Shown: positions 1 to 64,000 of the stretch, one piece after another
Layout of the letters: each line of letters starts with the position of its first letter
How positions within the stretch are numbered: the stretch's first letter is position 1
NCBI GenBank assembly: GCA_020002185.1
Contig: JAHLWY010000225.1
Coordinates: 1-64,000, forward strand
DNA from: Paraescarpia echinospica
Lineage: Eukaryota; Annelida; Polychaeta; Sabellida; Siboglinidae
Length of the DNA stretch: 64,000 nucleotides
Direction of reading: 5' to 3'
Position numbers and translations under genes: made by a program
The notes under the pieces: model-generated
The model's database searches: none
Told to the model about the DNA's origin: nothing
Seen by the model: only the letters and a program-made list of their open reading frames with translations

Positions 1-690
1 AAATGATCGAGCTGCAGCACGTCACCAAGGACGGCACAGTGTTGCGGGAACTCGAAAAGGCAATCAAGACAGGGTGGCCAGCCGAGAGTACCGGCAATTA
101 AGTACTAAAGCCGTACTTCCAGTTCAAAGACGAACTGTTTGTTTAAGATGGCATGATCTTCAAGGGCGACATGCTAATAATCTACCGTAGGATGGGAGCG
201 AGACTAGTGCATCTAATACACCAGGACACATTGTTGTAGAAGGACGCCTGCGCAGGGCGCGCGAGGTCGTCTATTGGCCCTGTATGAACCACTTCAGCAT
301 TACAACGCACGTCGACCGGAACAGTAACGCGAGAAGTTGCAAACGCACGAGTTCCCCAATCTGCCATTGTTAAAGGTTGCAACGGACTTGTTTGAGCTCG
401 ACGGACAGCATTATGTCATACTGGTAGACTGCTACAGTAACGTCTTCGAAATCAATGAGCTGAAGAAAACCATGACAGAGGCTGTTATCAAAGCTATGCC
501 GCCATATTTCGTGCGTCACGGGGTTCCTTAGATTTTGATCAGCGGGAACACTTCACAATATCGATCACAGGAATGTGCGCACAGAACATCAAACAGCACG
601 CACTACCCGCAAAGCATTGGGAAAGATGAGAACGCTGTGAAAACAGCTAAATCTTTGCGCAAGAAGGTCAAACTAGATAGATGTGATCCA
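1..690 (+). pseudogene. LTR-retrotransposon integrase fragment
   Basis: The open part is 337-531, where ATDLFELDGQHYVILVDCYS matches the start of a retroviral-type integrase core (first catalytic Asp plus the VDCYSN strand). Upstream, 1-336 in shifting frames still resembles the RNase H/integrase linker and the HHCC region. After a TAG at 529-531 the frame continues into text resembling the second catalytic block, but the usual DNG is degraded to GNT. It is most like Ty3/gypsy-type pol. The window starts inside it, so its 5' part lies outside. There are several stops and no visible LTR. Family level is fairly sure; clade is uncertain. Confidence 0.6.
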
Positions 691-702
691 CTGAATCCAA
701 TG

Positions 703-3700
703 TCACGCCGGACCAGCACGCCATACTACAGTTGCCAACAAGATACCGTCTGTTGTTGCTGGGTTTGCGTATCCATTTCCGCACGTTGCAGCCTTGATGG
801 ATTGTCTATAGACAACTATTTCGTTTGCCAGTCTCCCCATTCGCCATACGTCTGCTCCCATCCACTCCTCTATGTCCTTCTCCCATTGTCTCCTAGGTCT
901 TACTCTGCTTCTGCTGCCTTCCACTTTTCCTTCCATTATTAGTATCTCTAGACAATGATGCTGTTTCGCATGGCCGAAATAACTTAGTTTTAGTTTCTTT
1001 ACAAAGGTCAATGAAGTCCCGGGTATAACACCAAGCTCATCTGCGATGGATTCGTTAGTTCTTCGTTCAGTCCACCAAACTCGTAATATCGTTGTATAAC
1101 ACTTGTTTTTAAATGCGTGTATATGTTTAGTAATGTTCTTATTAAGAGTCCGGGTTTCGCATCCATAAGTAGCAGTTGGAAATATGCAGAATCGGATAAT
1201 TCGTAGTTTCACACCTTTGTTCGTTGCTTTCCACAGCTTCTTCATCTCCGTCAACTTGTACTCGCCATTACAAACCTCCACTTGATCTCTTTCGTCCCAT
1301 CTCCATCCGCTTCTATCAGTGACCCCAGATATTCAAAACTTTCCATTCATTCTATTCCCTCGCCATCTACTGTGACTTCTGATGGTTCTCGACATCCCTT
1401 CACATCCATAATCTTAGTCATCTTTACGTTTAGTTTCAATCCATTCATCTCGCTGTGCTCTTTAACAGTAGTTATCAGTTTATGTAATCATTCTTGTGTG
1501 TCGGATAGTAAAGCTGTGTCATCGGCATATCTCAATTCATATATCTCCTGTCCGTTCACTTTCAATCCATTAAAATAATTGCTTCTTGTGTCAGGCTCGA
1601 CTTCTCTCATGATATTCTCTGGGTATAGACTGAATAGGTGTGGGGGGGGGGCAAAATGCACCCTGTCTCACTCCCTTGCCGACTGCGAACCAATATGTGG
1701 TAGCACACTCTAATCTCACTGCAGACTGCTGTCTAACATATACATTTTTGATAAGTGATGTCATTTTCTGGTCAAATCCCATGTGTGTCAAGGTTTTCCA
1801 GAGTTGTTGATGATTAACATTATCAAAAGCTTTTGAATAATCTATGAAACATATCCTAAGTTCATGGTTGAATTCTCTGTATTTTTAAATTAACATATTC
1901 AGGTTGAAAATGTGATGTCTTGTTCCTCTTCCAATACGAAAACCGGCTTGTGTTCTGTTGACTTCACATTCTAATTTGTTGTGATTCTCTTAATTATGAT
2001 TTTTAGCATAATTTTGATCGCATGGCTGATGAGGGAGATAGTCCTGTAGTTTAAGCATTCTTGTATGTCACCTTTTTGGTATTGGTATAAGGATGGCTCG
2101 TTTCCAGTCCATGGGCCACATTCCACGTTTCCATATTTTCTTGCATAGTGTGATATAGATATCCACGAACGCCACTTGTTCTTATTAGCTCTGCAGTGAT
2201 GTCATAAGTGCCAGGTGAGTTTCCGTCTTTTCGACTTTTTATTACCTACTCCACCTCTGAACGGAAAGGCTCAAGTTCATCGTCTGGTTCTATCCACTCC
2301 CTGCATTCATCCATGTCTACCTGTTCTATTTCTTCTTTCTTAAACATGCTTTCAAATCAATGCTTCCATCTTTCAAGTATGTCATTGCTTTCTGTCAGAG
2401 TCATTCCAGTTTCATCTTTAATAACGCCAAGTCTAGGTTTGAACGACTGTGTCATAGACTTGATTTCCTCGAATATACTGCGACTATCATTCCTTCTGAT
2501 ACATAGTTCTATCTTTTCACATTTCTTCTCTAGATATTTCTTCTTGTCTTCCTTACACATTCGTTTAATCATCTTGCACTTTTCTCTGTATTTCTCATGA
2601 TAATTCTCACTCATTTCTTTGTTCTTCTTTAACTCTTTCCTTTCTTCATTCATTTGCAGTGTATCTTTGCTTATCCATGACTGTTTCTGCCTCCTCCTTT
2701 TAGTGATGTGTTTGTCAGCTGATTCCATAATGGTGTTCCTAATTTCTACTGGCAATTCCTCTGGTTCTTTCTCTTCAGCCACTGTCTGTAATACTTCCTG
2801 ACCTCTACTCGATATCCTTTTGTGATCATGTCACGCCTCACTATCTCTTTCCCTCTCTTCGTCTTTCTTAATTTTATCGCAATCTTGGCGCTTAGCAATT
2901 CATGGTCAGAGTCACAATCGGCTCCTGGTAATGTCTTTGCATTAAACACAGACGTCCGCCATCATTTTGGTATCAGCATAAAGTCGATTTGATTGCTGTT
3001 CCGACCATCTGGTGTTGTCCCAGTGAACACTATTCTTTGATGTTGTTTGAATAAGGTATTAGTTCTCATCTGTTCATTCTCTATGATAAACTCAATAAGT
3101 CTATCTCCTCTCCCATTTATCTCGCCTAGTCCATATTTCCCGATATTTCCATTCTCTTCTTCGTTTTGACACCTGCCAACTTTTGCATTGAAATCGCCCA
3201 TCAGTACTACCATGACTCTTCTGTTTACCTCGTCCACTGTTCGTTGCAGTGTATCATGAAACGTTTCTATTACATCGTCGTCTGCAGTGCTCGTTGGTGC
3301 ATACATTTGAATACATGTTATATTCGTGGGTTTTGCTCGTATTCGTATGGTAATAATTCTATCGTTGACGGGATTGTATCCTAATAGTGAATTTTCAGTT
3401 TTCTTTGACATATAGAACGCAACACCACTCATCCCTGGTTAAGTTGCTCGTGAGTATACAAACTTTCCTCCTGAATCCGGGCGAAAGTGTCCTTGTCAGG
3501 TCAACCTGTGTTCCGCAATCCCTATATTATATCTACCCCATATCTTTCTGCTTCCGATGTTACCATTCGTAGTGTCCCATGACTCGTTTTTCTGATGTTC
3601 CATGTTGCCACATGGATTTTCCATTTTAGTTTTTTGCTGCTGGTTTTACCTCCCGCACAGTCAGGCATACTACTGTCATTAGCTCTGGCGTTACTTCGAA

Positions 3701-3794
3701 CATCTCCAAGCTCTTCCCCAGTATGTGTCGTTCTATCCAGCCTGGGGAGCTCACGACTAGGACCTCTCTTGCTGTCTGTATTCTCCATCAAGGT
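703..3794 (-). mobile_element. RTE-type non-LTR retrotransposon, decayed
   Basis: Reading leftwards, 3794-2962 encodes an apurinic-type endonuclease: a VATWNIRK start at about 3600, MYAPTSTADDD, and LMGDFNAKVG at about 3190. A linker with charged helices follows (2782-2357), then reverse transcriptase with YADDTALLSD near 1500-1530, and a C-terminal tail with RRQWEKDIEEWMG near 850. Domain order and motifs match RTE-like elements often mis-annotated as craniofacial development protein 2-like. At least five frameshifts or stops split it, so it cannot encode the full polyprotein. A small G run at 1643-1651 sits inside the RT. Confidence 0.8.
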
Positions 3795-3959
3795 TTCTTG
3801 GGCTAATACAGCGGTAGTTGCCCATTGCTTTCCGCTGGTTTGTGTATGGTTAGCTCCATTATTCCTTGACTAAAAAAATTTGCACCACAGGACAGCGGGT
3901 CACTGGTCCTTCCACATGCGTCTTGGTAGGTATCTTCTCAGCTAACAAAATTACGTTGC

Positions 3960-4255
3960 AGCAACGTTGCCATTACGTTACACTTTGGTTGTGGCAACGT
4001 TCAAATGGATAGTCCCTGTTACGTTGCCAAAACGTTTCATCAACACGTTATGCATAACATTCCCACAACCTTCCAACAACATTCCCACAACCTTCCATCA
4101 ACATTCCTACAACATTCCCACAACCTTCCAGCAACATGCCCACAACCTTCCTACTACATTCTCACAACCTTCCTACAACATTCCCACAGCCTTCCAGCAA
4201 CATGCCCACAACCTTCCTACAACATTCCCACAACCTTCCCACAACATGAAGGGGT
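3960..4255. repeat. Short-period C/A-rich tandem repeat
   Basis: Degenerate tandem copies built from CAACATTCCCACAACCTTCC-like blocks, about 11 to 22 bases each, beginning at variants of CAACGTTGCCATTACG. Both overlapping reading frames through it (about 100 codons each) consist of repeated NIPTTFQQH/HSHNLP units and are repeat artefacts, not genes. A TATAAAATG follows at 4257-4265 but no gene can be tied to it. Confidence 0.75.
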
Positions 4256-4385
4256 CTATAAAATGATGTCAATAAGAACCGAATACAAAGTTTGTTCTCT
4301 GCAGCTGCATTCTGAAACAGGATCACAAAGTGTCCATAGATTAGCGGGAGTTAGTACTAATTTTCTAAATTTTCAACTTTATTAG

Positions 4386-6600
4386 CTCAAAAACTTTAAT
4401 AATGGCTAATCTCGACCGAACACCCAGACATTGTTTCTTTCATACTAAACTGGACAGTGTGTTTGCAAATTTGATTATTGAACAGAAGCTAGGGTATGTT
4501 TATTTATACTGTTTTCTCATGTCCATGTGATGGTATTAGGTGTAGTGGACTGCATGACTCGTCCAGCGCATCCAAGCTGACAGCGAGGATATAGGCTTAG
4601 CTTTCAGTTTGTAGCAACACTTATACATGAAGTCTATCGCAGTACACAATGGCAGGAACGTGTTGTGTTCTGCCACTGGGGGAAATTGTAACTCAAAATG
4701 CGAATCTTGCATTGGTGATTTTAGCTTATAACCGCACGTATGTTATTGTCCAAAAAAATGTTTATTTTCATCGATGGGTTTATTGATCAGAGCTTGATCA
4801 AATTGAAAAATTAGCAACAGGAAGATGTTGTTTAAAACCGTGCAACTGGTTGAAACCAGTTGCAGGAGATTCGATAAACGCAAGCCGTTGGTTTATTGAA
4901 TCAGAGGTAGTCTGGCAATTTATATGTAGGGGACGCCATGTTTAGACCAAGCAGACTAGTGCTCGGAGATGATGAAAGGGTTTATGTGAACAGGAATTAA
5001 GGATTAATTCCGGGAAATAATTCTGTTCCACCAACGTATAAACCAAAAACTTGCCGAGCATATGACCGGATGATTTGGGATTATCTAGGTTTCCTGAGAT
5101 ACTTATGGAGGAGGAAAACTTCGCTGATATAGTTTACTGAATGAACGACATCGGGAAGGAATTGGAATTGTAGTAAACTCGGTTCATGTAGTTACACATT
5201 CTTATACGAGTATGTCTCGATGCTCAAGTAGACAGTGTTTATTGGGCTGGGTGATGGTGCAGTTCTCCCAGTCTCAACAGTTGTTCTATATTGAGATCAG
5301 CATACTACGTTGAACGAGGAATAGCCTGTACACCGGGTGCACTATTCTAATATACTGTCACGCTCTCTGCAAGCTCGCTTGACAGTCCCACCTCTCCAGT
5401 TCGCACGTCGACAATGGCAGTTCAGCACAACGCAGACCAGTGAAGGTCAGCCTCCACTACGACTACGTCTTTCTTAGACGTGGGTGTTGGTACTTCATGC
5501 ACCTTTAACTAACGGTGTTGGCATTTTAATATTTTTGTGCATGTTGTAACATTGGGTTTAGGTTAACTGTGCGTTCTATACCTACAAGCCTGTATTGTAT
5601 GTTGTTCCTGTGAACGTTCGTAAATTAATCAGTGTTCTTTAACTTCTCGATGTTGCCGCTAGGCTAGCGAGCATTTCCAGGAAGGCAGTAGTTGCCATTT
5701 TGTACGCTATGTTTGTTTTGCGTAACCTAAATCCGTGTTGATGCAGTCATATTAATTACTTGCGATGTTACTAGCATATATAACTCTCTATAGCACATAT
5801 GCTTGGATTTAGATGTTTACGGTAAATGTTTACATCGCGGTATATGCTTTGTCTGCTAAGTGTCATGATATTGTCTGTTATGTTAGCCATGATCTTCCTT
5901 TATGTCTGTTGATTTATTGTAGTTGAGTCGGGGTCTCAACTGATAAGTGCCGGAGGGATGTAAAGGTTTAGACCGAATGGCACCGGTGTTATAATTGGAA
6001 TAGTTGGTAGAAACTTATTCATAGAATGTCGTACGTGGCTAGGAAAACACTGAACGATATTGGGAAATAGCTTGCTTCCATAAAGATTGTCGGGATAGCC
6101 GATCTGAATAAACACTGTCAGTAGAGAAGCGAAGAGTCAACGACTAATATATCATTTGTATGGTGGCTAGGGAAACATTGAGCGGTCAGCTGTAAAATGA
6201 TTGCCTGGATAGCCGGTTTGAATAATTACTGTCAGTAGATACTACAAATTGAAGCATTTTAGTTCCGCCCGGATTAGTGCTCCCAATTAATAGCTGCCGG
6301 ACAATTGGCACCGGAATCAGTTAAGGTTGCACATATTTCATTGCAGGAGATCATTGTTTGTCAGTACTGTTCTATGTCAGATAACTGCTTGTCCGCCAGC
6401 GTGTTGATTGTTGAGTAATGTTGGACATTGATGCCCGTGGGACATAGATGATTATCTGTAGACGGTATAAAAGGAGACAGAACTATATAGTTGGGGAGAT
6501 CTCTTTCTTGTTGCTAGATGTCATGCTGTTGTACGTTGTGCAATTAAGGCCTATGCTATAGGTCGAGTTTGAACTTCTGCCATTTTTAATTTCAGACTTC
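4386..6600. other. Region without a recognised gene; one imperfect duplication
   Basis: No reading frame over about 60 codons and no protein motif that I recognise. An imperfect direct duplication of about 90 bases lies at 6031-6123 and 6159-6241, both containing GGCTAG-GAAACA-TGA and ending in ACTGTCAGTAGA. A TATAAAAGG at 6469-6477 precedes the small open frame at 6655. This may be an LTR or leader of a mobile element, but no matching second copy is seen here. Confidence 0.35.
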
Positions 6601-6654
6601 GTTAGTCCTGACTAGCGAGAATCCTGAACGAAGTAGGGAGGACACCTAGTTGCG

Positions 6655-6990
6655 ATGTCTTGTACAATACGGCATCGCGGTCGCCGGTCATATATATCGG
6701 CGCAACAGACAGCAGTTCAGGGCAACCAAGAGTTGGCGCCACTCGGGACTGCAGCTGATGACCTGACCCCAGGCGAGGGAGTGCCCATGCCTCCAGCACC
6801 GATCTCCTACCCGACCGGTCAACGCCAAACAGCTGTTGTTAACATTCTGATATCGCCATGTCATCGCGCGAACACGCCGCAAGCGACAACGAACGATATG
6901 CCGAAGCGTGACGAACCATGTGCAAGACGCATGACACTGCGTAACCACGACGGCTTATTAATGAAACGTGAATCCCTAAACTGTGAATAA
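6655..6990 (+). CDS. Hypothetical open frame, 111 codons
   Basis: Starts at ATG 6655 and ends with tandem TAA stops at 6988 and 6991. The product is Pro/Ala/Arg-rich without transmembrane segments or a known motif. It lies about 180 bases downstream of a TATAAAAGG (6469-6477) and is followed by AATAATAAAAAG, which could serve for polyadenylation. The arrangement (TATA box, short frame, G run at 7050-7059, tandem repeat) could be a fragment of an LTR element gag region. It may equally be a chance frame. Confidence 0.2.
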   Translation: MSCTIRHRGRRSYISAQQTAVQGNQELAPLGTAADDLTPGEGVPMPPAPISYPTGQRQTAVVNILISPCHRANTPQATTNDMPKRDEPCARRMTLRNHDGLLMKRESLNCE

Positions 6991-7130
6991 TAAAATAATA
7001 AAAAGGGACGTCAAGAGACTGTCATGAGATACCCCAGCTGATCCCACCGGGGGGGGGGGTATTTGGACTCGATGCATTGCATCAACTTTTGAACTCAAGT
7101 CAATACCCACATGGATAGCAACTTAGTAGA

Positions 7131-7215
7131 TAGAGTAGTGGGCGCTGCCGTTGTATAGAGTAGTGGACGCTGCCGTTGTATAGAGTAGTGGGCGCTGCCG
7201 TTGTATAGAGTAGTG
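7131..7215. repeat. 25-bp tandem repeat, three and a half copies
   Basis: Unit TAGAGTAGTGGGCGCTGCCG followed by TTGTA, three nearly identical copies (one with GGACG in place of GGGCG), then a broken fourth. It lies between the G run at 7050-7059 and a segment with an AATAAA at 7271-7276. Confidence 0.8.
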
Positions 7216-7359
7216 AACCAGTGTAGGCTAGGGTTAGATTAGTGCGCACGTGTAGCTAGATAGTTGCGTAATAAACATATATGATAATTACGTTTTGTTT
7301 ATTATATTTTTCAGCTATATGCAAGCAATACCGCTACAAATATTTACTAAATGTATGAA

Positions 7360-7860
7360 AACAAACTACATCATTACATGTATTAAAGCATCATGACGTG
7401 TTCGCAAATACTCGTTGTTTGTTTACCGATAGGCCCTAGTCATGATAGAGTTGATTTGTCAAATTATATTCGTCTTGCTATGCTATTTTTATATGAGGGT
7501 ACACATAATCGTTATTCTGTCTGCGTCTACTCCATGTTGTCAAGTCCATGACGCAGGGGTCGTTTTGTTGAAGTATTCGCCACGCTCTCGTGGTTCCTGC
7601 GATTGTTAGGTTTCGTATTAAGAGCACATTACGATTTACGCTTCGAACGACTGATTTACTTCATACACTCCGTGAGAATATTGACATATATGGGGTACTG
7701 TTCATTTGTTTTCGCCGTCGCGCCGATTTAACTTCAGCTTCTTCTAACAATGACCGGGACACATTCCAAAGGTGTAGGAGTGCACTATCGGGGAAACATT
7801 CAAAGAAAGGTCTAGGGAAACGCCAAATTTCAATGGTCTAGGGGACACGTCCCCTCAGGC
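7360..7860 (-). repeat. Dispersed repeat, inverted copy of the 43.3-43.9 kb segment
   Basis: Read on the minus strand, this segment matches 43320-43880, 52500-52830 and 58840-58960. Shared landmarks are the GTGCCCC/GTGTCCCC boxes, TATGGACTTGACAACA followed by AGTAGACGCAGACAG, and CGAATACTTCAACAAA. Mismatches and indels are frequent, so the copies are old. No coding capacity is seen. Confidence 0.6.
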
Positions 7861-7986
7861 TCATAGATGATCACATATCATATGTTAATACATTAACCAC
7901 ACAGGCAATCCACAGTAATATCCAAGTAGATGGAGTGACCAAATTAATATAAAATAAGGTATCGAGAGCATACATGTACGGACTCA

Positions 7987-7987
<1 letters not shown>

Positions 7988-8020
<33 letters not shown>

Positions 8021-8112
8021 GACCACGATGAAAGAAAAAACATGCTCAAAACTGCATACATGATAATATCTATATATATATATATATATATACGATGATA
8101 TATATATATATG
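7988..8112. repeat. (TA)n-rich microsatellites
   Basis: Two runs of alternating TA/TATG at 7988-8022 and 8073-8112. The surrounding text is itself duplicated: AAACTGCATACATGATA occurs just after the first run and again near 8268. Peptides made only of Tyr/Ile through here are artefacts. Confidence 0.85.
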
Positions 8113-8555
8113 CTGTATGCAAAATTTTTGCTTGACTTTTTTACTATATGGTAACATCTGCAGACATTTTACTGATACTAATGTACTGGTCATATTATTC
8201 TCCATACTATTATACAGACATGTATATATGGCATAGAAAAGAACATGATCAAAGAAAAATGATGCTAAAAACTGCATACATGATATATTATTATTAACAT
8301 GCACACACAATCACTCTTCTACCTGACACAATACGCGTCGTACATCAATTACAAACATTGAGTAATACGTAAAACAGTGGATTGCGCTTTGCAGAAATTG
8401 GAAAGACTTCCGATGAGAGTGATTTGTTTGTATTAATTTAAGGGGTGTAAATGATGCAGCAGAAATAGGAGCAGACTCCATCCGAGCTAAAATGTAAAAT
8501 TACGTTGATTACGTTTGATGGTAACTACAGGTTTCCCATTGCATACACTAGTACG

Positions 8556-8834
8556 TCATTTGCTATGATGCGTTTTTGTCACAGTTTTTTGTATTTCTGG
8601 ACTACTGGAGTTCCAGTCGGTAATTGTGCGTGGGAAGAAAGTATATTTGAAAACAACAGTTCTAATTGATGGCGGAATGACGTGGTGACGAATGTTTGAT
8701 CTGGTATGGCGAGTAGACAGGTTAAGATAGTGGCGATAGGCGAACTGACAACGATTTGGTTGTGTAGCGCTTAATGGAAGGCCAGAAATCTTGCTACTTT
8801 CCTTTTGTTCACGAGCGTTTAGTGCAGTTAACAT
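8556..8834 (-). pseudogene. LINE reverse transcriptase C-terminal fragment
   Basis: The frame contains RHTRSNIRHHVIPPSIRTVV followed by a block with FFPRTITDWNS. This fits the conserved C-terminus of CR1/jockey-type reverse transcriptases, where a helix rich in R-H-TR is followed by the SFFPRTI-DWN block. Nothing upstream is preserved, consistent with a 5'-truncated copy inserted in the minus direction. Confidence 0.6.
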
Positions 8835-9035
8835 CCTAATGGCACTAGATTCTTTTGAATAACCGTTAAATACAGCCTGGACGCCGTTCCAGGTGCGCGC
8901 TGCATTTCTTGTTCATCGACTGTCGTGGACATGAGTTTCCGCAAAATGTACACGTTTTACAGTCTACATGCATCTTTTCTTCTTTTTCTGTGCTTCATTA
9001 TATTGGGGAAAACCTTATTTCCGGGTAATATTCAT

Positions 9036-9250
9036 ATCGCTGGCGGCGACTACCCGTAGCGCCGCGATTACCGTAAAATTGACATTGTGTTGACGCGACG
9101 CTACATCAATTAGCTTCATGGCAATTCGTACAGTGATACTATCGTTACTGTGTGCGTAGAGTCATTGTATAAAGATAAAGCTATTCACATGGACTCCGTG
9201 TGCGCGTGTAACGGTAACCGCGAGACTACGGGTAGTCGCTGCCGGTGATG
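9036..9250. repeat. Short element with GC-rich inverted ends
   Basis: GCGACTACCCGTAG at about 9047 pairs with CTACGGGTAGTCGC at about 9228, with further pairing into GCCGCGATTACCGT against ACGGTAACCGCG. The ends form an inverted repeat of about 35 bases enclosing some 140 bases, the look of a small MITE or a cruciform-forming site. No coding content. Confidence 0.45.
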
Positions 9251-10147
9251 TCGAGTTTTGCTTGAATTCGTTTTCTGAATGTTGATTTGTCATGGGAAGG
9301 TATGATAATTGTTTACGTAACCTAATAAATGTATATGTACGTAAGATACGTGAGGAGAAGTTTGGTACTGAAGGTTGTAATTTTCATGGTTAGGTCCGAA
9401 AATAAAAGATCGCCGAAGTTGTTTTTAGCTAATGTCTTCTGTTATTTGTGTTGCTTTCGTTACATCCTCGTTGTGGGGCGCAGCGGCGTATAAGTTACAG
9501 CAACGAACTCTCGTTCGATAAATTATGAATTAGAATCGTTTTTATTCAGTTTCGAACGATGGACGAGAACATTCACTACATGTAGTTGCTGTTCTGTTAG
9601 CTTTATAAATGAGTACACCGTTATAGACAGTGGTGGATATTTGTTTACGAATTTCGTTTGTGCTGTAATTGCAGCGTAGCTGTGTACTTCCTAGAGAAGT
9701 CGACATGATGCTCGATTGGACAGATCTACTATGGATTCACGTGTGTAGCGCTTCGAACATTCACGAGGACTGGACACAACGCTATATAAGAACTTAACTA
9801 TACTTTTTATTGTGGCAAACCATTGCCAGTGGGATAAGGAGAAGTTGCAATACGTTTCACACTGTAGTTCTTACTGCAGGATTCAACACATCTGAATAGG
9901 GGCCGGTTTTCAGTGGCCTTTTTGCGCGTACGAATGCTTAGTGAAGCGAAACCCTGTCTTAAATGTCGTTTGATTTCGAACGCAAGACGTTCTCTGCGAC
10001 GTTCTGGACGAGAACGGGATGACGTATATAGCGGTCATAACTTACTGTAGTTGCTACGTAGTTTCATTGCTTTGTAAAACGTTTGCCTAACATTGCTAGC
10101 TACCGCTGCACTTGTGGGTTTCACTTCACGGCACCAAATTAACCGAA

Positions 10148-10238
10148 ATGGCACAGACACATTCTACCGAGACGGCAATGTTCGAATATCTCCTTAAGAA
10201 TACCGCAGTCAGCTTGCTTACAGACGACCAGATTGCAG
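10148..10238 (+). CDS. EF-hand (calmodulin-like) gene, exon 1
   Basis: ATG at 10148 opens 30 codons ending in LLTDDQIA, the lead-in to the first EF-hand of calmodulin-family proteins (LTEEQIAE in calmodulin). The exon ends at a GCAG/GTACGG donor and leaves one base of a split codon. The next exon begins with two bases that complete it as Asp, giving DIRKVF across the junction. Phase agreement with two further exons makes this one of the few host-gene candidates in the window. The conserved block is short, so the start is inferred. Confidence 0.6.
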
Positions 10239-10469
10239 GTACGGACGCTTGTGTGGGACGAATCTCATGAACGTATCTGCGTACTGCGTACTGCGTACTG
10301 CATACTGCTTATATGAATACAGGCATTATGACTGATTGATTTGTATCATGTCTGTGGCATACCGAAAAAAGCCTAAGTTGCAGTCCATGATCACTATGTT
10401 GTGTACCGCTTTCTTCTACTTTGTCACATTTACATTAATTTTTTCATCTTTGTTTTAATAATAATAATA

Positions 10470-10515
10470 CTAGTACTACTACTACTGCTGCTGCTACTAC
10501 TACCACTACAAATAT

Positions 10516-10569
<54 letters not shown>

Positions 10570-10575
10570 AAATAC
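10470..10575. repeat. (CTA)n trinucleotide microsatellite in an intron
   Basis: About 30 near-perfect ACT/CTA triplets, interrupted by CTG and ACAAAT, in the first intron of the EF-hand gene. It reads as a poly-Leu frame, which is not a gene. Confidence 0.9.
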
Positions 10576-10763
10576 TAATAATAATGGAGAAACAAATCCA
10601 AATTATTAAGCGTTGTCAATGTCTTGTACACAGCAAAATTCGTCTACAAATGGGTGGGATTACTAAGCAGCTAAGGAGGAGATGCTATGCTTTCATCTTT
10701 GGAACATCCATTTCAACTGTTTTCTCTTTAGTATTTTCCTCGTTGTATACCTTTGTGAGCCAG

Positions 10764-10913
10764 ATATCCGGAAGGTGTTCATGATCTTCGACCAACAAGT
10801 GACCCTGACGATCCCTATTGACTGTGTACCCTTGGCTCTGCGCGCTCTTGGACGGTTACCGACAGAAGCACAGACGTAGAAGATTCTTGACGAGTTCGGG
10901 GACACGGCACTAG
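10764..10913 (+). pseudogene. EF-hand gene, exon 2, with in-frame TAG
   Basis: Acceptor AGCCAG/AT at 10763 and donor CTAG/GTGAGG at 10914 give a 150-base exon that keeps phase 1 at both ends. It encodes VFMIFDQQ and LRALGRLPTEAQ, the first EF-hand helix-loop-helix, where calmodulin has the LRSLGQNPTEAE block. The loop lacks most calcium ligands. A TAG at 10876-10878 interrupts the frame shortly before the donor, although coding similarity (KILDEFG) resumes after it. Ending the exon earlier breaks phase with exon 3. So this is a disabled gene or a sequence error. Confidence 0.55.
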
Positions 10914-11797
10914 GTGAGGAGCTTTGAAAAAATACAGCGAACTATCGACCCGGCAGGGGAGCTAGTAATCGTCTTGACAGAATGCTGAAGTTAACCTGAG
11001 CCAGTCATCTCGTTTGCCTTTCAAGATTCGACTGTGTGGATGTGCGCAAGAGGTTACATGTCATGTTTGGGAAGTAGAAGTACTTATGTGAATAAGATGC
11101 TCATGAGAATAACCGAACGGGACATTATATTGGACATTATATTGTGATTTCCATTAATTGCGCCTTTGGTGTGTGTCGCGGGCTTGCACGGATCATGGTT
11201 ATGTCAACATGGCACGACCGACAGACAGTTCTTGGACGACGTGTAGCTGTGTAGCTGATTTAGTGAACTTCCGAACATTGCCAGGGGTAGTGTAAAAAAA
11301 TCCCTGGATTGCGATTGAGTACTATCAAATTAATTACGAAATACGCCTAAAGGAATGCGGTATAACAACACTAGAGACCAGAAGGATAAGGGAAGGTCAG
11401 ATAGAATTGCACAGATATTGAATGGTTAGTTTATAAACAAATATTGATAGTAGTATTTCATGTTAGTTATGACAGATAGAAGGCCTAGAGAACATTAAGT
11501 AACAGTAGCGAAGAAACAGGGGATTAAAAATGAATGGGAAGAGTTGCACAATACAAAACCGACGAAATACCTCAGAAGGGCAGAATACACATATATAAAA
11601 CGTTGGACTCTGGAAAAGCCAAAGCCATACACATACCCCACCCCACCTCACAAACACCTACACGCGCGCGGACACACACACATTTGATGACACACGCGTA
11701 GACGTACATACACGCATGCACGCACGCACACTCGCCCGCACGCATGACCGACATGCTTTAGCACAACAGTCACTTAAAATGAAACTGTTTTGTGCAG

Positions 11798-12034
11798 TCG
11801 ACTTCGCGCAGTTCTGCGCGTTGATATAACGAGATCGATGGGGCATGCTGGGATCGGAGGAAGAGCTCCGGTCGAGCATTGTGAATGGTTTCGATCCGCG
11901 ACACACGGGCCGGCTCAACAAGAAGTGGTTCATTTACCAGATGACGACCATTGGAGACAAACTGACGCAACAGGAAGTCAACGAAATGCTCTTTCACTTT
12001 GACATTGACGGCGAGGGTGAAATCGAATACGAAG
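11798..12034 (+). pseudogene. EF-hand gene, exon 3, with in-frame TAA
   Basis: Acceptor TTTTGTGCAG/TC at 11797 starts a frame in phase with exon 2. DFAQFCALI closes one EF-hand; a second hand, GFDPRHTGRL, follows; and a third, FDIDGEGEIEYE, has all the spacing of a calcium loop (Asp 1, Asp 3, Gly 6, Ile 8, Glu 12). The exon ends at GAAG/GTAAGA. A TAA at 11827-11829 lies between the first and second blocks. With the TAG of exon 2 this makes two independent lesions, so a pseudogene is the simplest reading. No fourth-hand exon was found downstream. Confidence 0.6.
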
Positions 12035-13540
12035 GTAAGACAAGTGGGATTCTGGGTAGATCAGTGCTATTGCATAAATGTGAAACGTGGAAAGTAAACG
12101 ATATGGACAACCGATAACTAATTACATTCCGTTTCATGTGTTTAAGAAGGATACTGAATGTTACATCGTCAGTGGTGACATTAAACAAAGACATCCAGAC
12201 AATTACAAAAGACGAGTGTGAAAGCAAAACCAAGTCAAATAAAAATTTGCATGTATTGAGCATGTGCTCAGGAAACATGAAAGCAGCCAGTGACTGACAA
12301 CAAAACCATGGATATTCGAAGGAATGATGGAATTGGGTAGCAGAAAATAACATGGCAAAAATAGTGTTTTATATCGGATGGCAGACGGATGTTTATCGAT
12401 TGTTAAAGATATTACTCGTATCATCAATGATTATTCGGTGCAACGTGGACCGTCCGTAGATCAGTTGGAATCGTTTTACATAACATGCTTTGCGAAACAC
12501 TGCTAACATTTACGTCAAAGCAAACATTCTATTCGAATAATAAAATAAAAACGTATACAGTCTCCGTTTGTGTGTTTGTCCAGGAGAATATGCATTTTTA
12601 TTAATGCACTTAAATGTTGTTCCAGCTTTCTATGTGGATAATCTATCTCCAGGCAACTGTTCAAGTGTACATATGAAGGAATAACACACATTACAATTTT
12701 CTTTTTTAGACATGATACAACAGCTTCTCGAGTGAGAACGCCAGTCACCAAGTGAAAAGTCGACACCACGTGCCCACACGGACGTCTGTCGGAATACATG
12801 ATTTATTTTGATTAATTAAGGTCACTATTGGCTGTATATAAACAGGAAATACTATACTATTAGATACAGTAGAACATCAAAAAAATTCCCCCGTTTCAAA
12901 ACACCTCGATGGAGTTACTAAAGTACGTTAAAATGCACCCTGGTGTGCAGTGGTGCACACAGAGTGAAAACATTTAAAAATGTTTTCTTTAGCGTTTCCC
13001 ATATAACCAAACACCCCTATATTTTAGCGTGGAACAATAATCGGGGAATAAGGTTGCTCTTTGGCCCGTAGCGAAATCTTAGATATACAACTGAAAAAAG
13101 TGTTTTGAGCTTATATTTATAACACTCGAGTTAGCGTGAAAATAAATCGTTACATGGAAACGACGAGTTACATTTGAGTCAAAACTTAATTAAGAACACA
13201 ACGAACCGTGAAGATGTTACCTGGAAATCGGGTTCACCACGTTTTTGGGAAGAAGAAGAACATGTTATGACATGACTAGGTGATAAATGCGATTTTTTTG
13301 AAACTCCAAAGTGACGATTAGGTTCGCAATCCCATAATTGTATCTCGTTCTTATTGACAGCATTGGTCATATGCATACAGATTACTGACGAGAGCCTTTA
13401 CAAGTGAAATATCGTCTTGGGATTTAATAAATACACTGTTTGAGTAATCGTGTGTAAACACTTTAAGTCATAATAAACAAAACGAACCATTTTATTAATA
13501 GCATTAGGTATTGCTAAATCAAAAGGAAAACATATGACTA
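12035..13540. other. Non-coding stretch
   Basis: No convincing reading frame, RNA gene or repeat structure. If the EF-hand gene once continued, its last exon should lie downstream of 12034, but no EFC-type end was spotted in this stretch. Confidence 0.4.
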
Positions 13541-14780
13541 GATCTGCCATGAGCAGTTGAAGGAGAAATAAAGGTGGACGAGAATGTGGATGTTGATGTA
13601 GCGAGGGCAATGAATAAGAAAGGTCGGGCGGCAGGCATTGATGAAGTGCAAGTGGAGATGCAGGTGGTGGCTTGATGGACAAACAAAGTTTGCTGAACAC
13701 GTGCATGAAAGAGGGAAAGATCTCAGAAGAGTGAAGAACGACACTATGGAAAAGGAAGAGAGACGCACGACCCTGGAAAATACAGAGTCATTACTTTGCT
13801 GAGTCATATGATGAAGATGCTGAAAAGAATCCTGGATGACAGAATAAGTGCAGTAGTGGAAGGGGAAATCGGTGAAGAACAGAAACAACTCACAAAATAT
13901 TTGCCCTAAGGTAGTTATTGGAAAAGAAATTGGAGGGACAGAAGATATGGCAGTTGGATTCACAGACCTGAATAAAGCATTGTAATACCTTGCAACAGAG
14001 ATGGCGTTGGCGACAATGAGGCAGATGTGGGTCCCAGGGGCAGAGGTCAGGATGGTTAAAGGGACATATTAAAAAACAAAGAGCCGGGTGTTGTGTGGAC
14101 CGATAATGTCATGAGAGTTTTAAGTGAATGTTGACCAAAGATAGGGGAGCGCCCTGAACCCACTGTTGTGTATCGAAGTGGTGGAACTGACAAGTAGATA
14201 GACTGGTATGGGGGACATCCTTCGGAAGCTACTGAATGCAGACGATCTGGCAGTGGTAGTGGACGGGGAAGGAAACATATCTCAAGAACAACTGACAAAG
14301 TGGAAGGAAACATTAAGCAGGCATGGACTAAAAGTTACCCTGGATACGACAGAGGAATATGGGTTGGGCAGCAAACCAAAGTGCTGAGTGGAAATACACC
14401 CTAAGGGGAAGAAACTAAAACAAAGAGACAGGTTTATATACCTGGATGGAGTGATATGCGGGAACGGGAATTCAGACACCGAAATTCGTAGGAGGATCAA
14501 GGCAGGGGCAAACCTTAAAGGAAAGTCGAAGGTCTGATGAGAGACAGGCGCATATCACGAAAACACAACGGAAATATAGTCTGCTTATGTGTTACCTCGA
14601 CGTATCTGTATGGTTTAGAAACTATGGCACTGGTAGAGAAGCAACAAGAGAAGGTGCAGGTTCCGTGAAAACAACTGGTTACGAAGAATTGTGGGAGCGA
14701 GAAGAACTGATGGGCGAAGAATGGAAGAGCTGAGGGAGGCGGTTGGAGTAAAGGCAGCTTTGGGTGCTTCCTTGAACAAT
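13540..14780 (+). pseudogene. Degraded LINE reverse transcriptase
   Basis: Across all three plus frames one can follow ARAMNKKGRAAGIDEVQVE (RT entry block), an HMMKMLKRILDDRIS-like block, a palm region near 13990, LLNADDLAVVVDGEGN (catalytic ADD, about 14230-14275) and QLTKWKETLSRHGLKVTL, then IYLDGVICGNGNSDTEIRRR. This is the order of RTE-like reverse transcriptases. The frame changes many times. The antisense Phe/Leu/Pro-rich frames here are shadows. Confidence 0.65.
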
Positions 14781-15140
14781 AACATTATACTTTTTGATCA
14801 GAGACAGCAATTTGTGTTTGTTGTTGTCACTCCCTCTTTAAATATAAATATGTTGTGTCACTATATTTTCCCAGGGGTGTGGTACAGACCTAGTAAATGT
14901 GCCAACTGTTTTGTGTTGCTTCATTAAACAATAATATTTAGGTTTTCGATTGGCGTTAGCCAATTGTTTGTGTTGTTCCATCTTGTGTACCCCTTATTGG
15001 GCGGATATATGCCGTTTACTACATTGTTTTCATTGGATTATATGGGGCATACCAAATAAAAGCACCATTTTGTGTTCTTGCTGCTTCCTTGAACAACACG
15101 ATTACAATGTTTGATCAGAATTAGCAAATGTTTTGGGTGG
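14768..15140. repeat. Direct repeats around 14.77-15.14 kb
   Basis: GCTTCCTTGAACAA followed by TTTTTGATCAGA occurs at about 14768 and again at about 15085, and a weaker version lies at about 14918. The spacing of about 310 bases suggests a short dispersed repeat copied in tandem. No coding content. Confidence 0.4.
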
Positions 15141-15199
15141 CTCCATAGTTTCTCACCCCCGCTAAACCCTTACCCCTGTGCTTTTTTATTACACATTCC

Positions 15200-16140
15200 C
15201 ATGATATATAAGTAAAATCTGAAAGGAATAATAAAAAGCAGTTTAGGAGAATTTTCAACAAAGGAAGGTATAAAGACATGAGGAAATATTTAGCAAAGAT
15301 AGACTGGAATAACACACTGAAAAATAAGACAGCAACAGAATGCTGGAATGTATTAAAGAGTTAAATTAAGTGCATAGTCGATAAATTTGTACCCTTCAAA
15401 AAACAAGGAAACGGTCCAAAAAGAAACACTCATCGAAAGAAACCATTAGAAAAATTTAGTATAAACAAATGATGTGGAAGTCATATAGATGTACTGGAAA
15501 TGATGAAGACTACAACATTTATAAAGAAGCACTTAACCAAGCTACCGCTAAAATTATATAGTCAAAGAGATGCTATCAACACCAATTAGAAAGTAATATA
15601 AAACATGACAGGAAGATTTTGTTGTGCGTGTGTTCGAAGCAAACAGAAAGTTCAAGATAAGGTCGGTCCTCTAGAAGATAGTGCTGGAAATATAATATCA
15701 GAGGGATTCTTAATGGCAGAAGACCTGAATGAGTACATTAGTTCAGTTTTTACCAGGGAAGATATTTGTTCACTGCCAGTACCAGAGGCTAAGTTCAAGG
15801 GGGCAGATTCAGACTATTTAGGACAATTAATTGTAAACCCGGAAATGGTAGCTAAGAAAATAAGGGCTACGAAGGATAATAAATCACCTGGAGTGGATGG
15901 GATTCCGCTGAAACTACTATTGGAAATTGTAGAACAAATTAGCGTACCGCTTGCAACAGTTTTCAATTTGTCATTAGAAGAGGGAGTGGTTCCTTTAGAA
16001 TGGAAAGAGGCAAACATTATACCGTTATTTAAAAAAGTTCGAGAAACAAGTCAGAGAACTATAGACCAGTGAGTTTAACATCAGTGATTTGCAACTTATT
16101 AGAAAGACTGTTTAGATCCTCAATACAAATTAAATTTCAG
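15200..16140 (+). pseudogene. CR1/jockey-type LINE fragment (EN-RT linker and RT start)
   Basis: The best frame is 15605-16072. It holds a linker, then KIRATKDNKSPGVDGIP (the KS-GVDGI block that opens LINE reverse transcriptases) and NLSLEEGVVPLEWKEANI, an IIPLFKK block, and after a frameshift near 16065 a RPVSLTS-like strand. Upstream 15380-15600 resembles the charged linker after the endonuclease, with stops. The copy is truncated before the catalytic palm. Clade assignment is tentative. Confidence 0.65.
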
Positions 16141-16189
16141 TATAGTTTATGTATAACCAGGTGATATATACGCTGAGATGATGTAACTG

Positions 16190-17490
16190 TAAAGCGAAAT
16201 GCATCTAGAATGCTGCCATTCACAACAATCATGCCACCATGTATCGGGAATTCAGAACCCTAGCAGCTGGTTACACAATCCACAACAATATCAATATAGT
16301 TAAGGATAAAACCGGTCTAATCTTACAAACAAACAAGACTGCCTCAATCGTTGGAAAGAACACTTCGACAATCTCCACAACAAGCCCCCGCCGGAACCGG
16401 ATCCATGTGACAACACGTCTCATACTCCTGTTAGTGTACACAACAGTCCCCTATCTTAGAGTCTCCTGTGACCATCGAGGAAGTGACAATGGCTCTCTCC
16501 AAACTGAAGAATGGACGCGCAGCTGGAATATGCAATGTCACCGCTGAAATGCTCAAAGCGGCTTCAAAATATCATAAACTGTGTTTGGGTAAACGAAAAT
16601 ATCCCTGCTGATTGGAGACGTGGTATCATCCTGCCATTCTGTAAACACAAGGGCGACCGCCTGGTATGCAGCAATCAATGAGGAATAACACTTCTATTGA
16701 TACCTGGTAAACTGTTCGCACTCATCTTGCTACATCGTTCTATTGGCGTTATTAGGTCAACAAGAAGAGTCCAGCAGGCTGGCTTCGTTCCGGGCCGTTC
16801 CACGGTTAACCAGATATTCTCTCTACGCCAGATTATCGAAAAGTTAAATGAATTTCGTTAAACCACCTTGATTGCTTTTATTGATTTTAAAGCTGCTTTT
16901 GATAGTATTGACCGTATTGCCCTGTAGCGCAGACGTTCCATCTCGCGAGGTACCAAGCTAAAGATGTTCAATGTTCTCGTCATTTCCATCCTTCTATATG
17001 TCTCTGAGACCTGGCAACTGACAATTCAACAGGCCAAGAACATCGATGCTTTCGTCTTGAAGAGCCTCCGACGCCTCGAGAACATAAAGTGGTTCAATTA
17101 CATCAGCAATAACACGACCAAGGAACGTACCGGTTAGAAGCATAGAAGCATGCATCAATACTCATCACCCAGCGACGTCTTCGATGGTTCGGCCATCTGC
17201 AACGTATGGCACCAAACTACCCTGCCGCTCTATTATACCAATTCCACCCACAAAACACCGGCTGGAAACGGCGCCGTCGGCACCCTCGCCTTCGACGGAT
17301 CGACTGTGTTAAGCACGATTTGATGGCCTGGGCCTCACGCTTGAGGTGGCCGAGCAGCTGGCCGTTGACCGCCCCACCTGGAAGGCGTTAAGCACGATTT
17401 GATGGCCTTGGCCTCACGCTTGAGGTGGCCGAGCAGCTGGCCGTTGACCGCCCCACCTGGAAGGCGATGATAAAGGATGTGGTGTGACAT
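16190..17490 (+). pseudogene. RTE-like LINE with internal deletion
   Basis: Traceable blocks are a linker (16239-16400), VTMALSKLKNGRAAGI (about 16490), WRRGIILPFCKHKGDR (about 16615), an ITLL-type strand, RVQQAGFVPGRST (about 16770), and FIDFKAAFDSIDR (about 16880-16915). It then jumps directly to a C-terminal block, RGTKLKMFNVLVISILLYVS (about 16950), so the YxDD region has been deleted. A block of about 77 bases near its end is duplicated in tandem. Confidence 0.65.
17312..17466. repeat. Tandem duplication of about 77 bp
   Basis: Two adjacent copies beginning TTAAGCACGATTTGATGGCC and ending GCCCCACCTGGAAGGCG, the second starting at about 17389, with a single visible mismatch (CTGGGCC against CTTGGCC). 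The near-identity suggests a recent local duplication inside an old LINE remnant. Confidence 0.85.
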
Positions 17491-17595
17491 ATACGCTGGA
17501 TATTAGGCAAGTAAGTAATATTATATGTATTTATTTTATATAATTTAAGCACATTATTTATTTTACGTATTTAAAAGGCTAGTTCGTTTAACTTG

Positions 17596-17627
<32 letters not shown>

Positions 17628-17869
17628 TATGCACTTGCAAATATATATATATATATATATTTATTTTCATTCAGGTTTACCTAACTGACATTTCATGTAA
17701 TTATTTCTATATGCTACGTTTAATTCATTTTCTTTTACCTTTCAGTTTAATAATTATATTTAATATGTTTTAGGTCATTTACTGTATTTTTATTTATTCT
17801 CTACGATTGCCAGCGCGTTTGTGCAGATTTGTTATCCGGACACACGGCGCTCTATAATGCTTTATAATA

Positions 17870-18272
17870 ATCATGATGTAGACAATTTTACGACCAGCTA
17901 ACTTTTAATAAGATCGATTGGGTTGCTGAAAACACAAATTTATTCTGGTGGGCCTATGCATTGACAATTACCCTGTTTGACAACCACCTTGTCCAGGAAC
18001 CCCATGTCACGTCACCAACAAACGTTGTGAGGCGTCACACAGACAGAACATATCCAAAGAAGCATTTTTATTGTAAAACTGTTTTCTACATGTGTCGCAT
18101 TTGAAACATTCACAGCGGTACAAGTATCCACAAACAACAACCATATTTAACATACTACTGTTTCCGATCTGTTGTCCACACGTATCACATCTTAAACGTG
18201 ATGTGCGAATGTCAACACGTTTCTTTCTTGAACCATTCTTTAAAAATGACTGAGCCCCAACATATGTTATAT
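17870..18272 (-). pseudogene. Zinc-finger gene, 3' part (left of the LINE insertion)
   Basis: This segment aligns with 59265-59690, sharing ACGACCAG, ACATATCCAA, TCCACACGTATCACATCTTAAACGTG and many other blocks, and corresponds to the 3' end and degenerate terminal fingers of a minus-strand C2H2 gene. The rest of the gene resumes at 21187, after an inserted LINE. On the minus strand the cysteine-pair pattern of a finger is recognisable near 18150-18195. Confidence 0.6.
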
Positions 18273-21186
18273 CGTGTGCAGTTCTCTGCAGCCCATTCTA
18301 TATCGTTCGACATGTGTGTCATCTACCACCCGCCTGCTTCAAGTAAGGCATCTGGAACTTCGTGTGAATTTTATGCTGAATTTGAATGCTTATTTACAGA
18401 AGCATCTGTTTCCGTTATACCAACCGTAATTGTTGGAGACTTTAATATTCATTTTGATGATGTAACGAAATCAGAACCGCTTCGCTATCTACTTGATTCC
18501 TACAATTTGCTGCAACACGTCCATTCGCCGACCCATAAAACAGGACATACATTGGACCTGGTGATAAGTCATGACAGCGATAACTTAGTATCTTCTGTTG
18601 TTGTTTATCCAGACTCCATATCGGACCACTATCGCATAGAACTGGCATTAAATGTGTTGAAACCGTCAGCTGAAACTTCAGTAATTGCCAAGCGCAACTT
18701 CCGCATCATGGATGCTACAGTGTTTAATGATGACGTTAAATATGTACGTTCTGGCATGTGTGCCCGCGCTGACCGTCAGCAAGCGGAGGTCTTAGCATCG
18801 GACTACAACACCTGTCTCACTAACTGCTTAGACAAGCACGCTCCTTGGCGCTACGTACACGTCAGGAGCAACACGCCGCATCCGTGGTATGACGCTGAGG
18901 TCGACGAAGCAAGAGAGAAGAGGCGAACGTGTGAGAATCTGTGGAGAAGAACAAAACTCGAAATACACCGCCAATTATACGTCGCCGCTCGCGACGACTG
19001 CACTACAATGATAGCCAGTAAGAAAACCGAGTATTATCGCGGACAATTACAGAACGCTAATAACAAGAACATGTTTCGCATTCTGAGATCACTCGACGTA
19101 CACAACATGCAACTTCCTGAATTCTGCTCAGTGAAGGAAGGATGTGATAAATTATCACGTTTCTTCCAAGAAAAGATCGATAAATTATTGATTAACTTGC
19201 ACTACCGCATTGCCGTTGACCCAACAGAGGACGAGACACGTTGTTTTACTGACCCAATTCAAGTGTTCGAGCCAACTACTACAGCCGAAATCACTAATAT
19301 TCTTGGCACTACGAATAAGACATGCTCACTTGATCCACTACCAACTAAGCAACTAAATGACAACATGGACAGTATCGTGCCTATCATCATACAAATTGTA
19401 AACGCTTCACTCGACGAGGCAGTCATGCCTGTGCTGCTTAAGCACGCAATTGTCCGGCCATTGCTCAAGAAACAATCACTCAACAAGGACATACTCAACA
19501 ACTACCGTCCAGTCAGCAACCTAAGCCATCTGTCAAAAGTCATAGAGAAAGTTATTGCGCGAAGGATCATCTCTCATATTTCCGATCAGCGAATGGAAGA
19601 CTGTTTCCAATCAGCCTACTGGAAGAATCATTCAACTGAAACCGCACTATTGTATGTAACAAATGCCATGAAAGCCGCTATAGACAATAGACAAGGCACG
19701 GCACTAGTTCTTATTGACGTTAGTGCGGCCTTTGACACAATCAATCACAAGATAATGATCCAGCGCCTTCGGTTGCGTTACGGCATTGTTGGCAAGGCGC
19801 TTGGCTGGCTGCAATCCTATCTGCAGAGCCGGACCCAGCGTGTGGTCATTCGTGATGCGTCATCGAATACAACTTGTGTGACATCGGGTGTCCCACAGGG
19901 TTCGGTGCTGGGTCCTTTGTTATTCTCGTTGTACGTACAACCCATTGGCGACATAATTAGAGCGCATGGACTTTGTTTTCATCATTATGCGGATGATTTG
20001 CAATTGTACTGCCATTTTGACCTCACTGCGACTGCGTTGGCTGCTACTCGGCGACGTATGGAGGAGTGTCTAGATATTGTCAATCAGTGGATGACATCAA
20101 ACTACATGTGCATGAACAACAATAAAACGGAATATCTTCCCGTAGTGCCAAAGAGTGCCGCTGCGCTTATTGACGGCAGTGTGATACGCGTAGGACATGT
20201 TACGATTACTGCCTCAATATGTGTTCGTAACCTTGTTGTCGTTATGGATCGCCACCTCGATTTTAAGAAGCAAGTTTCAAGCATCGTCAGTGTGTGCTCA
20301 TTTCACCTGCGCCATATTAACCAGATGAGTCATTATCTCCCAACGTCGACAAAGGAACGTGTCGTCAACGCCATTATTACATCAATGCTTGATTACTGCA
20401 ATTCACTTCTATACGGCACTTCTGTCAACAACATCGCTCGACTGCAGAGAATGCACAACTCTGCTGCTAGGTTGATCCTACGCCGCCCACGGAGTGACAG
20501 CGCCATGCCTCTGTTGTGCATTCTTCACTGGTTGCCTGTAGCACACAGAATCGACTTTAAGCTATTAGTGTTTACATATAAAGCTGTGCATGGCGATGCC
20601 CCGAAATATTTATGCGACCTTGTATGCCCATACAAACCAACAAGAGCCCTGCGCTCTACCAACAATAACATGTTAACGGTCCTGCGGACTCATGTCAAAG
20701 CTGGGGACAATTCGTTTGCGGTCGCCGCAGCGACTTTGTGGAACACTTTGCCTAATGACATTAAAACGTCTGATTGTCTCTCTACTTTCAAGGCACGCTT
20801 AAAGACTAATTTTTTTAGACTCTCGTTCTTGTCCAATGTGGCATAGTTTACTCTCTGCATTTATTTGTTTTATATCTCTTATGTATTAATTAACCTATTT
20901 ATATATTTATTTTATACTTACATGTACATTAGTTCAGTTAAATGAATTGACAATGTCTTATTTCTACATAGAACTGTAGCTATGATCATTATTTTAATAT
21001 ATTTATTTAATTACTGTATTTATTCGTATTTTACTAATATTTAAATTTTCTTTTAGAAAATGCATGCTTATTTAGCCATCATTAATACCTCTATCTAGGT
21101 TCTACATGTTGTAAAGCGCCACGAACAATTTATAATTGGATCTGGCGCTATATTAAATAAAATATATTATTATTATTATTATTATC
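18273..21186 (+). mobile_element. 5'-truncated L2/CR1-like LINE with open RT frame
   Basis: The frame stays open from the LINE start to TAG at 20844-20846 (about 845 codons after MCVIYHPP at about 18313). It begins in the endonuclease, VGDFNIHFDD at about 18435 and SDHYRIELAL at about 18620, so the N-terminal endonuclease half is missing. RT motifs follow: LIDVSAAFDTINH (about 19710), GVPQGSVLGPLLFSLYV (about 19890), catalytic HHYADDLQLY (about 19980-20010), and the C-terminal LHWLPVAHRIDFKLLVFTYK (about 20530). The 3' UTR has a GCGCCA/TGGCGC hairpin and ends in an ATT microsatellite, typical of L2/CR1 tails. It interrupts a zinc-finger gene. Confidence 0.85.
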
Positions 21187-21600
<414 letters not shown>

Positions 21601-22670
21601 AGGTTTACTTACTTTCATGCATATATGTGCTAAGGGTCAACAATAAACGGACAGAATCGAAGTTGCGTAACTGTCAATGTTATCAAATCTAGTCCGTAGC
21701 CCTACGGTAGTTCCGCAGAATGGATACTTCTACACCAAAATGTGACAGTTAAGTAAGTTAATTCGCAAGTAAATTATATTATTTTAATTATTTTTAATGT
21801 ATTATTAACATTAATAATATTGAATACGGTATAACATATTGCCCATATAATGTTGCACATATTTATAATATTACATATGTATATATATATACATATATAT
21901 ATATATGTATATATAAATATATATATATACATGTATATATATATATATATAAACATATATATATATTATATATATATATACATATATATAATACGCATTA
22001 AAGGGATTCTTTATAAGCTAATAATATACATTCGAGGTGTACAGTATCAAAACGTATTCATTTCCCATAAGTACTTTCTCTGCTACTTATGTCTTGCTTG
22101 TTTATGCATAATTTGGGTGTTATCTGCGCAAAAAGCCGATAAACAATTGTGTTTACACGAATCATTTTGAGCTTGTTGCCACGTGGATGATTAATTCTGC
22201 AGCCAGAGAATAATGAATATTCATGTCCGCGCAGTGAACAACGCGTAGACCGTTGACGTCACACACAAACAGCCAACTTGTCAATGGCAGTGTAAATAAG
22301 CAATTTGTAGACATAGGCATATTGACAGCTATTTTTATAAGTGTAGGAAGCGTATGTATTGTTTATTTATCCTGCTTCCCAATGCCGTCAGCCGAGTAAC
22401 GTTTCGATTAAATAGAATTATAACGTCCGCCGACGCGGACGGCTGCCGTCGGTGTCAGCTGCCGCTGGGACTGTCACTGAGTCTGTCGTGCCTTTACTAC
22501 AGTAAATAACATAGCCTTAGGCAAGGGTCTCGCCTTTGTAGTTAGTAAAACTGCATTGTCCGGTATTTGACATGCAGTGAATGAAAATGCACACTAAAAT
22601 ATTATTAGTATATGCAACCATAGCAAGAGGATTAACCTGGTCGTGGATATAATTTTGTTGCCTAAATAGA
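21601..22670. other. AT-rich and TA-microsatellite region
   Basis: 21880-21990 is a long imperfect (TA)n/(TATG)n tract that reads as Tyr/Ile peptides in both strands. 22170-22500 is unique-looking, with a palindromic CCGCCGACGCGGACGG at about 22427-22442. No gene is supported. Confidence 0.6.
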
Positions 22671-22674
22671 GTAA

Positions 22675-23096
22675 GGTGGGGCAAAGCGCCCATGTTGGGG
22701 CATAGCGCCCATGCCACTATCTTGGCGAATATTGCATTTGGTGGCTCCATATAGCAATCAAATTATTAATTATTGAGTCCTGACGACACATCAACGTGCT
22801 ATGGCTTTAAAGAATCGAACACGATGTAAGTACAGCTGATTTACCGTTTCTTTATTATTTGTTATAAGATCCCTTCCATATTAATCAATAAATTGCGTCT
22901 AAATGGTTACGAATTTTGAAACGATTGGAATAGCTTTCTAAGCTATGTTATATAACCTGCATTTTCATGCCTTCAGTTACGGTGAGCGATAAAAGAAAAT
23001 GTCATGACTCAAACGTTCTCAGCATAGTCGCCAGTGGGGCATAGCGCCACCTGTGAATTGGGGCAAAGCGCCCGTGCCTGCGCGCTATGCCCCACC
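22675..23096. repeat. MITE-like repeat with GGTGGGGCA ends
   Basis: The left end starts GGTGGGGCAAAGCGCCC and has a second GGGGCATAGCGCCC box. The right end contains GGGGCATAGCGCC and GGGGCAAAGCGCCC and finishes with GCGCTATGCCCCACC, the inverse of the left terminus. The interior of about 350 bases is AT-rich and non-coding. It lies just upstream of the pogo/Tigger-type transposase and may be a non-autonomous relative or that element's end. Confidence 0.5.
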
Positions 23097-23124
23097 TGCA
23101 ATTATTGATATAAAAGTAGCATTG

Positions 23125-23159
<35 letters not shown>

Positions 23160-23208
23160 TGTGTTTAGCGCGCGCACACACAAACACACACACAATTATG
23201 TATAATAT

Positions 23209-23363
<155 letters not shown>

Positions 23364-23458
23364 CCGTGTGAATGTTAATGATATAATTTTATCAAACGTT
23401 CTTGTGATTATTATAATGATAACAGTTACAGCATGTTCGTTTCAAATTGAGAGACAGC

Positions 23459-24636
23459 ATGGTTCGAACGTACAAAAGAAAGTCTACACAGGGGTCGTAT
23501 GGGTCTGAACGACTGGCGTTAGCTGTAGCGGCTGTCTACGAAGGACAGAGTATACAAGGTGCAGGGGCATATTATGGAATACCAGGGCGCACACTAAAGC
23601 GCCATTGCTCTGGTGTTGTACAGCAGTTATTGCTATGGGTAGCAAGCGTTGCGTATTCTCAAGTGCCTTTGAAGCACAATTGGTAGATTATGCAAAGGAG
23701 ATGGCCAAGACAATGTACGGATTGACAACTATTGATGTTAGGCGTTTTAGCTAACGCTGTTGTCACAAAATTGGGCATACATCAACATTTTGATGACGAG
23801 CGTGGGCTAGCTGGAAAGGACTGGCTGTCAAATTTCGTGAAGCGCCACCCAGAGTTGTCGATTCGTGCGCCAATTTCCACTAGCCTGGTCCGTGTCGAAG
23901 GTTTCAACCGCGATGCAGTTGTGGCGTTTTTTGCTTTGTACAAAGATGTCCTGCAAGGAGGGGATCACAGAGCTACTGCCATTTGGAATTGCGATGAAAC
24001 TGGCTTCACGACGGTAGCGAAGGCGAGGAAGGTCGTATGGGAAACTGGAACAAGGCAGGTGCGAAAGGTTTCGAGCGGTGAGCGTGGAAAAAACAATACC
24101 GCGCTGTGCTGAATAAGCGCTGCCGGTTCTTACATTCCTCCGCTGTTTGTGTTCCCTCGCAAGAGAATGGTGGAGGCCCTCATGAACGGTGCCCCTATTG
24201 TTTCGATTGGTGCAGTGAATGATCGCGGTTCAGGCTATATCGACTCAGCTCTGTTCATGAAGTGGCTCAAACACTTCGTCGCGATTGCCGTCTGCACCAA
24301 AGACCATCCACACGTACTTCTGTTGGATGGACACGAAAGCCATAAAACGCTTGAGGCAATCGACTTCGCCCGGGAACATTGAGTCATATGGGTGACATTT
24401 CTACCACACTGCACACACCGGCTCCAACCACTCGAACGGAAATTGTTTAAGTCACTGAAGTCTGCGTTCAGCCGTTCATGTGACAACTGGCTTACATCCA
24501 GTATGATGTGATGCCATTGTTTAAGCAAGCATATAGTTCTACTGCTACAGTGCAGTCTGCCGTCAATGGATTTGGAACGTGCGGCTTATGGCCATTCAAC
24601 GACAGCAAGATCGATGCAGAATTCAATGTTCTTGAG
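23459..24636 (+). pseudogene. pogo/Tigger-like (CENP-B/DDE_1) transposase, 5' part
   Basis: From ATG 23459 an N-terminal helix-turn-helix (MVRTYKRKSTQGSYGSERLA to YYGIPGRTLKRH) resembles psq-type DNA binding. After a frameshift near 23690, a CENP-B-type HTH follows (DWLSNFVKRHPELSIR, about 23825). The DDE core has WNCDETGF (about 23985) and, after a stop at 24109, LFVFPRKRMVEALMNGAP and VLLLDGHESHK (about 24320-24345). PHCTHRLQPLE follows a TGA at 24379. The C-terminal GLWPFNDSKI block ends at 24636, where a Polinton begins; the same frame resumes at 36141. Several lesions make it inactive. Confidence 0.8.
24631..24636 (+). repeat. Target-site duplication, left (TTCTTG)
   Basis: Six bases before the AG that starts the Polinton. 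The right flank (36135-36140) is TACTTG, one mismatch. A six-base duplication is the Polinton norm. Removing the element and one copy restores a continuous reading frame in the host transposase, which independently fixes the boundary. Confidence 0.75.
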
Positions 24637-25600
24637 TAGTAAAGGCGGTGGTGTAGCGGGCATGGTTTGAATATGAGTAGAGCAAGAGCAAAGTACTCGG
24701 ATGTAGGTCAAAGGTCAAGTACCGGATGTAGGTCAAGGTCAATTATCCGGATGTATGTCAAGGTCAAATGTCAAGATCAAGTACCCGGATATATGTCAAG
24801 GTCAAAGGTAACGTGGCGCCAGTGGCGCCACCTATCGGATAGACAAAACGGATAAACTAAAACAGCGACGCGGAATTTTTTGGAACTAACATGATATGAC
24901 CAGTAGCGCCCCCTAGCGGAATTTTTTCGGAACTAAAATGAATTGACCATTGGCGCTACCTACCGGATTTTTTGTTCACTAACTGAACAAGTGGTGCCAC
25001 CTGGCGGACAAGTTGTAAACTAAATGTCCCATTACTACCGAAATTCATGCGTCTTGGTTTGACCATTAGCGCCACCTGGCGAGTTTTTTTTAGAACTAAA
25101 TTTCAATGGCGGATAGCTCATGAACTACTAGTGGTGCCACCTGGCGGATAAGTTGTGGACTAAATGTAGGAGTACTGCCAACATTCGTGTCTCTTGCACG
25201 CTTGCGTGCAATAGAGCCCCCTGACGGATAGCTCAGGAACTACAAGCATCATCCCCTAGTGGACAAGTGAGCGAACCACATATGAGTACTGCAAATATTC
25301 GTGTCTGTTGTTTTTGTCTCGTCCATAAACTCCTGGTGGATATATCATCATCAACTGAAAGAACCCCTGTTACATAAGTGGTGAACTAAATAACTACTCA
25401 GCAGTCCGCGCTTGTGTACATTCTACTCAGCAGTCCGTGCTTTTGAATTTTCTACAATCCGTGATCTTTCGGCACGTCCACGTGACTTTTCGGCACATTT
25501 ACTAACTATATAAGCGCAGTGTTTTGGCAATCGAACCGTCATTCGTATCACGACGACAGCACGGCTAACATCATCATCATCATGTTGAAGACACCCTACT
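24637..25600 (+). repeat. Polinton left terminal inverted repeat
   Basis: Matches the reverse complement of about 35200-36134. The outer 200 bases are built from tandem blocks with GGTCAAGGTCAA and ACCCGGATGTA; the next 450 bases repeat GCGCCACCTGGCGGA-like boxes spaced by AACTAAAATG text; the inner part holds CAGTCCGTGCTT and a TATA promoter and runs into the first codons of the terminal gene. The two TIRs differ by scattered substitutions and small indels, so the copy is not brand new. Confidence 0.9.
25507..25513 (+). promoter_or_regulatory. TATA box of the left terminal gene
   Basis: TATATAA followed by GCGCAGTGTTTTG, about 75 bases before the ATG at 25582. The other TIR has the same box at 35279-35285 in inverted orientation, so both outermost genes are probably driven by the same duplicated promoter. 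Confidence 0.65.
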
Positions 25601-26130
25601 ACCGACCTCGCAATGCGGCAGACTCGAGCGACGAGGACGAGCCGACGAGCTGACCCATCATGCCGGTGATCAACCGTCCTTCCGTGCCTTCGGAACCAGA
25701 CATATCAGCTCTAGAAGCAACGGTAAGCGCCGACGCCGTTATCAAGATCAGAGGTCTCCTCATCGACAGAGTACGCCAGCACACTCCCTTGTACATCGGG
25801 TGCAGGTACTGCAAGAAGCGTATGATTACCGACGACAGGGGACATTTGCAATGCGAACGACACGGTTACGTTGCCTCTGACATTCATTTCGTGGTGCGCA
25901 TGTGCTTTGTCGAGACAGCGACGGGTCGATCTATATGGCTGACTTTATTCGACCAGTGTATGGCTCTTCTCCGAGACGTGAATGCCGAGACGTTTGCTGT
26001 TATGGACGAAACGATGCAGACTTACAAACTGAACTCGTTGACGGGAACTCGTGTGTCTCTCACCATAAAGAAAACTCGACGAGATACTTACGCAAACTTC
26101 AACGTCACTCACGTGGAGGTGCTACACTAG
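25582..26130 (+). pseudogene. RPA70 C-terminal-like ssDNA-binding protein (zinc ribbon + OB fold)
   Basis: The open part is 25660-26130 (156 codons, ATG at 25660). YIGCRYCKKRM..LQCERHG gives a C-x2-C-x12-C-x2-H zinc ribbon, inside a barrel of pattern VVRMCFVETATGRSIWLTLF, then MALLRDVNAETF and VSLTIKKTRRDTYANFNVTH. This is the order of the replication factor A large-subunit C domain (ribbon inserted in an OB fold, then TG-x-WLTLF), which binds single-stranded DNA. Upstream, ATG 25582 opens 23 in-frame codons (MLKTPYYRP) shared with the gene at the other end, cut by TGA 25651-25653. Either the gene starts at 25660 or this is one more nonsense lesion. It would supply an SSB function for replication. 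Fold assignment is by pattern, not computed. Confidence 0.7.
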
Positions 26131-26176
26131 GCTCCGTATCCTGTTTCAGCCTCTCTCTGCTGTCATCCCTGCCGAT

Positions 26177-26611
26177 GTGACAATTTATACTCACGCAACC
26201 AATGTGACAACTGCCGCTCCTGTCGGCACTGGTCCGAACTTTACGCTTGAGTTTCCGGCGATGGAAATGAAGAAGACGATTGCACGTCACATAGCATATG
26301 CCATCGTCGAACTCTCGAGACGACAGTGTCTCGCTTGCGAGATAGACGATCCTAGTCAATTTCATCACGATTGTATGCTACCTGATGACATTCTAATTTA
26401 TATGCACTTTGACGAGGCTGTGGAGGCCATTAATTCAACTGCAGTGATGAAAGACTGGTTGTGTGTTTTGTTAGATGCGGGTTTGAAGCTATCCGACCTG
26501 ACGTCCAATCACTTGTGTACTATTGGGAGTTGGTTGCAAGAACCGTTTTCAGAGGAGTGGCGAAACAAATTAAAGCAAATTGTTCTGGCAGTAATGGAGG
26601 ATGATCTGTAA
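26177..26611 (+). CDS. Polinton protein with C-x2-C/HHDC zinc-like motif, unknown function
   Basis: An open frame of about 144 codons (GTG at 26177; first ATG at 26262) encodes a mostly helical acidic protein with CLACEIDDPSQFHHDC near residues 51-66, a likely zinc knot. I do not recognise the family. The start is uncertain because no ATG precedes the conserved-looking part, so the 5' end may be damaged. It ends VLAVMEDDL, and a second similar tail, VLAVMERDL plus stop, lies about 90 bases downstream (26681-26701). The same tail ends the transcription unit at the other side of the element (34.34 kb). Confidence 0.55.
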   Translation: MTIYTHATNVTTAAPVGTGPNFTLEFPAMEMKKTIARHIAYAIVELSRRQCLACEIDDPSQFHHDCMLPDDILIYMHFDEAVEAINSTAVMKDWLCVLLDAGLKLSDLTSNHLCTIGSWLQEPFSEEWRNKLKQIVLAVMEDDL

Positions 26612-26654
26612 ATAAATATGTCTTGTACACGATTAAACTTTGCAAGACCCTGTA

Positions 26655-26750
26655 TTAATGTCTAGTCTCTGGTTCTTGCAGTTATGGAGCGCGACTTGTA
26701 AATACGTTTGTGTTGTTCACGAATAAAATGTTCAAACCTTAATTTGTGTC
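26655..26750 (+). terminator. 3' end and polyA signal shared with the opposite end
   Basis: Contains TCTTGCAGTTATGGAGCG, then AATAAA at 26722-26727 and GTTCAAACCTTAATTTGTGTC. The reverse complement of 34305-34400 carries the same order with few changes (AATAAA there at 34319-34314). It probably defines the 3' end of the left terminal transcription unit. Confidence 0.6.
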
Positions 26751-26815
26751 ATTTTTTGAAGTATAAGTAGTATAAGTACCCTGCATCCCAGTTCCTTTCA
26801 TCAGTTGCGTAAAGT

Positions 26816-27517
26816 ATGGACACGAGGTTAGTTCATCCTTTTATTTGTATCGTTGCTGGGCCGACGGGTTGTGGTAAAACGACGTTTGTTGTATCTTTAC
26901 TACGTCATTCTGCCACACTCGTAAACTCACCGCCCGAAAAGATCACGTGGTGTTTCGGTGAATGGCAGACGTTGTAGTTCACGCTCTCTACGATACATCC
27001 GAACATAGAATTTGTCGAAGGTCTTCCCGATGTGTCGTCTTTCGATCCTAAAACGAGAAACTTGGTAGTTATCGACGATCTCATGTCGGAAACGGACGAG
27101 AGGGTCACCAAACTGTTTACGAAGAAGAGACATCATTGCAACACGTCCGTAATATATTTAGTGCAAAATGTATTCGTCATGTCGGCGCGAGTAAAGAGAA
27201 ACGCGTTGTGCCTTTGTCTCCTCGCTAAAGCGGATCCTGCTTTAGCCAGAGCCATCATCGACAAGGGAAAATCCGATCTGGTACACAGTCTGTGCGAGTG
27301 TGCACAGAACATATTAAAAGGGAACGTACCACTAGAGAAAGGTCACAAGACTAAATTGCGTCGGTACAAGAAGGACCTCAGAACCTTGGTCATCAGGAAA
27401 ACCGGTCTTCATAAGATGAAACGTATTCTACAGAAAGGTAGTTTCCTTACGGCCCTACTTGCTCCCTTGGCTACGTCCCTTCTAGCCCCGTTGGTGACGA
27501 CGTTGTTGCAGTCGTAA
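26816..27517 (+). pseudogene. Polinton FtsK/HerA-type genome-packaging ATPase with nonsense codon
   Basis: ATG 26816 starts 233 codons. Walker A is GPTGCGKTT (residues 15-23) and Walker B is LVVIDD (about residues 80-85), followed by RHHCNTSVIYLVQNVF, a stretch typical of the packaging ATPases of Polintons and adeno/virophage-like relatives, which drive DNA into capsids. TAG at 26975-26977 (codon 54), between the WCFGEW block and the IEFVEGLPD block, interrupts it. Length otherwise matches the family (about 220-250 aa). The C-terminus ends in a hydrophobic LLAPLATSLLAPLVTTLL tail. The next gene starts 11 bases later. Confidence 0.85.
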
Positions 27518-27527
27518 CTACACGGCT

Positions 27528-27710
27528 ATGGAGCACACAAAGAAGATGGCGCTGGTCGATCCACGTATTTTGGATAACGTTCAACTGCAACCTCCTTCGA
27601 TCAATCCTATAGGGAGTGTTCGCCATCGACATCGAAGACGTCCGGTGTCGTCACGGCGCGCAACTCATTCGGCCACACCGATGCAACACTTGCGTTGGGA
27701 ACCGTATTAA
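27528..27710 (+). pseudogene. Deletion derivative of the Polinton 'ALVDPR..WEPY' protein
   Basis: The 60 codons begin MEHTKKMALVDPR and end RPVSSRRATHSATPM..RWEPY. Both ends match the 338-codon protein on the opposite strand at 33567-32551 (TKKMALVDPR at its residue 95 or so, and the same WEPY C-terminus), but the central 200 or so residues are missing and joined without a stop. It looks like an internally deleted second copy of that gene lying between ATPase and integrase, and is unlikely to work alone. Confidence 0.65.
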
Positions 27711-27746
27711 TAGTCTTGCACGACAGGACACCAGCATTATTACGGC

Positions 27747-28859
27747 ATGTCTCCTCGCGTAGGTAAGAAGACGAAGCGTTCACACGATGCATTGAAAAGT
27801 ATTTATTACGACACGAAACTAACCGGAAGTTACGGAGGTGTTGATGCCCTGCATAGTGCTTCACGTGCTTCACATGCTTCACGTGCATCATCGAAAGAGG
27901 TGAAACGGTGGTTGTCGGAACAAGATACTTACACACTACACAAACCGGTGACATATCGTTTCAGGCGTAGACGTGTCGTAGTGGGTGGTATAAATCAACA
28001 ATGGCAGGCCGATCTTGTAGACATGTCACGTTTGAAAAGGTACAACGACGGTCACACTTTCATTTTGACCGCGATAGACGTGTTCTCCAAGAAAGCGTGT
28101 TCTGTTCCTTTGAAGAACAAATCGGGGCCGTCACTCACGACGGCGTTTCGTCGGTTGTTAAAGGATGATGGCCCACTGTCATTGTAAACAGATAATGGAA
28201 AAGAGTTTCTGAATAGGCAACTGCAAGAGTTTCTGAAAGAGAAAGGTATCCACCATTTTACGACACACAACGAAGAGACCAAGGCGTGTATCGTGGAACG
28301 TTTCAATCGTACTCTGAAGACACGTATGTGGAGATATTTCACGAAAAACCAGACGTTAAAGTACCTGGACGTATTAAACCACCTAGTCGATTCGTACAAC
28401 GACAGTTATCATAGAAGTATTGGAATGGCGCCATCTGAAGTGAACGTGATCAATCAAGAAGAGGTTTGGCAAAGGTTGTACGGAAATGAAGGACACGGAC
28501 AAGTCAAACCGGTTTTTAAAGTGGGCAGTCACGTGCGTATCAGCAAAGTCAAGAGACAATTCAAAAAAGGTTACTTACCCAACTGGAGTGACGAGATATT
28601 TACCGTCAAAATAGTTCATCGTTCCGATCCGCCTGTTTATCGTTTGATTGATGATGAAGATTCGCCGATAGAGGGAACATTTTACGAACTAGAACTACAG
28701 AAAGTGGTTGTGGCCAAGGATAAACTCTATCGTATCGAGAATGTGTTGCAGCAGCGCAAGCGAGGAAGAAAGACACCAGTCCTGGTCAAGTGGGTAGGGC
28801 ATCCCGACTCGTTTAACAGCTGGTTGGATAAGGCGTCACTCGTCGCGTATAAAGGTTAG
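27747..28859 (+). pseudogene. Polinton retroviral-like integrase with C-terminal chromodomain, nonsense codon
   Basis: From ATG 27747: an N-terminal region with KEVKRWLSEQDTYTLHKPV, then the catalytic core with WQADLVDM (first Asp, about 28008-28019), AIDVFSKK, a TDNGKEF block (second Asp, about 28188-28205) and KACIVERFNRT (Glu, about 28285-28310). At the end (about 28720-28850) LVKWVGHPDSFNSWL forms a chromodomain, which may steer insertion to modified chromatin. TAA at 28185-28187, directly before the second-Asp block, breaks the frame; coding similarity continues without a frame change. A low-complexity HSASRASHASRASS insert lies near residue 37. It would catalyse integration with six-base target duplication. 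Confidence 0.9.
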
Positions 28860-28888
28860 TACACACCAGTCGAGCCGTCATTCTTGTC

Positions 28889-29113
28889 ATGGAAGATACG
28901 ACGGACGTTCGATTCGAAAACACAGAGCTCGAAGATACCGGAAGTAACAAGAGACGTTGGGTGTTGTTTGGAAATACGTGCCCGAAATCAGAAATCGTCT
29001 TCTGCCAAATCGTCATACTGTACACCGTTATATTGTTCAGTATCTACAACCTTACTAAAGTAGACGGAAACTCTAATCTGTGGACGGCTTTGTTAAGCAG
29101 TTGCCTGGGATAA
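28889..29113 (+). pseudogene. Small single-span membrane protein of the Polinton
   Basis: ATG 28889, 74 codons: an acidic N-terminus, then a hydrophobic segment IVFCQIVILYTVILFSIYNL (residues 36-55), then SNLWTALLSSCLG. After TAA 29111-29113 the same frame continues with a Pro/basic tail to 29158, running into the next gene's start, so the stop is probably a lesion removing a short conserved tail. Similar small membrane proteins occur near the penton gene in other Polintons; their role is unknown. It lies 30 bases after the integrase. Confidence 0.6.
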
Positions 29114-29147
29114 CTGTTAACTAATCCGTCTATGAAACGCGGTGAAC

Positions 29148-30111
29148 ATGTCGTCTGATTTTTACCTGACATTGCCCAGCAACGCGTCTATGGAGTTAAA
29201 TCCCGACAACACGTTGACCCACTATGTCACGGCTTTGCCGCAACGCATCAGTTTAGTCGGTCAGTGGGAGTGCGGACAGTTGGTACCCGCACAGTTGGTA
29301 CAACGTAGGAAAGGAGGACGCGTACTTCTACTTGACTTGTCCGACGGGGGAGCGAGGGATTTACATCACCGGTGACGGCGATAGTACTCAGATTTACCGG
29401 CAAGGCACCATCCCTCACGGCATTTACAACACCGCTCACGAGTTGATGCACAACATCAACGAGGCGCTGGAGAAACTGAGCACCAATAAAGTCAAGGCCC
29501 GCCTGAAGTTCAGCTCCATCTCTAACCGGATGAAGTTGCAGCTATCGCCGGGTGTTGAATTTAACATACCCCTTCAGAGCCATCTGAAGACCATACTAGG
29601 CTTCGATTCGAGCGTGATCGTGAGCCCACCCAGCTTGACGTTCGACGGCGACGACACCGCCGTCGTCATCAGCACCGATCCCGTCGCGTATACCTACGAG
29701 TACGAGGGTCGGTATACGGTGGACATGAATCGGGGAGTCGACGCCCTGTACGTGTACACGGACCTCGTGGAACCGCGTGTGGTCGGGGATGCCGTCGTCC
29801 CTCTGTTGAGGGTTGTACCCATAGAAGGGAAACACGGAGACGTGGTGTCAAAAAGTTTTGACAATGTACAATACGTTTCCGTCTTGCACAAAGAATTTAC
29901 GACAATCGAGATCGATATAAGAGACGACACGGGACGTCGCGTATCATTCGAGCGAGGTAGAGTGACGGCAACACTTCACTTTCGACGACGCAAACCATCA
30001 TTTTTTTTAAACATGAGTCGAATCATTCTTACGAAGACTACTACGTCAGACAAGTCGGCGACGGATTGCCCGTGTTTGTTGGGGCAAGAGTACAACGAGG
30101 TCACGGTCTAG
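29148..30111 (+). pseudogene. Polinton minor capsid (penton-like) protein, frameshifted
   Basis: ATG 29148 opens with MSSDFYLTLPSNASME and DNTLTHYVTALPQRI, the start of Polinton penton proteins. The frame is lost in a short G/T-rich stretch at about 29278-29300, and the body continues in another frame from about 29290 to 30111 (TCPTGERGIYITGDG, NEALEKLSTNKVKARLKF, GVEFNIPL, VEPRVVGDAVVPLLRVVP). Single jelly-roll penton proteins form capsid vertices. C-terminal text after about 30000 (following a T8 run) overlaps the next gene. One indel separates the two parts. Family assignment is by conserved motifs. Confidence 0.8.
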
Positions 30112-30422
30112 GTAGTTTGTTCGGTGGCCTCATTCGAAGTGCTATGCCACTTATAAAAAGAGGCGCACTCGCTTTGGGAAAAGGAGCGTTAAAGACAGGT
30201 TTGGGTGTGGCCGGTGACGTGTTGTCTGGACAGAGCATTAAAGAATCTGCAAAGAGGCGTGCGAAAGAAACCGGAAAGGATATGATCAGTAGAGTGATGG
30301 GAAGCAGTGGGCCTCCGGGCATACGCAACGCTCCTGTAAAACGCAAGCCGACGAGAACCCTTGCCAGTGTCGCCAAGAAACGCAGACGACAGAAGACGCG
30401 TCGAGACAACATATTCGACTAG
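30066..30422 (+). CDS. pX/PY-like basic core peptide of the Polinton
   Basis: The open frame encodes RVQRGHGLGSLFGGLIRSAMP, then GALALGKGALKTGLGVAGDVL, an amphipathic Gly/Ala segment, and a very basic tail (KRKPTR, KKRRRQKTRRD). This fits the small basic or membrane-active core proteins of Polintons and adenovirus-like viruses (pX/pVI type). No ATG fits the frame: similarity extends upstream to about 30033 (YEDYYVRQVGDGLPVF), while the only nearby ATG (30013) is one frame off, so a one-base indel near 30015-30032 may have damaged the start. It ends two bases before the capsid ATG. Confidence 0.65.
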   Translation: MPVFVGARVQRGHGLGSLFGGLIRSAMPLIKRGALALGKGALKTGLGVAGDVLSGQSIKESAKRRAKETGKDMISRVMGSSGPPGIRNAPVKRKPTRTLASVAKKRRRQKTRRDNIFD

Positions 30423-30424
30423 AC

Positions 30425-31729
30425 ATGTCTTTTGTCCACCAGTTGTCGTGTGAGGGAGTCAAAAGCGAATTGGACCTATTTAGTTTACCGACAACACAAA
30501 CGAGTATCGAACACGCACAGTGGATCGAGCATCGACCTGTCGCCTCGATAGGTTCGGGTGGTCCTATCGAATTCTTATTGCCCGGATCGGGAGACGATTA
30601 CCTGGACGTGGCCAACACTTACCTGTTGGTGCGAGCACGTGTAGTCAAAGGAAACGGGGACGACATCGATCAAGCTGCACCTGTTGCACCAGTAAACAAC
30701 TGGATGCATTCTCTGTTTAGTCAAGTCGACGTGTCTTTGAACGGTACCCTCGTCACACCTTCAACGAATACCTATCCTTATCGAGCGTACATAGAAACGA
30801 TACTGAGTCACGGAGCAAAAGCAAAGAAGAGTCAACTGATTAGTGCCTTGTGGTACAAAGACACGGCTGAACACATGGATGCCACCGACGACGCAAACAC
30901 GGGGCTGCAAAAAAGAAAGACCTATATTTCCCGTAGTCGAATCGTCGATATGCTGGGCCGTCTACACGTCGACCTCTTCTTTCAAGACCGCTATCTATTG
31001 AACGGCGTCGACGTGAAAATTCGACTAGTACAGAGCAATAATGCTTTTGCACTCATGGCTGCTGGTGGTGACAATGCCGATTACAAAGTACGCATAGTCG
31101 AAGCAATTTTGTTTGCGCGAAAAGCTAAACTGAATCCTGCCGTACAGATGGGTCACATCAAAGCGCTACAAAAGGGAACGGCCAAGTATCCGTTGCGAAG
31201 AGTCGATTGCAAGGTATTTTCCATACCGCGCGGTGCCATGTCGCACACTCACGAAAACGTTTATTTGGGTGTCTTACCCAAGAGAATAGTCTTGTGTTGT
31301 ATAGACAACGACGCATACAACGGAACATTCGCCAAGAATCCGTTCCACGTAAAGCACAACAACTTGAACTTTCTTGCATTGTACGTCGACGGGCAACAAG
31401 TTCCAGCGAAACCACTCCAACCTAATTTCAACGATGGTTCCTACGTGAGAAGTTACAGTAGTCTATTTGCTGGAACGGGAAAGATGTTTCAAGACGAGGG
31501 AAACAACATCAGTCGTGACGAGTTTGGCAAAGGATATACCCTGTTTGCGTTTGACATCACACCAGATTGTTGTGACGGTCCCCATTTCAATTTGGTACAT
31601 AAAGGCAACCTACGAGTCGAGATGCACTTTAATCAACCTCTCGACCAAACGATCAACGTCGTCGTCTACGGAGAATTCGAGACGGTTTTGGAGATTGACC
31701 GCAACAGAAACGTCGTCTACGATTACTGA
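30425..31729 (+). CDS. Polinton major capsid protein
   Basis: An intact 434-codon frame from ATG 30425 to TGA 31727-31729. It contains DLFSLPTTQTSIEHAQWIEH, IEFLLPGSGDDYLDVANTYL, SLNGTLVTPSTNTYPYRAYI, DLFFQDRYLLNGVDVKIRL and, at the end, LRVEMHFNQPLDQTINVVVY. The pattern matches the Polinton/Maverick major capsid protein (often annotated F54H12.2-like in animals), which forms a double jelly-roll trimer. Length is on the short side for the family but all blocks are present. Its stop overlaps the protease start by one base (TGATG), and the preceding stop is two bases upstream: viral-style packing. No lesion seen. Confidence 0.88.
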   Translation: MSFVHQLSCEGVKSELDLFSLPTTQTSIEHAQWIEHRPVASIGSGGPIEFLLPGSGDDYLDVANTYLLVRARVVKGNGDDIDQAAPVAPVNNWMHSLFSQVDVSLNGTLVTPSTNTYPYRAYIETILSHGAKAKKSQLISALWYKDTAEHMDATDDANTGLQKRKTYISRSRIVDMLGRLHVDLFFQDRYLLNGVDVKIRLVQSNNAFALMAAGGDNADYKVRIVEAILFARKAKLNPAVQMGHIKALQKGTAKYPLRRVDCKVFSIPRGAMSHTHENVYLGVLPKRIVLCCIDNDAYNGTFAKNPFHVKHNNLNFLALYVDGQQVPAKPLQPNFNDGSYVRSYSSLFAGTGKMFQDEGNNISRDEFGKGYTLFAFDITPDCCDGPHFNLVHKGNLRVEMHFNQPLDQTINVVVYGEFETVLEIDRNRNVVYDY

Positions 31730-32181
31730 TGGATACGGCACAGATAGAAAGACTCCTTGCGGCGGATTATTACACTAGAACCGTTGTTCGAGGCGTACTA
31801 CCTAAAGACGGGTTACCCACTACTCCTATGACGACCTATCCGGCAGCTTTCGTGTGCAACACTCATTCGAGCAATGAACCGGGTCAACATTGGATCTGCA
31901 TGTTTATCGCAAAAGACGGACGTGGAGAATACTTCGACTCCTACGGTTTGCCACCTCGAAACGACGAATTCGTGGATTTTCTACAGAGCAACTGCGTGAC
32001 TTGGACTTTCAACAAGAGAACGCTTCAGAGCCCGCTGTCTAACGTGTGTGGACAATACTGTGTCGTGTACTTGCTGCATCGAAGTCGAGGCGTACCCACG
32101 AAGACGTTTGTGAACACTTTCGGGAACGATTTAGTGAACAATGACTGTCGTGTTTTCGATTTTGTTAAAAGTGCCATGTAA
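31729..32181 (+). CDS. Polinton adenain-like cysteine protease
   Basis: An intact 150-codon frame from ATG 31729. Catalytic His lies in PGQHWICMFI (about residue 55), the acidic residue in GEYFDSYGLPP (about residue 70), the oxyanion Gln in the following loop region, and Cys in NVCGQYCVVYLL (about residues 106-115). This is the adenovirus-type (C5-like, Ulp1 fold) maturation protease, expected to cleave capsid and core precursors. It is last in the rightward gene series and is followed by AATAAA at 32232-32237. Confidence 0.88.
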   Translation: MDTAQIERLLAADYYTRTVVRGVLPKDGLPTTPMTTYPAAFVCNTHSSNEPGQHWICMFIAKDGRGEYFDSYGLPPRNDEFVDFLQSNCVTWTFNKRTLQSPLSNVCGQYCVVYLLHRSRGVPTKTFVNTFGNDLVNNDCRVFDFVKSAM

Positions 32182-32550
32182 TGTTTGCATGTAATGTTGG
32201 CATGCACGTTCTTGTATTACCTTAATTAAGCAATAAAAAAGTCGACACCATATGTGCGTTTGTGAAATGCTTTATTCAGTCACCCAAGAGAAAGTGTCAA
32301 TCTTTTAAAATCTTCTAAACCTTAACTATATGCAAATTGATTCCATATGATAACGTTGACAAAACAATTGTTGTCAGTGAACCGGGAAAAGCGAGGTGTG
32401 TCTTGATGACTATGAAAACGAAAAAAAAAACTCTCATCCATACCATCAACACGATTTTTATTTGAATATTTCACATACGATCTCTCTTGAACACTGTTCC
32501 TGTGAATTGTATGTTCCACGCGAACCTGTTTTTGTCACACATCGGTAATA
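32182..32550. terminator. Convergent intergenic spacer with polyA signals on both strands
   Basis: AATAAA at 32232-32237 (plus) ends the rightward genes; TTTATT at 32457-32462 (AATAAA on the minus strand) ends the leftward ones. The 370 bases between hold no other gene. This is the point where the two transcription directions meet. Confidence 0.55.
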
Positions 32551-33567
32551 CTAATAGGGTTCCCAACGTGTGATTTGTAAAGGTGTCGCCGAATGAGCTG
32601 CGCGCCGTGACGACACCGGACGTCTTCGATGTTGATGACGAGCCCTGTCAAAAGGAATGCTGGTTTCCTTTGATATATCGTCGTCCACTGACGCTGTCTG
32701 CATGTATAGCCAACGATCTGAGTTCCCGACTAAATCCATTGGTGTGTTGACATCCTTGAGACCACGAGCAAAGGTTTCCCATCCCACTGGTTCAAACGAC
32801 TTCCGTTTTCTCAACACGTCATTCACAAGGTCCACGATATTACTTCCGGGAACCGCCTTGTTTCTGTACATCATCTCGCCACGATCGTTCCAACTTACGG
32901 TACCTTTCATTTTATCGAGTAGTCGCCGTGCTTTCTGCTTCATAGTTTTTGGAACGCTGTCGATGATTTCATTTTTGATACTCTCCTTTTCGACGACTTC
33001 ATTTTCGTTAGCAGGTTGTACTTTGTTTTCCCCTTCACTGGGAATTTTTTTGATGACCACACGCACGGGTTCTTGTATACGTTTGTCGGAAAGGTCGTTG
33101 TACCGACTCAATACCCGGTTATACAACACAACCTTTTCCCTCTCGTGTATATCGTTTCGTTCTAATATGCCTTGCATTTCATTGTCGAGTCGTTGCAAGA
33201 CCCTTTCGATAGGGATAGCAGTCGAACGACGTTGCGGTTGAATGTTTTCCAAAAAACGGGGATCGACCAGGGCCATCTTCTTTGTATACTCCATGGTCAC
33301 CTGAGATGGAGACGGGAATGTCGAGCTTGTTGAAGGAACCGTAGGTACATGTGTCATAGTGGGCACCTGAGTTGGAGACAAGAATGTCGAGCTTGTTGCT
33401 GGTGCCAGAGACACAGGTGTCGTAGCGTTTGTCAACGGTGCACAGCGACTGTGGGCACTGTGTCGTTTCAAGTTGTCCCGACGTGAGAAATGTCTCTTGC
33501 AATCTGGGCACTGGAACGCTGATGGTGTAGACTTGTTGGCAGCTGGTAGACTAGTCCATAAGCACAT
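32551..33567 (-). CDS. Polinton C2H2-finger/'ALVDPR..WEPY' protein, 338 aa
   Basis: From ATG 33567 leftwards: one zinc finger (FQCPDCKRHFSRRDNLKRHS, residues 18-37, with a following H-x2-C), a Ser/Thr/Pro-rich linker with two repeats of SSTF.SP.QV (residues 50-90), then a conserved-looking helical and basic part starting TKKMALVDPRFLENI (about residue 95). That part has VLYNRVLSRYNDL, a charged coiled stretch, WNDRGEMMYRNKAVPGSNIVDLVNDVLR (a globular block) and a C-terminal RRRP..WEPY. I recall such proteins only as Polinton-associated and of unknown function. The finger suggests nucleic-acid binding. A deleted copy lies at 27528-27710. The frame is intact. Confidence 0.7.
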   Translation of the reverse strand: MCLWTSLPAANKSTPSAFQCPDCKRHFSRRDNLKRHSAHSRCAPLTNATTPVSLAPATSSTFLSPTQVPTMTHVPTVPSTSSTFPSPSQVTMEYTKKMALVDPRFLENIQPQRRSTAIPIERVLQRLDNEMQGILERNDIHEREKVVLYNRVLSRYNDLSDKRIQEPVRVVIKKIPSEGENKVQPANENEVVEKESIKNEIIDSVPKTMKQKARRLLDKMKGTVSWNDRGEMMYRNKAVPGSNIVDLVNDVLRKRKSFEPVGWETFARGLKDVNTPMDLVGNSDRWLYMQTASVDDDISKETSIPFDRARHQHRRRPVSSRRAAHSATPLQITRWEPY

Positions 33568-33599
33568 GGTGTACGTGTTTACTGTTCAAATGTAAAGAA

Positions 33600-33857
33600 C
33601 GGAATGACTCTTGGCACTCGTCGGTCTAAGTTTGGTTTGTACAACTCGTTGATCTAAGTCTGATTCGTGCAATTCGTTTTATGTCTGTCTATTGTAGCGG
33701 AATTTGACGATGTGAACCTGTCCATTGTGGTGGAAGCGGTGGAATTTAACGCGATAGCCCGTCTATTGTGGTGGAATTGTGGTGGAAGCGGTGGAATCTC
33801 GCGCGATAATACGTCCATTTGCCTGAAAGAGGAGGAGGGATGTCATACAATAAAACG
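33600..33857. repeat. Degenerate GTGGTGGAAGCGGTGGAA repeats
   Basis: Blocks such as GTCCATTGTGGTGGAAGCGG and GTCTATTGTGGTGGAATTG recur two to three times between 33680 and 33830, after a direct repeat of TCGTTGATCTAAGT-like text at 33630-33660. The open frame across it is low-complexity and not supported as a gene. Confidence 0.5.
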
Positions 33858-34168
33858 TACATCTCTAGCCCTCCTCCTCCTCCTCAACGCGTCCATCTCT
33901 AGCCCTCCTCCTCCTCCTCCTCAAAGCGTCCATCTCTAGCCCTCCTCCTCCTCAACGCGTCCATCTCTAGCCCTCCTCCTCCTCCTCCTCAACGCGTCCA
34001 TATCTAGCCCTCCTCCTCCTCCTCCTCAACGAGTCCATCTCTAGCACTCTTCCTCCTCCTCCTCAACGCGTCCATCCCTAGCCCTCCTCCTCCTCCTCAA
34101 CGCGTCCATCTCTAGCCCTCCTCCTCCTCAACGCGTCCACCTCTAGCCCTCCTCCTCCTCCTCTTCAG
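33858..34168. repeat. Minisatellite of about 36 bp inside the Polinton
   Basis: About nine copies of CAACGCGTCCATCTCTAGCC followed by a variable number of CTC triplets. Copies differ mostly in CTC number and by single substitutions (ATATCTAGC, GAGTCC). It sits between the two leftward genes. Confidence 0.9.
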
Positions 34169-34200
34169 AGTGAGTGAGTGAGTGAGTGAGTGAGTGAACA
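34168..34200. repeat. (GAGT)n microsatellite
   Basis: About seven tandem GAGT units follow the minisatellite directly. After them, GAGTGATTTGAGTGATTTG continues in degenerate form. Confidence 0.9.
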
Positions 34201-34304
34201 GACACGAAGGATGAGTGAGTGATTTGAGTGATTTGTTAATCGGGACTTAGACGAGTACCTTTACTTGTGAAGTGTAAGACACGAAAAAAAGACGCAAGAT
34301 AAGG

Positions 34305-34400
34305 TTTGCACATTTTATTACAACACAAACGTATTTACATGTCACGCTCCATAACTGCAAGAATCAGAGACTGAACATTGTTTCGTCACTGCTATGACAC
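34305..34400 (-). terminator. 3' end of the right terminal gene, inverted twin of 26.7 kb
   Basis: On the minus strand: TCTTGCAGTTATGGAGCG, then AATAAA at 34319-34314, the same order as in 26655-26750. The segment also preserves a short frame ending LAVMERDM plus stop, the twin of VLAVMERDL at the left end. Confidence 0.6.
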
Positions 34401-34441
34401 AGAGTCTTGCAATGAACTGTCGACTCTACACAACGCAGTGT

Positions 34442-35231
34442 CTACAAGTAATTCTCGCGGACACTGCACAATAGTTTTCCGAGAGTGTTTCAACCATTTT
34501 TGTAGCCACGACCAAGTCCCCAAAAGCCCTCTTTCGATGGTACACGCTCCACTATTTCAGCATTTCCGGTTGCCAACAATACGGCTCGCAAATCCTTTGA
34601 CGCCTTGAACTTTGCGAGGAGCAAATGTCGCATCCAGTGAACACGGACATCGTTCCAACCAGATCTCGTCTCTCCAATCTGTTTGCATTTTTCGTTTTGC
34701 CAAGTGTGCATGCTTCGCAGCTTTGATGCGCTCTGCGCATTCGACGTCGCCGTGATACAATGCCTTCCTGTATTGATAAGCATGCTCGACCGAATTAAAG
34801 ACCCGACCGAATGCTTCGACCCTGCATGGGTAAAGGTTTGACAAGGAAGAGTCGGCCCTTGAAAATTCAACTCGTTTCGGTTTCACAGCGATCTCCGGTT
34901 CGGGTAGAGGTTCCGGTTGCGGTGCGTAGAGGCTTGACGCAACGACTGGTTGATTGACAGACGCTGAATGTGGACGGCTGGTAGATGCTTCGAACGGTCG
35001 GCTAGTTGGTTAGTCTACGTCGCTGTCGCTGAAGGCTGCAGGCGCATGGTAGTTGGGTGTTTTGAGGTTGGAGCTATCGTGGTACAACGGTGATGGAGGT
35101 CGGTTGACATCCAGTGACTGCGGTCGGGTGCCAGATGCCACGAACGGTCGGCAACACGGTTCGTCTACGTCGGTGTCGCTGAAGGCCGCAGGCGTGTGGT
35201 AGTTCGGTGTTTTCAACATGATGTTAGCCAT
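34442..35231 (-). pseudogene. NADAR-domain protein with Pro/Ser repeat N-terminus, broken
   Basis: ATG 35231 opens a frame with two repeats of LKTPNYH.PAAFSD.DVD. TAA at 35012-35010 interrupts it, after which the same frame gives a SRP/Pro/Glu-rich linker and a NADAR domain: SSLSNLYPC, FNSVEHAYQYRKALYHGD, AKHAHLAKR. A frameshift near 34655-34670 moves the rest to another frame (LLLAKFKASKDLRAVLLATG, EIVERVPSKEGFWGLGRGY); a TGA at 34492-34490 precedes an N-TLGKLL..VR end and stop 34444-34442. NADAR (YbiA-like) proteins cleave N-glycosidic bonds; some remove ADP-ribose from guanine in DNA, opposing DarT-type toxins, and others act on riboflavin intermediates. In a virus-like element, reversal of host ADP-ribosylation is plausible but inferred. 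Confidence 0.75.
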
Positions 35232-36134
35232 GGCGTCGTCGTGATACGAATGACGGGCCGATTGGTAAAACACCGCGCTTATATAGTTAGTAAATGTGCC
35301 GAAAAGTCACGTGGGCATGCCGAAAGATCACGGATTGTAGAAAATTCAAAAGCACGGACTGCTGAGTAGAATGTACACAAGCGCGGACTGCTGAGTAGTT
35401 ATTTAGTTCACCACTTATCTAACAGGGGTGCTTTCAGTTGATGATGATATATCCACCAGGAGTTTATGGACGAGACAAAAACAACAGACAAGAATATTTG
35501 CAGTACTCATATGTGGTTCGCTCACTTGTCCACTAGGGGATGATGTTTGTAGTTCCTGAGCTATCCGTCATGGGGATCTATTGCACGAAAGCGTGCAAGA
35601 GACACGAATGTTAGCAGTACTCCTACATTTAGTCCACAACTTATCCGCCAGGTGGCACCACTCGTAGTTCATGACCTATCCCCATGGGACATTTAGTTAG
35701 AAAAAATTCCGCCAGGTGGCTCTAATGGTCAAACCAAGACGCACGAATTTGGGCAGTACTTGAACATTTTGTTTACAACTTGTTCGCCAGGTGGCACCAC
35801 TTGTTCAGCTAGTCAACAATTCCGATAGGTGGCGCCAATGGTTAATCCATGATAGTTCCGAAAAATTAAGCTAGGAGGCGCTACTTGTCATTTTAGTTCC
35901 AAAAAATTCCGCCATGTTGCGCTGTTTTAGTTTATGACCTATCCGATAGGTGGCGCCACTAGCGCCACGTGGCCTTTGACCTCCATCCGGGTATTGGACA
36001 TTTGACCTATATCCGGGTACTTGACCTTGACCTACATCCGATTACTTGTCCTTGACCTTGACCTACATCCGGGTACTTTGCTCTTGCTCTACTCATACTC
36101 AAACCATGCCCGTTACACCACCGCCTTTACTACT
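35200..36134 (-). repeat. Polinton right terminal inverted repeat
   Basis: Inverse of 24637-25600, ending CCGCCTTTACTACT. Motif order is the same: TATA box and CAGTCCGCGCTT inside, GCCAGGTGGC boxes in the middle, TGACCTTGACCTACATCC blocks outside. The repeat extends past the promoter into the first codons of the NADAR gene. Confidence 0.9.
35279..35285 (-). promoter_or_regulatory. TATA box of the right terminal gene
   Basis: TATATAA on the minus strand followed by GCGCGGTGTTTT, about 48 bases before ATG 35231; twin of 25507-25513. Confidence 0.65.
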
Positions 36135-36140
36135 TACTTG
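36135..36140 (+). repeat. Target-site duplication, right (TACTTG)
   Basis: Directly follows the element's terminal CT; pairs with TTCTTG at 24631-24636 (one mismatch). Confidence 0.75.
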
Positions 36141-36290
36141 AATTGTCGTTCATTCAGCCTTTCGATACTCCTCAAGTCACAGCTCTGGATGTTGTCGTCA
36201 GTGAGGTTGCCGGCACCCGAGTCACTACCTGTACATCTCCGGCAATCTCAGCACCACACCACCCCATAGAAACCAGCTCTCGAAGCTCCA
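36141..36290 (+). pseudogene. pogo/Tigger-like transposase, C-terminal part
   Basis: LSFIQPFDTPQVTALDVVVS continues the transposase frame that stops at 24636. If the Polinton and one TSD copy are removed, the codons run on without a break, which supports both assignments. At about 36290 the sequence changes abruptly into a zinc-finger array on the minus strand, so the transposase 3' end is truncated at that junction. Confidence 0.7.
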
Positions 36291-36296
36291 GTCTGC

Positions 36297-36938
36297 ATGT
36301 CGCTTTAAACTATCACTGCGTACAAACTGTGCCCCACACGTATCACATTTGAAGGGTTTATCTTTAGTGTGGATACGGACATGTCGCTTTAAACTATCAC
36401 TGCTTGCGAACTGTGCCCCACACGTATCACATTTGAAGGGTTTCTCTTCAGTGTGGATACGGACATGTTTCTTGAGATAAGCATCCCTTGAAAACTGTGC
36501 CCCACACGTATCACATTTGAAGGGTTTCTCTTCATTGTGGATACGGACATGTCTCTTTAAACTATCACTGCGTACGAACTGTGCCCCACACGTATCACAT
36601 TTGAAGGGTTTCTCTTCATTGTGGATACGGACATGTCTCTTTAAACTATCACTGCGTACGAACTGTGCCCCACATGTGTAACACTTGTAGGGCTTCTGCC
36701 CAGTGCGGATAAGAACAACAGATTTCAAAGTACCACACGTTGAAAATTGTGACCCACAGGTATCACATTTGAAGGGTTTTCCCCCAGCTTTTTTACGGAT
36801 ATGTACATTCAACTTACCATTTTGTGATACTTGTGCCCCACAAGCGTCACATTTGAATCGTTTCTCTATTGTACCCGTGTGCACATTCACAGACATAATT
36901 AAACAGCTTTTTGTTTCTAACTTTCCACACACACACAT
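36297..36938 (-). CDS. C2H2 zinc-finger protein, about seven fingers
   Basis: Reading leftwards from about 36938: MSVNVHTGTIEKRFKCDACG, then fingers of type FKCDTCGAQF-x-RSDSLKRHVRIH with HTEEKP/HNEEKP linkers. Two adjacent fingers are almost identical (36520-36660), evidence of recent array expansion. The second finger is degenerate. The frame runs past the last finger into antisense transposase (to 36225), so the true C-terminus is lost or replaced. A splice acceptor could precede the first finger, and upstream exons are not identifiable. Likely a DNA-binding regulator of unknown target; it may be a truncated gene. Confidence 0.7.
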
Positions 36939-37481
36939 ATTATTTTGTATATTGCTGTTGTCCTAAAAGTACTATTGCAAACAAACACTTAAACGTGTTA
37001 TCACTAGTGTACATTACATCTGAAGAGTGTCTCACTAGTCATAGTGTTTACCAAGGTGACACATCATAGTTTCAAAATAACATCTTGTTAAATTATTTTC
37101 GACAGGTGTCACATTTAAATCTGTCTCAATGTGCAGCTTTACAGTGTTGCTCGGAGAAGAATGTCTTCCACGTGTGTCACCCAGATTTTTGCTCAACTGT
37201 CTGGGAAAGCAAACGAACCTTTACCTTTTGCTGCACAACCGTTACACTTGAATGGTTCCCTATCACAGGGAGCCGGTGTCGACATAAACACAACATATAG
37301 TACCATGAGTCACTCAGTCACATGTTTTCTCTTCTTCCTGAAGTCGAAGATGTTGACATTCTGTGACGTGGCTCGATATCCTATGTTGGTGCACACAACG
37401 TGACAGTTGTTGTTGTCTATCCTCGCGAGTCCTTGAAGCTTTGCTAGTTCATTGTTGACAATTTTGTCACAAACATTTGAG
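36939..37481. repeat. Upstream segment duplicated at 47.4-47.9 kb
   Basis: Aligns with 47391-47915: shared blocks include CACGTGTGTCAC near 37170, ACCATGAGTCACTCAGTCAC, GATGTTGACATTCTGTGA and TTGTCACAAACATTTG. It lies 5' of the minus-strand zinc-finger array in both copies, so it probably includes its intron or 5' region. Degenerate C-x2-C pieces are visible but no open frame. Confidence 0.6.
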
Positions 37482-38036
37482 TCCTGAAAAAAATTAAACA
37501 AGTGACACCATCGTACTTCGTTGGAAAGAGGCTAAGCATAAATAATATAGTGTAAAGAACATTGTGGAAGACTGGGAAAGGTGTATTTTGGATGAACAGG
37601 AAAGAGGAAATACTTATTTGTGCCAAATACAAAATACAGAATAATCGTAATAAAAACTACACGATATATTTACATTCGAGTCAAAAAAGTGGTATGTATA
37701 TAAAATGTATGGTAGGAAAACAAGAGTCATGGTACGTAATAAAAGGGACGGGAGAGTCGTACTAAGACTAATTATAGTCGCTGTCATAGTAGCCAACCTG
37801 AAAGGCAATTTTGTTGATTATTTGATTTATATAAAATAACACAATCCCTAGTACAATTGGTGCATTACTACAAAATAAATATATATAATATTATGACCGT
37901 ATATTACACTTACTAAATACACAAACATACAAACAGTCGGTTTTTAAATGAAGTGGTAATTTATAACAAAGGATGCATACAGTCAGTCAATCATGTCCCT
38001 GTTGCATATATAACAGTTTCGGATTGTACACTGTAT
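37482..38036. other. Unassigned, inside a 4.8-kb insertion
   Basis: The copy at 47.9 kb runs directly from the equivalent of 37481 to that of 42265, so 37482-42264 is an accumulation of insertions at this locus. This part has no recognisable gene; several short frames are AT-rich chance frames. Confidence 0.4.
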
Positions 38037-39410
38037 TCAGATAGTAAAGCTTGGAATGTGTTGCGAAGCCATATAAACTGTGAGTGATGATCTTGTCCTT
38101 TTTTTTAAATCTGGTGCATTATTTATCGTATGTGGCAAACTATACCTGAGGCTTCGTTTGGCAAATTCATGGTGTTCCCTGATTGTATGGATATTATGTT
38201 GACCACGTGGGTAAAAGTTGTGAATACTATTGTTTTGAACAAATGGTAAGTTTTGCAGGTATACTGGTAGTTTATTGTGTGAATATTTATGGAATAGTTT
38301 TATCCCATGCAATTGTTTAGATGTGACATTATCAGAGAGTTGTACAACGTAATGTTTATATAACAGTCGTTTAACTTTACTTAGGTTAGCTACTGTCCTG
38401 GAGCATCTATTTGAGATTTTGTCGATATGACATTGCCAGTTTAATTGTTCATTAAAGTTTAGCCCTAGGAAATTGAACTGATCTACTCAATTTGTTTTGC
38501 AGGTATACTGGTAGTCTATTGTGTGAATATTTATGGAATAGTTTTAGTTGATGTAATTTTAGAAGATGTTCTAATTTTAGTAATTTAAGACTTTTGCACA
38601 GTGGATCGGTGTGAGTGTTTTATGATTCCAACGGCTTTCTTTTGAAGTTTTTTTAAATTATATCACATCTATACCCCGAGGCCGTTAAACCATAGGATAC
38701 CTATGACAATATCGTCATCTTTATATTCAGAGGTAAGAATCGTATAAGTTCATTTAGGATACTTGTAGTCCTGGAGCATCTATTAGAGATTTTGTTGATA
38801 TGATTTTGCCAGCTTCATTCTTCATTAAAGCTTAGCACTAGGAAATTAAATTCATCTACTCAATCATTGTTTGTTATCTATTTGCAGATTTTATGGGTTT
38901 ATGATATTATTATTATTATTTATTCTAGCTGTTTAGAAAATCATATACTTTGATTAATTTTCATTTAGGGGTAACTTGTTTAATCTAAACCACTCACTAA
39001 TTTTACCCAGTACTGAGTTGATTAGGATTTCTACATTTTAATTGTTTTAATATCGTACAAAAGAATATAGAGTACTTGGGAGGGTTGTGTCATCAACAAA
39101 CATACTATAGTTGAATTTTGGACTAGCTTAGGCAAATTCATTAATGTAGATTAAGAATAACAAAGGGCCTAGAATTGGTTCTTGGGGTATGCCTGTTGAC
39201 ATACTAAGCATTTCAGATTGGGTTTCTTCAATGTCTACGTCTTGTTTTCTGTTTTTAAATATTTTTTGAATAGATCTAGGGCTACTTCTTTTAATATTGA
39301 GTGGTCAAGGGTATCAAATACATCTGAACAGTTGAGGTAAATATGTATAGGTATTTCCTTACTATCCATACTTGTTAAAGGAAATATAAACAAGTAGGAT
39401 CAATTCGATT
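38037..39410 (-). pseudogene. CR1/jockey-type LINE, 3' half, decayed
   Basis: 38312-38037 encodes a C-terminal block (KLFHKYSHNKLPVYLQNLPF and HTIREHHEFAKRSLRYSLPH). Further upstream on the minus strand, near 39200-39140, the text reads PQEPILGPLLFLIYINEFA-like, the VPQGSILGPLLF motif of reverse transcriptase, and a VDDTT box follows at about 39100. Many stops. A segment of about 50 bases with GCAGGTATACTGGTAG is repeated at 38256 and 38500. Confidence 0.65.
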
Positions 39411-39439
39411 TTAAACCCGTCTGTGTAGCGATTCCCGCG

Positions 39440-40540
39440 GAAAATTAAAATGTAATGAGCTAGGCGATCACGTGGTATCGTGACGTCACACTCGCATCAG
39501 GCCGACCCTTTCCATGCACTCAGCAGGTTTACAAGGATAGCTTTTGTGTCGAAACGAGCGCTAGGATGAGTTATTGTGCAATATTCCGATGTAATACAAT
39601 CACTAGTCATCATAGAGGAACAAGCAGTTATCTTACGGTTCCACATGAATCCAATTTTCTTCAAAACAATGAACGCGAATGGGCCTACAAGTCGACTAGG
39701 TTTCGTAGAGCTTGGGCTCGTTTTCAGAATAATTATATCAAATGCAACCAACGGCAGATAATCTACATCAATAAACATACATAGCAAACATATATTGTAT
39801 CCAGCTACAGAAAGTAACGTTATAATCTCATATCATCAAAATATCGATATATGAAGGAATTGTGTACAATTTATCATAACAACTTAAATCAGTCAATGAG
39901 TTTTATAATCGGGCGACGTTGGTTCAAAATTTTCTTTATCCAAACAAATATAATGTAATGAATATATAATTGATTAATTGTATATGGTACGGTAATATGT
40001 TGTAATTATATATGTGAAAACAAATTGTGATCTGTCTGGATAAATACAATTTAGAAACATCGTTATATATAATTACCATATTTTCATTTTGTGGCGAATA
40101 AATAATTACTACAAAAATAAAAACATATTTACAAACAGTGCATTATAGTACACAAAATGAGCATATTCGAAAATGTCCGACTGCACAGCATAAAATGTGG
40201 AAATTGAATTTTTTTGATTTTGTTTGGCTTGGTGGACATGGAAATAGATAGCGGGATGTAATATAATATCGCACAATAACTCATTTTGACGCACGTTTCG
40301 ACCCGAAAGCTATCCTTGTAAACATGCTGGAATGCATGGAAAGGGTCGGCCTGATGCGAGTATGGGTCATATGTGACGTCACATCTCGGCATCCCCAAAA
40401 GCGCGCCAAAAATATGCATATTAGAAAATGTCAGGCTGCACTGCATAAAATGTGGAATTTGATTTTTGTTTATTTTGTTTGGCTTGGTGGACACGGAAAT
40501 AGATAGCAGGATATAATTTAATATGAATTCAAGCAATAGG
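39440..40540. repeat. Inverted and tandem duplications around a MSYCAI-type frame
   Basis: 39450-39600 (TGACGTCACACTCGCATCAGG onwards) matches the reverse complement of 40255-40400. 40140-40260 matches 40410-40520 as a direct repeat. The frame at 39566-39784 begins MSYCAIFRCN and vaguely recalls a THAP or similar C4-type start, but the rest does not fit. Confidence 0.5.
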
Positions 40541-40982
40541 TGTTTGTATTCCCTTTAATACCCATCAATTAATTCGAGACCTACAAATTAAGTTGAATGA
40601 CCCTTTCAACAATTAAATACATTATGTTGTCCATTAAGGTAATATCTGAACGTTTTATTGGTACAGTGTTGTATTTGATTAGCTAAAATTGGGCCCATAT
40701 TGATAAAATATGAAGTAACTATGTTTGCAATTAAGAGGGTGGAGCAGACTGGAATAAGTTGCCCTTACCCCAATATGTTTAAATAAGCAGAATCGAAGTA
40801 CTGGTATCGATCTATAATTACATATATAATTACATAAAAACAAACAAATAATAGATGCTACACAGAATAGTCTGGTGCATAGTAATTTTATAATACTATT
40901 CCTTGCACTTTTAATAAATCAGTTTGGTGAAAAGCTTTGGTAAGATATGATTGTTCTAGCTCCAATAGTTTTCGAGATATGA

Positions 40983-41757
40983 CAGTTTGAAATTTGGGAC
41001 TTTTTTGTGACGGCTTCTAAAAATAAAAAAAATTATTCACATTTCACATATTTCAAATCTCTTGAACTATTTAATCTGTGTCAATGAAACTTTGTACAAT
41101 AGTTTTCTATACTGCATGAATCTCATAAATATAATTAGAACATAAATACAGTGTATGGTTAATGTGCATCAAGTTGATAAACATAATGATTTATTCAATA
41201 AATCAGTCGCGAGAGGGTTTTCAGACCTTGATTGTGAGCAAAATACACATATATAAAATTGGTATATACTCATGCAACTGTGTAAATCAGAGTAATATGG
41301 CAGGTCTGGTTGTCTTCATTATGAATTTGTACATATGCAAAGATTGTGCGTTATTATATTTCTTTAAAATTTACCAAATTCTGACCGAAAAAAGTCAATG
41401 AGGCGTAGGTGTATTTATCACAAAACTTTTTCTAGGTGTAAGCTTGTCCCTATATCACAAATAACTAATAACTCTCAATATCTTTCCGTGCTTCCTCCAG
41501 AACAAAAATGGGATACTTCTGGGTGCCCCAATGTTTCAATAAATCTTTCGCGATTCACGAGAGGGTTTTTAGGCATTCATTGTGAGCTAAATATACAAGC
41601 CTTAATTAACTGTTGTAAATTTTCGGTATCTATATCATACCAGTGTATGGGATAGAAGATATTGTTATGAAACTTTTATTTGGCACAAACCAGCCCTATA
41701 ACACAAATAACTTGGTGTACATTAACCATACACTGTATTTATGTGATCTACACATTG
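40983..41757. mobile_element. Foldback element, partial copy
   Basis: Left arm text (TTTGTGACGGCTTCT, TTAGAACATAAATACAGTGTATGGTTAATGTGC, CGAGAGGGTTTTCAGACCTTG) equals the arms of the large element at 60.43-63.15 kb. Only about 55 bases of the right arm remain (41703-41757), so most of the opposite arm has been deleted. Non-coding. Confidence 0.7.
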
Positions 41758-42264
41758 AAATATAAATAATTAAAGTTGTGTTGAGCTTTAGTATGAATTA
41801 TATTTGGATTAATTAATATTACATAGAGTTGTAATAATAATAATAATAATAATAATAAGATAACTTCTATTGCGCCTAAATCCTTGGAAACCAAGCTCAG
41901 AGGCGCATCAAAATAAAAGGGTTGGTCAATCTCAAAGTCCATAAGTAGTTTTCCAGTTGTCAACAGATGGGTCAAGGCGCTAGGGAGCTACGGTGGATAA
42001 GCAAGGTTGTAAAGATACGTTTAAAAAAAAAAGACTTGTAGAAAGACTTGTATCATCTCCATGCATTACACATCATAAAACTGAACATTGTACGTGTAGT
42101 TGAAATATGCTATGACATGTTCATATGTTATTGCCATTTTAAAGTAGGTTGAGATTATTCGGGTATTTATTAAGATTTTATAATATTTTTTTGTATTTAA
42201 GCAATGAAAATTGACGTCTGATATAAATACACCATTAGCCAGATATAAATACACCATTAGCCAG

Positions 42265-43290
42265 ATATATATCAGTCACTACTCAAATGCTGGGACATTG
42301 AAGTATGAATGCCCAACAAGACATATATAAAGTTTAAAATCGCGACATTTTTTAGTAATGCAAAAGGTGGCACCACTAATATATAACATAACTATGTCGG
42401 CGATGGTGATGAAATCGTACTCGATATTTCACTGTTTTGACAAAAACAGCTCCAAATATGTGTAATCATCACCACAGGAAAGAAACAATGTCAATGTTCC
42501 CGAGAAGCCTGTTGCGAGTGACATTTTCCCACACAACGAGGTTATTCAAACATGCATAATGAATTGTGTAAATATCCTCATTTTACCAAGTGTGTATTTG
42601 CTGTTCAAAAATAAGAGCTTCAAAACAACCTCTGTATTGATTGTAACAATTTGTCAGAATCAAATCAATGAAATTAAAGTCTGGCCCAGGGCCAGGGCCT
42701 AGCCCTAGACCCTAGTCAGTGTTTCAGAATTTCAGAATTTTACCCAGGCCAGGCGGTTTTTTCTTTTTTTTCAAAACGTCATATTCATTATAATTACGTT
42801 TGACTGTCCTTAGTATGATGGTACAAGTAAAACACATAAGTATTGCTTACCAACCAAACACGCCGCCGCGCATGTGTGAGTGTGCCAATGCCACTGGATC
42901 TCAGGATGAATCACCCGTTTATCGCTCACACTAAAAGATTAGTAACGCCAACAACTCGTTCAACTAACATATTCGAGTAATGTGATGGGTTGCCATGTAA
43001 AGATTAATGACAGTATCATACCTTTTGTACATTGACCAACACTACTTCTAAATTATACGTGTTAGCTCAAGAACGATCTCTGCGATTGTGAAGTTGACGC
43101 ATACAAAATGTGTGTGCATAGCCTCGATCATCTACGCACCGTGGCGCCACCATTTGTCTCCATTAATATAGCTAAGCTCCGTAAGGTAGAGCCACCGATG
43201 GGCGCTATCGCGTGGAATGTGAGTAGTTCATCGGTTTTTTATTCTAGATTTTCAGCTGTGAATACGATTGCTGAGTTCCCAACGTATAAG
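42265..43290. repeat. Segmental-unit upstream region, copy A
   Basis: Matches 47925-48344 plus 50211-51060 (copy B) and 63155-63905 (copy C). Conserved blocks: ACTCAAATGCTGGG, ATCATCACCACAGGAAAGAAAC, CCACACAACGAGG, GCCTGGCCCAGG/AGTCAGTGTTTC, CCGTTTATCGCTCAC, and a strongly conserved stretch at 43085-43240 with CTACGCACCGTGGCGCCACC. In all copies it lies upstream of a minus-strand zinc-finger array. It may contain promoter and first non-coding exon. Confidence 0.65.
43085..43240 (-). promoter_or_regulatory. Most conserved block of the unit; candidate promoter
   Basis: About 155 bases kept in three copies (here, 50790-50915 and 63750-63895), with GGTGGCGCCACGGTGCG and CCTTACGGAG on the minus strand. 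Small open frames across it differ between copies, so conservation is not for protein. Position upstream of three zinc-finger arrays suggests promoter or first exon. No TATA or CpG analysis was possible. Confidence 0.35.
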
Positions 43291-43319
43291 ATTTAATATT
43301 TTCAATATAAATTTTGTAC

Positions 43320-44180
43320 ACTCGTTGCATATGCCCCAGTGAGCCTGAGGGGCATAATATGTGTCCCACATACCTTTTGAATTTGGCGTGTTCCTAGACA
43401 TTTTTTAATGTGCCCCCGATAGTGCCCCCTAAACCTTTGGAATGTGTCTCCCGTTTAGGTTAGAAAAACCTGAAGTTACGGCGGAGCGGCGGCGAAAAAA
43501 ATAGCACCCCATATATATATGTCAAGATTTTGCATGTTTATGGGGTAAATCATGTGTTCGAAACGTAAAACTTAATGTGCTCGTAATACGTAATCTAACA
43601 ATCGCAAGAACCAAGAGCCCGCGCGAATACTTCAACAAATCGGCCCATGGGTCATGGACTTGACAACACGGAGTAGACGCAGACAGAATAATGATTACGT
43701 CTGTATATATATATTATAAACTCTTAAAATAGCATAGCAAGACGAATATCATTTGATAATTCTACACTATCATGACAAGGGCCTATCAATGAACAAACAA
43801 CGACCTGCGAGCACGTCATGGTGTTTAAATACATTAAATTATGTAGTTTCTTTTGTAACATTTGATAAATATTACAATCACGACTGACAATTAACTACCA
43901 TGGCATGATATTGAAGCTATTTGGGAGCTCGTTTTTATTGATACCCCGAAAACGCTAAAAGACATACTCTTCTGACTGCACCTAACTTGGTATATGTTGA
44001 GCATTATCAGTCAAACATTGACAGCTGAACAAACTAACACATATTCGTTGAATTCGTTACGTAAAGCGCAACCGAACACCCCACGACAGTGTAACGTTTC
44101 TTCACGTCGACCCGTAGATCTACACCCCATCCCCCGAAGAGTGGAGTAGGCTATATGGTGTATGGTCGTTCTATATCCAA
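43320..44180. repeat. Dispersed repeat, longest copy
   Basis: The left half matches 7360-7860 (inverted) and 52490-52830. The right half (43730-44150, with CACGTCGACCCGTAGATCTA) matches 58840-59200. Non-coding in all copies. Confidence 0.6.
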
Positions 44181-44728
44181 ATAATGGACTACCGGGAACA
44201 AATTATTACCTGAGCATATATAGTGTCAATCAAAGCGCATTGTCGTGCTCTTTAACATGGTGAAAACTCCTCTTCAATCCTCCTTGGGGTAAAAGTTATA
44301 GTCTTTTCAGTGAAGGACCCCTTTTTAGTTAAATTTCAATGAATTCCCATTTCGGAAACCACAGACACGATATAAGCATACGTGATCTGTGCCTAGATAC
44401 ACTGTCAAAGTTCTTTAATATTGGCATGTAAAAGTTATGTAAGCCTGTTTACCGGATATAGTATATTAAATGTATTATGTTTCTGAATTTTCATACCATG
44501 GTGAGCTTTGGGTGGCCCCTTCGTGAGGCGACCAAAATTGGTCTTAATAGGGGTCTCCCGTCCCTTTGACACCACTGTTTCATTCACACTAATGTATTGT
44601 TTTGAATAGTTTATTTCGTGATTGTTTTTCTGTTGTATTGGAAATAAGGTAAAGTATTGGTTGCATATGATTTATGTATATTTATTATCGATCAGTATTG
44701 TGTCACTGGGACAAATAAACATTTATTT

Positions 44729-44873
44729 CCTTCCTTCCTTCCTTCCTTCCTTCCTTCCTTCCTTCCTTCCTTCCTTCCCTCCTGTCTTCCTTCCTGCCTT
44801 CCTTCCTTCATTCTTTCCTGCCTTCCTTCCTTCCTCCCTTCCTTCCTTCCTTCATTCATTCTTTCCTTCCTTC
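44729..44873. repeat. (TTCC)n microsatellite
   Basis: About 35 TTCC units, with CCTGCC, CCCTCC and ATTC variants. Reading frames of Leu-Pro-Ser-Phe or Glu-Gly-Arg-Lys repeats here are artefacts. Confidence 0.95.
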
Positions 44874-44939
44874 TCGGCAGCAACGGCAGCTTGATGGCAG
44901 GATCAGGGTTGTCGGACTCGCTTGAAACGGTGTTTACGG

Positions 44940-46361
44940 TGTAATTGCAGAGACACACATGATGTCGGGGAAGGCTGTTTCAAGAGCTCTAAGAGGACAC
45001 TTTTTATTTAAAGCAGCACTCATGGCCAGACTCAAAGAAGCGGTGCTTCCGAGGAAATCAGTTCAGTGCGGCGATGGTGATCCTGTCGTGGTGCAGCACA
45101 GGACAACCGTTGAAATGGGTGACGAAGGTAAGGGAGACTTCACTTTAGAGGATGAAAATGACTAAGTTTCCAGTGATGCTGACTCGGAATGTCACGAGGA
45201 GTTTGACATAACTTTGGATGAACTTGACTGCGATTTACACGAGTCCACCAAGAGACTGAATGAGACTGAAGTAGAAGAGCTTCGTTTGTACTACGAACAG
45301 CTTAGAAATAACGAAATCGGTGTTGAGAGTACTGACGAGTGATCTGTTCTCATGAAGCAGAAAAACATCATGGAAGACATCAAGTGTGAACAAAAGAAGA
45401 GTTCAAGAACGGCACGTACAATTGTGACTGATATACATGGAGTACATCGACCCTTTAATGGTGCTCATTCGTGCAGAGAGGATATACAGCTGGAATATGC
45501 ATATAATTGCATTTCTTCGTATGCTGAACTTATTTGCTGCCTCCGGCCACTTCAACTGTGCCAAAAGTGGTCGCATGTATCTCCAATGGATGTTAGAGCT
45601 GCTTCTAGCTACGCCTGGTTGTATGCACAGTTAACAGAGCATGGGTACCACACGTAGCGTCGCAGCGATCGTTACTGGGCCGGCTTGTGGACAGATCTCA
45701 CACTTGAGCAAGTAATGATGCGATCTGTAAAGAGCGAAGGTTGATTAACTGGAGGAGGACGGATCGCAGAGACGGTGCGATTGCTATGGGTATACAGTAT
45801 GCATAAGTGTACCGAGGTGCACGAGGCCATGACCGACGTCATAGGACTTGTCCACAGAACCAGTGAGCAGCACGTGGAGCCGGGCAGCGCCCGCTGTAAT
45901 CGAGATTTTGAGGATTTGAAACTAATTTTCAACTGGCTTGCTCAGCATGATCCCTTTGATATTGATAGGCACGAATTGAGATAGCAGTCATCAAGGTACC
46001 TGCTACCGATATTGACGGTGCCAATTGAAACGATGTGGAAGAAGTTGGTTAATCGCTACAATAGAAAATTTATAACGTCAAGGTTCAATAAGCATCGATG
46101 AACCGCAGTGAGACAGTCCACACTTTGATTCATTTAATGAAAGGAATCAAGATCGACCAGCAGACGTTGCATGTTGATCCACTTATTCTGTTTTCTAGAC
46201 TGCTGGTCATTCTAGAACGATGCGAAGACACAGCATCCTACTTTCAGTACGAGCTTACTCCGTCCCCGACATATCTGTTCAAATACTTTGCTATGCGTAA
46301 GCCGAATAAGGCAATTTTGGCAAACAGATTGACTAGTGTACGAAATATATTGCTCCACTAA
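44940..46361 (+). pseudogene. Member of an uncharacterised multicopy invertebrate family, decayed
   Basis: Pieces in changing frames: SGKAVSRALRGHFLFKAAL (44970), an acidic linker, MEYIDPLMVLIRAERIYSWNMH and LFAASGHFNCAKSGRMYLQWM (45437-45600), RYWAGLWTDLTLEQ-like text (45670), VYSMHKCTEVHEAMTDVIGL and RCNRDFEDLKLIFNWLAQHDPFD (45790-45960), then LILFSRLLVILERCED and FQYELTPSPTYLFKYFAMRK (46180-46300). I recall this block order from large families of unannotated mollusc/cnidarian proteins that look like mobile-element proteins, without known chemistry. At least four stops or frameshifts. Confidence 0.5.
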
Positions 46362-46770
46362 GTGGCTGCACCATAGCAAACTCTTATATTTAGCATTTTA
46401 CCAGTTTTTTATTTCGATACAGCATTGCTCTTTTTACAGTTGTTTTGTGAACGACGATGGACTATGCTGTTTTGGGAAGTCTTTAGTGACTCTTTAACAT
46501 TTGAGTAGTTTATACCTGTATAGTGAACTGTGCAGTGAACTGCACCTGTGCCACAACATTGCTGCTGATCGACCAGGCGTGACGGCAACAACAGGACCAC
46601 TGCACAGCCATTCGTCACAGCATGTTCGCGTACAGTCTAACTGACTTACTACGGATTGGACGTGCGATTTTGACCAGATTTCACCTTACACTAGACCACA
46701 TGGACGCTTAAAAAATCGGCAGACTCGCAGGGTCTGTAGGGCAGGGAAGTCAACGCAAAGTCCAGTTACT

Positions 46771-46965
46771 GTGCTAATTAACCATCGGCCCCCTCCATCG
46801 TTTACCGCGAGACGTAACACCTGCATGCAGATTCTTATTCGAACTACTGCTATGATTGGGCTGTTGAACGTAAGATCTCTTCGTAACAAAGCAGACTTTG
46901 TCACATACTACATATGTGAACACACGACATGCTCCGGTGCAATCGGAAGAGGACAAAATGCCTGA
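46771..46965 (+). pseudogene. LINE endonuclease N-terminal fragment
   Basis: AMIGLLNVRSLRNKADFVTY matches the first strand and helix of L2/CR1-type apurinic endonucleases (ISLLNIRSLRNK). Only about 60 codons remain; the copy is cut at about 46965, just before a zinc-finger array. Confidence 0.5.
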
Positions 46966-46989
46966 GGACGCGAACATCTTTTAAAGACT

Positions 46990-47390
46990 ATTTTATATAT
47001 ACTATCGCATTTGTAGGATTTCTCCCCGTTGTGGATACGGACATGTCTCTTCAATTGACCACTGCCTGATAATTGTGCACCACAGAGGCAACCTTTGAAG
47101 GGTTTCTCTCCAGTGCGGATATGGACGTATGTATTTTAAGAAGCACAGTGTGCGAACTGTGCACCACATGTGTCACATTTGTATGGTTTCTGCCCAGTTT
47201 GGATAAGAACATAAGACTTCAATTTACTACTCGTTGAAAATTGTGGACCACAGGTATCACATTTGAATGGATTTTCCTCAATGTGGATACGGATATGTAC
47301 ATTCAAATGACCACGTTGTGAGAATTGTGCCCCACAAGTGTCACATTTGAATCGTGTCTCTACTGTACCCGTGTGCACATTCACAGACAT
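46990..47390 (-). pseudogene. C2H2 zinc-finger array, copy B
   Basis: From 47390 leftwards: MSVNVHTGTVETRFKCDTCG, fingers with AQFSQRGHLNVHIRIH, PQFSTSSKLKSYVLIQ and AQFAHCAS. A TAA stop (47138-47136) follows, after which fingers continue (GAQLSGSGQLKRHVRIH, about 47090-47040). The N-terminus is nearly identical to copy A (36938). With the internal stop it is probably a pseudogene or a shortened protein. Confidence 0.65.
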
Positions 47391-48344
47391 AATAAAACTG
47401 CGTTTTGTTTCTAACCTTTTTTATACAAACAAACAAATCACATTTTATATCGTGCAGTTGTCCTCAATGCACTATTGCTACAAACACGTAAACGTGTTGT
47501 CACTAGTATACATCACATCTGACAAGTTTCTCACATTTAAATACGTGTCAATGTGCAGCTTTAATTTAAGCGTTCCTCTGTGAAGAATGTATTCCACGTG
47601 TGTCACACAGAGTTTCCTCAACTGTCCGAGAAAGCAAATAAACCTCTACATATGTTGCACAACTGTCACACTTGAATGGGTCCCCGTCACAAGGAGTTAG
47701 TGTCTACATAAACGCAAAATAGTGTCATGAGTCACTCAGTCACATGTTTTGTCTTGTTCTTGAAGTCAAAGATGTTGACATTCTGTGAAGTGGCTCCATG
47801 TCCTATGTCGTATTGGTGCACACAACGCGACAGTTGTTGTTGTCAATGCGCGCGAGTCTATGCAGCTTTGTCACTTCATTGGTGACAGTTCTGTCACAAA
47901 CATTTGTGTGATGTGATAAATCAGTCACTTCTCAAATGCTGGGGCCTTGGAGTATGAATTTCCAACAAGACATATATACAGTTTAAAATTGAGAAATTTT
48001 TCAGTAATGCAAAAAGTCGTAGATATAATATATAGCATATGATTATATCGGCAATGATGATAAAATCATACTCGATATTTCACTGTTTTGACAGAAACAG
48101 CTGTAACTATCTGTAATCATCATCACAGGAAAGAAACAATGTCAGTGGTCCCGAGAAGCTTGTTATTGGTAAGAGTGGCATCTTCCCACACAACGAGGCT
48201 ATTCAAACAAGTCATAGTGAATTTAGCAAATATCTTCATTTTACCAAGTCTGTACTTGCTGTTAAAAAAATACGAGCTTCACTCAAAATAGTCGCTGTAT
48301 TGACTGTAACAATTTGTCTAAACTCAAAATGAAATCAATGAAAT
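47391..48344. repeat. Segmental-unit upstream region, copy B (left part)
   Basis: Continuous counterpart of 36939-37481 joined to 42265-42700. It shows the ancestral order without the 4.8-kb insertion of copy A. Interrupted at 48345 by a Penelope-like element. Confidence 0.65.
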
Positions 48345-50210
48345 AAGCCTAGTCAGTTTAGAAACTTTCATTTTTCATATCCAAGAATCATGTTAAATTA
48401 CCTGGTAGAGGCTTTCGTTGACGTGTCACGCCGACTTCATCAGTACCTATGACGCTGAATTACGTCATCGTACACGTGAGGCAGTTCGTAATTGCCCTCG
48501 TCTCTGTTGATGGGTGTTTTGGTTTATCTGATCCAGATGGCTTCTTTGATATGCCGAATTCTTCTGTTGGTTTCTTTGTCTACAATTTTCACTTCCTCCC
48601 AGTCTATGATATGGTTTTCAGTTGTCGTATGGTCTGTAAGGGCGGATTTATTGATGGTAGACATCAATCTTTTTTTCCCGCTCCTTGTGTATTTCTCATT
48701 TTTCGTGTTGTCTACGTCCTTTCTGTGTTCCTCCAGGCTTGTTTTGAGTAGTCTTCCTGTCTCTCCAATGTATCCCCCACCACAATTCTTGCACGGTATT
48801 TGGAACACCAGTTCGCCCTGTTCTTCTAGTTGTACTTTGTCCTTGGGATGTACCAACAGGTGCCTGAGGGTGGTGTGGGGACGCATGGCCGTTGCTACTC
48901 CATACTTTTTCAGTACTCGATGTACTCTCTCTGAGACCCCCTCTATGTATGGAATGACTACTTGGCTCCGATTGTTTTTGTCCTTAGTCTTTTTGTTGGT
49001 CTTTTTCCTCTTACTGCTATCTGTCACCTTTTTCAAGGCCCACGACGGATAGCCACATACTCTTAGAGCTCCTCTCAGGTGTTCCATCTCTTCTTTCTTG
49101 TCCCCCTCCTCCGAAGTTATTGTCTCACACCTGTTCATAAGGGTTCTGACAACTCCCAACTTCTGTTGTTTGGGGTGGTGGGATGCAAAATTCAGGTATT
49201 GGTCAGTGTGCGTCTTCTTCCTGTACACTGTGGACTTCACACTGCCATCTTCCTTTCTGGTGAACTTTGCATCCAAGAAGGGCATGCTGTTGTTCTCTTC
49301 GTCTTCCCGCGTGAAAATTATGCTACCTGTGGGGTCTACAGTGTTCATGTGTTGTTGTACTTTCTTTGCCTTTCCTGTGTGTACCAGGCAAATTACATCG
49401 TCCACATATCGCTTCCAGTTTCTCGGTTGGCAATCGACTGGTGCTGTGGCTATGATTTTCTGCTCCAGGTCCTCCATGTACAGGTTCACAACAATGGGGG
49501 ACACTGGACTGCCCATGGCTACCCCAAACTTCTGTTGGTAAATTTATCCTCCAAATCTGAAGTATGTCGTCTCCAAGACAACTTTCAACAACTCCATGAT
49601 GTCGTCTACGTTTACATTTGTTCTCTTCTTTAGTGTCTTGTCATTCTCTAGACTTTTTCAGATGACTTTGCAAGCTTCTCTGATTGGGGTCTTCGTGAAC
49701 AGTGACACAACGTCATATGACACAAATTATTCTCCTTCTTCCATTCTCAGCTTTGTCATTTCTTTCACCAATTCTTGTGAATTTTCCGTATGGTGTTCTG
49801 TTTTTCCAACAAGTGGTTGTAGTATGTTGGCCAATTCTCTGGATACTCTGTATGCTATTGTCTGTGTGTAGTCGACAATTGGTCTGAGTGGCACCTTCTC
49901 TTTGTTGATTTTTGGTGATCCATACATCCGTGGTACTTTTTCTAGCGTAGGATATAAGTACCAGTACTGATCTTTGGTGATCTTCCCCTCCTTCTCCAAG
50001 GAATTTACCATTCTGATGAGTTCTGCCTTTTACGAACTGCCTCACGTGTACGATGACGTCATTCAGCGTCATAGGTACTGATGAAGTCGGCGTGACACGT
50101 CAACGAAAGCCTCTACCAGGTAATTTAACATTATTCTTGGATATGAAAAATGAAAGTTTCTAATTTGAAAACGAACTATCCTGAAGAATGTTCAGTAAAG
50201 CCTAGTCAGT
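48345..50210 (-). mobile_element. Penelope-like element with inverted terminal repeats
   Basis: Flanked by AAGCCTAGTCAGT at 48345-48357 and 50198-50210 (13-base TSD, exact). The ends 48360-48490 and 50031-50161 are an inverted repeat of about 130 bases with only a couple of mismatches. Between them, on the minus strand, lie reverse transcriptase and GIY-YIG endonuclease. The unit interrupts the segmental duplicate, whose text resumes at 50211. Confidence 0.88.
48524..50072 (-). pseudogene. Penelope reverse transcriptase + GIY-YIG endonuclease
   Basis: The N-terminal part lies at 50072-49713 (MYGSPKINKEKVPLRPIVDY, the start of the RT fingers); 49713-49520 is frameshifted. The open main part is 49516-48524: MGSPVSPIVVNLYMEDLE, catalytic RYVDDVICLVHTG, FLDAKFTRKEDGS, thumb region, then IPCKNCGGGYIGETGR followed by an Arg and LEEHRKDV, the GIY-YIG nuclease with its YIGETGR core. 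Order and motifs define Penelope-like retroelements, which prime on nicked DNA or telomeres. Two or more indels inactivate it. Confidence 0.85.
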
Positions 50211-51100
50211 GTCTTTGAACTTTACATTGTTACCCAGGCCAGGCAGTTTTTCAGATTGTTTTCAAAACATCCTATTCTCTTTCCAGTCAAACAACCAACT
50301 TCAACAATTTGAAGATCACTGTTGATATTTGCAAGAGATGCGCATCGATATACCATAGTTAGACAAGAGACCGATATCTGGTAGAAGAACCTAGTTTGCA
50401 GCTGAAGAGATGGGTTTGTGGGGGAGTTTGGACAGATTAATGCTATTGATTATAATTATGTATGACTGTGTTTGCCTATCATGGTACAAGTAAAACACAT
50501 AATTATTGATTACACCGCGCATGTGTGAGTGTGCCACTGCAACTAGATCTCAGGCTGCATCATCCGTTTATCGCTCACATTAGAAGAAGGACGCCATCAA
50601 CTCACTCAACTAACAGATTCAAGTAATGTGATGGGTTGCCATGTAAATATTAACGACAGCTTTACATCTTTGTTTATACATGACCAACACTACTTATAAA
50701 TCACACGTGTTAGCCCAAGAACGAACAGTTTAGCTGTGAACAGCTGTAAAGGGATTATTACATCAAGCATCAAGTATGATTGATTGTGAAGTCGACGCCA
50801 ATAAATTGTGTGTGTATAGCCTCGATCATCTACGTACCGTGGCGCCACCATTTGTCTCGTTTAATATAACCAGACTCCGTAAGGTAGAGCTACCGCTGGA
50901 CGCTATCGCAAGCGCAAGGTTTCATTTTCCCGTCATGGAAATCTAAGCAGAAGGAATGTCTGCATAGAATCTGAATAGCTCCCCGGGGACTTGTTTTTTT
51001 TATCCTAGATGTTCAGCTGTAAATACGGTCGTTGAGTTCCCAACGTGTAAGATTTAGCATTTTCCATATAAACTGTTTACAATCTTTGCATATCGCACAG
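50211..51100. repeat. Segmental-unit upstream region, copy B (right part)
   Basis: Counterpart of 42710-43320 with an extra block of about 170 bases (50290-50450). Contains the conserved GTGGCGCCACC stretch (50835-50850) and stops at 51100, where a CR1-type LINE is inserted. Confidence 0.6.
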
Positions 51101-52488
51101 GTTTAACAAGATTTAACAAGATTGCCACCAGGAGAATTAACTCTAGGTGGCAGGTGGACAAGGAAGCCATTTGGCTTATCGAGAGTCCGGCCCTTTTACC
51201 TATGTGTATCCCGCCCTTCTGAGGTATGTGTCGATTTTATTTTTAAACATATTCACGCTACTAGCACCCACACAATCAGCAGATAATCTGTTCCATTCAT
51301 TTACAGTCCTTTGTGAAAATGAGAACTTTCTTATATCTAATCTACACTGCACCTTTGCTAATGTCACTTGATGTCCTCTAGTCTTTCTATCTTTCTTAAC
51401 TGAGAAAACAATATTTCTATCAATATTTTCATAACCAATCATTATTTTAAACACTTCTATCTGATCTCCTCTCAATCTCCTGGTCTCTTGTGTTGTTAAG
51501 CCGCATTTTTTTGGCGTATTTCATAACTAAGATCCCTCAGTTTTTTGTATCATTTTAGTTGCACTCCTCTGCACTCTTTCTAGCATATATATGTCCTTCA
51601 TGCGATATGGCCTCCACGCTTGAATACAATATTCTAAATGAGGCCTAACTATTGTTTTGTACAGTGGTATTATTAGCTCATTTTCCTTATACGTTATGTT
51701 TCGCCTAATTAATCCAAGGATTTGATTTCCCTTTGTAGCTGCAATTCCGCACTGCTCTGAAACCTTCATATCAGCACTAATGGTTTACCCTAAGTCCTTT
51801 TCTTTTACAGTAGTACTTAGTACAGTATCCCCCATTGTATATTCTACCTCTTCGTTCCCATGTCCTGCGTGGAGGTATTTACATTTCCCAAAATTTAACA
51901 GCATTTGCCACTTTTCAGACCATTTGATCAACTTGTCAAGATCATCTTGTAAATGTTGCCTATCTCCATCACTTTTAATCCTTCTAAAAAATTAGTATCA
52001 TCCGCAAATTTCAACACCTTGCTTGTTATTTCATCATCCAAATCGTTGATATATATTAAGAATAATATAGGTCCTAGTACTGATCCCTGTGGTACCCCAC
52101 TCAATACCGATTTCCTGTTTGAAGCCTCCCCATCAACTACTACACGTTGTCTTCTGTCAATCAGCCATTTTTCTATCCAGTTTATTATACAATTTCCTAT
52201 GCCATGGGCCTTTGGTTTAAGCAGTAATCTTTGATGTGGTACTTTGTCGAAAGCTTTTTGAAAATCTAAGTAGACGATATCTACTGGTGATCCCTCATCT
52301 ACCCGCTTAGTGTTGTCTTTCAAAAAACATAACATATTTGTTAAGCATGACCTCGCTTTTAGAAATGTTGAGATGGGTTTAACAAGTTATGTTTAACAAG
52401 AAAAAAATCCACCATATGATCTTTAATTAATCTTTCTAGTAATTTGCAAATAACTGATATTATACTAACTGGTCTATGGTGGATCCAT
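51101..52488 (-). mobile_element. CR1-type LINE, 5'-truncated, inserted in a dispersed repeat
   Basis: Minus strand, from 52488: RPVSIISVICKLLERLIKDH (52480), VYLDFQKAFDKVPHQRLL (52280), VLSGVPQGSVLGPILFLIYI (52110-52050), FADDTNFL (about 51995-51970), then GLIRRNITYKENELIIPLYK and VRPHLEYCIQAWRPY (51690-51610), and the C-terminal FKIMIGYENID, RKFSFSQRTVNEWNRL (51450-51290). These are CR1 signatures. Four frames, so inactive. The flanks at 51060-51100 and 52490-52560 join up when compared with 43290-43440. Confidence 0.8.
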
Positions 52489-52830
52489 GCAGGGACGCTG
52501 TGGGGCACGTGTCCCTTAGACATTTGGAGTGCCCCTTCTAAACCTTTGGAATGTGTCCCCGTCGACGTTAGAAGAAGTTGAAGTTTATACGGCGAATACA
52601 AATCAACAGCATCCTTATATATGTCAAGATATTCACGTTTAAATGTGGTAATCAGTTGTTCGAAACGTAAAAAGTAAGGTGCTCGTAATACGTAACCTCA
52701 CAATCGCAGGAACCACGAGAGCGTGGCGAATACTTCAGCAAAACGGCCCCTGCGTTATGGACTTGACAACATGGCGTAGACGCAGGCAGTATGACGATTA
52801 CGTCTACACTCACAACAATGAAATGAAGTT
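52489..52830. repeat. Dispersed repeat, copy near 52.6 kb
   Basis: Matches 43340-43700 (GTGCCCC boxes, CCTTTGGAATGTGTCCCC, ACTTGACAACA followed by GTAGACGCAG). Non-coding. Confidence 0.6.
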
Positions 52831-53210
52831 TATTTGGTTACTCGTGTACATATATATTACAAGTATGAACCTAAATATGGTTTCACCAAGTTATTCGGGA
52901 GTTTCTTTAGAAACCCATGGGGACTGATTTCAAGAACCATCTATAATTAGGTAATGTAATAATTGTACATTAAAAAAAAATTACGCAAATAAAAAATTAC
53001 AACAAGGCGTCGTAATCCAATATAAACTTACAAAATGTAACACCATCACGCAAAGTGATAATTGATTGGTATAGTGTGCATTGGAAAATACTTGTTAACT
53101 GAGTATATGTAATTAACATGGAAGTGTGAAGACATATAATACGAATGACATCATATAATATAAATACATAGTATAACGCATTGACAAAATGACATGCAAT
53201 TCATAAAAAG
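52831..53210. other. AT-rich spacer
   Basis: No open frame or repeat of note. It ends at the ATAATAATA tail of the next LINE. Confidence 0.4.
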
Positions 53211-54814
53211 AGCATTTTTAATAATAATAATAATAACCTTTATTGCTGCATAATGCTCAGTACAGTACAATGCAGTGACAAAAATAGATAGCAAATATAC
53301 ATTGCGAAAAAAAAGGAATTAAACAAAACATTTGCTTGTATTCCTTATTCAAGTGTTCAAGTTGTAAATAAATCATATTCGTGCAAAAGAACATATACCA
53401 TCATGATATTCTAACAATTTAATTAATATTACATTATAAATTTACCATAAAAAATACATTTGATGCACATGTGTTAGTGGTGAATTAATAATACAAATAT
53501 AACAAGGTGCACCATAACATAACAATTACATTTAAAGTAGGAACAAAAACTATAATCTATGCTACTGATTACGCAAAAGTAGAAATTTGACTCTCTTTTT
53601 TAAAGATATGTAAACTTGCACAACATTGTAGAAAATTATTCATGACGACAGAATTACAGATTTTAGGACCTACATAGGCCAAAGATAATTGTCTGCGATT
53701 TGTCTTGCAATATGATATTTAATATACTACTTCCTGTCTTGTATTATATTTATTTATGGATATTTGCAAAACAAATATATCACTAAATATACCGTTGTTA
53801 TGTTTGAACATTAGAATACAGCATAAGTATTTATTTAACTGATATATATTCATTATCCCATAAGATATAAATAAAGGCTGTGTGATCAAAAAATTCCTAC
53901 ATTACTAATTATGCGCAACATTCTTTTTTGAAGTAAATAATATCTTAGTTAGGTATATATTCGGGGCCCTTCCCCAAACAATATTACAGTAGGTAAAATA
54001 TGGGTAAATAAATATATAATATAGATTTAGCAATAGGCATTTATCTAATTTGTTCGTCACCTTTTTAATGATGCCAATATTCTTAGTTATTTTATTTGAT
54101 ATATATATTTAATGTGAGCGCTCCAGTTCAATGTGTTATTTATAAGTAGACTCAACAAGTTTATTTGTTTTACAGTGTGAACTTTTATGTTGTCTATGTA
54201 AATATTATTATCCCTCTCTCTTATACTCTTCGTATTACTAAAGGTCATTGTGTGAGATTTCTGCATATTTAAAGAAAGTTTATTAATTTTAAGCCATAGG
54301 GATATTCGTTTTATTTCAGAGTTCAGAACATTTTCTATTTCATGTATATTGTTGCCTTGTATTAAAAATGCTCGTGTCATCAGCAAACATAATGGTAAAC
54401 GTTGTGTCAGATAAAGTAGTCAAATCATTTATGTATAAAAGAAAGAGTAAAGGTCCCTAAATTGAACCCTGTGGAACACCACGTTATATTGTTAAGGGTA
54501 GATTTTGTTCCGTAAAATTTTACTCGTTGTTGTCTGTTACTTAAGTAGTTATGAATCCACCGGAGTATGTTTCCTCTGATTCCACAATGTGCTAATTTTT
54601 TCAATAAGATGTTATGATTAACAGTATCAAACGCTTTAGCGAAATCCAGAAATACCCCAATTACGTGGTTTTTGTTGTCAATTGCCTTATTAATGTTATC
54701 TATTAGCATTACAATAGCTATAGACAGACAGACAGACATACAGTATTTATGTTGACCATAATAAGTACATAAACGACAATATAAAATACATTGTAAGGTC
54801 AGGGAGGCTCCCAT
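53210..54814 (-). pseudogene. LINE fragment (RT palm to 3' tail)
   Basis: From 54814 leftwards: NKAIDNKNHVIGVFLDFAKAF with DTVNHN, GIRGNILRWIHNYLSNRQQR, a damaged VPQG block, FADD at 54387-54376, LWLKINKLSLNMQKSHTMTF, and then an eroded C-terminus ending in a (TTA)n-type tail at 53236-53219 (minus strand). It is a 5'-truncated relative of the LINE at 55.0-58.55 kb. Confidence 0.7.
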
Positions 54815-54999
54815 AAAACAATTATACGCCGCTATCGTGGGAGCCCTGATGTAACATGATTATATGATTATCACGTGATCAACTATATATGCATACATAT
54901 ATGTGTAAACATGGTATGTTTAGTATAGTATATTATAATATAGTATAATACATAAATTAGTTTAAACAAATGCAGTCGTGTCTAGTTTAAGAATGACAT

Positions 55000-56388
55000 A
55001 TGTAATAGTTATAAATATGACAAATTGATAACGTAATGTTTTGTATAAGTGGAAAAAAACATATAAATTATGTGTATAAATTGTATCAAGGATGATGTTT
55101 TGAGAATTGTTAACAATTTGTATAATGTTGTGTCTGACGTACTTTTTTGCATATTGATTATTAACTCTGGGAATAAATAAGTTGTTTTACCACGAGTGTT
55201 GTATTGGTGAATTGCAAAGTGATATGTGTATGGAATACGACTGACGTATTCTGGTATAACCTTGTTGATCAATTTGTAATAAAATTTGAGCTGTTGGAGT
55301 CTATAGATGTCATCCAGCTTAAGAAATTTACATTCTTTGAAGATGGGATCTGTGTGAGAATTGTATTTACTTGAAGTAACTATTCGCACTGCTTTCTTTT
55401 GAAATAAAAAAAAACGATGGGCTTGATAACCCCACACCAATATGCCATAATTAATATTGGGAAGAATGAGCGAATTATACATTATAGATAATATAGTCTT
55501 AGGTAATACATGTTTAAGTTTATTTAAAATTCCAATTATTTTATTGATTTTATTCGCTGTTGTGTTTATATGGCAAATATATAGCAGTGTAGTATCCTTT
55601 CCTAAATCCAAATTGAAAATTAGACAGGATTTTGTGTTTTGTTATATCATTTATTAATCTATTACATATAAATTTTTCAAAAACCTTTGTAAATACAGGC
55701 AAGATAGAAATAGGCATGTAATTGCTGATTAAATGGTGTATCTCTGTTTTTAAAAATTGGGACAATATCAGCTATGTTTAGCTGATCGGGAACATATCCT
55801 TCATCAAATAATAAGTTTACAATGTAACATAATGGTTCAAATAGATTGGAGACTACGTGCTTAAGAGTTACAGGTTTTATTCCATCCCATCCAGAACTGG
55901 AGTTTGTTAAAGTCTGAATAATTCCCTTTATCTCATCTGGTGTGGCTGGTGACAGAAACATTTATATAGACTCCTTTAGGGTAATCATCAGGACTCTCTG
56001 ATATAACTGGTATGTTATCAGCCTATACTTGTAAAATATTCGTAAAATTTATAAGCTATGCACATTTTTTTTATTTTATTTACCATCAATTAGTAATTGG
56101 TCGTTAGATATATTTACTTCCTTCCTTCCTTCCTTCCTATAATACTCTTTAAAATTCTCCAGGTTTTTTGCAAGTTGCCCTTTTGCTTATGAAGCTCGTG
56201 TCGGTAGTGTTCTCTTTCTGCTGTGGCAATAAGGCAATTTAATTTATTTCTATATTTTTTATAGTTAATTTCATTGTAAACAGTCGGTTTTTTTATAATT
56301 CTTGTACAATTTGTGTTTAATTCTAATGGATTGTCTAAGTCCACGGTTTATGTTTTCTTGCCCTAATAATTTTTTAATTAGTGGAAAT
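55000..56388 (-). pseudogene. LINE, RT part (with internal deletion)
   Basis: From 56344: linker NELNYKKYRN-like, then TPDEIKGIIQTLTNSSSGWD (55945), FDEGYVPDQLNIADIVPIFK (55800), ISNYMPISILPVFTKVFEKF (55730), FGFRKGYYT (55615). It then goes directly to a C-terminal frame (KINKIIGILNKLKHVLPKT, PNINYGILVWGYQ, QYNTRGKTTYLFPE), omitting the catalytic palm. The junction near 55600 is an internal deletion. It continues upstream at 57904 after an inserted RTE. Confidence 0.7.
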
Positions 56389-57903
56389 GAATTATTGTAC
56401 ACAAGAAACAGAGAAAGCACTCAGAGGGATGAAAAGTGGGAAGACTGTAGGAGCAGATGAAATACCAGCTGAAGCTTGGAAATGTATGGGCAACTTTGAT
56501 GTAAAGTTACTATGCAGACTATTCAACTGTGTCATGACTTCAGAATACATGCCATCGGTTTGGCGACAGAGCATACAGGTCCCAATCTTCAAGGGAAAAG
56601 GTGAAATTCAGGAGTGTAAGAACTACCGAGGGATCAAACTCCTGACGCACACCTTTAAGATATGGGAGAGAGTCATAGACAAGAGGATGACAGAATGAAC
56701 AGACATACATGAAGGTAAGTTTGGGTTTACGCAGGGCAGAAGTACCACAGATGCGCTTTTCATTCTCAAACAAACAATAGAGAAACACAGGGACGGACAG
56801 AAGGACATCAGAGCAGTATTTATCGACTTGGAGAAATCATACGATCGGGTACCAAGGGAGGAGATATGGTGATGTGCGAGAGAAAGGGATGTACCGGAAA
56901 AGTACATCAGACTGATACAGGATATGTACCGGGGATGTGAGACAAAGGTACGCAGTGTGGCTGGTGAAAGCAGCAACTTTGGCGAAGAGGTTGGGTGCAT
57001 CAAGGATCTGCATTGAGTCCATACCTGTCCCTCATATTGATGGACGTCTTGACGGAGAAGGTGAGAAAAGATGAACCAGAATCAATTATGTTCGCAGATG
57101 ACATTGTGTTGTGTGGAGGAAAGGAGGTAGACATGACAGCGTACATGGAGACGTGGAGGAAGGCACTGGAAGAGAGAGGAATGAGGGTTAGTCGACCGAA
57201 AACCCAATTTATGGACTTCATGTACGAACGTAATGAGGAGATAGACAGACCAACTGTAAAGATACTGGGAGGCAAGCTGGAAAAAATTACACACTTCAAA
57301 TATCTAGGGTCAGTCGTGGAAGAGACAGGAGGCAAGAAAACGGAGATCAAACAGAGAGTGAGTGCAGCTTGGAGAAATTGGAAGAAATGCAGTGGAGTGT
57401 TGTGCGACAGGAGGACGCCAGTGAAGTTGAAGGGAATATCAATAAAACAGTAGTCAGGCCAGCCATGCTGTACGGGGTTGAGACCTGGGCAACAACGAAA
57501 GGACAAGAAGCAAGGATAGAGATGAATGAGATGAGGATGCTCAGGTGGATGTGTTGAGTAACAAAGAAAGATAAGATCCGAAACGAATACATTAGAAGAG
57601 CAACGAGAGTGACACAAGCATCCAAAAAGATAACAGAGAAAGGACTGAAATGGTATGGGCATGTGATGAGAAGGGAAGAGGAGCACATAATGAGAAGAGT
57701 GCTAAATGCAGAGATACCAGGAAGAAGAAGGAGAGGACGACCGAAGACTAAATGGAAGGACAAATGCAGAAGAGACATGGAAATCGTCGGCCTGAGTGCA
57801 GATGTGGTGATGGACAGGGCGACATGGAGAAAGAAAATTACCAGCTAAACCGACGACCCCAGATGACGGGAAAAGCCAGAGAAGAAGAAGAATTATTGTA
57901 CAC
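56389..57903 (+). mobile_element. RTE-type LINE, 5'-truncated, nested with 14-bp TSD
   Basis: Flanked by exact GAATTATTGTACAC copies at 56389-56402 and 57890-57903. Plus-strand blocks: RGMKSGKTVGADEIPAEAWK (56415), MPSVWRQSIQVPIFKGKGEI (56550), KNYRGIKLL, FGFTQGRSTTDAL (56720), AVFIDLEKSYDRVP (56815), QGSALSPYL (57000), MFADDIVLCG (57088), FKYLGSVVEETG (57298), GRRRRGRPKTKW (57720) and WRKKI at the end. Stops at 56696, 56870 and 57555 and frameshifts near 57010 and 57420 inactivate it. Its tail is AGAAGAAGAA. Confidence 0.88.
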
Positions 57904-58560
57904 TACTGTACACTATTATACACTATTATATTTGTATTAGGTGGTCGATAGACAATACCAACAATCGTTTTTTTATTACGTATTGTAGACTGAGTGTTGA
58001 CTTCAATAAACATGCATTCCAAACATTCAGTTATGATACTCATATCTGATAACTCAATGTACTCAAGGGAACTATGAACATACAAGGATACACCACCTGC
58101 CTTCTTGGAAGGTCTAGTCAAATGAATAATTATATACTCTAGTAATTCATATAAGTCAACGTTAATATTATTTAACCAAGTTTCACTTAGATCGATAACC
58201 TTGAATTTATTGTCGATCACCGATAAGAAGTCACTCAGTTTGCTGATGTTCTTCGATAAGCTTCTAATATTTAAATGCATCAGTGGGAATTCTTCCTCGC
58301 TGAAATTATTTCTTTTTATAACTTCATTAATGTCATCCTCAAGATAATATTTAGTATTTGCAAAGTTAAATAAGTTACAATCTGGATCTATATTGCGCAT
58401 TGCAGCAATACCATTTTCATAACCATGTACATCACCTGCATATGCCAGGGAAGTTTTAGGTAACTGGCTCATAATACTTGTACGTTGTATGTGCATACAC
58501 AGAAATGCGGTACACAATAATGTTTGTATCATTACAGATAGCATTGTCAAGCACGTTTAT
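57904..58560 (-). pseudogene. LINE endonuclease part (same element as 55.0-56.4 kb)
   Basis: From about 58400: FPLMHLNIRSLSKNISKLSD, IDLSETWLNNIN, KKAGGVSLYVHSSLEY, IVGIVYRPPNTN. These are the N-terminal blocks of a CR1/jockey-type apurinic endonuclease. The frame is open for about 200 codons; the remainder is displaced by the RTE inserted at 56389-57903. Confidence 0.75.
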
Positions 58561-58608
58561 AACGTACAGTGTTGAATGACAGTTGTTAAATTGAAGGGAA
58601 TTACTTAG

Positions 58609-58609
58609 A

Positions 58610-58678
<69 letters not shown>

Positions 58679-58690
58679 AACACACACACA
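58609..58690. repeat. (CA)n microsatellite
   Basis: About 35 CA units with two AACACA interruptions near the right end. It lies just upstream of the LINE endonuclease. Confidence 0.95.
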
Positions 58691-58839
58691 TTCATATATA
58701 TAAATCGATTAAACCAGGTTAAAAGTAATGATAGATTTTTTTGTTTTCTTTTCATGTTTTTTTTTACATTTTTACAGTTGTTAGTATCAGTATATATAAT
58801 AGATATAAGGACATTATATAGCATATGATATATATATGC

Positions 58840-59220
58840 ATAGCAAGACGAATATCATTTGACAATTCACAACTGTCATGACTAGGGCCCATTGGTGAAC
58901 AAACAACGAGTATTTGCGAATACGTCATGAAGTTTAAATATATGTAATTACGTATTTTGTTTTCTACCATCTGATAAATATTACTATCACGACTACCATC
59001 AGAACCCTAAAGGACATGCTCTTCTGATTGCATATAACTTGATATCATTTGAGCATTATCACTCAAACATCGACACCTAAGCAAGCTAACACATATTTGT
59101 TTTATTCGTCAAGTAAAGTGCACCCGAACACCCCCACCCCCACCCCCGTGTAACGCTTCATCACGTCGACCCGTAGATCTACACCCCAACCACCAAAGAG
59201 TGTCATAGGCTACATGGTTG
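58840..59220. repeat. Dispersed repeat, copy near 59 kb
   Basis: Matches 43730-44150: AAGACGAATATCATTTGA, CATGACTAGGGCCC, GAGCATTATCACTCAAACAT, CACGTCGACCCGTAGATCTA. Includes a CCCCCAC tract at 59130-59146 absent from the other copy. Confidence 0.65.
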
Positions 59221-59259
59221 ACAGCAACGGTGTCGCTGTATAATGGCATACTTGTCTTA

Positions 59260-60431
59260 TCGTGTTGTAGATAATTTTACGACCAGGTACCTTTTAATAG
59301 GGTCGAACGAGTTGCCGAAAACACAACTTTATTCTGATAGGCCTATGCATTAAAGATTAGCCTGCTTGACAGCCTAGTCCAGGAACCTCGTACCTACAGT
59401 AAGATATCAGAAATCGGGCTGTTCATGTCACGTCATCCACAAACGTTGCGAGGCGTCACACACACATAACATATCCAAGGAAGCATTTTTATTATGAAAA
59501 CCACAGCTTTCTACATGTAACGCATTTGAATCATTTCACATCGGTACAAGTATCCACAAACAACATTCATATTTCACAAGCTATTGCTTCCAACCTATTG
59601 TCCACACGTATCACATCTTAAACGTGTGCTGCCTGTTTGAATGTGAACACGTTTCTTTCATGAACAATGTTAAAAAAAGACTGATCCCACATATATCATA
59701 TCTAAATCGTGTCTTCACATTGCGAGTGCGAATGTCTGCCTTCAAATTGCCGTTTTTTGAAAACTCGAAGCCACACGTACCACGTCAGCTCCGGCCCATT
59801 ATGAGAACAGCCACGTGGTTTCAAACCATTACTGTATACATATTGTGCCCGGCAGATATGACATTTGTTTCTCCCCGGTGTGGATACGGATATGCGTATT
59901 CAGACTTCCACTTGCGGATAACTGTGCACCACAGGTATGCCATTTGTAGGGTTTTCCCCGAATGGATACTGACATGTCCCTTCAAATTACCACTTTCTGA
60001 GAAATCTGCACCATTGGTAAGGTTTCTTCCAGGTGTGGATACGGACATGCGTCTTCAGATTACTACGCCGTGAGAATTGTGCACCAGAGGTATCACATTT
60101 CTAAGGTTTATCCTCCGTATGGATACGGATATGTCTCTTCAAATTACCATTTTCTGAGAACACTGCACCACAGGTATCACATTGGTAAGGTTTCTCCCCG
60201 GTGTGGATACGGACATGCGTCTTGAGATTTCCACGTCGTGAGAATTGTGCATCACAGGTATTGCATTTGTAGGGTTTCTCCCCGGTGTGGATACGGATAC
60301 GTATCTTCAAAATACCACTTTGTGAGAATTGTGCACCACAGATAAGACATGTGTAGGGTTTCTCCCCCGTATGGATAAAAACATGATACTTCAAATTACC
60401 ACTTTTTGAGAACTGTGCACCACACGTATCT
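59260..60431 (-). pseudogene. C2H2 zinc-finger gene, copy C
   Basis: From 60431 leftwards: fingers GAQFSKSGNLKYHVFIH, GAQFSQSGILKIRIRIH, DAQFSRRGNLKTHVRIH and GAVFSENGNLKRHIRIH, with HTGEKPY linkers (60440-60110). A stop (60103-60101) follows, then further fingers in changing frames to about 59700, and a 3' part (59260-59690) matching 17870-18272. Several fingers keep perfect C2H2 spacing. The 5' end is cut by the foldback element starting at 60432. Once a multi-finger DNA-binding protein; now probably broken. Confidence 0.7.
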
Positions 60432-63155
60432 TTTTGTGACGGCTTCTTAAAAATAAATACATTATTCACATTTCACAGGTTAATATCTCTCGAACTACTT
60501 AACCTGTATCAATGAAACTTAACGGAATTGTTCTCTACAACGTATAGATCACATCAATATAATTAGAACATAAATACAGTGTGGATGGTTAATGTGCACC
60601 AAGTTTATAAAAATTATATTTATTCAATAAATCACTCACGAGAGGGTTTTCAGACCTTGATTGTGAACAAAATACACATACCTCAGAAACTAGTTGTATA
60701 TAATTGGTATATACACATGCAATTGTGCAAATCAGAGTAATATTGCAGGTCTGGTTATCTTAATTATGAATATGTACATATGCAAAGATGGTATGTTGTT
60801 ATATTTATTTGCAATTGACCAACTTCTGACCCAAATAGTCAATGAGGCATAGCATGTATTGTCACAAAACTTTTTCTAGGTGTAAGCTTGTCCTTATAAC
60901 ATAAATAACTAATAACTCTCAATATCCTTCCGTACTTCCTTCACAACAAAAATGGGATATTTCAGGGTGCCCCAATGTTTTCAATAAATCACTTGCAATT
61001 CACGAAAGGGTTTTCAGGCATTGATTGCAAGCTAAATATAGATGCCGTAAGTTAACTGTTGTAAATATTTGGTATCTATGTGTACCAGTGTGTAATATCA
61101 GAGCAATATGACATGTCTGACTGTCTTAATTATGAATCTACACACACTCAAAAGTGCTATGTTATTATATTTATATAAATTAGCCAACTTCCGACCCTCA
61201 AAAAAGTAAATGTCGGTTAGAAGATATTGTTATGAAACTTTTACTAGACATAAACCAGTCCTATAACACAAATAACAAGTAACTCTCAATATCCTTCCAT
61301 GCTTCCTTCTCAAGAAGAATGGTTACCCTTGGGTACCTCAAATTTATTGTGAGCTGAACACACATGCCATTGCTAACATTTGTATCTATGCATATCAGTA
61401 TACATTCTCATAGTAATATGACTTGTTTGAATGTCTTAATTGTGAATCAGTACATATTCAAAGATGGTACAATGTTATATTTCTCTTAAAAATAACCAAC
61501 TAATGATAAAAATGAATGTGGGATAGAAAGTATTGCTGCAAACTTGTATTAGGCAAAAACCAGTCCCGTTTACAACATAACTATCAACATTAAATAATCA
61601 GATATCCCAAAAGTTTTTTTTTTAGCTACACTGACCTTGATACAGGTAATTGTAGGTATTAGACCTGTGTCACACGTATAATGATACATATGGCACTAAT
61701 AGTAATATGTTATATTGAATTAGATATTTGTGCACATTTTTATATCCAGAAATATGATGGAAATATGTGAATTTTAGATTTTGTACAATTTTTTTATTAC
61801 AAATTAGACAGTGATACTGATTGCTTGGGTCAAAGCATGCCCAGTTTGTACTGTTACATAAAAAGGAAGTACCTGGTAGGTCACTTACAATTTGTGTGAG
61901 ATGAGAAATGTGAGAATTACTTGATATTTATGTTATATAAGCATTTGTTTTATGCCTCGTAAAAGTTTTGTAGCAATACTTTGTACCCCAAATCCATTTT
62001 TTTGAATCAGGAGTTGGTTATTTTTAAAAGAAATATAATTATGTACCATAACGTCCCATCTTTGATTATGTACAGATTCATAATTAAGGCAGTCAAACAA
62101 GTCATATTACTCTGAGAATGTACACAGATATGCATACATACCAAATATATACAAATATTAACAACAACATGTACATTGAGCTCACAAGCAATGCTTGAAA
62201 ACCCTCTCGCGAGTGATTTATTAATCAATTTGGTGTACCCAAGGGCCATTCTTCTTGAGAAGGAAGCATGGAAGGGTATTGGGAGTTACTTGTTTTTTGT
62301 GTTATAGGACTGGTTTATGTCTTGCAAAAGTTTCATAACAATATCTTCTATCCCACATTTACTTTTTAGGGTTGGAAGTTGGGTAATTTTATATATATAT
62401 ATTAGAACATTGCACCTTTGAGTGTGTGTATATTCATAATTAAGACATACATGTCATATTGTTCTGATAATACACACTGGTAATGGTATGCATAGATACC
62501 AAATAATTACAACAGTTAATTACGGCATCTATATTTAGCTTGCAATCAATGCCTGAAAACCCTCTCGTGAATCGCAAGTGATTTACTGAAAAATTCCCAT
62601 TTTTGTTGTGAAGGAAGTACGGAAGGATATTGAGATTATTAGTTATTTGTGTTATAGGGACAAGCTTACACCTACAACAAGTTTTGTGACAAAACATGCT
62701 ACGCTTCATTGAATTTTTTGAGTCGGAAGTTGGTCAATTTTTAAAGAAATATAACAACGTACCATCTCTGCATATGTACAGATTCATAAATAAAACAACC
62801 AGTCCTGCCATATTACACGGACATGCACACTTGCATGTGTGTATACCAATTATATACAACTACTTTCTGAGGTTTGTGTATTTTGCTCACAATCAAGGTC
62901 TGAAAAACCTTTTGTGAGTGATTTATTGAATAAATCATTATGTTTATGAAGTTGGTGCATACTAACCATACACTGTATTTATGTTCTAACTCTAAGTATA
63001 TGTATGTGATCTATACATTGTAGAGAACAATTCCACAACATTTAATTGACACAGGTTACATAGTTCAAGAGATATTAACTTGTGAAATGTTAATCATTTT
63101 ATTTATTTTTAAGAAGCCGTCACAAAATGGATAAGTCCCAAATTTCAAATTTCTC
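60432..63155. mobile_element. Large foldback (long-inverted-repeat) element
   Basis: The left arm (60432 to about 61500) and right arm (about 61990-63155) are reverse complements with moderate divergence: TTTTGTGACGGCTTCTTA at the left pairs with TAAGAAGCCGTCACAAAA at the right, and ACAGTGTGGATGGTTAATG with ACTAACCATACACTGTA. Each arm is itself made of three to four diverged subrepeats of about 350 bases around GAGGGTTTTCAGACCTTGAT/TGTGAGC. The centre is about 450 bases of AT-rich text. No transposase. A partial copy lies at 40983-41757. Confidence 0.8.
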
Positions 63156-63905
63156 TGTTGTGAGTGGCGTCTTCCCACACAATGAGGCTATTCAAACCAG
63201 CCATAACGAATTTTGCAAATATCCCAATTTTACCTAGTGTGTATTTGCTGTTAAAAAATAAGAGGTTCACTCAAAACAACCTCTGTATTGATTGTAACAA
63301 TTTATCTGAATCAAGTCAATGAAATAAAAGCCTGGCCCAGGCCAGGGCCTATAGTATATATATAGTATATGGCCAGCTAGGCGCTAGTCAGTGTTTCAGA
63401 ATTTCATAATTTTACTCAAGCCAAGGCCAAGCCATTTTTTTTAGATCTTTTCAAAACGTCATATTCATTATAATTATGTTTGAATGTCCTTGAGAACAAT
63501 TAAAACATATAATTAGTGCTTACCAACCAAACACGCCGCGCATATGTGATTGTGCCACTGGATCTCAGATTGGATCACCCGTTTATCGCTCACACTAAAA
63601 TAATAGTAATGCCAACAACTCATTCAACTAATATATTCGAATAATGTGATGGGTTGCCATGTAAAGATTAACGACAGTATTATACCTTTTGTACATTGAC
63701 CAACACTACTTCTAAATCATACGTGTTAGCTCAAGAACGATCTCTGCGATTGTGAAGTCGACGCATACAAAATGTGTGTGCATAGCCTCAATCATCTACG
63801 CACCGTGGCGCCACCATTTGTCTCCATTAATATAGCCAAGCTCCGTAAGGTAGAGCCACCGCTGGGCGCTATCGCAACCACAAAGTTTTAGTTTCCCCGT
63901 TATGG
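63156..63905. repeat. Segmental-unit upstream region, copy C
   Basis: Counterpart of 42510-43240: GAGTGGCGTCTTCCCACACA, CCTGGCCCAGGCCAGG, CCGTTTATCGCTCACACT, CTACGCACCGTGGCGCCACC. The following 63905-64000 matches 44400-44510, so the unit goes on past the window. Confidence 0.65.
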
Positions 63906-64000
63906 AACTCTTTAATCTTGGCATGTCAAAGTTCTTTAAGCCTGTTTAGCGGATATATTATGTCAAATGTATTATATTTCTGAACTTTCAAACCAGGATG

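What the first reader, a model, noticed from the sequence alone, without database searches (positions are those of the whole stretch)
34442..35231. NADAR-domain gene as Polinton cargo
SSLSNLYPC, VEHAYQYRKALYHGD and, after a frameshift, EIVERVPSKEGFWGLGRG are a NADAR/YbiA signature. NADAR enzymes can remove ADP-ribose from nucleic acid or act on riboflavin intermediates, and are known in phages and giant viruses. In an animal virus-like transposon this suggests a counter to host ADP-ribosylation defence. The long N-terminal Pro/Ser repeat tail is an unusual fusion.
Basis: partly seen in the sequence, partly recalled or inferred. Interest (0 to 1): 0.85.

Follow-up and report, generated by a model that had tools for sequence, protein, structure and literature searches.

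The report
NADAR enzyme gene carried by Polintons
A gene of the NADAR enzyme family, predicted to strip ADP-ribose off DNA, is broken in this window but open in 47 of 50 sister copies read from the same genome, all 50 with genes or repeats of virus-like transposons (Polinton type) beside them, where it would probably shield the transposon's own DNA from a host defence.

Summary
The minus-strand gene at 35231-34442 carries a NADAR domain split over two frames, with two further in-frame stops, in an 11.5 kb PolB-less Polinton-like element (24635-36134, (AGT)2//(ACT)2 ends). It is not a one-off cargo. The window's genome (1.08 Gb) gives 2556 NADAR candidates; 150 were scored and all 150 exceed the Pfam cut-off. 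I read 50 of these: 50 of 50 have Polinton-type genes or the element's inverted repeat in the 3.4-5 kb read, and 47 of 50 have an open NADAR frame. Two groups: A (TIR-linked, like the window) and B (NADAR beside the packaging ATPase, 21 of 21). Selection looks purifying (median dN/dS 0.28-0.29; group B shifted-frame controls 1.25-1.35); five of six active-site residues are invariant in 47 of 47. In group A the gene fills an end cassette that alternates with an RPA-like gene; in 5 of 52 loci NADAR directly follows an RPA-like domain. I infer removal of ADP-ribose from element DNA, probably guanine; activity is untested. NADAR is reported from phages, giant viruses, RNA viruses, Gypsy and Tx1 elements; my searches found no report from Polintons.

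The parts
24635..36134 (.). PolB-less Polinton-like element, 11,500 bp, flanked by TTCTTG / TACTTG (5 of 6 match)
   Evidence: ends AGTAGT...ACTACT
24635..25574 (+). left terminal inverted repeat; reaches almost to the start of the RPA-like gene
   Evidence: left against right arm 830 matches, 107 mismatches, 37 gap columns
35218..36134 (-). right terminal inverted repeat; includes the start of the NADAR gene
25582..26130 (+). RPA-like gene, first frame (zinc-ribbon OB domain); broken here by an in-frame stop just before 25654
   Evidence: PF08646 E 3.3e-6, 27.4 bits, cut-off 28.5; two related frames 28.5 and 35.9 bits
26069..26611 (+). RPA-like gene, second overlapping frame (C-terminal module)
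26817..27517 (+). packaging-ATPase-like gene with GPTGCGKTT motif, broken into frames (label from motif, gene order and recall; no profile match)
   Evidence: motif; no ATPase match; relatives beside NADAR in other copies
27747..28859 (+). retroviral-type integrase with chromodomain, one in-frame stop at 28185-28187
   Evidence: PF00665 E 3.5e-4 and 1.4e-3 and PF00385 E 5.2e-4, all under Pfam cut-offs; integrases of known structure, best E 0.0035
30425..31729 (+). predicted major capsid protein, open frame (label from gene order and recall; no profile match)
   Evidence: 97 copies listed in the genome
31729..32181 (+). adenovirus-type cysteine protease, open frame
   Evidence: PF00770 E 0.0013, 18.9 bits, cut-off 21.3
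32551..33585 (-). C2H2 plus 'MALVDPR' protein gene (called LVDPR in this report), open frame, next to the NADAR gene
34442..35231 (-). NADAR gene: tail about 35231-34880, domain about 34880-34442; broken by two in-frame stops and one frame change
34764..34787 (-). active-site pair E (34785-34787) and K (34764-34766), equal to E43 and K50 of P. nicotianae NADAR
   Evidence: alignment; residue roles from PMC11543638 (passages)
34520..34657 (-). W 34655-34657, R 34643-34645, subfamily-defining E 34547-34549, W 34520-34522 (W89, R93, E125, W133 equivalents)
   Evidence: alignments
34320..34379 (-). 3' flank, 92% identical to 26657-26716 behind the RPA-like gene; an AATAAA follows in both

Best explanation
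This is a decayed copy of a NADAR gene that belongs to PolB-less Polinton-like elements, and its enzyme is predicted to cut ADP-ribose off bases, most likely guanine, of the element's own single-stranded DNA and so would keep that DNA copyable in the host nucleus. Shown by calls: the domain, its place in the elements, the conserved active-site residues, dN/dS well under 1 between copies, two diverged groups of copies that keep it, and its exchange or direct neighbourhood with an RPA-like module. Inferred: enzymatic activity, guanine as target, ssDNA as the place of action, and a host ADP-ribosyltransferase as the opponent. How the RPA-linked form is expressed (splicing or frameshift) is unresolved.
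Against: No activity was measured and the window's own copy is broken. NADARs that all cleave guanosine-ADPr in vitro differ in whether they protect cells, so the true target cannot be read from sequence (PMC11125620, passages). One ligand residue differs (R79 to K). The RPA and NADAR frames need a splice or frameshift to form one protein, and the RPA frame is broken in 2 of the 5. The class A shifted-frame control had only 5 and 1 usable pairs (0.40 and 0.49), so it is uninformative; the class B 95th percentile of dN/dS is 0.99; pairs are not independent. 48 of 97 capsid loci show neither a listed NADAR nor a listed RPA at either end (lists capped). Class B copies lack the window-type TIR in the stretches read (21 of 21).
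Confidence: 0.5

Rival explanations
1. The enzyme hydrolyses small soluble ADP-ribose compounds (cyclic or linear signals, or by-products of RNA repair) made by the host during defence, not DNA adducts.
For: Proposed for viral NADAR domains in general in PMC9503650 (passages). The same active-site residues would serve.
Against: The cassette alternates with, and in 5 of 52 loci read directly follows, an RPA-like module, which points to DNA. No gene for a soluble signal was named among the 16 element frames scanned with Pfam.
Confidence: 0.17
2. [quoted passage not shown]
For: PMC9503650 argues this for eukaryotic RNA viruses (passages). Structure matches among viral models include RNA-virus polyproteins (Ingleside virus, Wenling nido-like virus 1, Gill-associated virus).
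Against: No protein target of a NADAR is established in the passages read; the RPA link favours DNA.
Confidence: 0.13
3. NADAR serves transposition itself: it clears ADP-ribose laid on DNA ends or intermediates during integration or repair, with no arms race.
For: NADAR was recruited by unrelated transposons, brown-alga Gypsy and oyster Tx1 LINEs, where a role in processing the RNA intermediate was suggested (PMC12477816, passages).
Against: Cannot be separated from the best explanation by sequence; it differs only in who adds the ADP-ribose and why.
Confidence: 0.12
4. A YbiA-type N-glycosidase of reactive riboflavin intermediates.
For: YbiA-type glutamate and the best structure match to YbiA.
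Against: Animals do not make riboflavin (general knowledge; that the host is an animal is itself untested). It would not explain retention in transposons beside an RPA-like module.
Confidence: 0.03
5. A passenger fragment of a host gene without use to the element.
For: The window copy is broken.
Against: dN/dS well under 1, invariant residues, place beside element genes in two groups, 50 of 50 read copies in element context.
Confidence: 0.03

Closest known systems
YbiA-type NADAR enzymes of E. coli and phages (YbiA, PDB 2b3w)
   Same: fold, active-site E, K and W, and the YbiA-type glutamate; 30% identity in the structure alignment; phage proteins up to 42% identical in the 15 rows listed of 659 records and in the 80 kept of 288 IMG/VR relatives
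   Different: lies in a eukaryotic transposon in many copies, with a Pro/Ser tail or an RPA-like frame in front; no transferase gene named beside it
Phytophthora nicotianae NADAR (PDB 8bau)
   Different: R79 is K here; the Phytophthora protein has an extension of the fold (PMC11543638, passages)
DarT1-NADAR toxin-antitoxin operons
   Same: NADAR acting on guanine-ADPr DNA would be the same chemistry
   Different: DarT1-linked NADARs use D where this family has E (PMC11543638, passages); no DarT-like gene named next to it
NADAR domains in Gypsy (Ectocarpus) and Tx1 LINE ORF1 (Crassostrea gigas)
   Same: NADAR recruited by eukaryotic transposons, YbiA type (PMC12477816, passages)
   Different: retrotransposons with NADAR inside Pol or ORF1; here a virus-like DNA element with a separate gene or RPA-linked form. 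Sequences were not compared
Polintons/Mavericks of vertebrates
   Same: (AGT)2//(ACT)2 ends, inverted repeats, 6-bp duplication (5 of 6 here), integrase, ATPase, protease and capsid genes, accessory regions at the ends (PMC8097293 and PMC4028283, passages)
   Different: no PolB, 11.5 kb (intact vertebrate ones 12.7-24.6 kb), NADAR and RPA-like genes at the ends

Membership tests
NADAR superfamily (PF08719) | profile match over the curated cut-off | tested here: met
   window C-piece 48.5 bits, N-piece 25.2 (cut-off 35.1); 150 of 150 scored genomic copies over cut-off
NADAR superfamily (PF08719) | YbiA fold | tested here: met
NADAR superfamily (PF08719) | conserved E and K of the active site (E43, K50) | tested here: met
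   window codons; 47 of 47 open frames
NADAR, YbiA subfamily | glutamate at the E125 position (D in the BC4488 group, H in the phage type) | tested here: met
   window 34547-34549 is E; 47 of 47 open frames E
NADAR superfamily (PF08719) | ADP-ribosyl-guanine hydrolase activity | not testable with these tools
   needs purified protein
Polinton/Maverick | inverted repeats with (AGT)2//(ACT)2 ends | tested here: met
Polinton/Maverick | 6-bp target site duplication | tested here: inconclusive
   TTCTTG / TACTTG, 5 of 6
Polinton/Maverick | rve-type integrase | tested here: met
   two collinear pieces, E 3.5e-4 and 1.4e-3, each under the Pfam cut-off; integrase structures, best E 0.0035; so met on weak single matches that agree
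Polinton/Maverick | packaging ATPase and adenovirus-type protease | tested here: inconclusive
   P-loop motif seen but no ATPase profile match; protease 18.9 bits, cut-off 21.3
Polinton/Maverick | double jelly-roll major capsid protein | tested here: inconclusive
   no profile or PDB match; single-sequence model failed, pLDDT 29.8
Polinton/Maverick | protein-primed PolB | tested here: not met
   no match in the window at E<=0.01 with a PolB frame of the same genome. So I file it as a PolB-less Polinton-like element, not as a full Polinton
DarT-NADAR toxin-antitoxin system | adjacent ADP-ribosyltransferase gene | tested here: not met
   no Pfam match to a transferase at E<=1 among the 16 element frames scanned (10, 6)

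The most novel reading that the evidence does not exclude
PolB-less Polinton-like elements that borrow replication carry a DNA-guarding end cassette: an RPA-like ssDNA-binding domain and a NADAR ADP-ribose eraser, swapped or joined at the element ends, that undoes guanine ADP-ribosylation by a host DNA-ADP-ribosyltransferase defence. It would be a eukaryotic counterpart of the bacterial DarT-NADAR arms race, played out in a high-copy element family.
Probability: 0.3. Interest if true: 0.9.

Novelty: new variant of a known kind. Interest (0 to 1): 0.72.

Why it matters
The natural role of eukaryotic NADARs is open (PMC11125620 says so in the passages read). Here a NADAR is kept, apparently by selection, in a selfish DNA element, next to or alternating with an ssDNA-binding-type module, which gives a concrete and testable substrate. 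If true, it implies that some hosts mark invading DNA by ADP-ribosylation, a defence described in bacteria (DarT systems, PMC11543638 abstract) and, as far as I know, unproven in animals.

Tried and rejected
The capsid model alone failed. Rfam found nothing in 24600-36200. An IQ-TREE run timed out; FastTree on a thinned set was used instead.

Not done: 100 of the 150 listed NADAR loci were not read with flanks (two of these 100 were read in short stretches, L133 and L134). The 50 were the 8 best-scoring, 20 picked by me over open-frame classes, the next 20 in rank and 2 from the end of the list, so not a random sample; L133 and L134 were picked because their frame length suggested the RPA-linked form. 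A search for host macro domains did not complete. A search with the inverted repeat as DNA did not complete. Host transferases were not searched for. The host was not identified.

Full report
Observation. On the minus strand, 35231 down to 34442, two overlapping frames carry the two halves of a NADAR domain. The C-terminal half passes the Pfam cut-off (48.5 against 35.1 bits); the N-terminal half does not on its own (25.2 bits). Against the relative P0001 they are 85% (55/65) and 89% (59/66) identical and meet at residue 94. The gene is broken by that frame change and by two in-frame stops, 35010-35012 and 34490-34492. The next best match to P0001 in the window has E 0.90, and 0 of 200 Markov-resampled loci match at 1e-3.

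Relatives in protein collections. The C-piece found 3 proteins, the N-piece 5, and P0001 as query 11 (itself included) at E<=1e-3. The next group (P0007-P0010) is only 35-39% identical by BLASTP to P0001. In IMG/VR an alignment found 288 relatives, 80 kept, none over 42.2% identical.

The element. The gene is the last one inside an 11,500-bp element, 24635-36134, with long inverted repeats (830 matches, 107 mismatches, 37 gap columns), AGTAGT...ACTACT ends, and flanks TTCTTG/TACTTG. The same doubled AGT/ACT ends and 6-bp duplications are described for vertebrate Mavericks (PMC8097293, passages). It has an integrase with chromodomain and a C5-type protease (each match under its Pfam cut-off), a P-loop ATPase-like gene, and capsid-like genes; the capsid, penton and ATPase labels rest on motif, gene order and recall, because no profile matched and the single-sequence capsid model failed. 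There is no PolB. Since PolB is in the set that defines Polintons (PMC4028283, passages), I call it a PolB-less Polinton-like element. Several genes are broken (RPA-like, ATPase, integrase, penton-like, NADAR), and the arms differ by about 11%, so this insertion is probably old; the capsid, protease and C2H2 frames are still open.

Sister copies. A NADAR search of the window's own genome found 2556 candidates and scored 150; all 150 exceed the cut-off and 139 of 150 have no stop. I read 50 of these 150 with flanks (3.4-5 kb each; chosen as told under Tried and rejected). By identity to the window's pieces, 29 are class A (80% or more) and 21 class B (printed hits 51-71%). In 50 of 50 a Polinton-type gene or the window-type inverted repeat is in the stretch: class A 26 with both, 2 with repeat only, 1 with gene only; class B 21 with a gene and none with the window-type repeat, with the ATPase in 21 of 21, LVDPR in 20 and the integrase in 16. 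NADAR, ATPase, LVDPR and integrase follow each other on one strand in 15 of the 21 class B loci; one (L129) has another arrangement. Independently, 34 of 150 listed NADAR copies lie within 12 kb of the 97 listed capsid copies, 0.34 expected: 26 upstream on the same strand, 7 downstream on the opposite strand as in the window, 1 downstream on the same strand.

Selection and active site. Of 50 loci read, 47 have an open domain frame; L107, L109 and L125 have one stop each. The E43, K50, W89, E125 and W133 equivalents are invariant in 47 of 47; R93 is kept in 45 of 47. Residue roles are from PMC11543638 (passages). Median pairwise dN/dS is 0.283 in class A (27 sequences, 146 usable pairs) and 0.292 in class B (18 sequences, 104 pairs; 95th percentile 0.99); a first run gave 0.284 and 0.281. 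Reading class B one or two bases later gives 1.35 and 1.25, while that control failed in class A for want of usable pairs (5 and 1; 0.40 and 0.49). The tail gives 0.50 (19 sequences, 89 pairs). Pairs are not independent, so these are descriptions, not tests. A FastTree of 77 sequences (10 of 27 class A and all 20 class B open frames) groups classes A and B with P0001/P0002 at support 1.0 against the sampled phage, YbiA and Phytophthora proteins; class B is not monophyletic. Some copies look young: L103, L126 and L127 have identical domain sequences, and so do L105 and L106, the two ends of one element.

The cassette. In the window the left end holds an RPA-like gene (PF08646, E 3.3e-6, just under cut-off; two related frames level with and over it) and the right end holds NADAR. 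They share the repeat, the first codons and the 3' flank. Around the 97 listed capsid copies I find, left/right: NADAR/RPA 13, RPA/NADAR 2 (one is the window, whose NADAR is not among the listed 150 and was entered by hand), NADAR/NADAR 2, RPA/RPA 1, one end known 31, none listed 48; the NADAR and RPA lists are capped at 150 each, so these are lower bounds. In five loci (L110, L114, L122 of the first 50, and L133, L134 picked for it) the NADAR frame follows an RPA-like frame at the same junction where the window's RPA-like gene passes into its second frame; the RPA frame is open in three, L110, L114 and L133. A stop closes that first frame in the window and in these three, so a splice or a frameshift would be needed; 11 frame-keeping GT..AG pairs of 31-250 nt exist in L110, which proves nothing.

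PolB. The same genome has many PolB frames (5421 candidates, 64 listed; the Pfam model alone gave only 3). Two were read (L131, L132), and each lies beside an ATPase gene 73% and 83% identical to the window's in the matched part. 0 of the 64 lie within 20 kb of a listed NADAR or window-type capsid copy, and no PolB match was seen in the 50 NADAR loci. The NADAR elements may therefore borrow replication. This is inference from capped lists and short flanks.

Mechanism. I infer an ADP-ribose eraser acting on element DNA. All NADARs tested in PMC11125620 cleave guanosine-ADPr and none thymidine-ADPr (passages), the RPA-like module ties this family to single-stranded DNA, and guanine-specific DNA ADP-ribosylating activity exists in clams (CARP-1; PMC11209040, passages). 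The host here is unnamed, so the last point is a lead. Soluble-signal and RNA/protein targets remain open (PMC9503650, passages).

Print. Searches for NADAR with Polinton (0 papers), NADAR/Maverick/transpos (10 of 924 listed), 'NADAR domain' with transposon (3 papers), Polinton with ADP-ribos (5 papers) and a mixed search (15 of 152 listed) showed no report of NADAR in Polintons in the held library; listings were seen, and passages of some papers. The survey of viral NAD-ADPr systems names phages, NCLDVs and RNA viruses, and the words Polinton, Maverick and adintovir do not occur in its main text. The nearest prior art is NADAR in Gypsy and Tx1 retrotransposons (PMC12477816, passages).

Noticed in passing
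window 27528-27712 and 32549-33294: A short gene behind the ATPase repeats the start and the end of the C2H2/'MALVDPR' gene with the middle missing (inverted matches I3 and I5, 81% and 86%).
   Followed up: no
window 25582-26611; L110, L114, L133: The RPA-like gene is laid out in two overlapping frames with a stop closing the first at the same place in these four copies, which suggests a programmed frameshift or a very short intron.
   Followed up: partly
L131, L132 (genome C5 and C12): PolB-bearing elements with a related ATPase occur in the same genome, but none of 64 listed PolB copies is within 20 kb of a listed NADAR copy.
   Followed up: partly
window 33856-34197; L081, L083: A tandem-repeat block, ending in GAGT units, lies between the NADAR and C2H2 genes; L081 and L083 have long frames of THSL repeats, which an ACTC/GAGT array would give, behind or beside their NADAR gene.
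   Followed up: no
L105 and L106 (genome C8:13146847 and 13155490): One element carries identical NADAR domain frames at both ends, pointing inward.
   Followed up: partly
L084, 1483-1866 and 2010-2392: Two diverged NADAR copies in tandem in front of an ATPase.
   Followed up: no
P0006 and P0011 (longest contig 96,125 bases for both), P0012: NADAR fragments next to a repeated HVECVYATFSS-like unit.
   Followed up: no
window 23726-24109, 18105-20846, 48524-49543: Other mobile genes: a weak Tc5-type transposase piece just left of the element, a LINE with endonuclease and reverse transcriptase, and a reverse transcriptase frame with a weak GIY-YIG match, perhaps Penelope-like (recalled).
   Followed up: no
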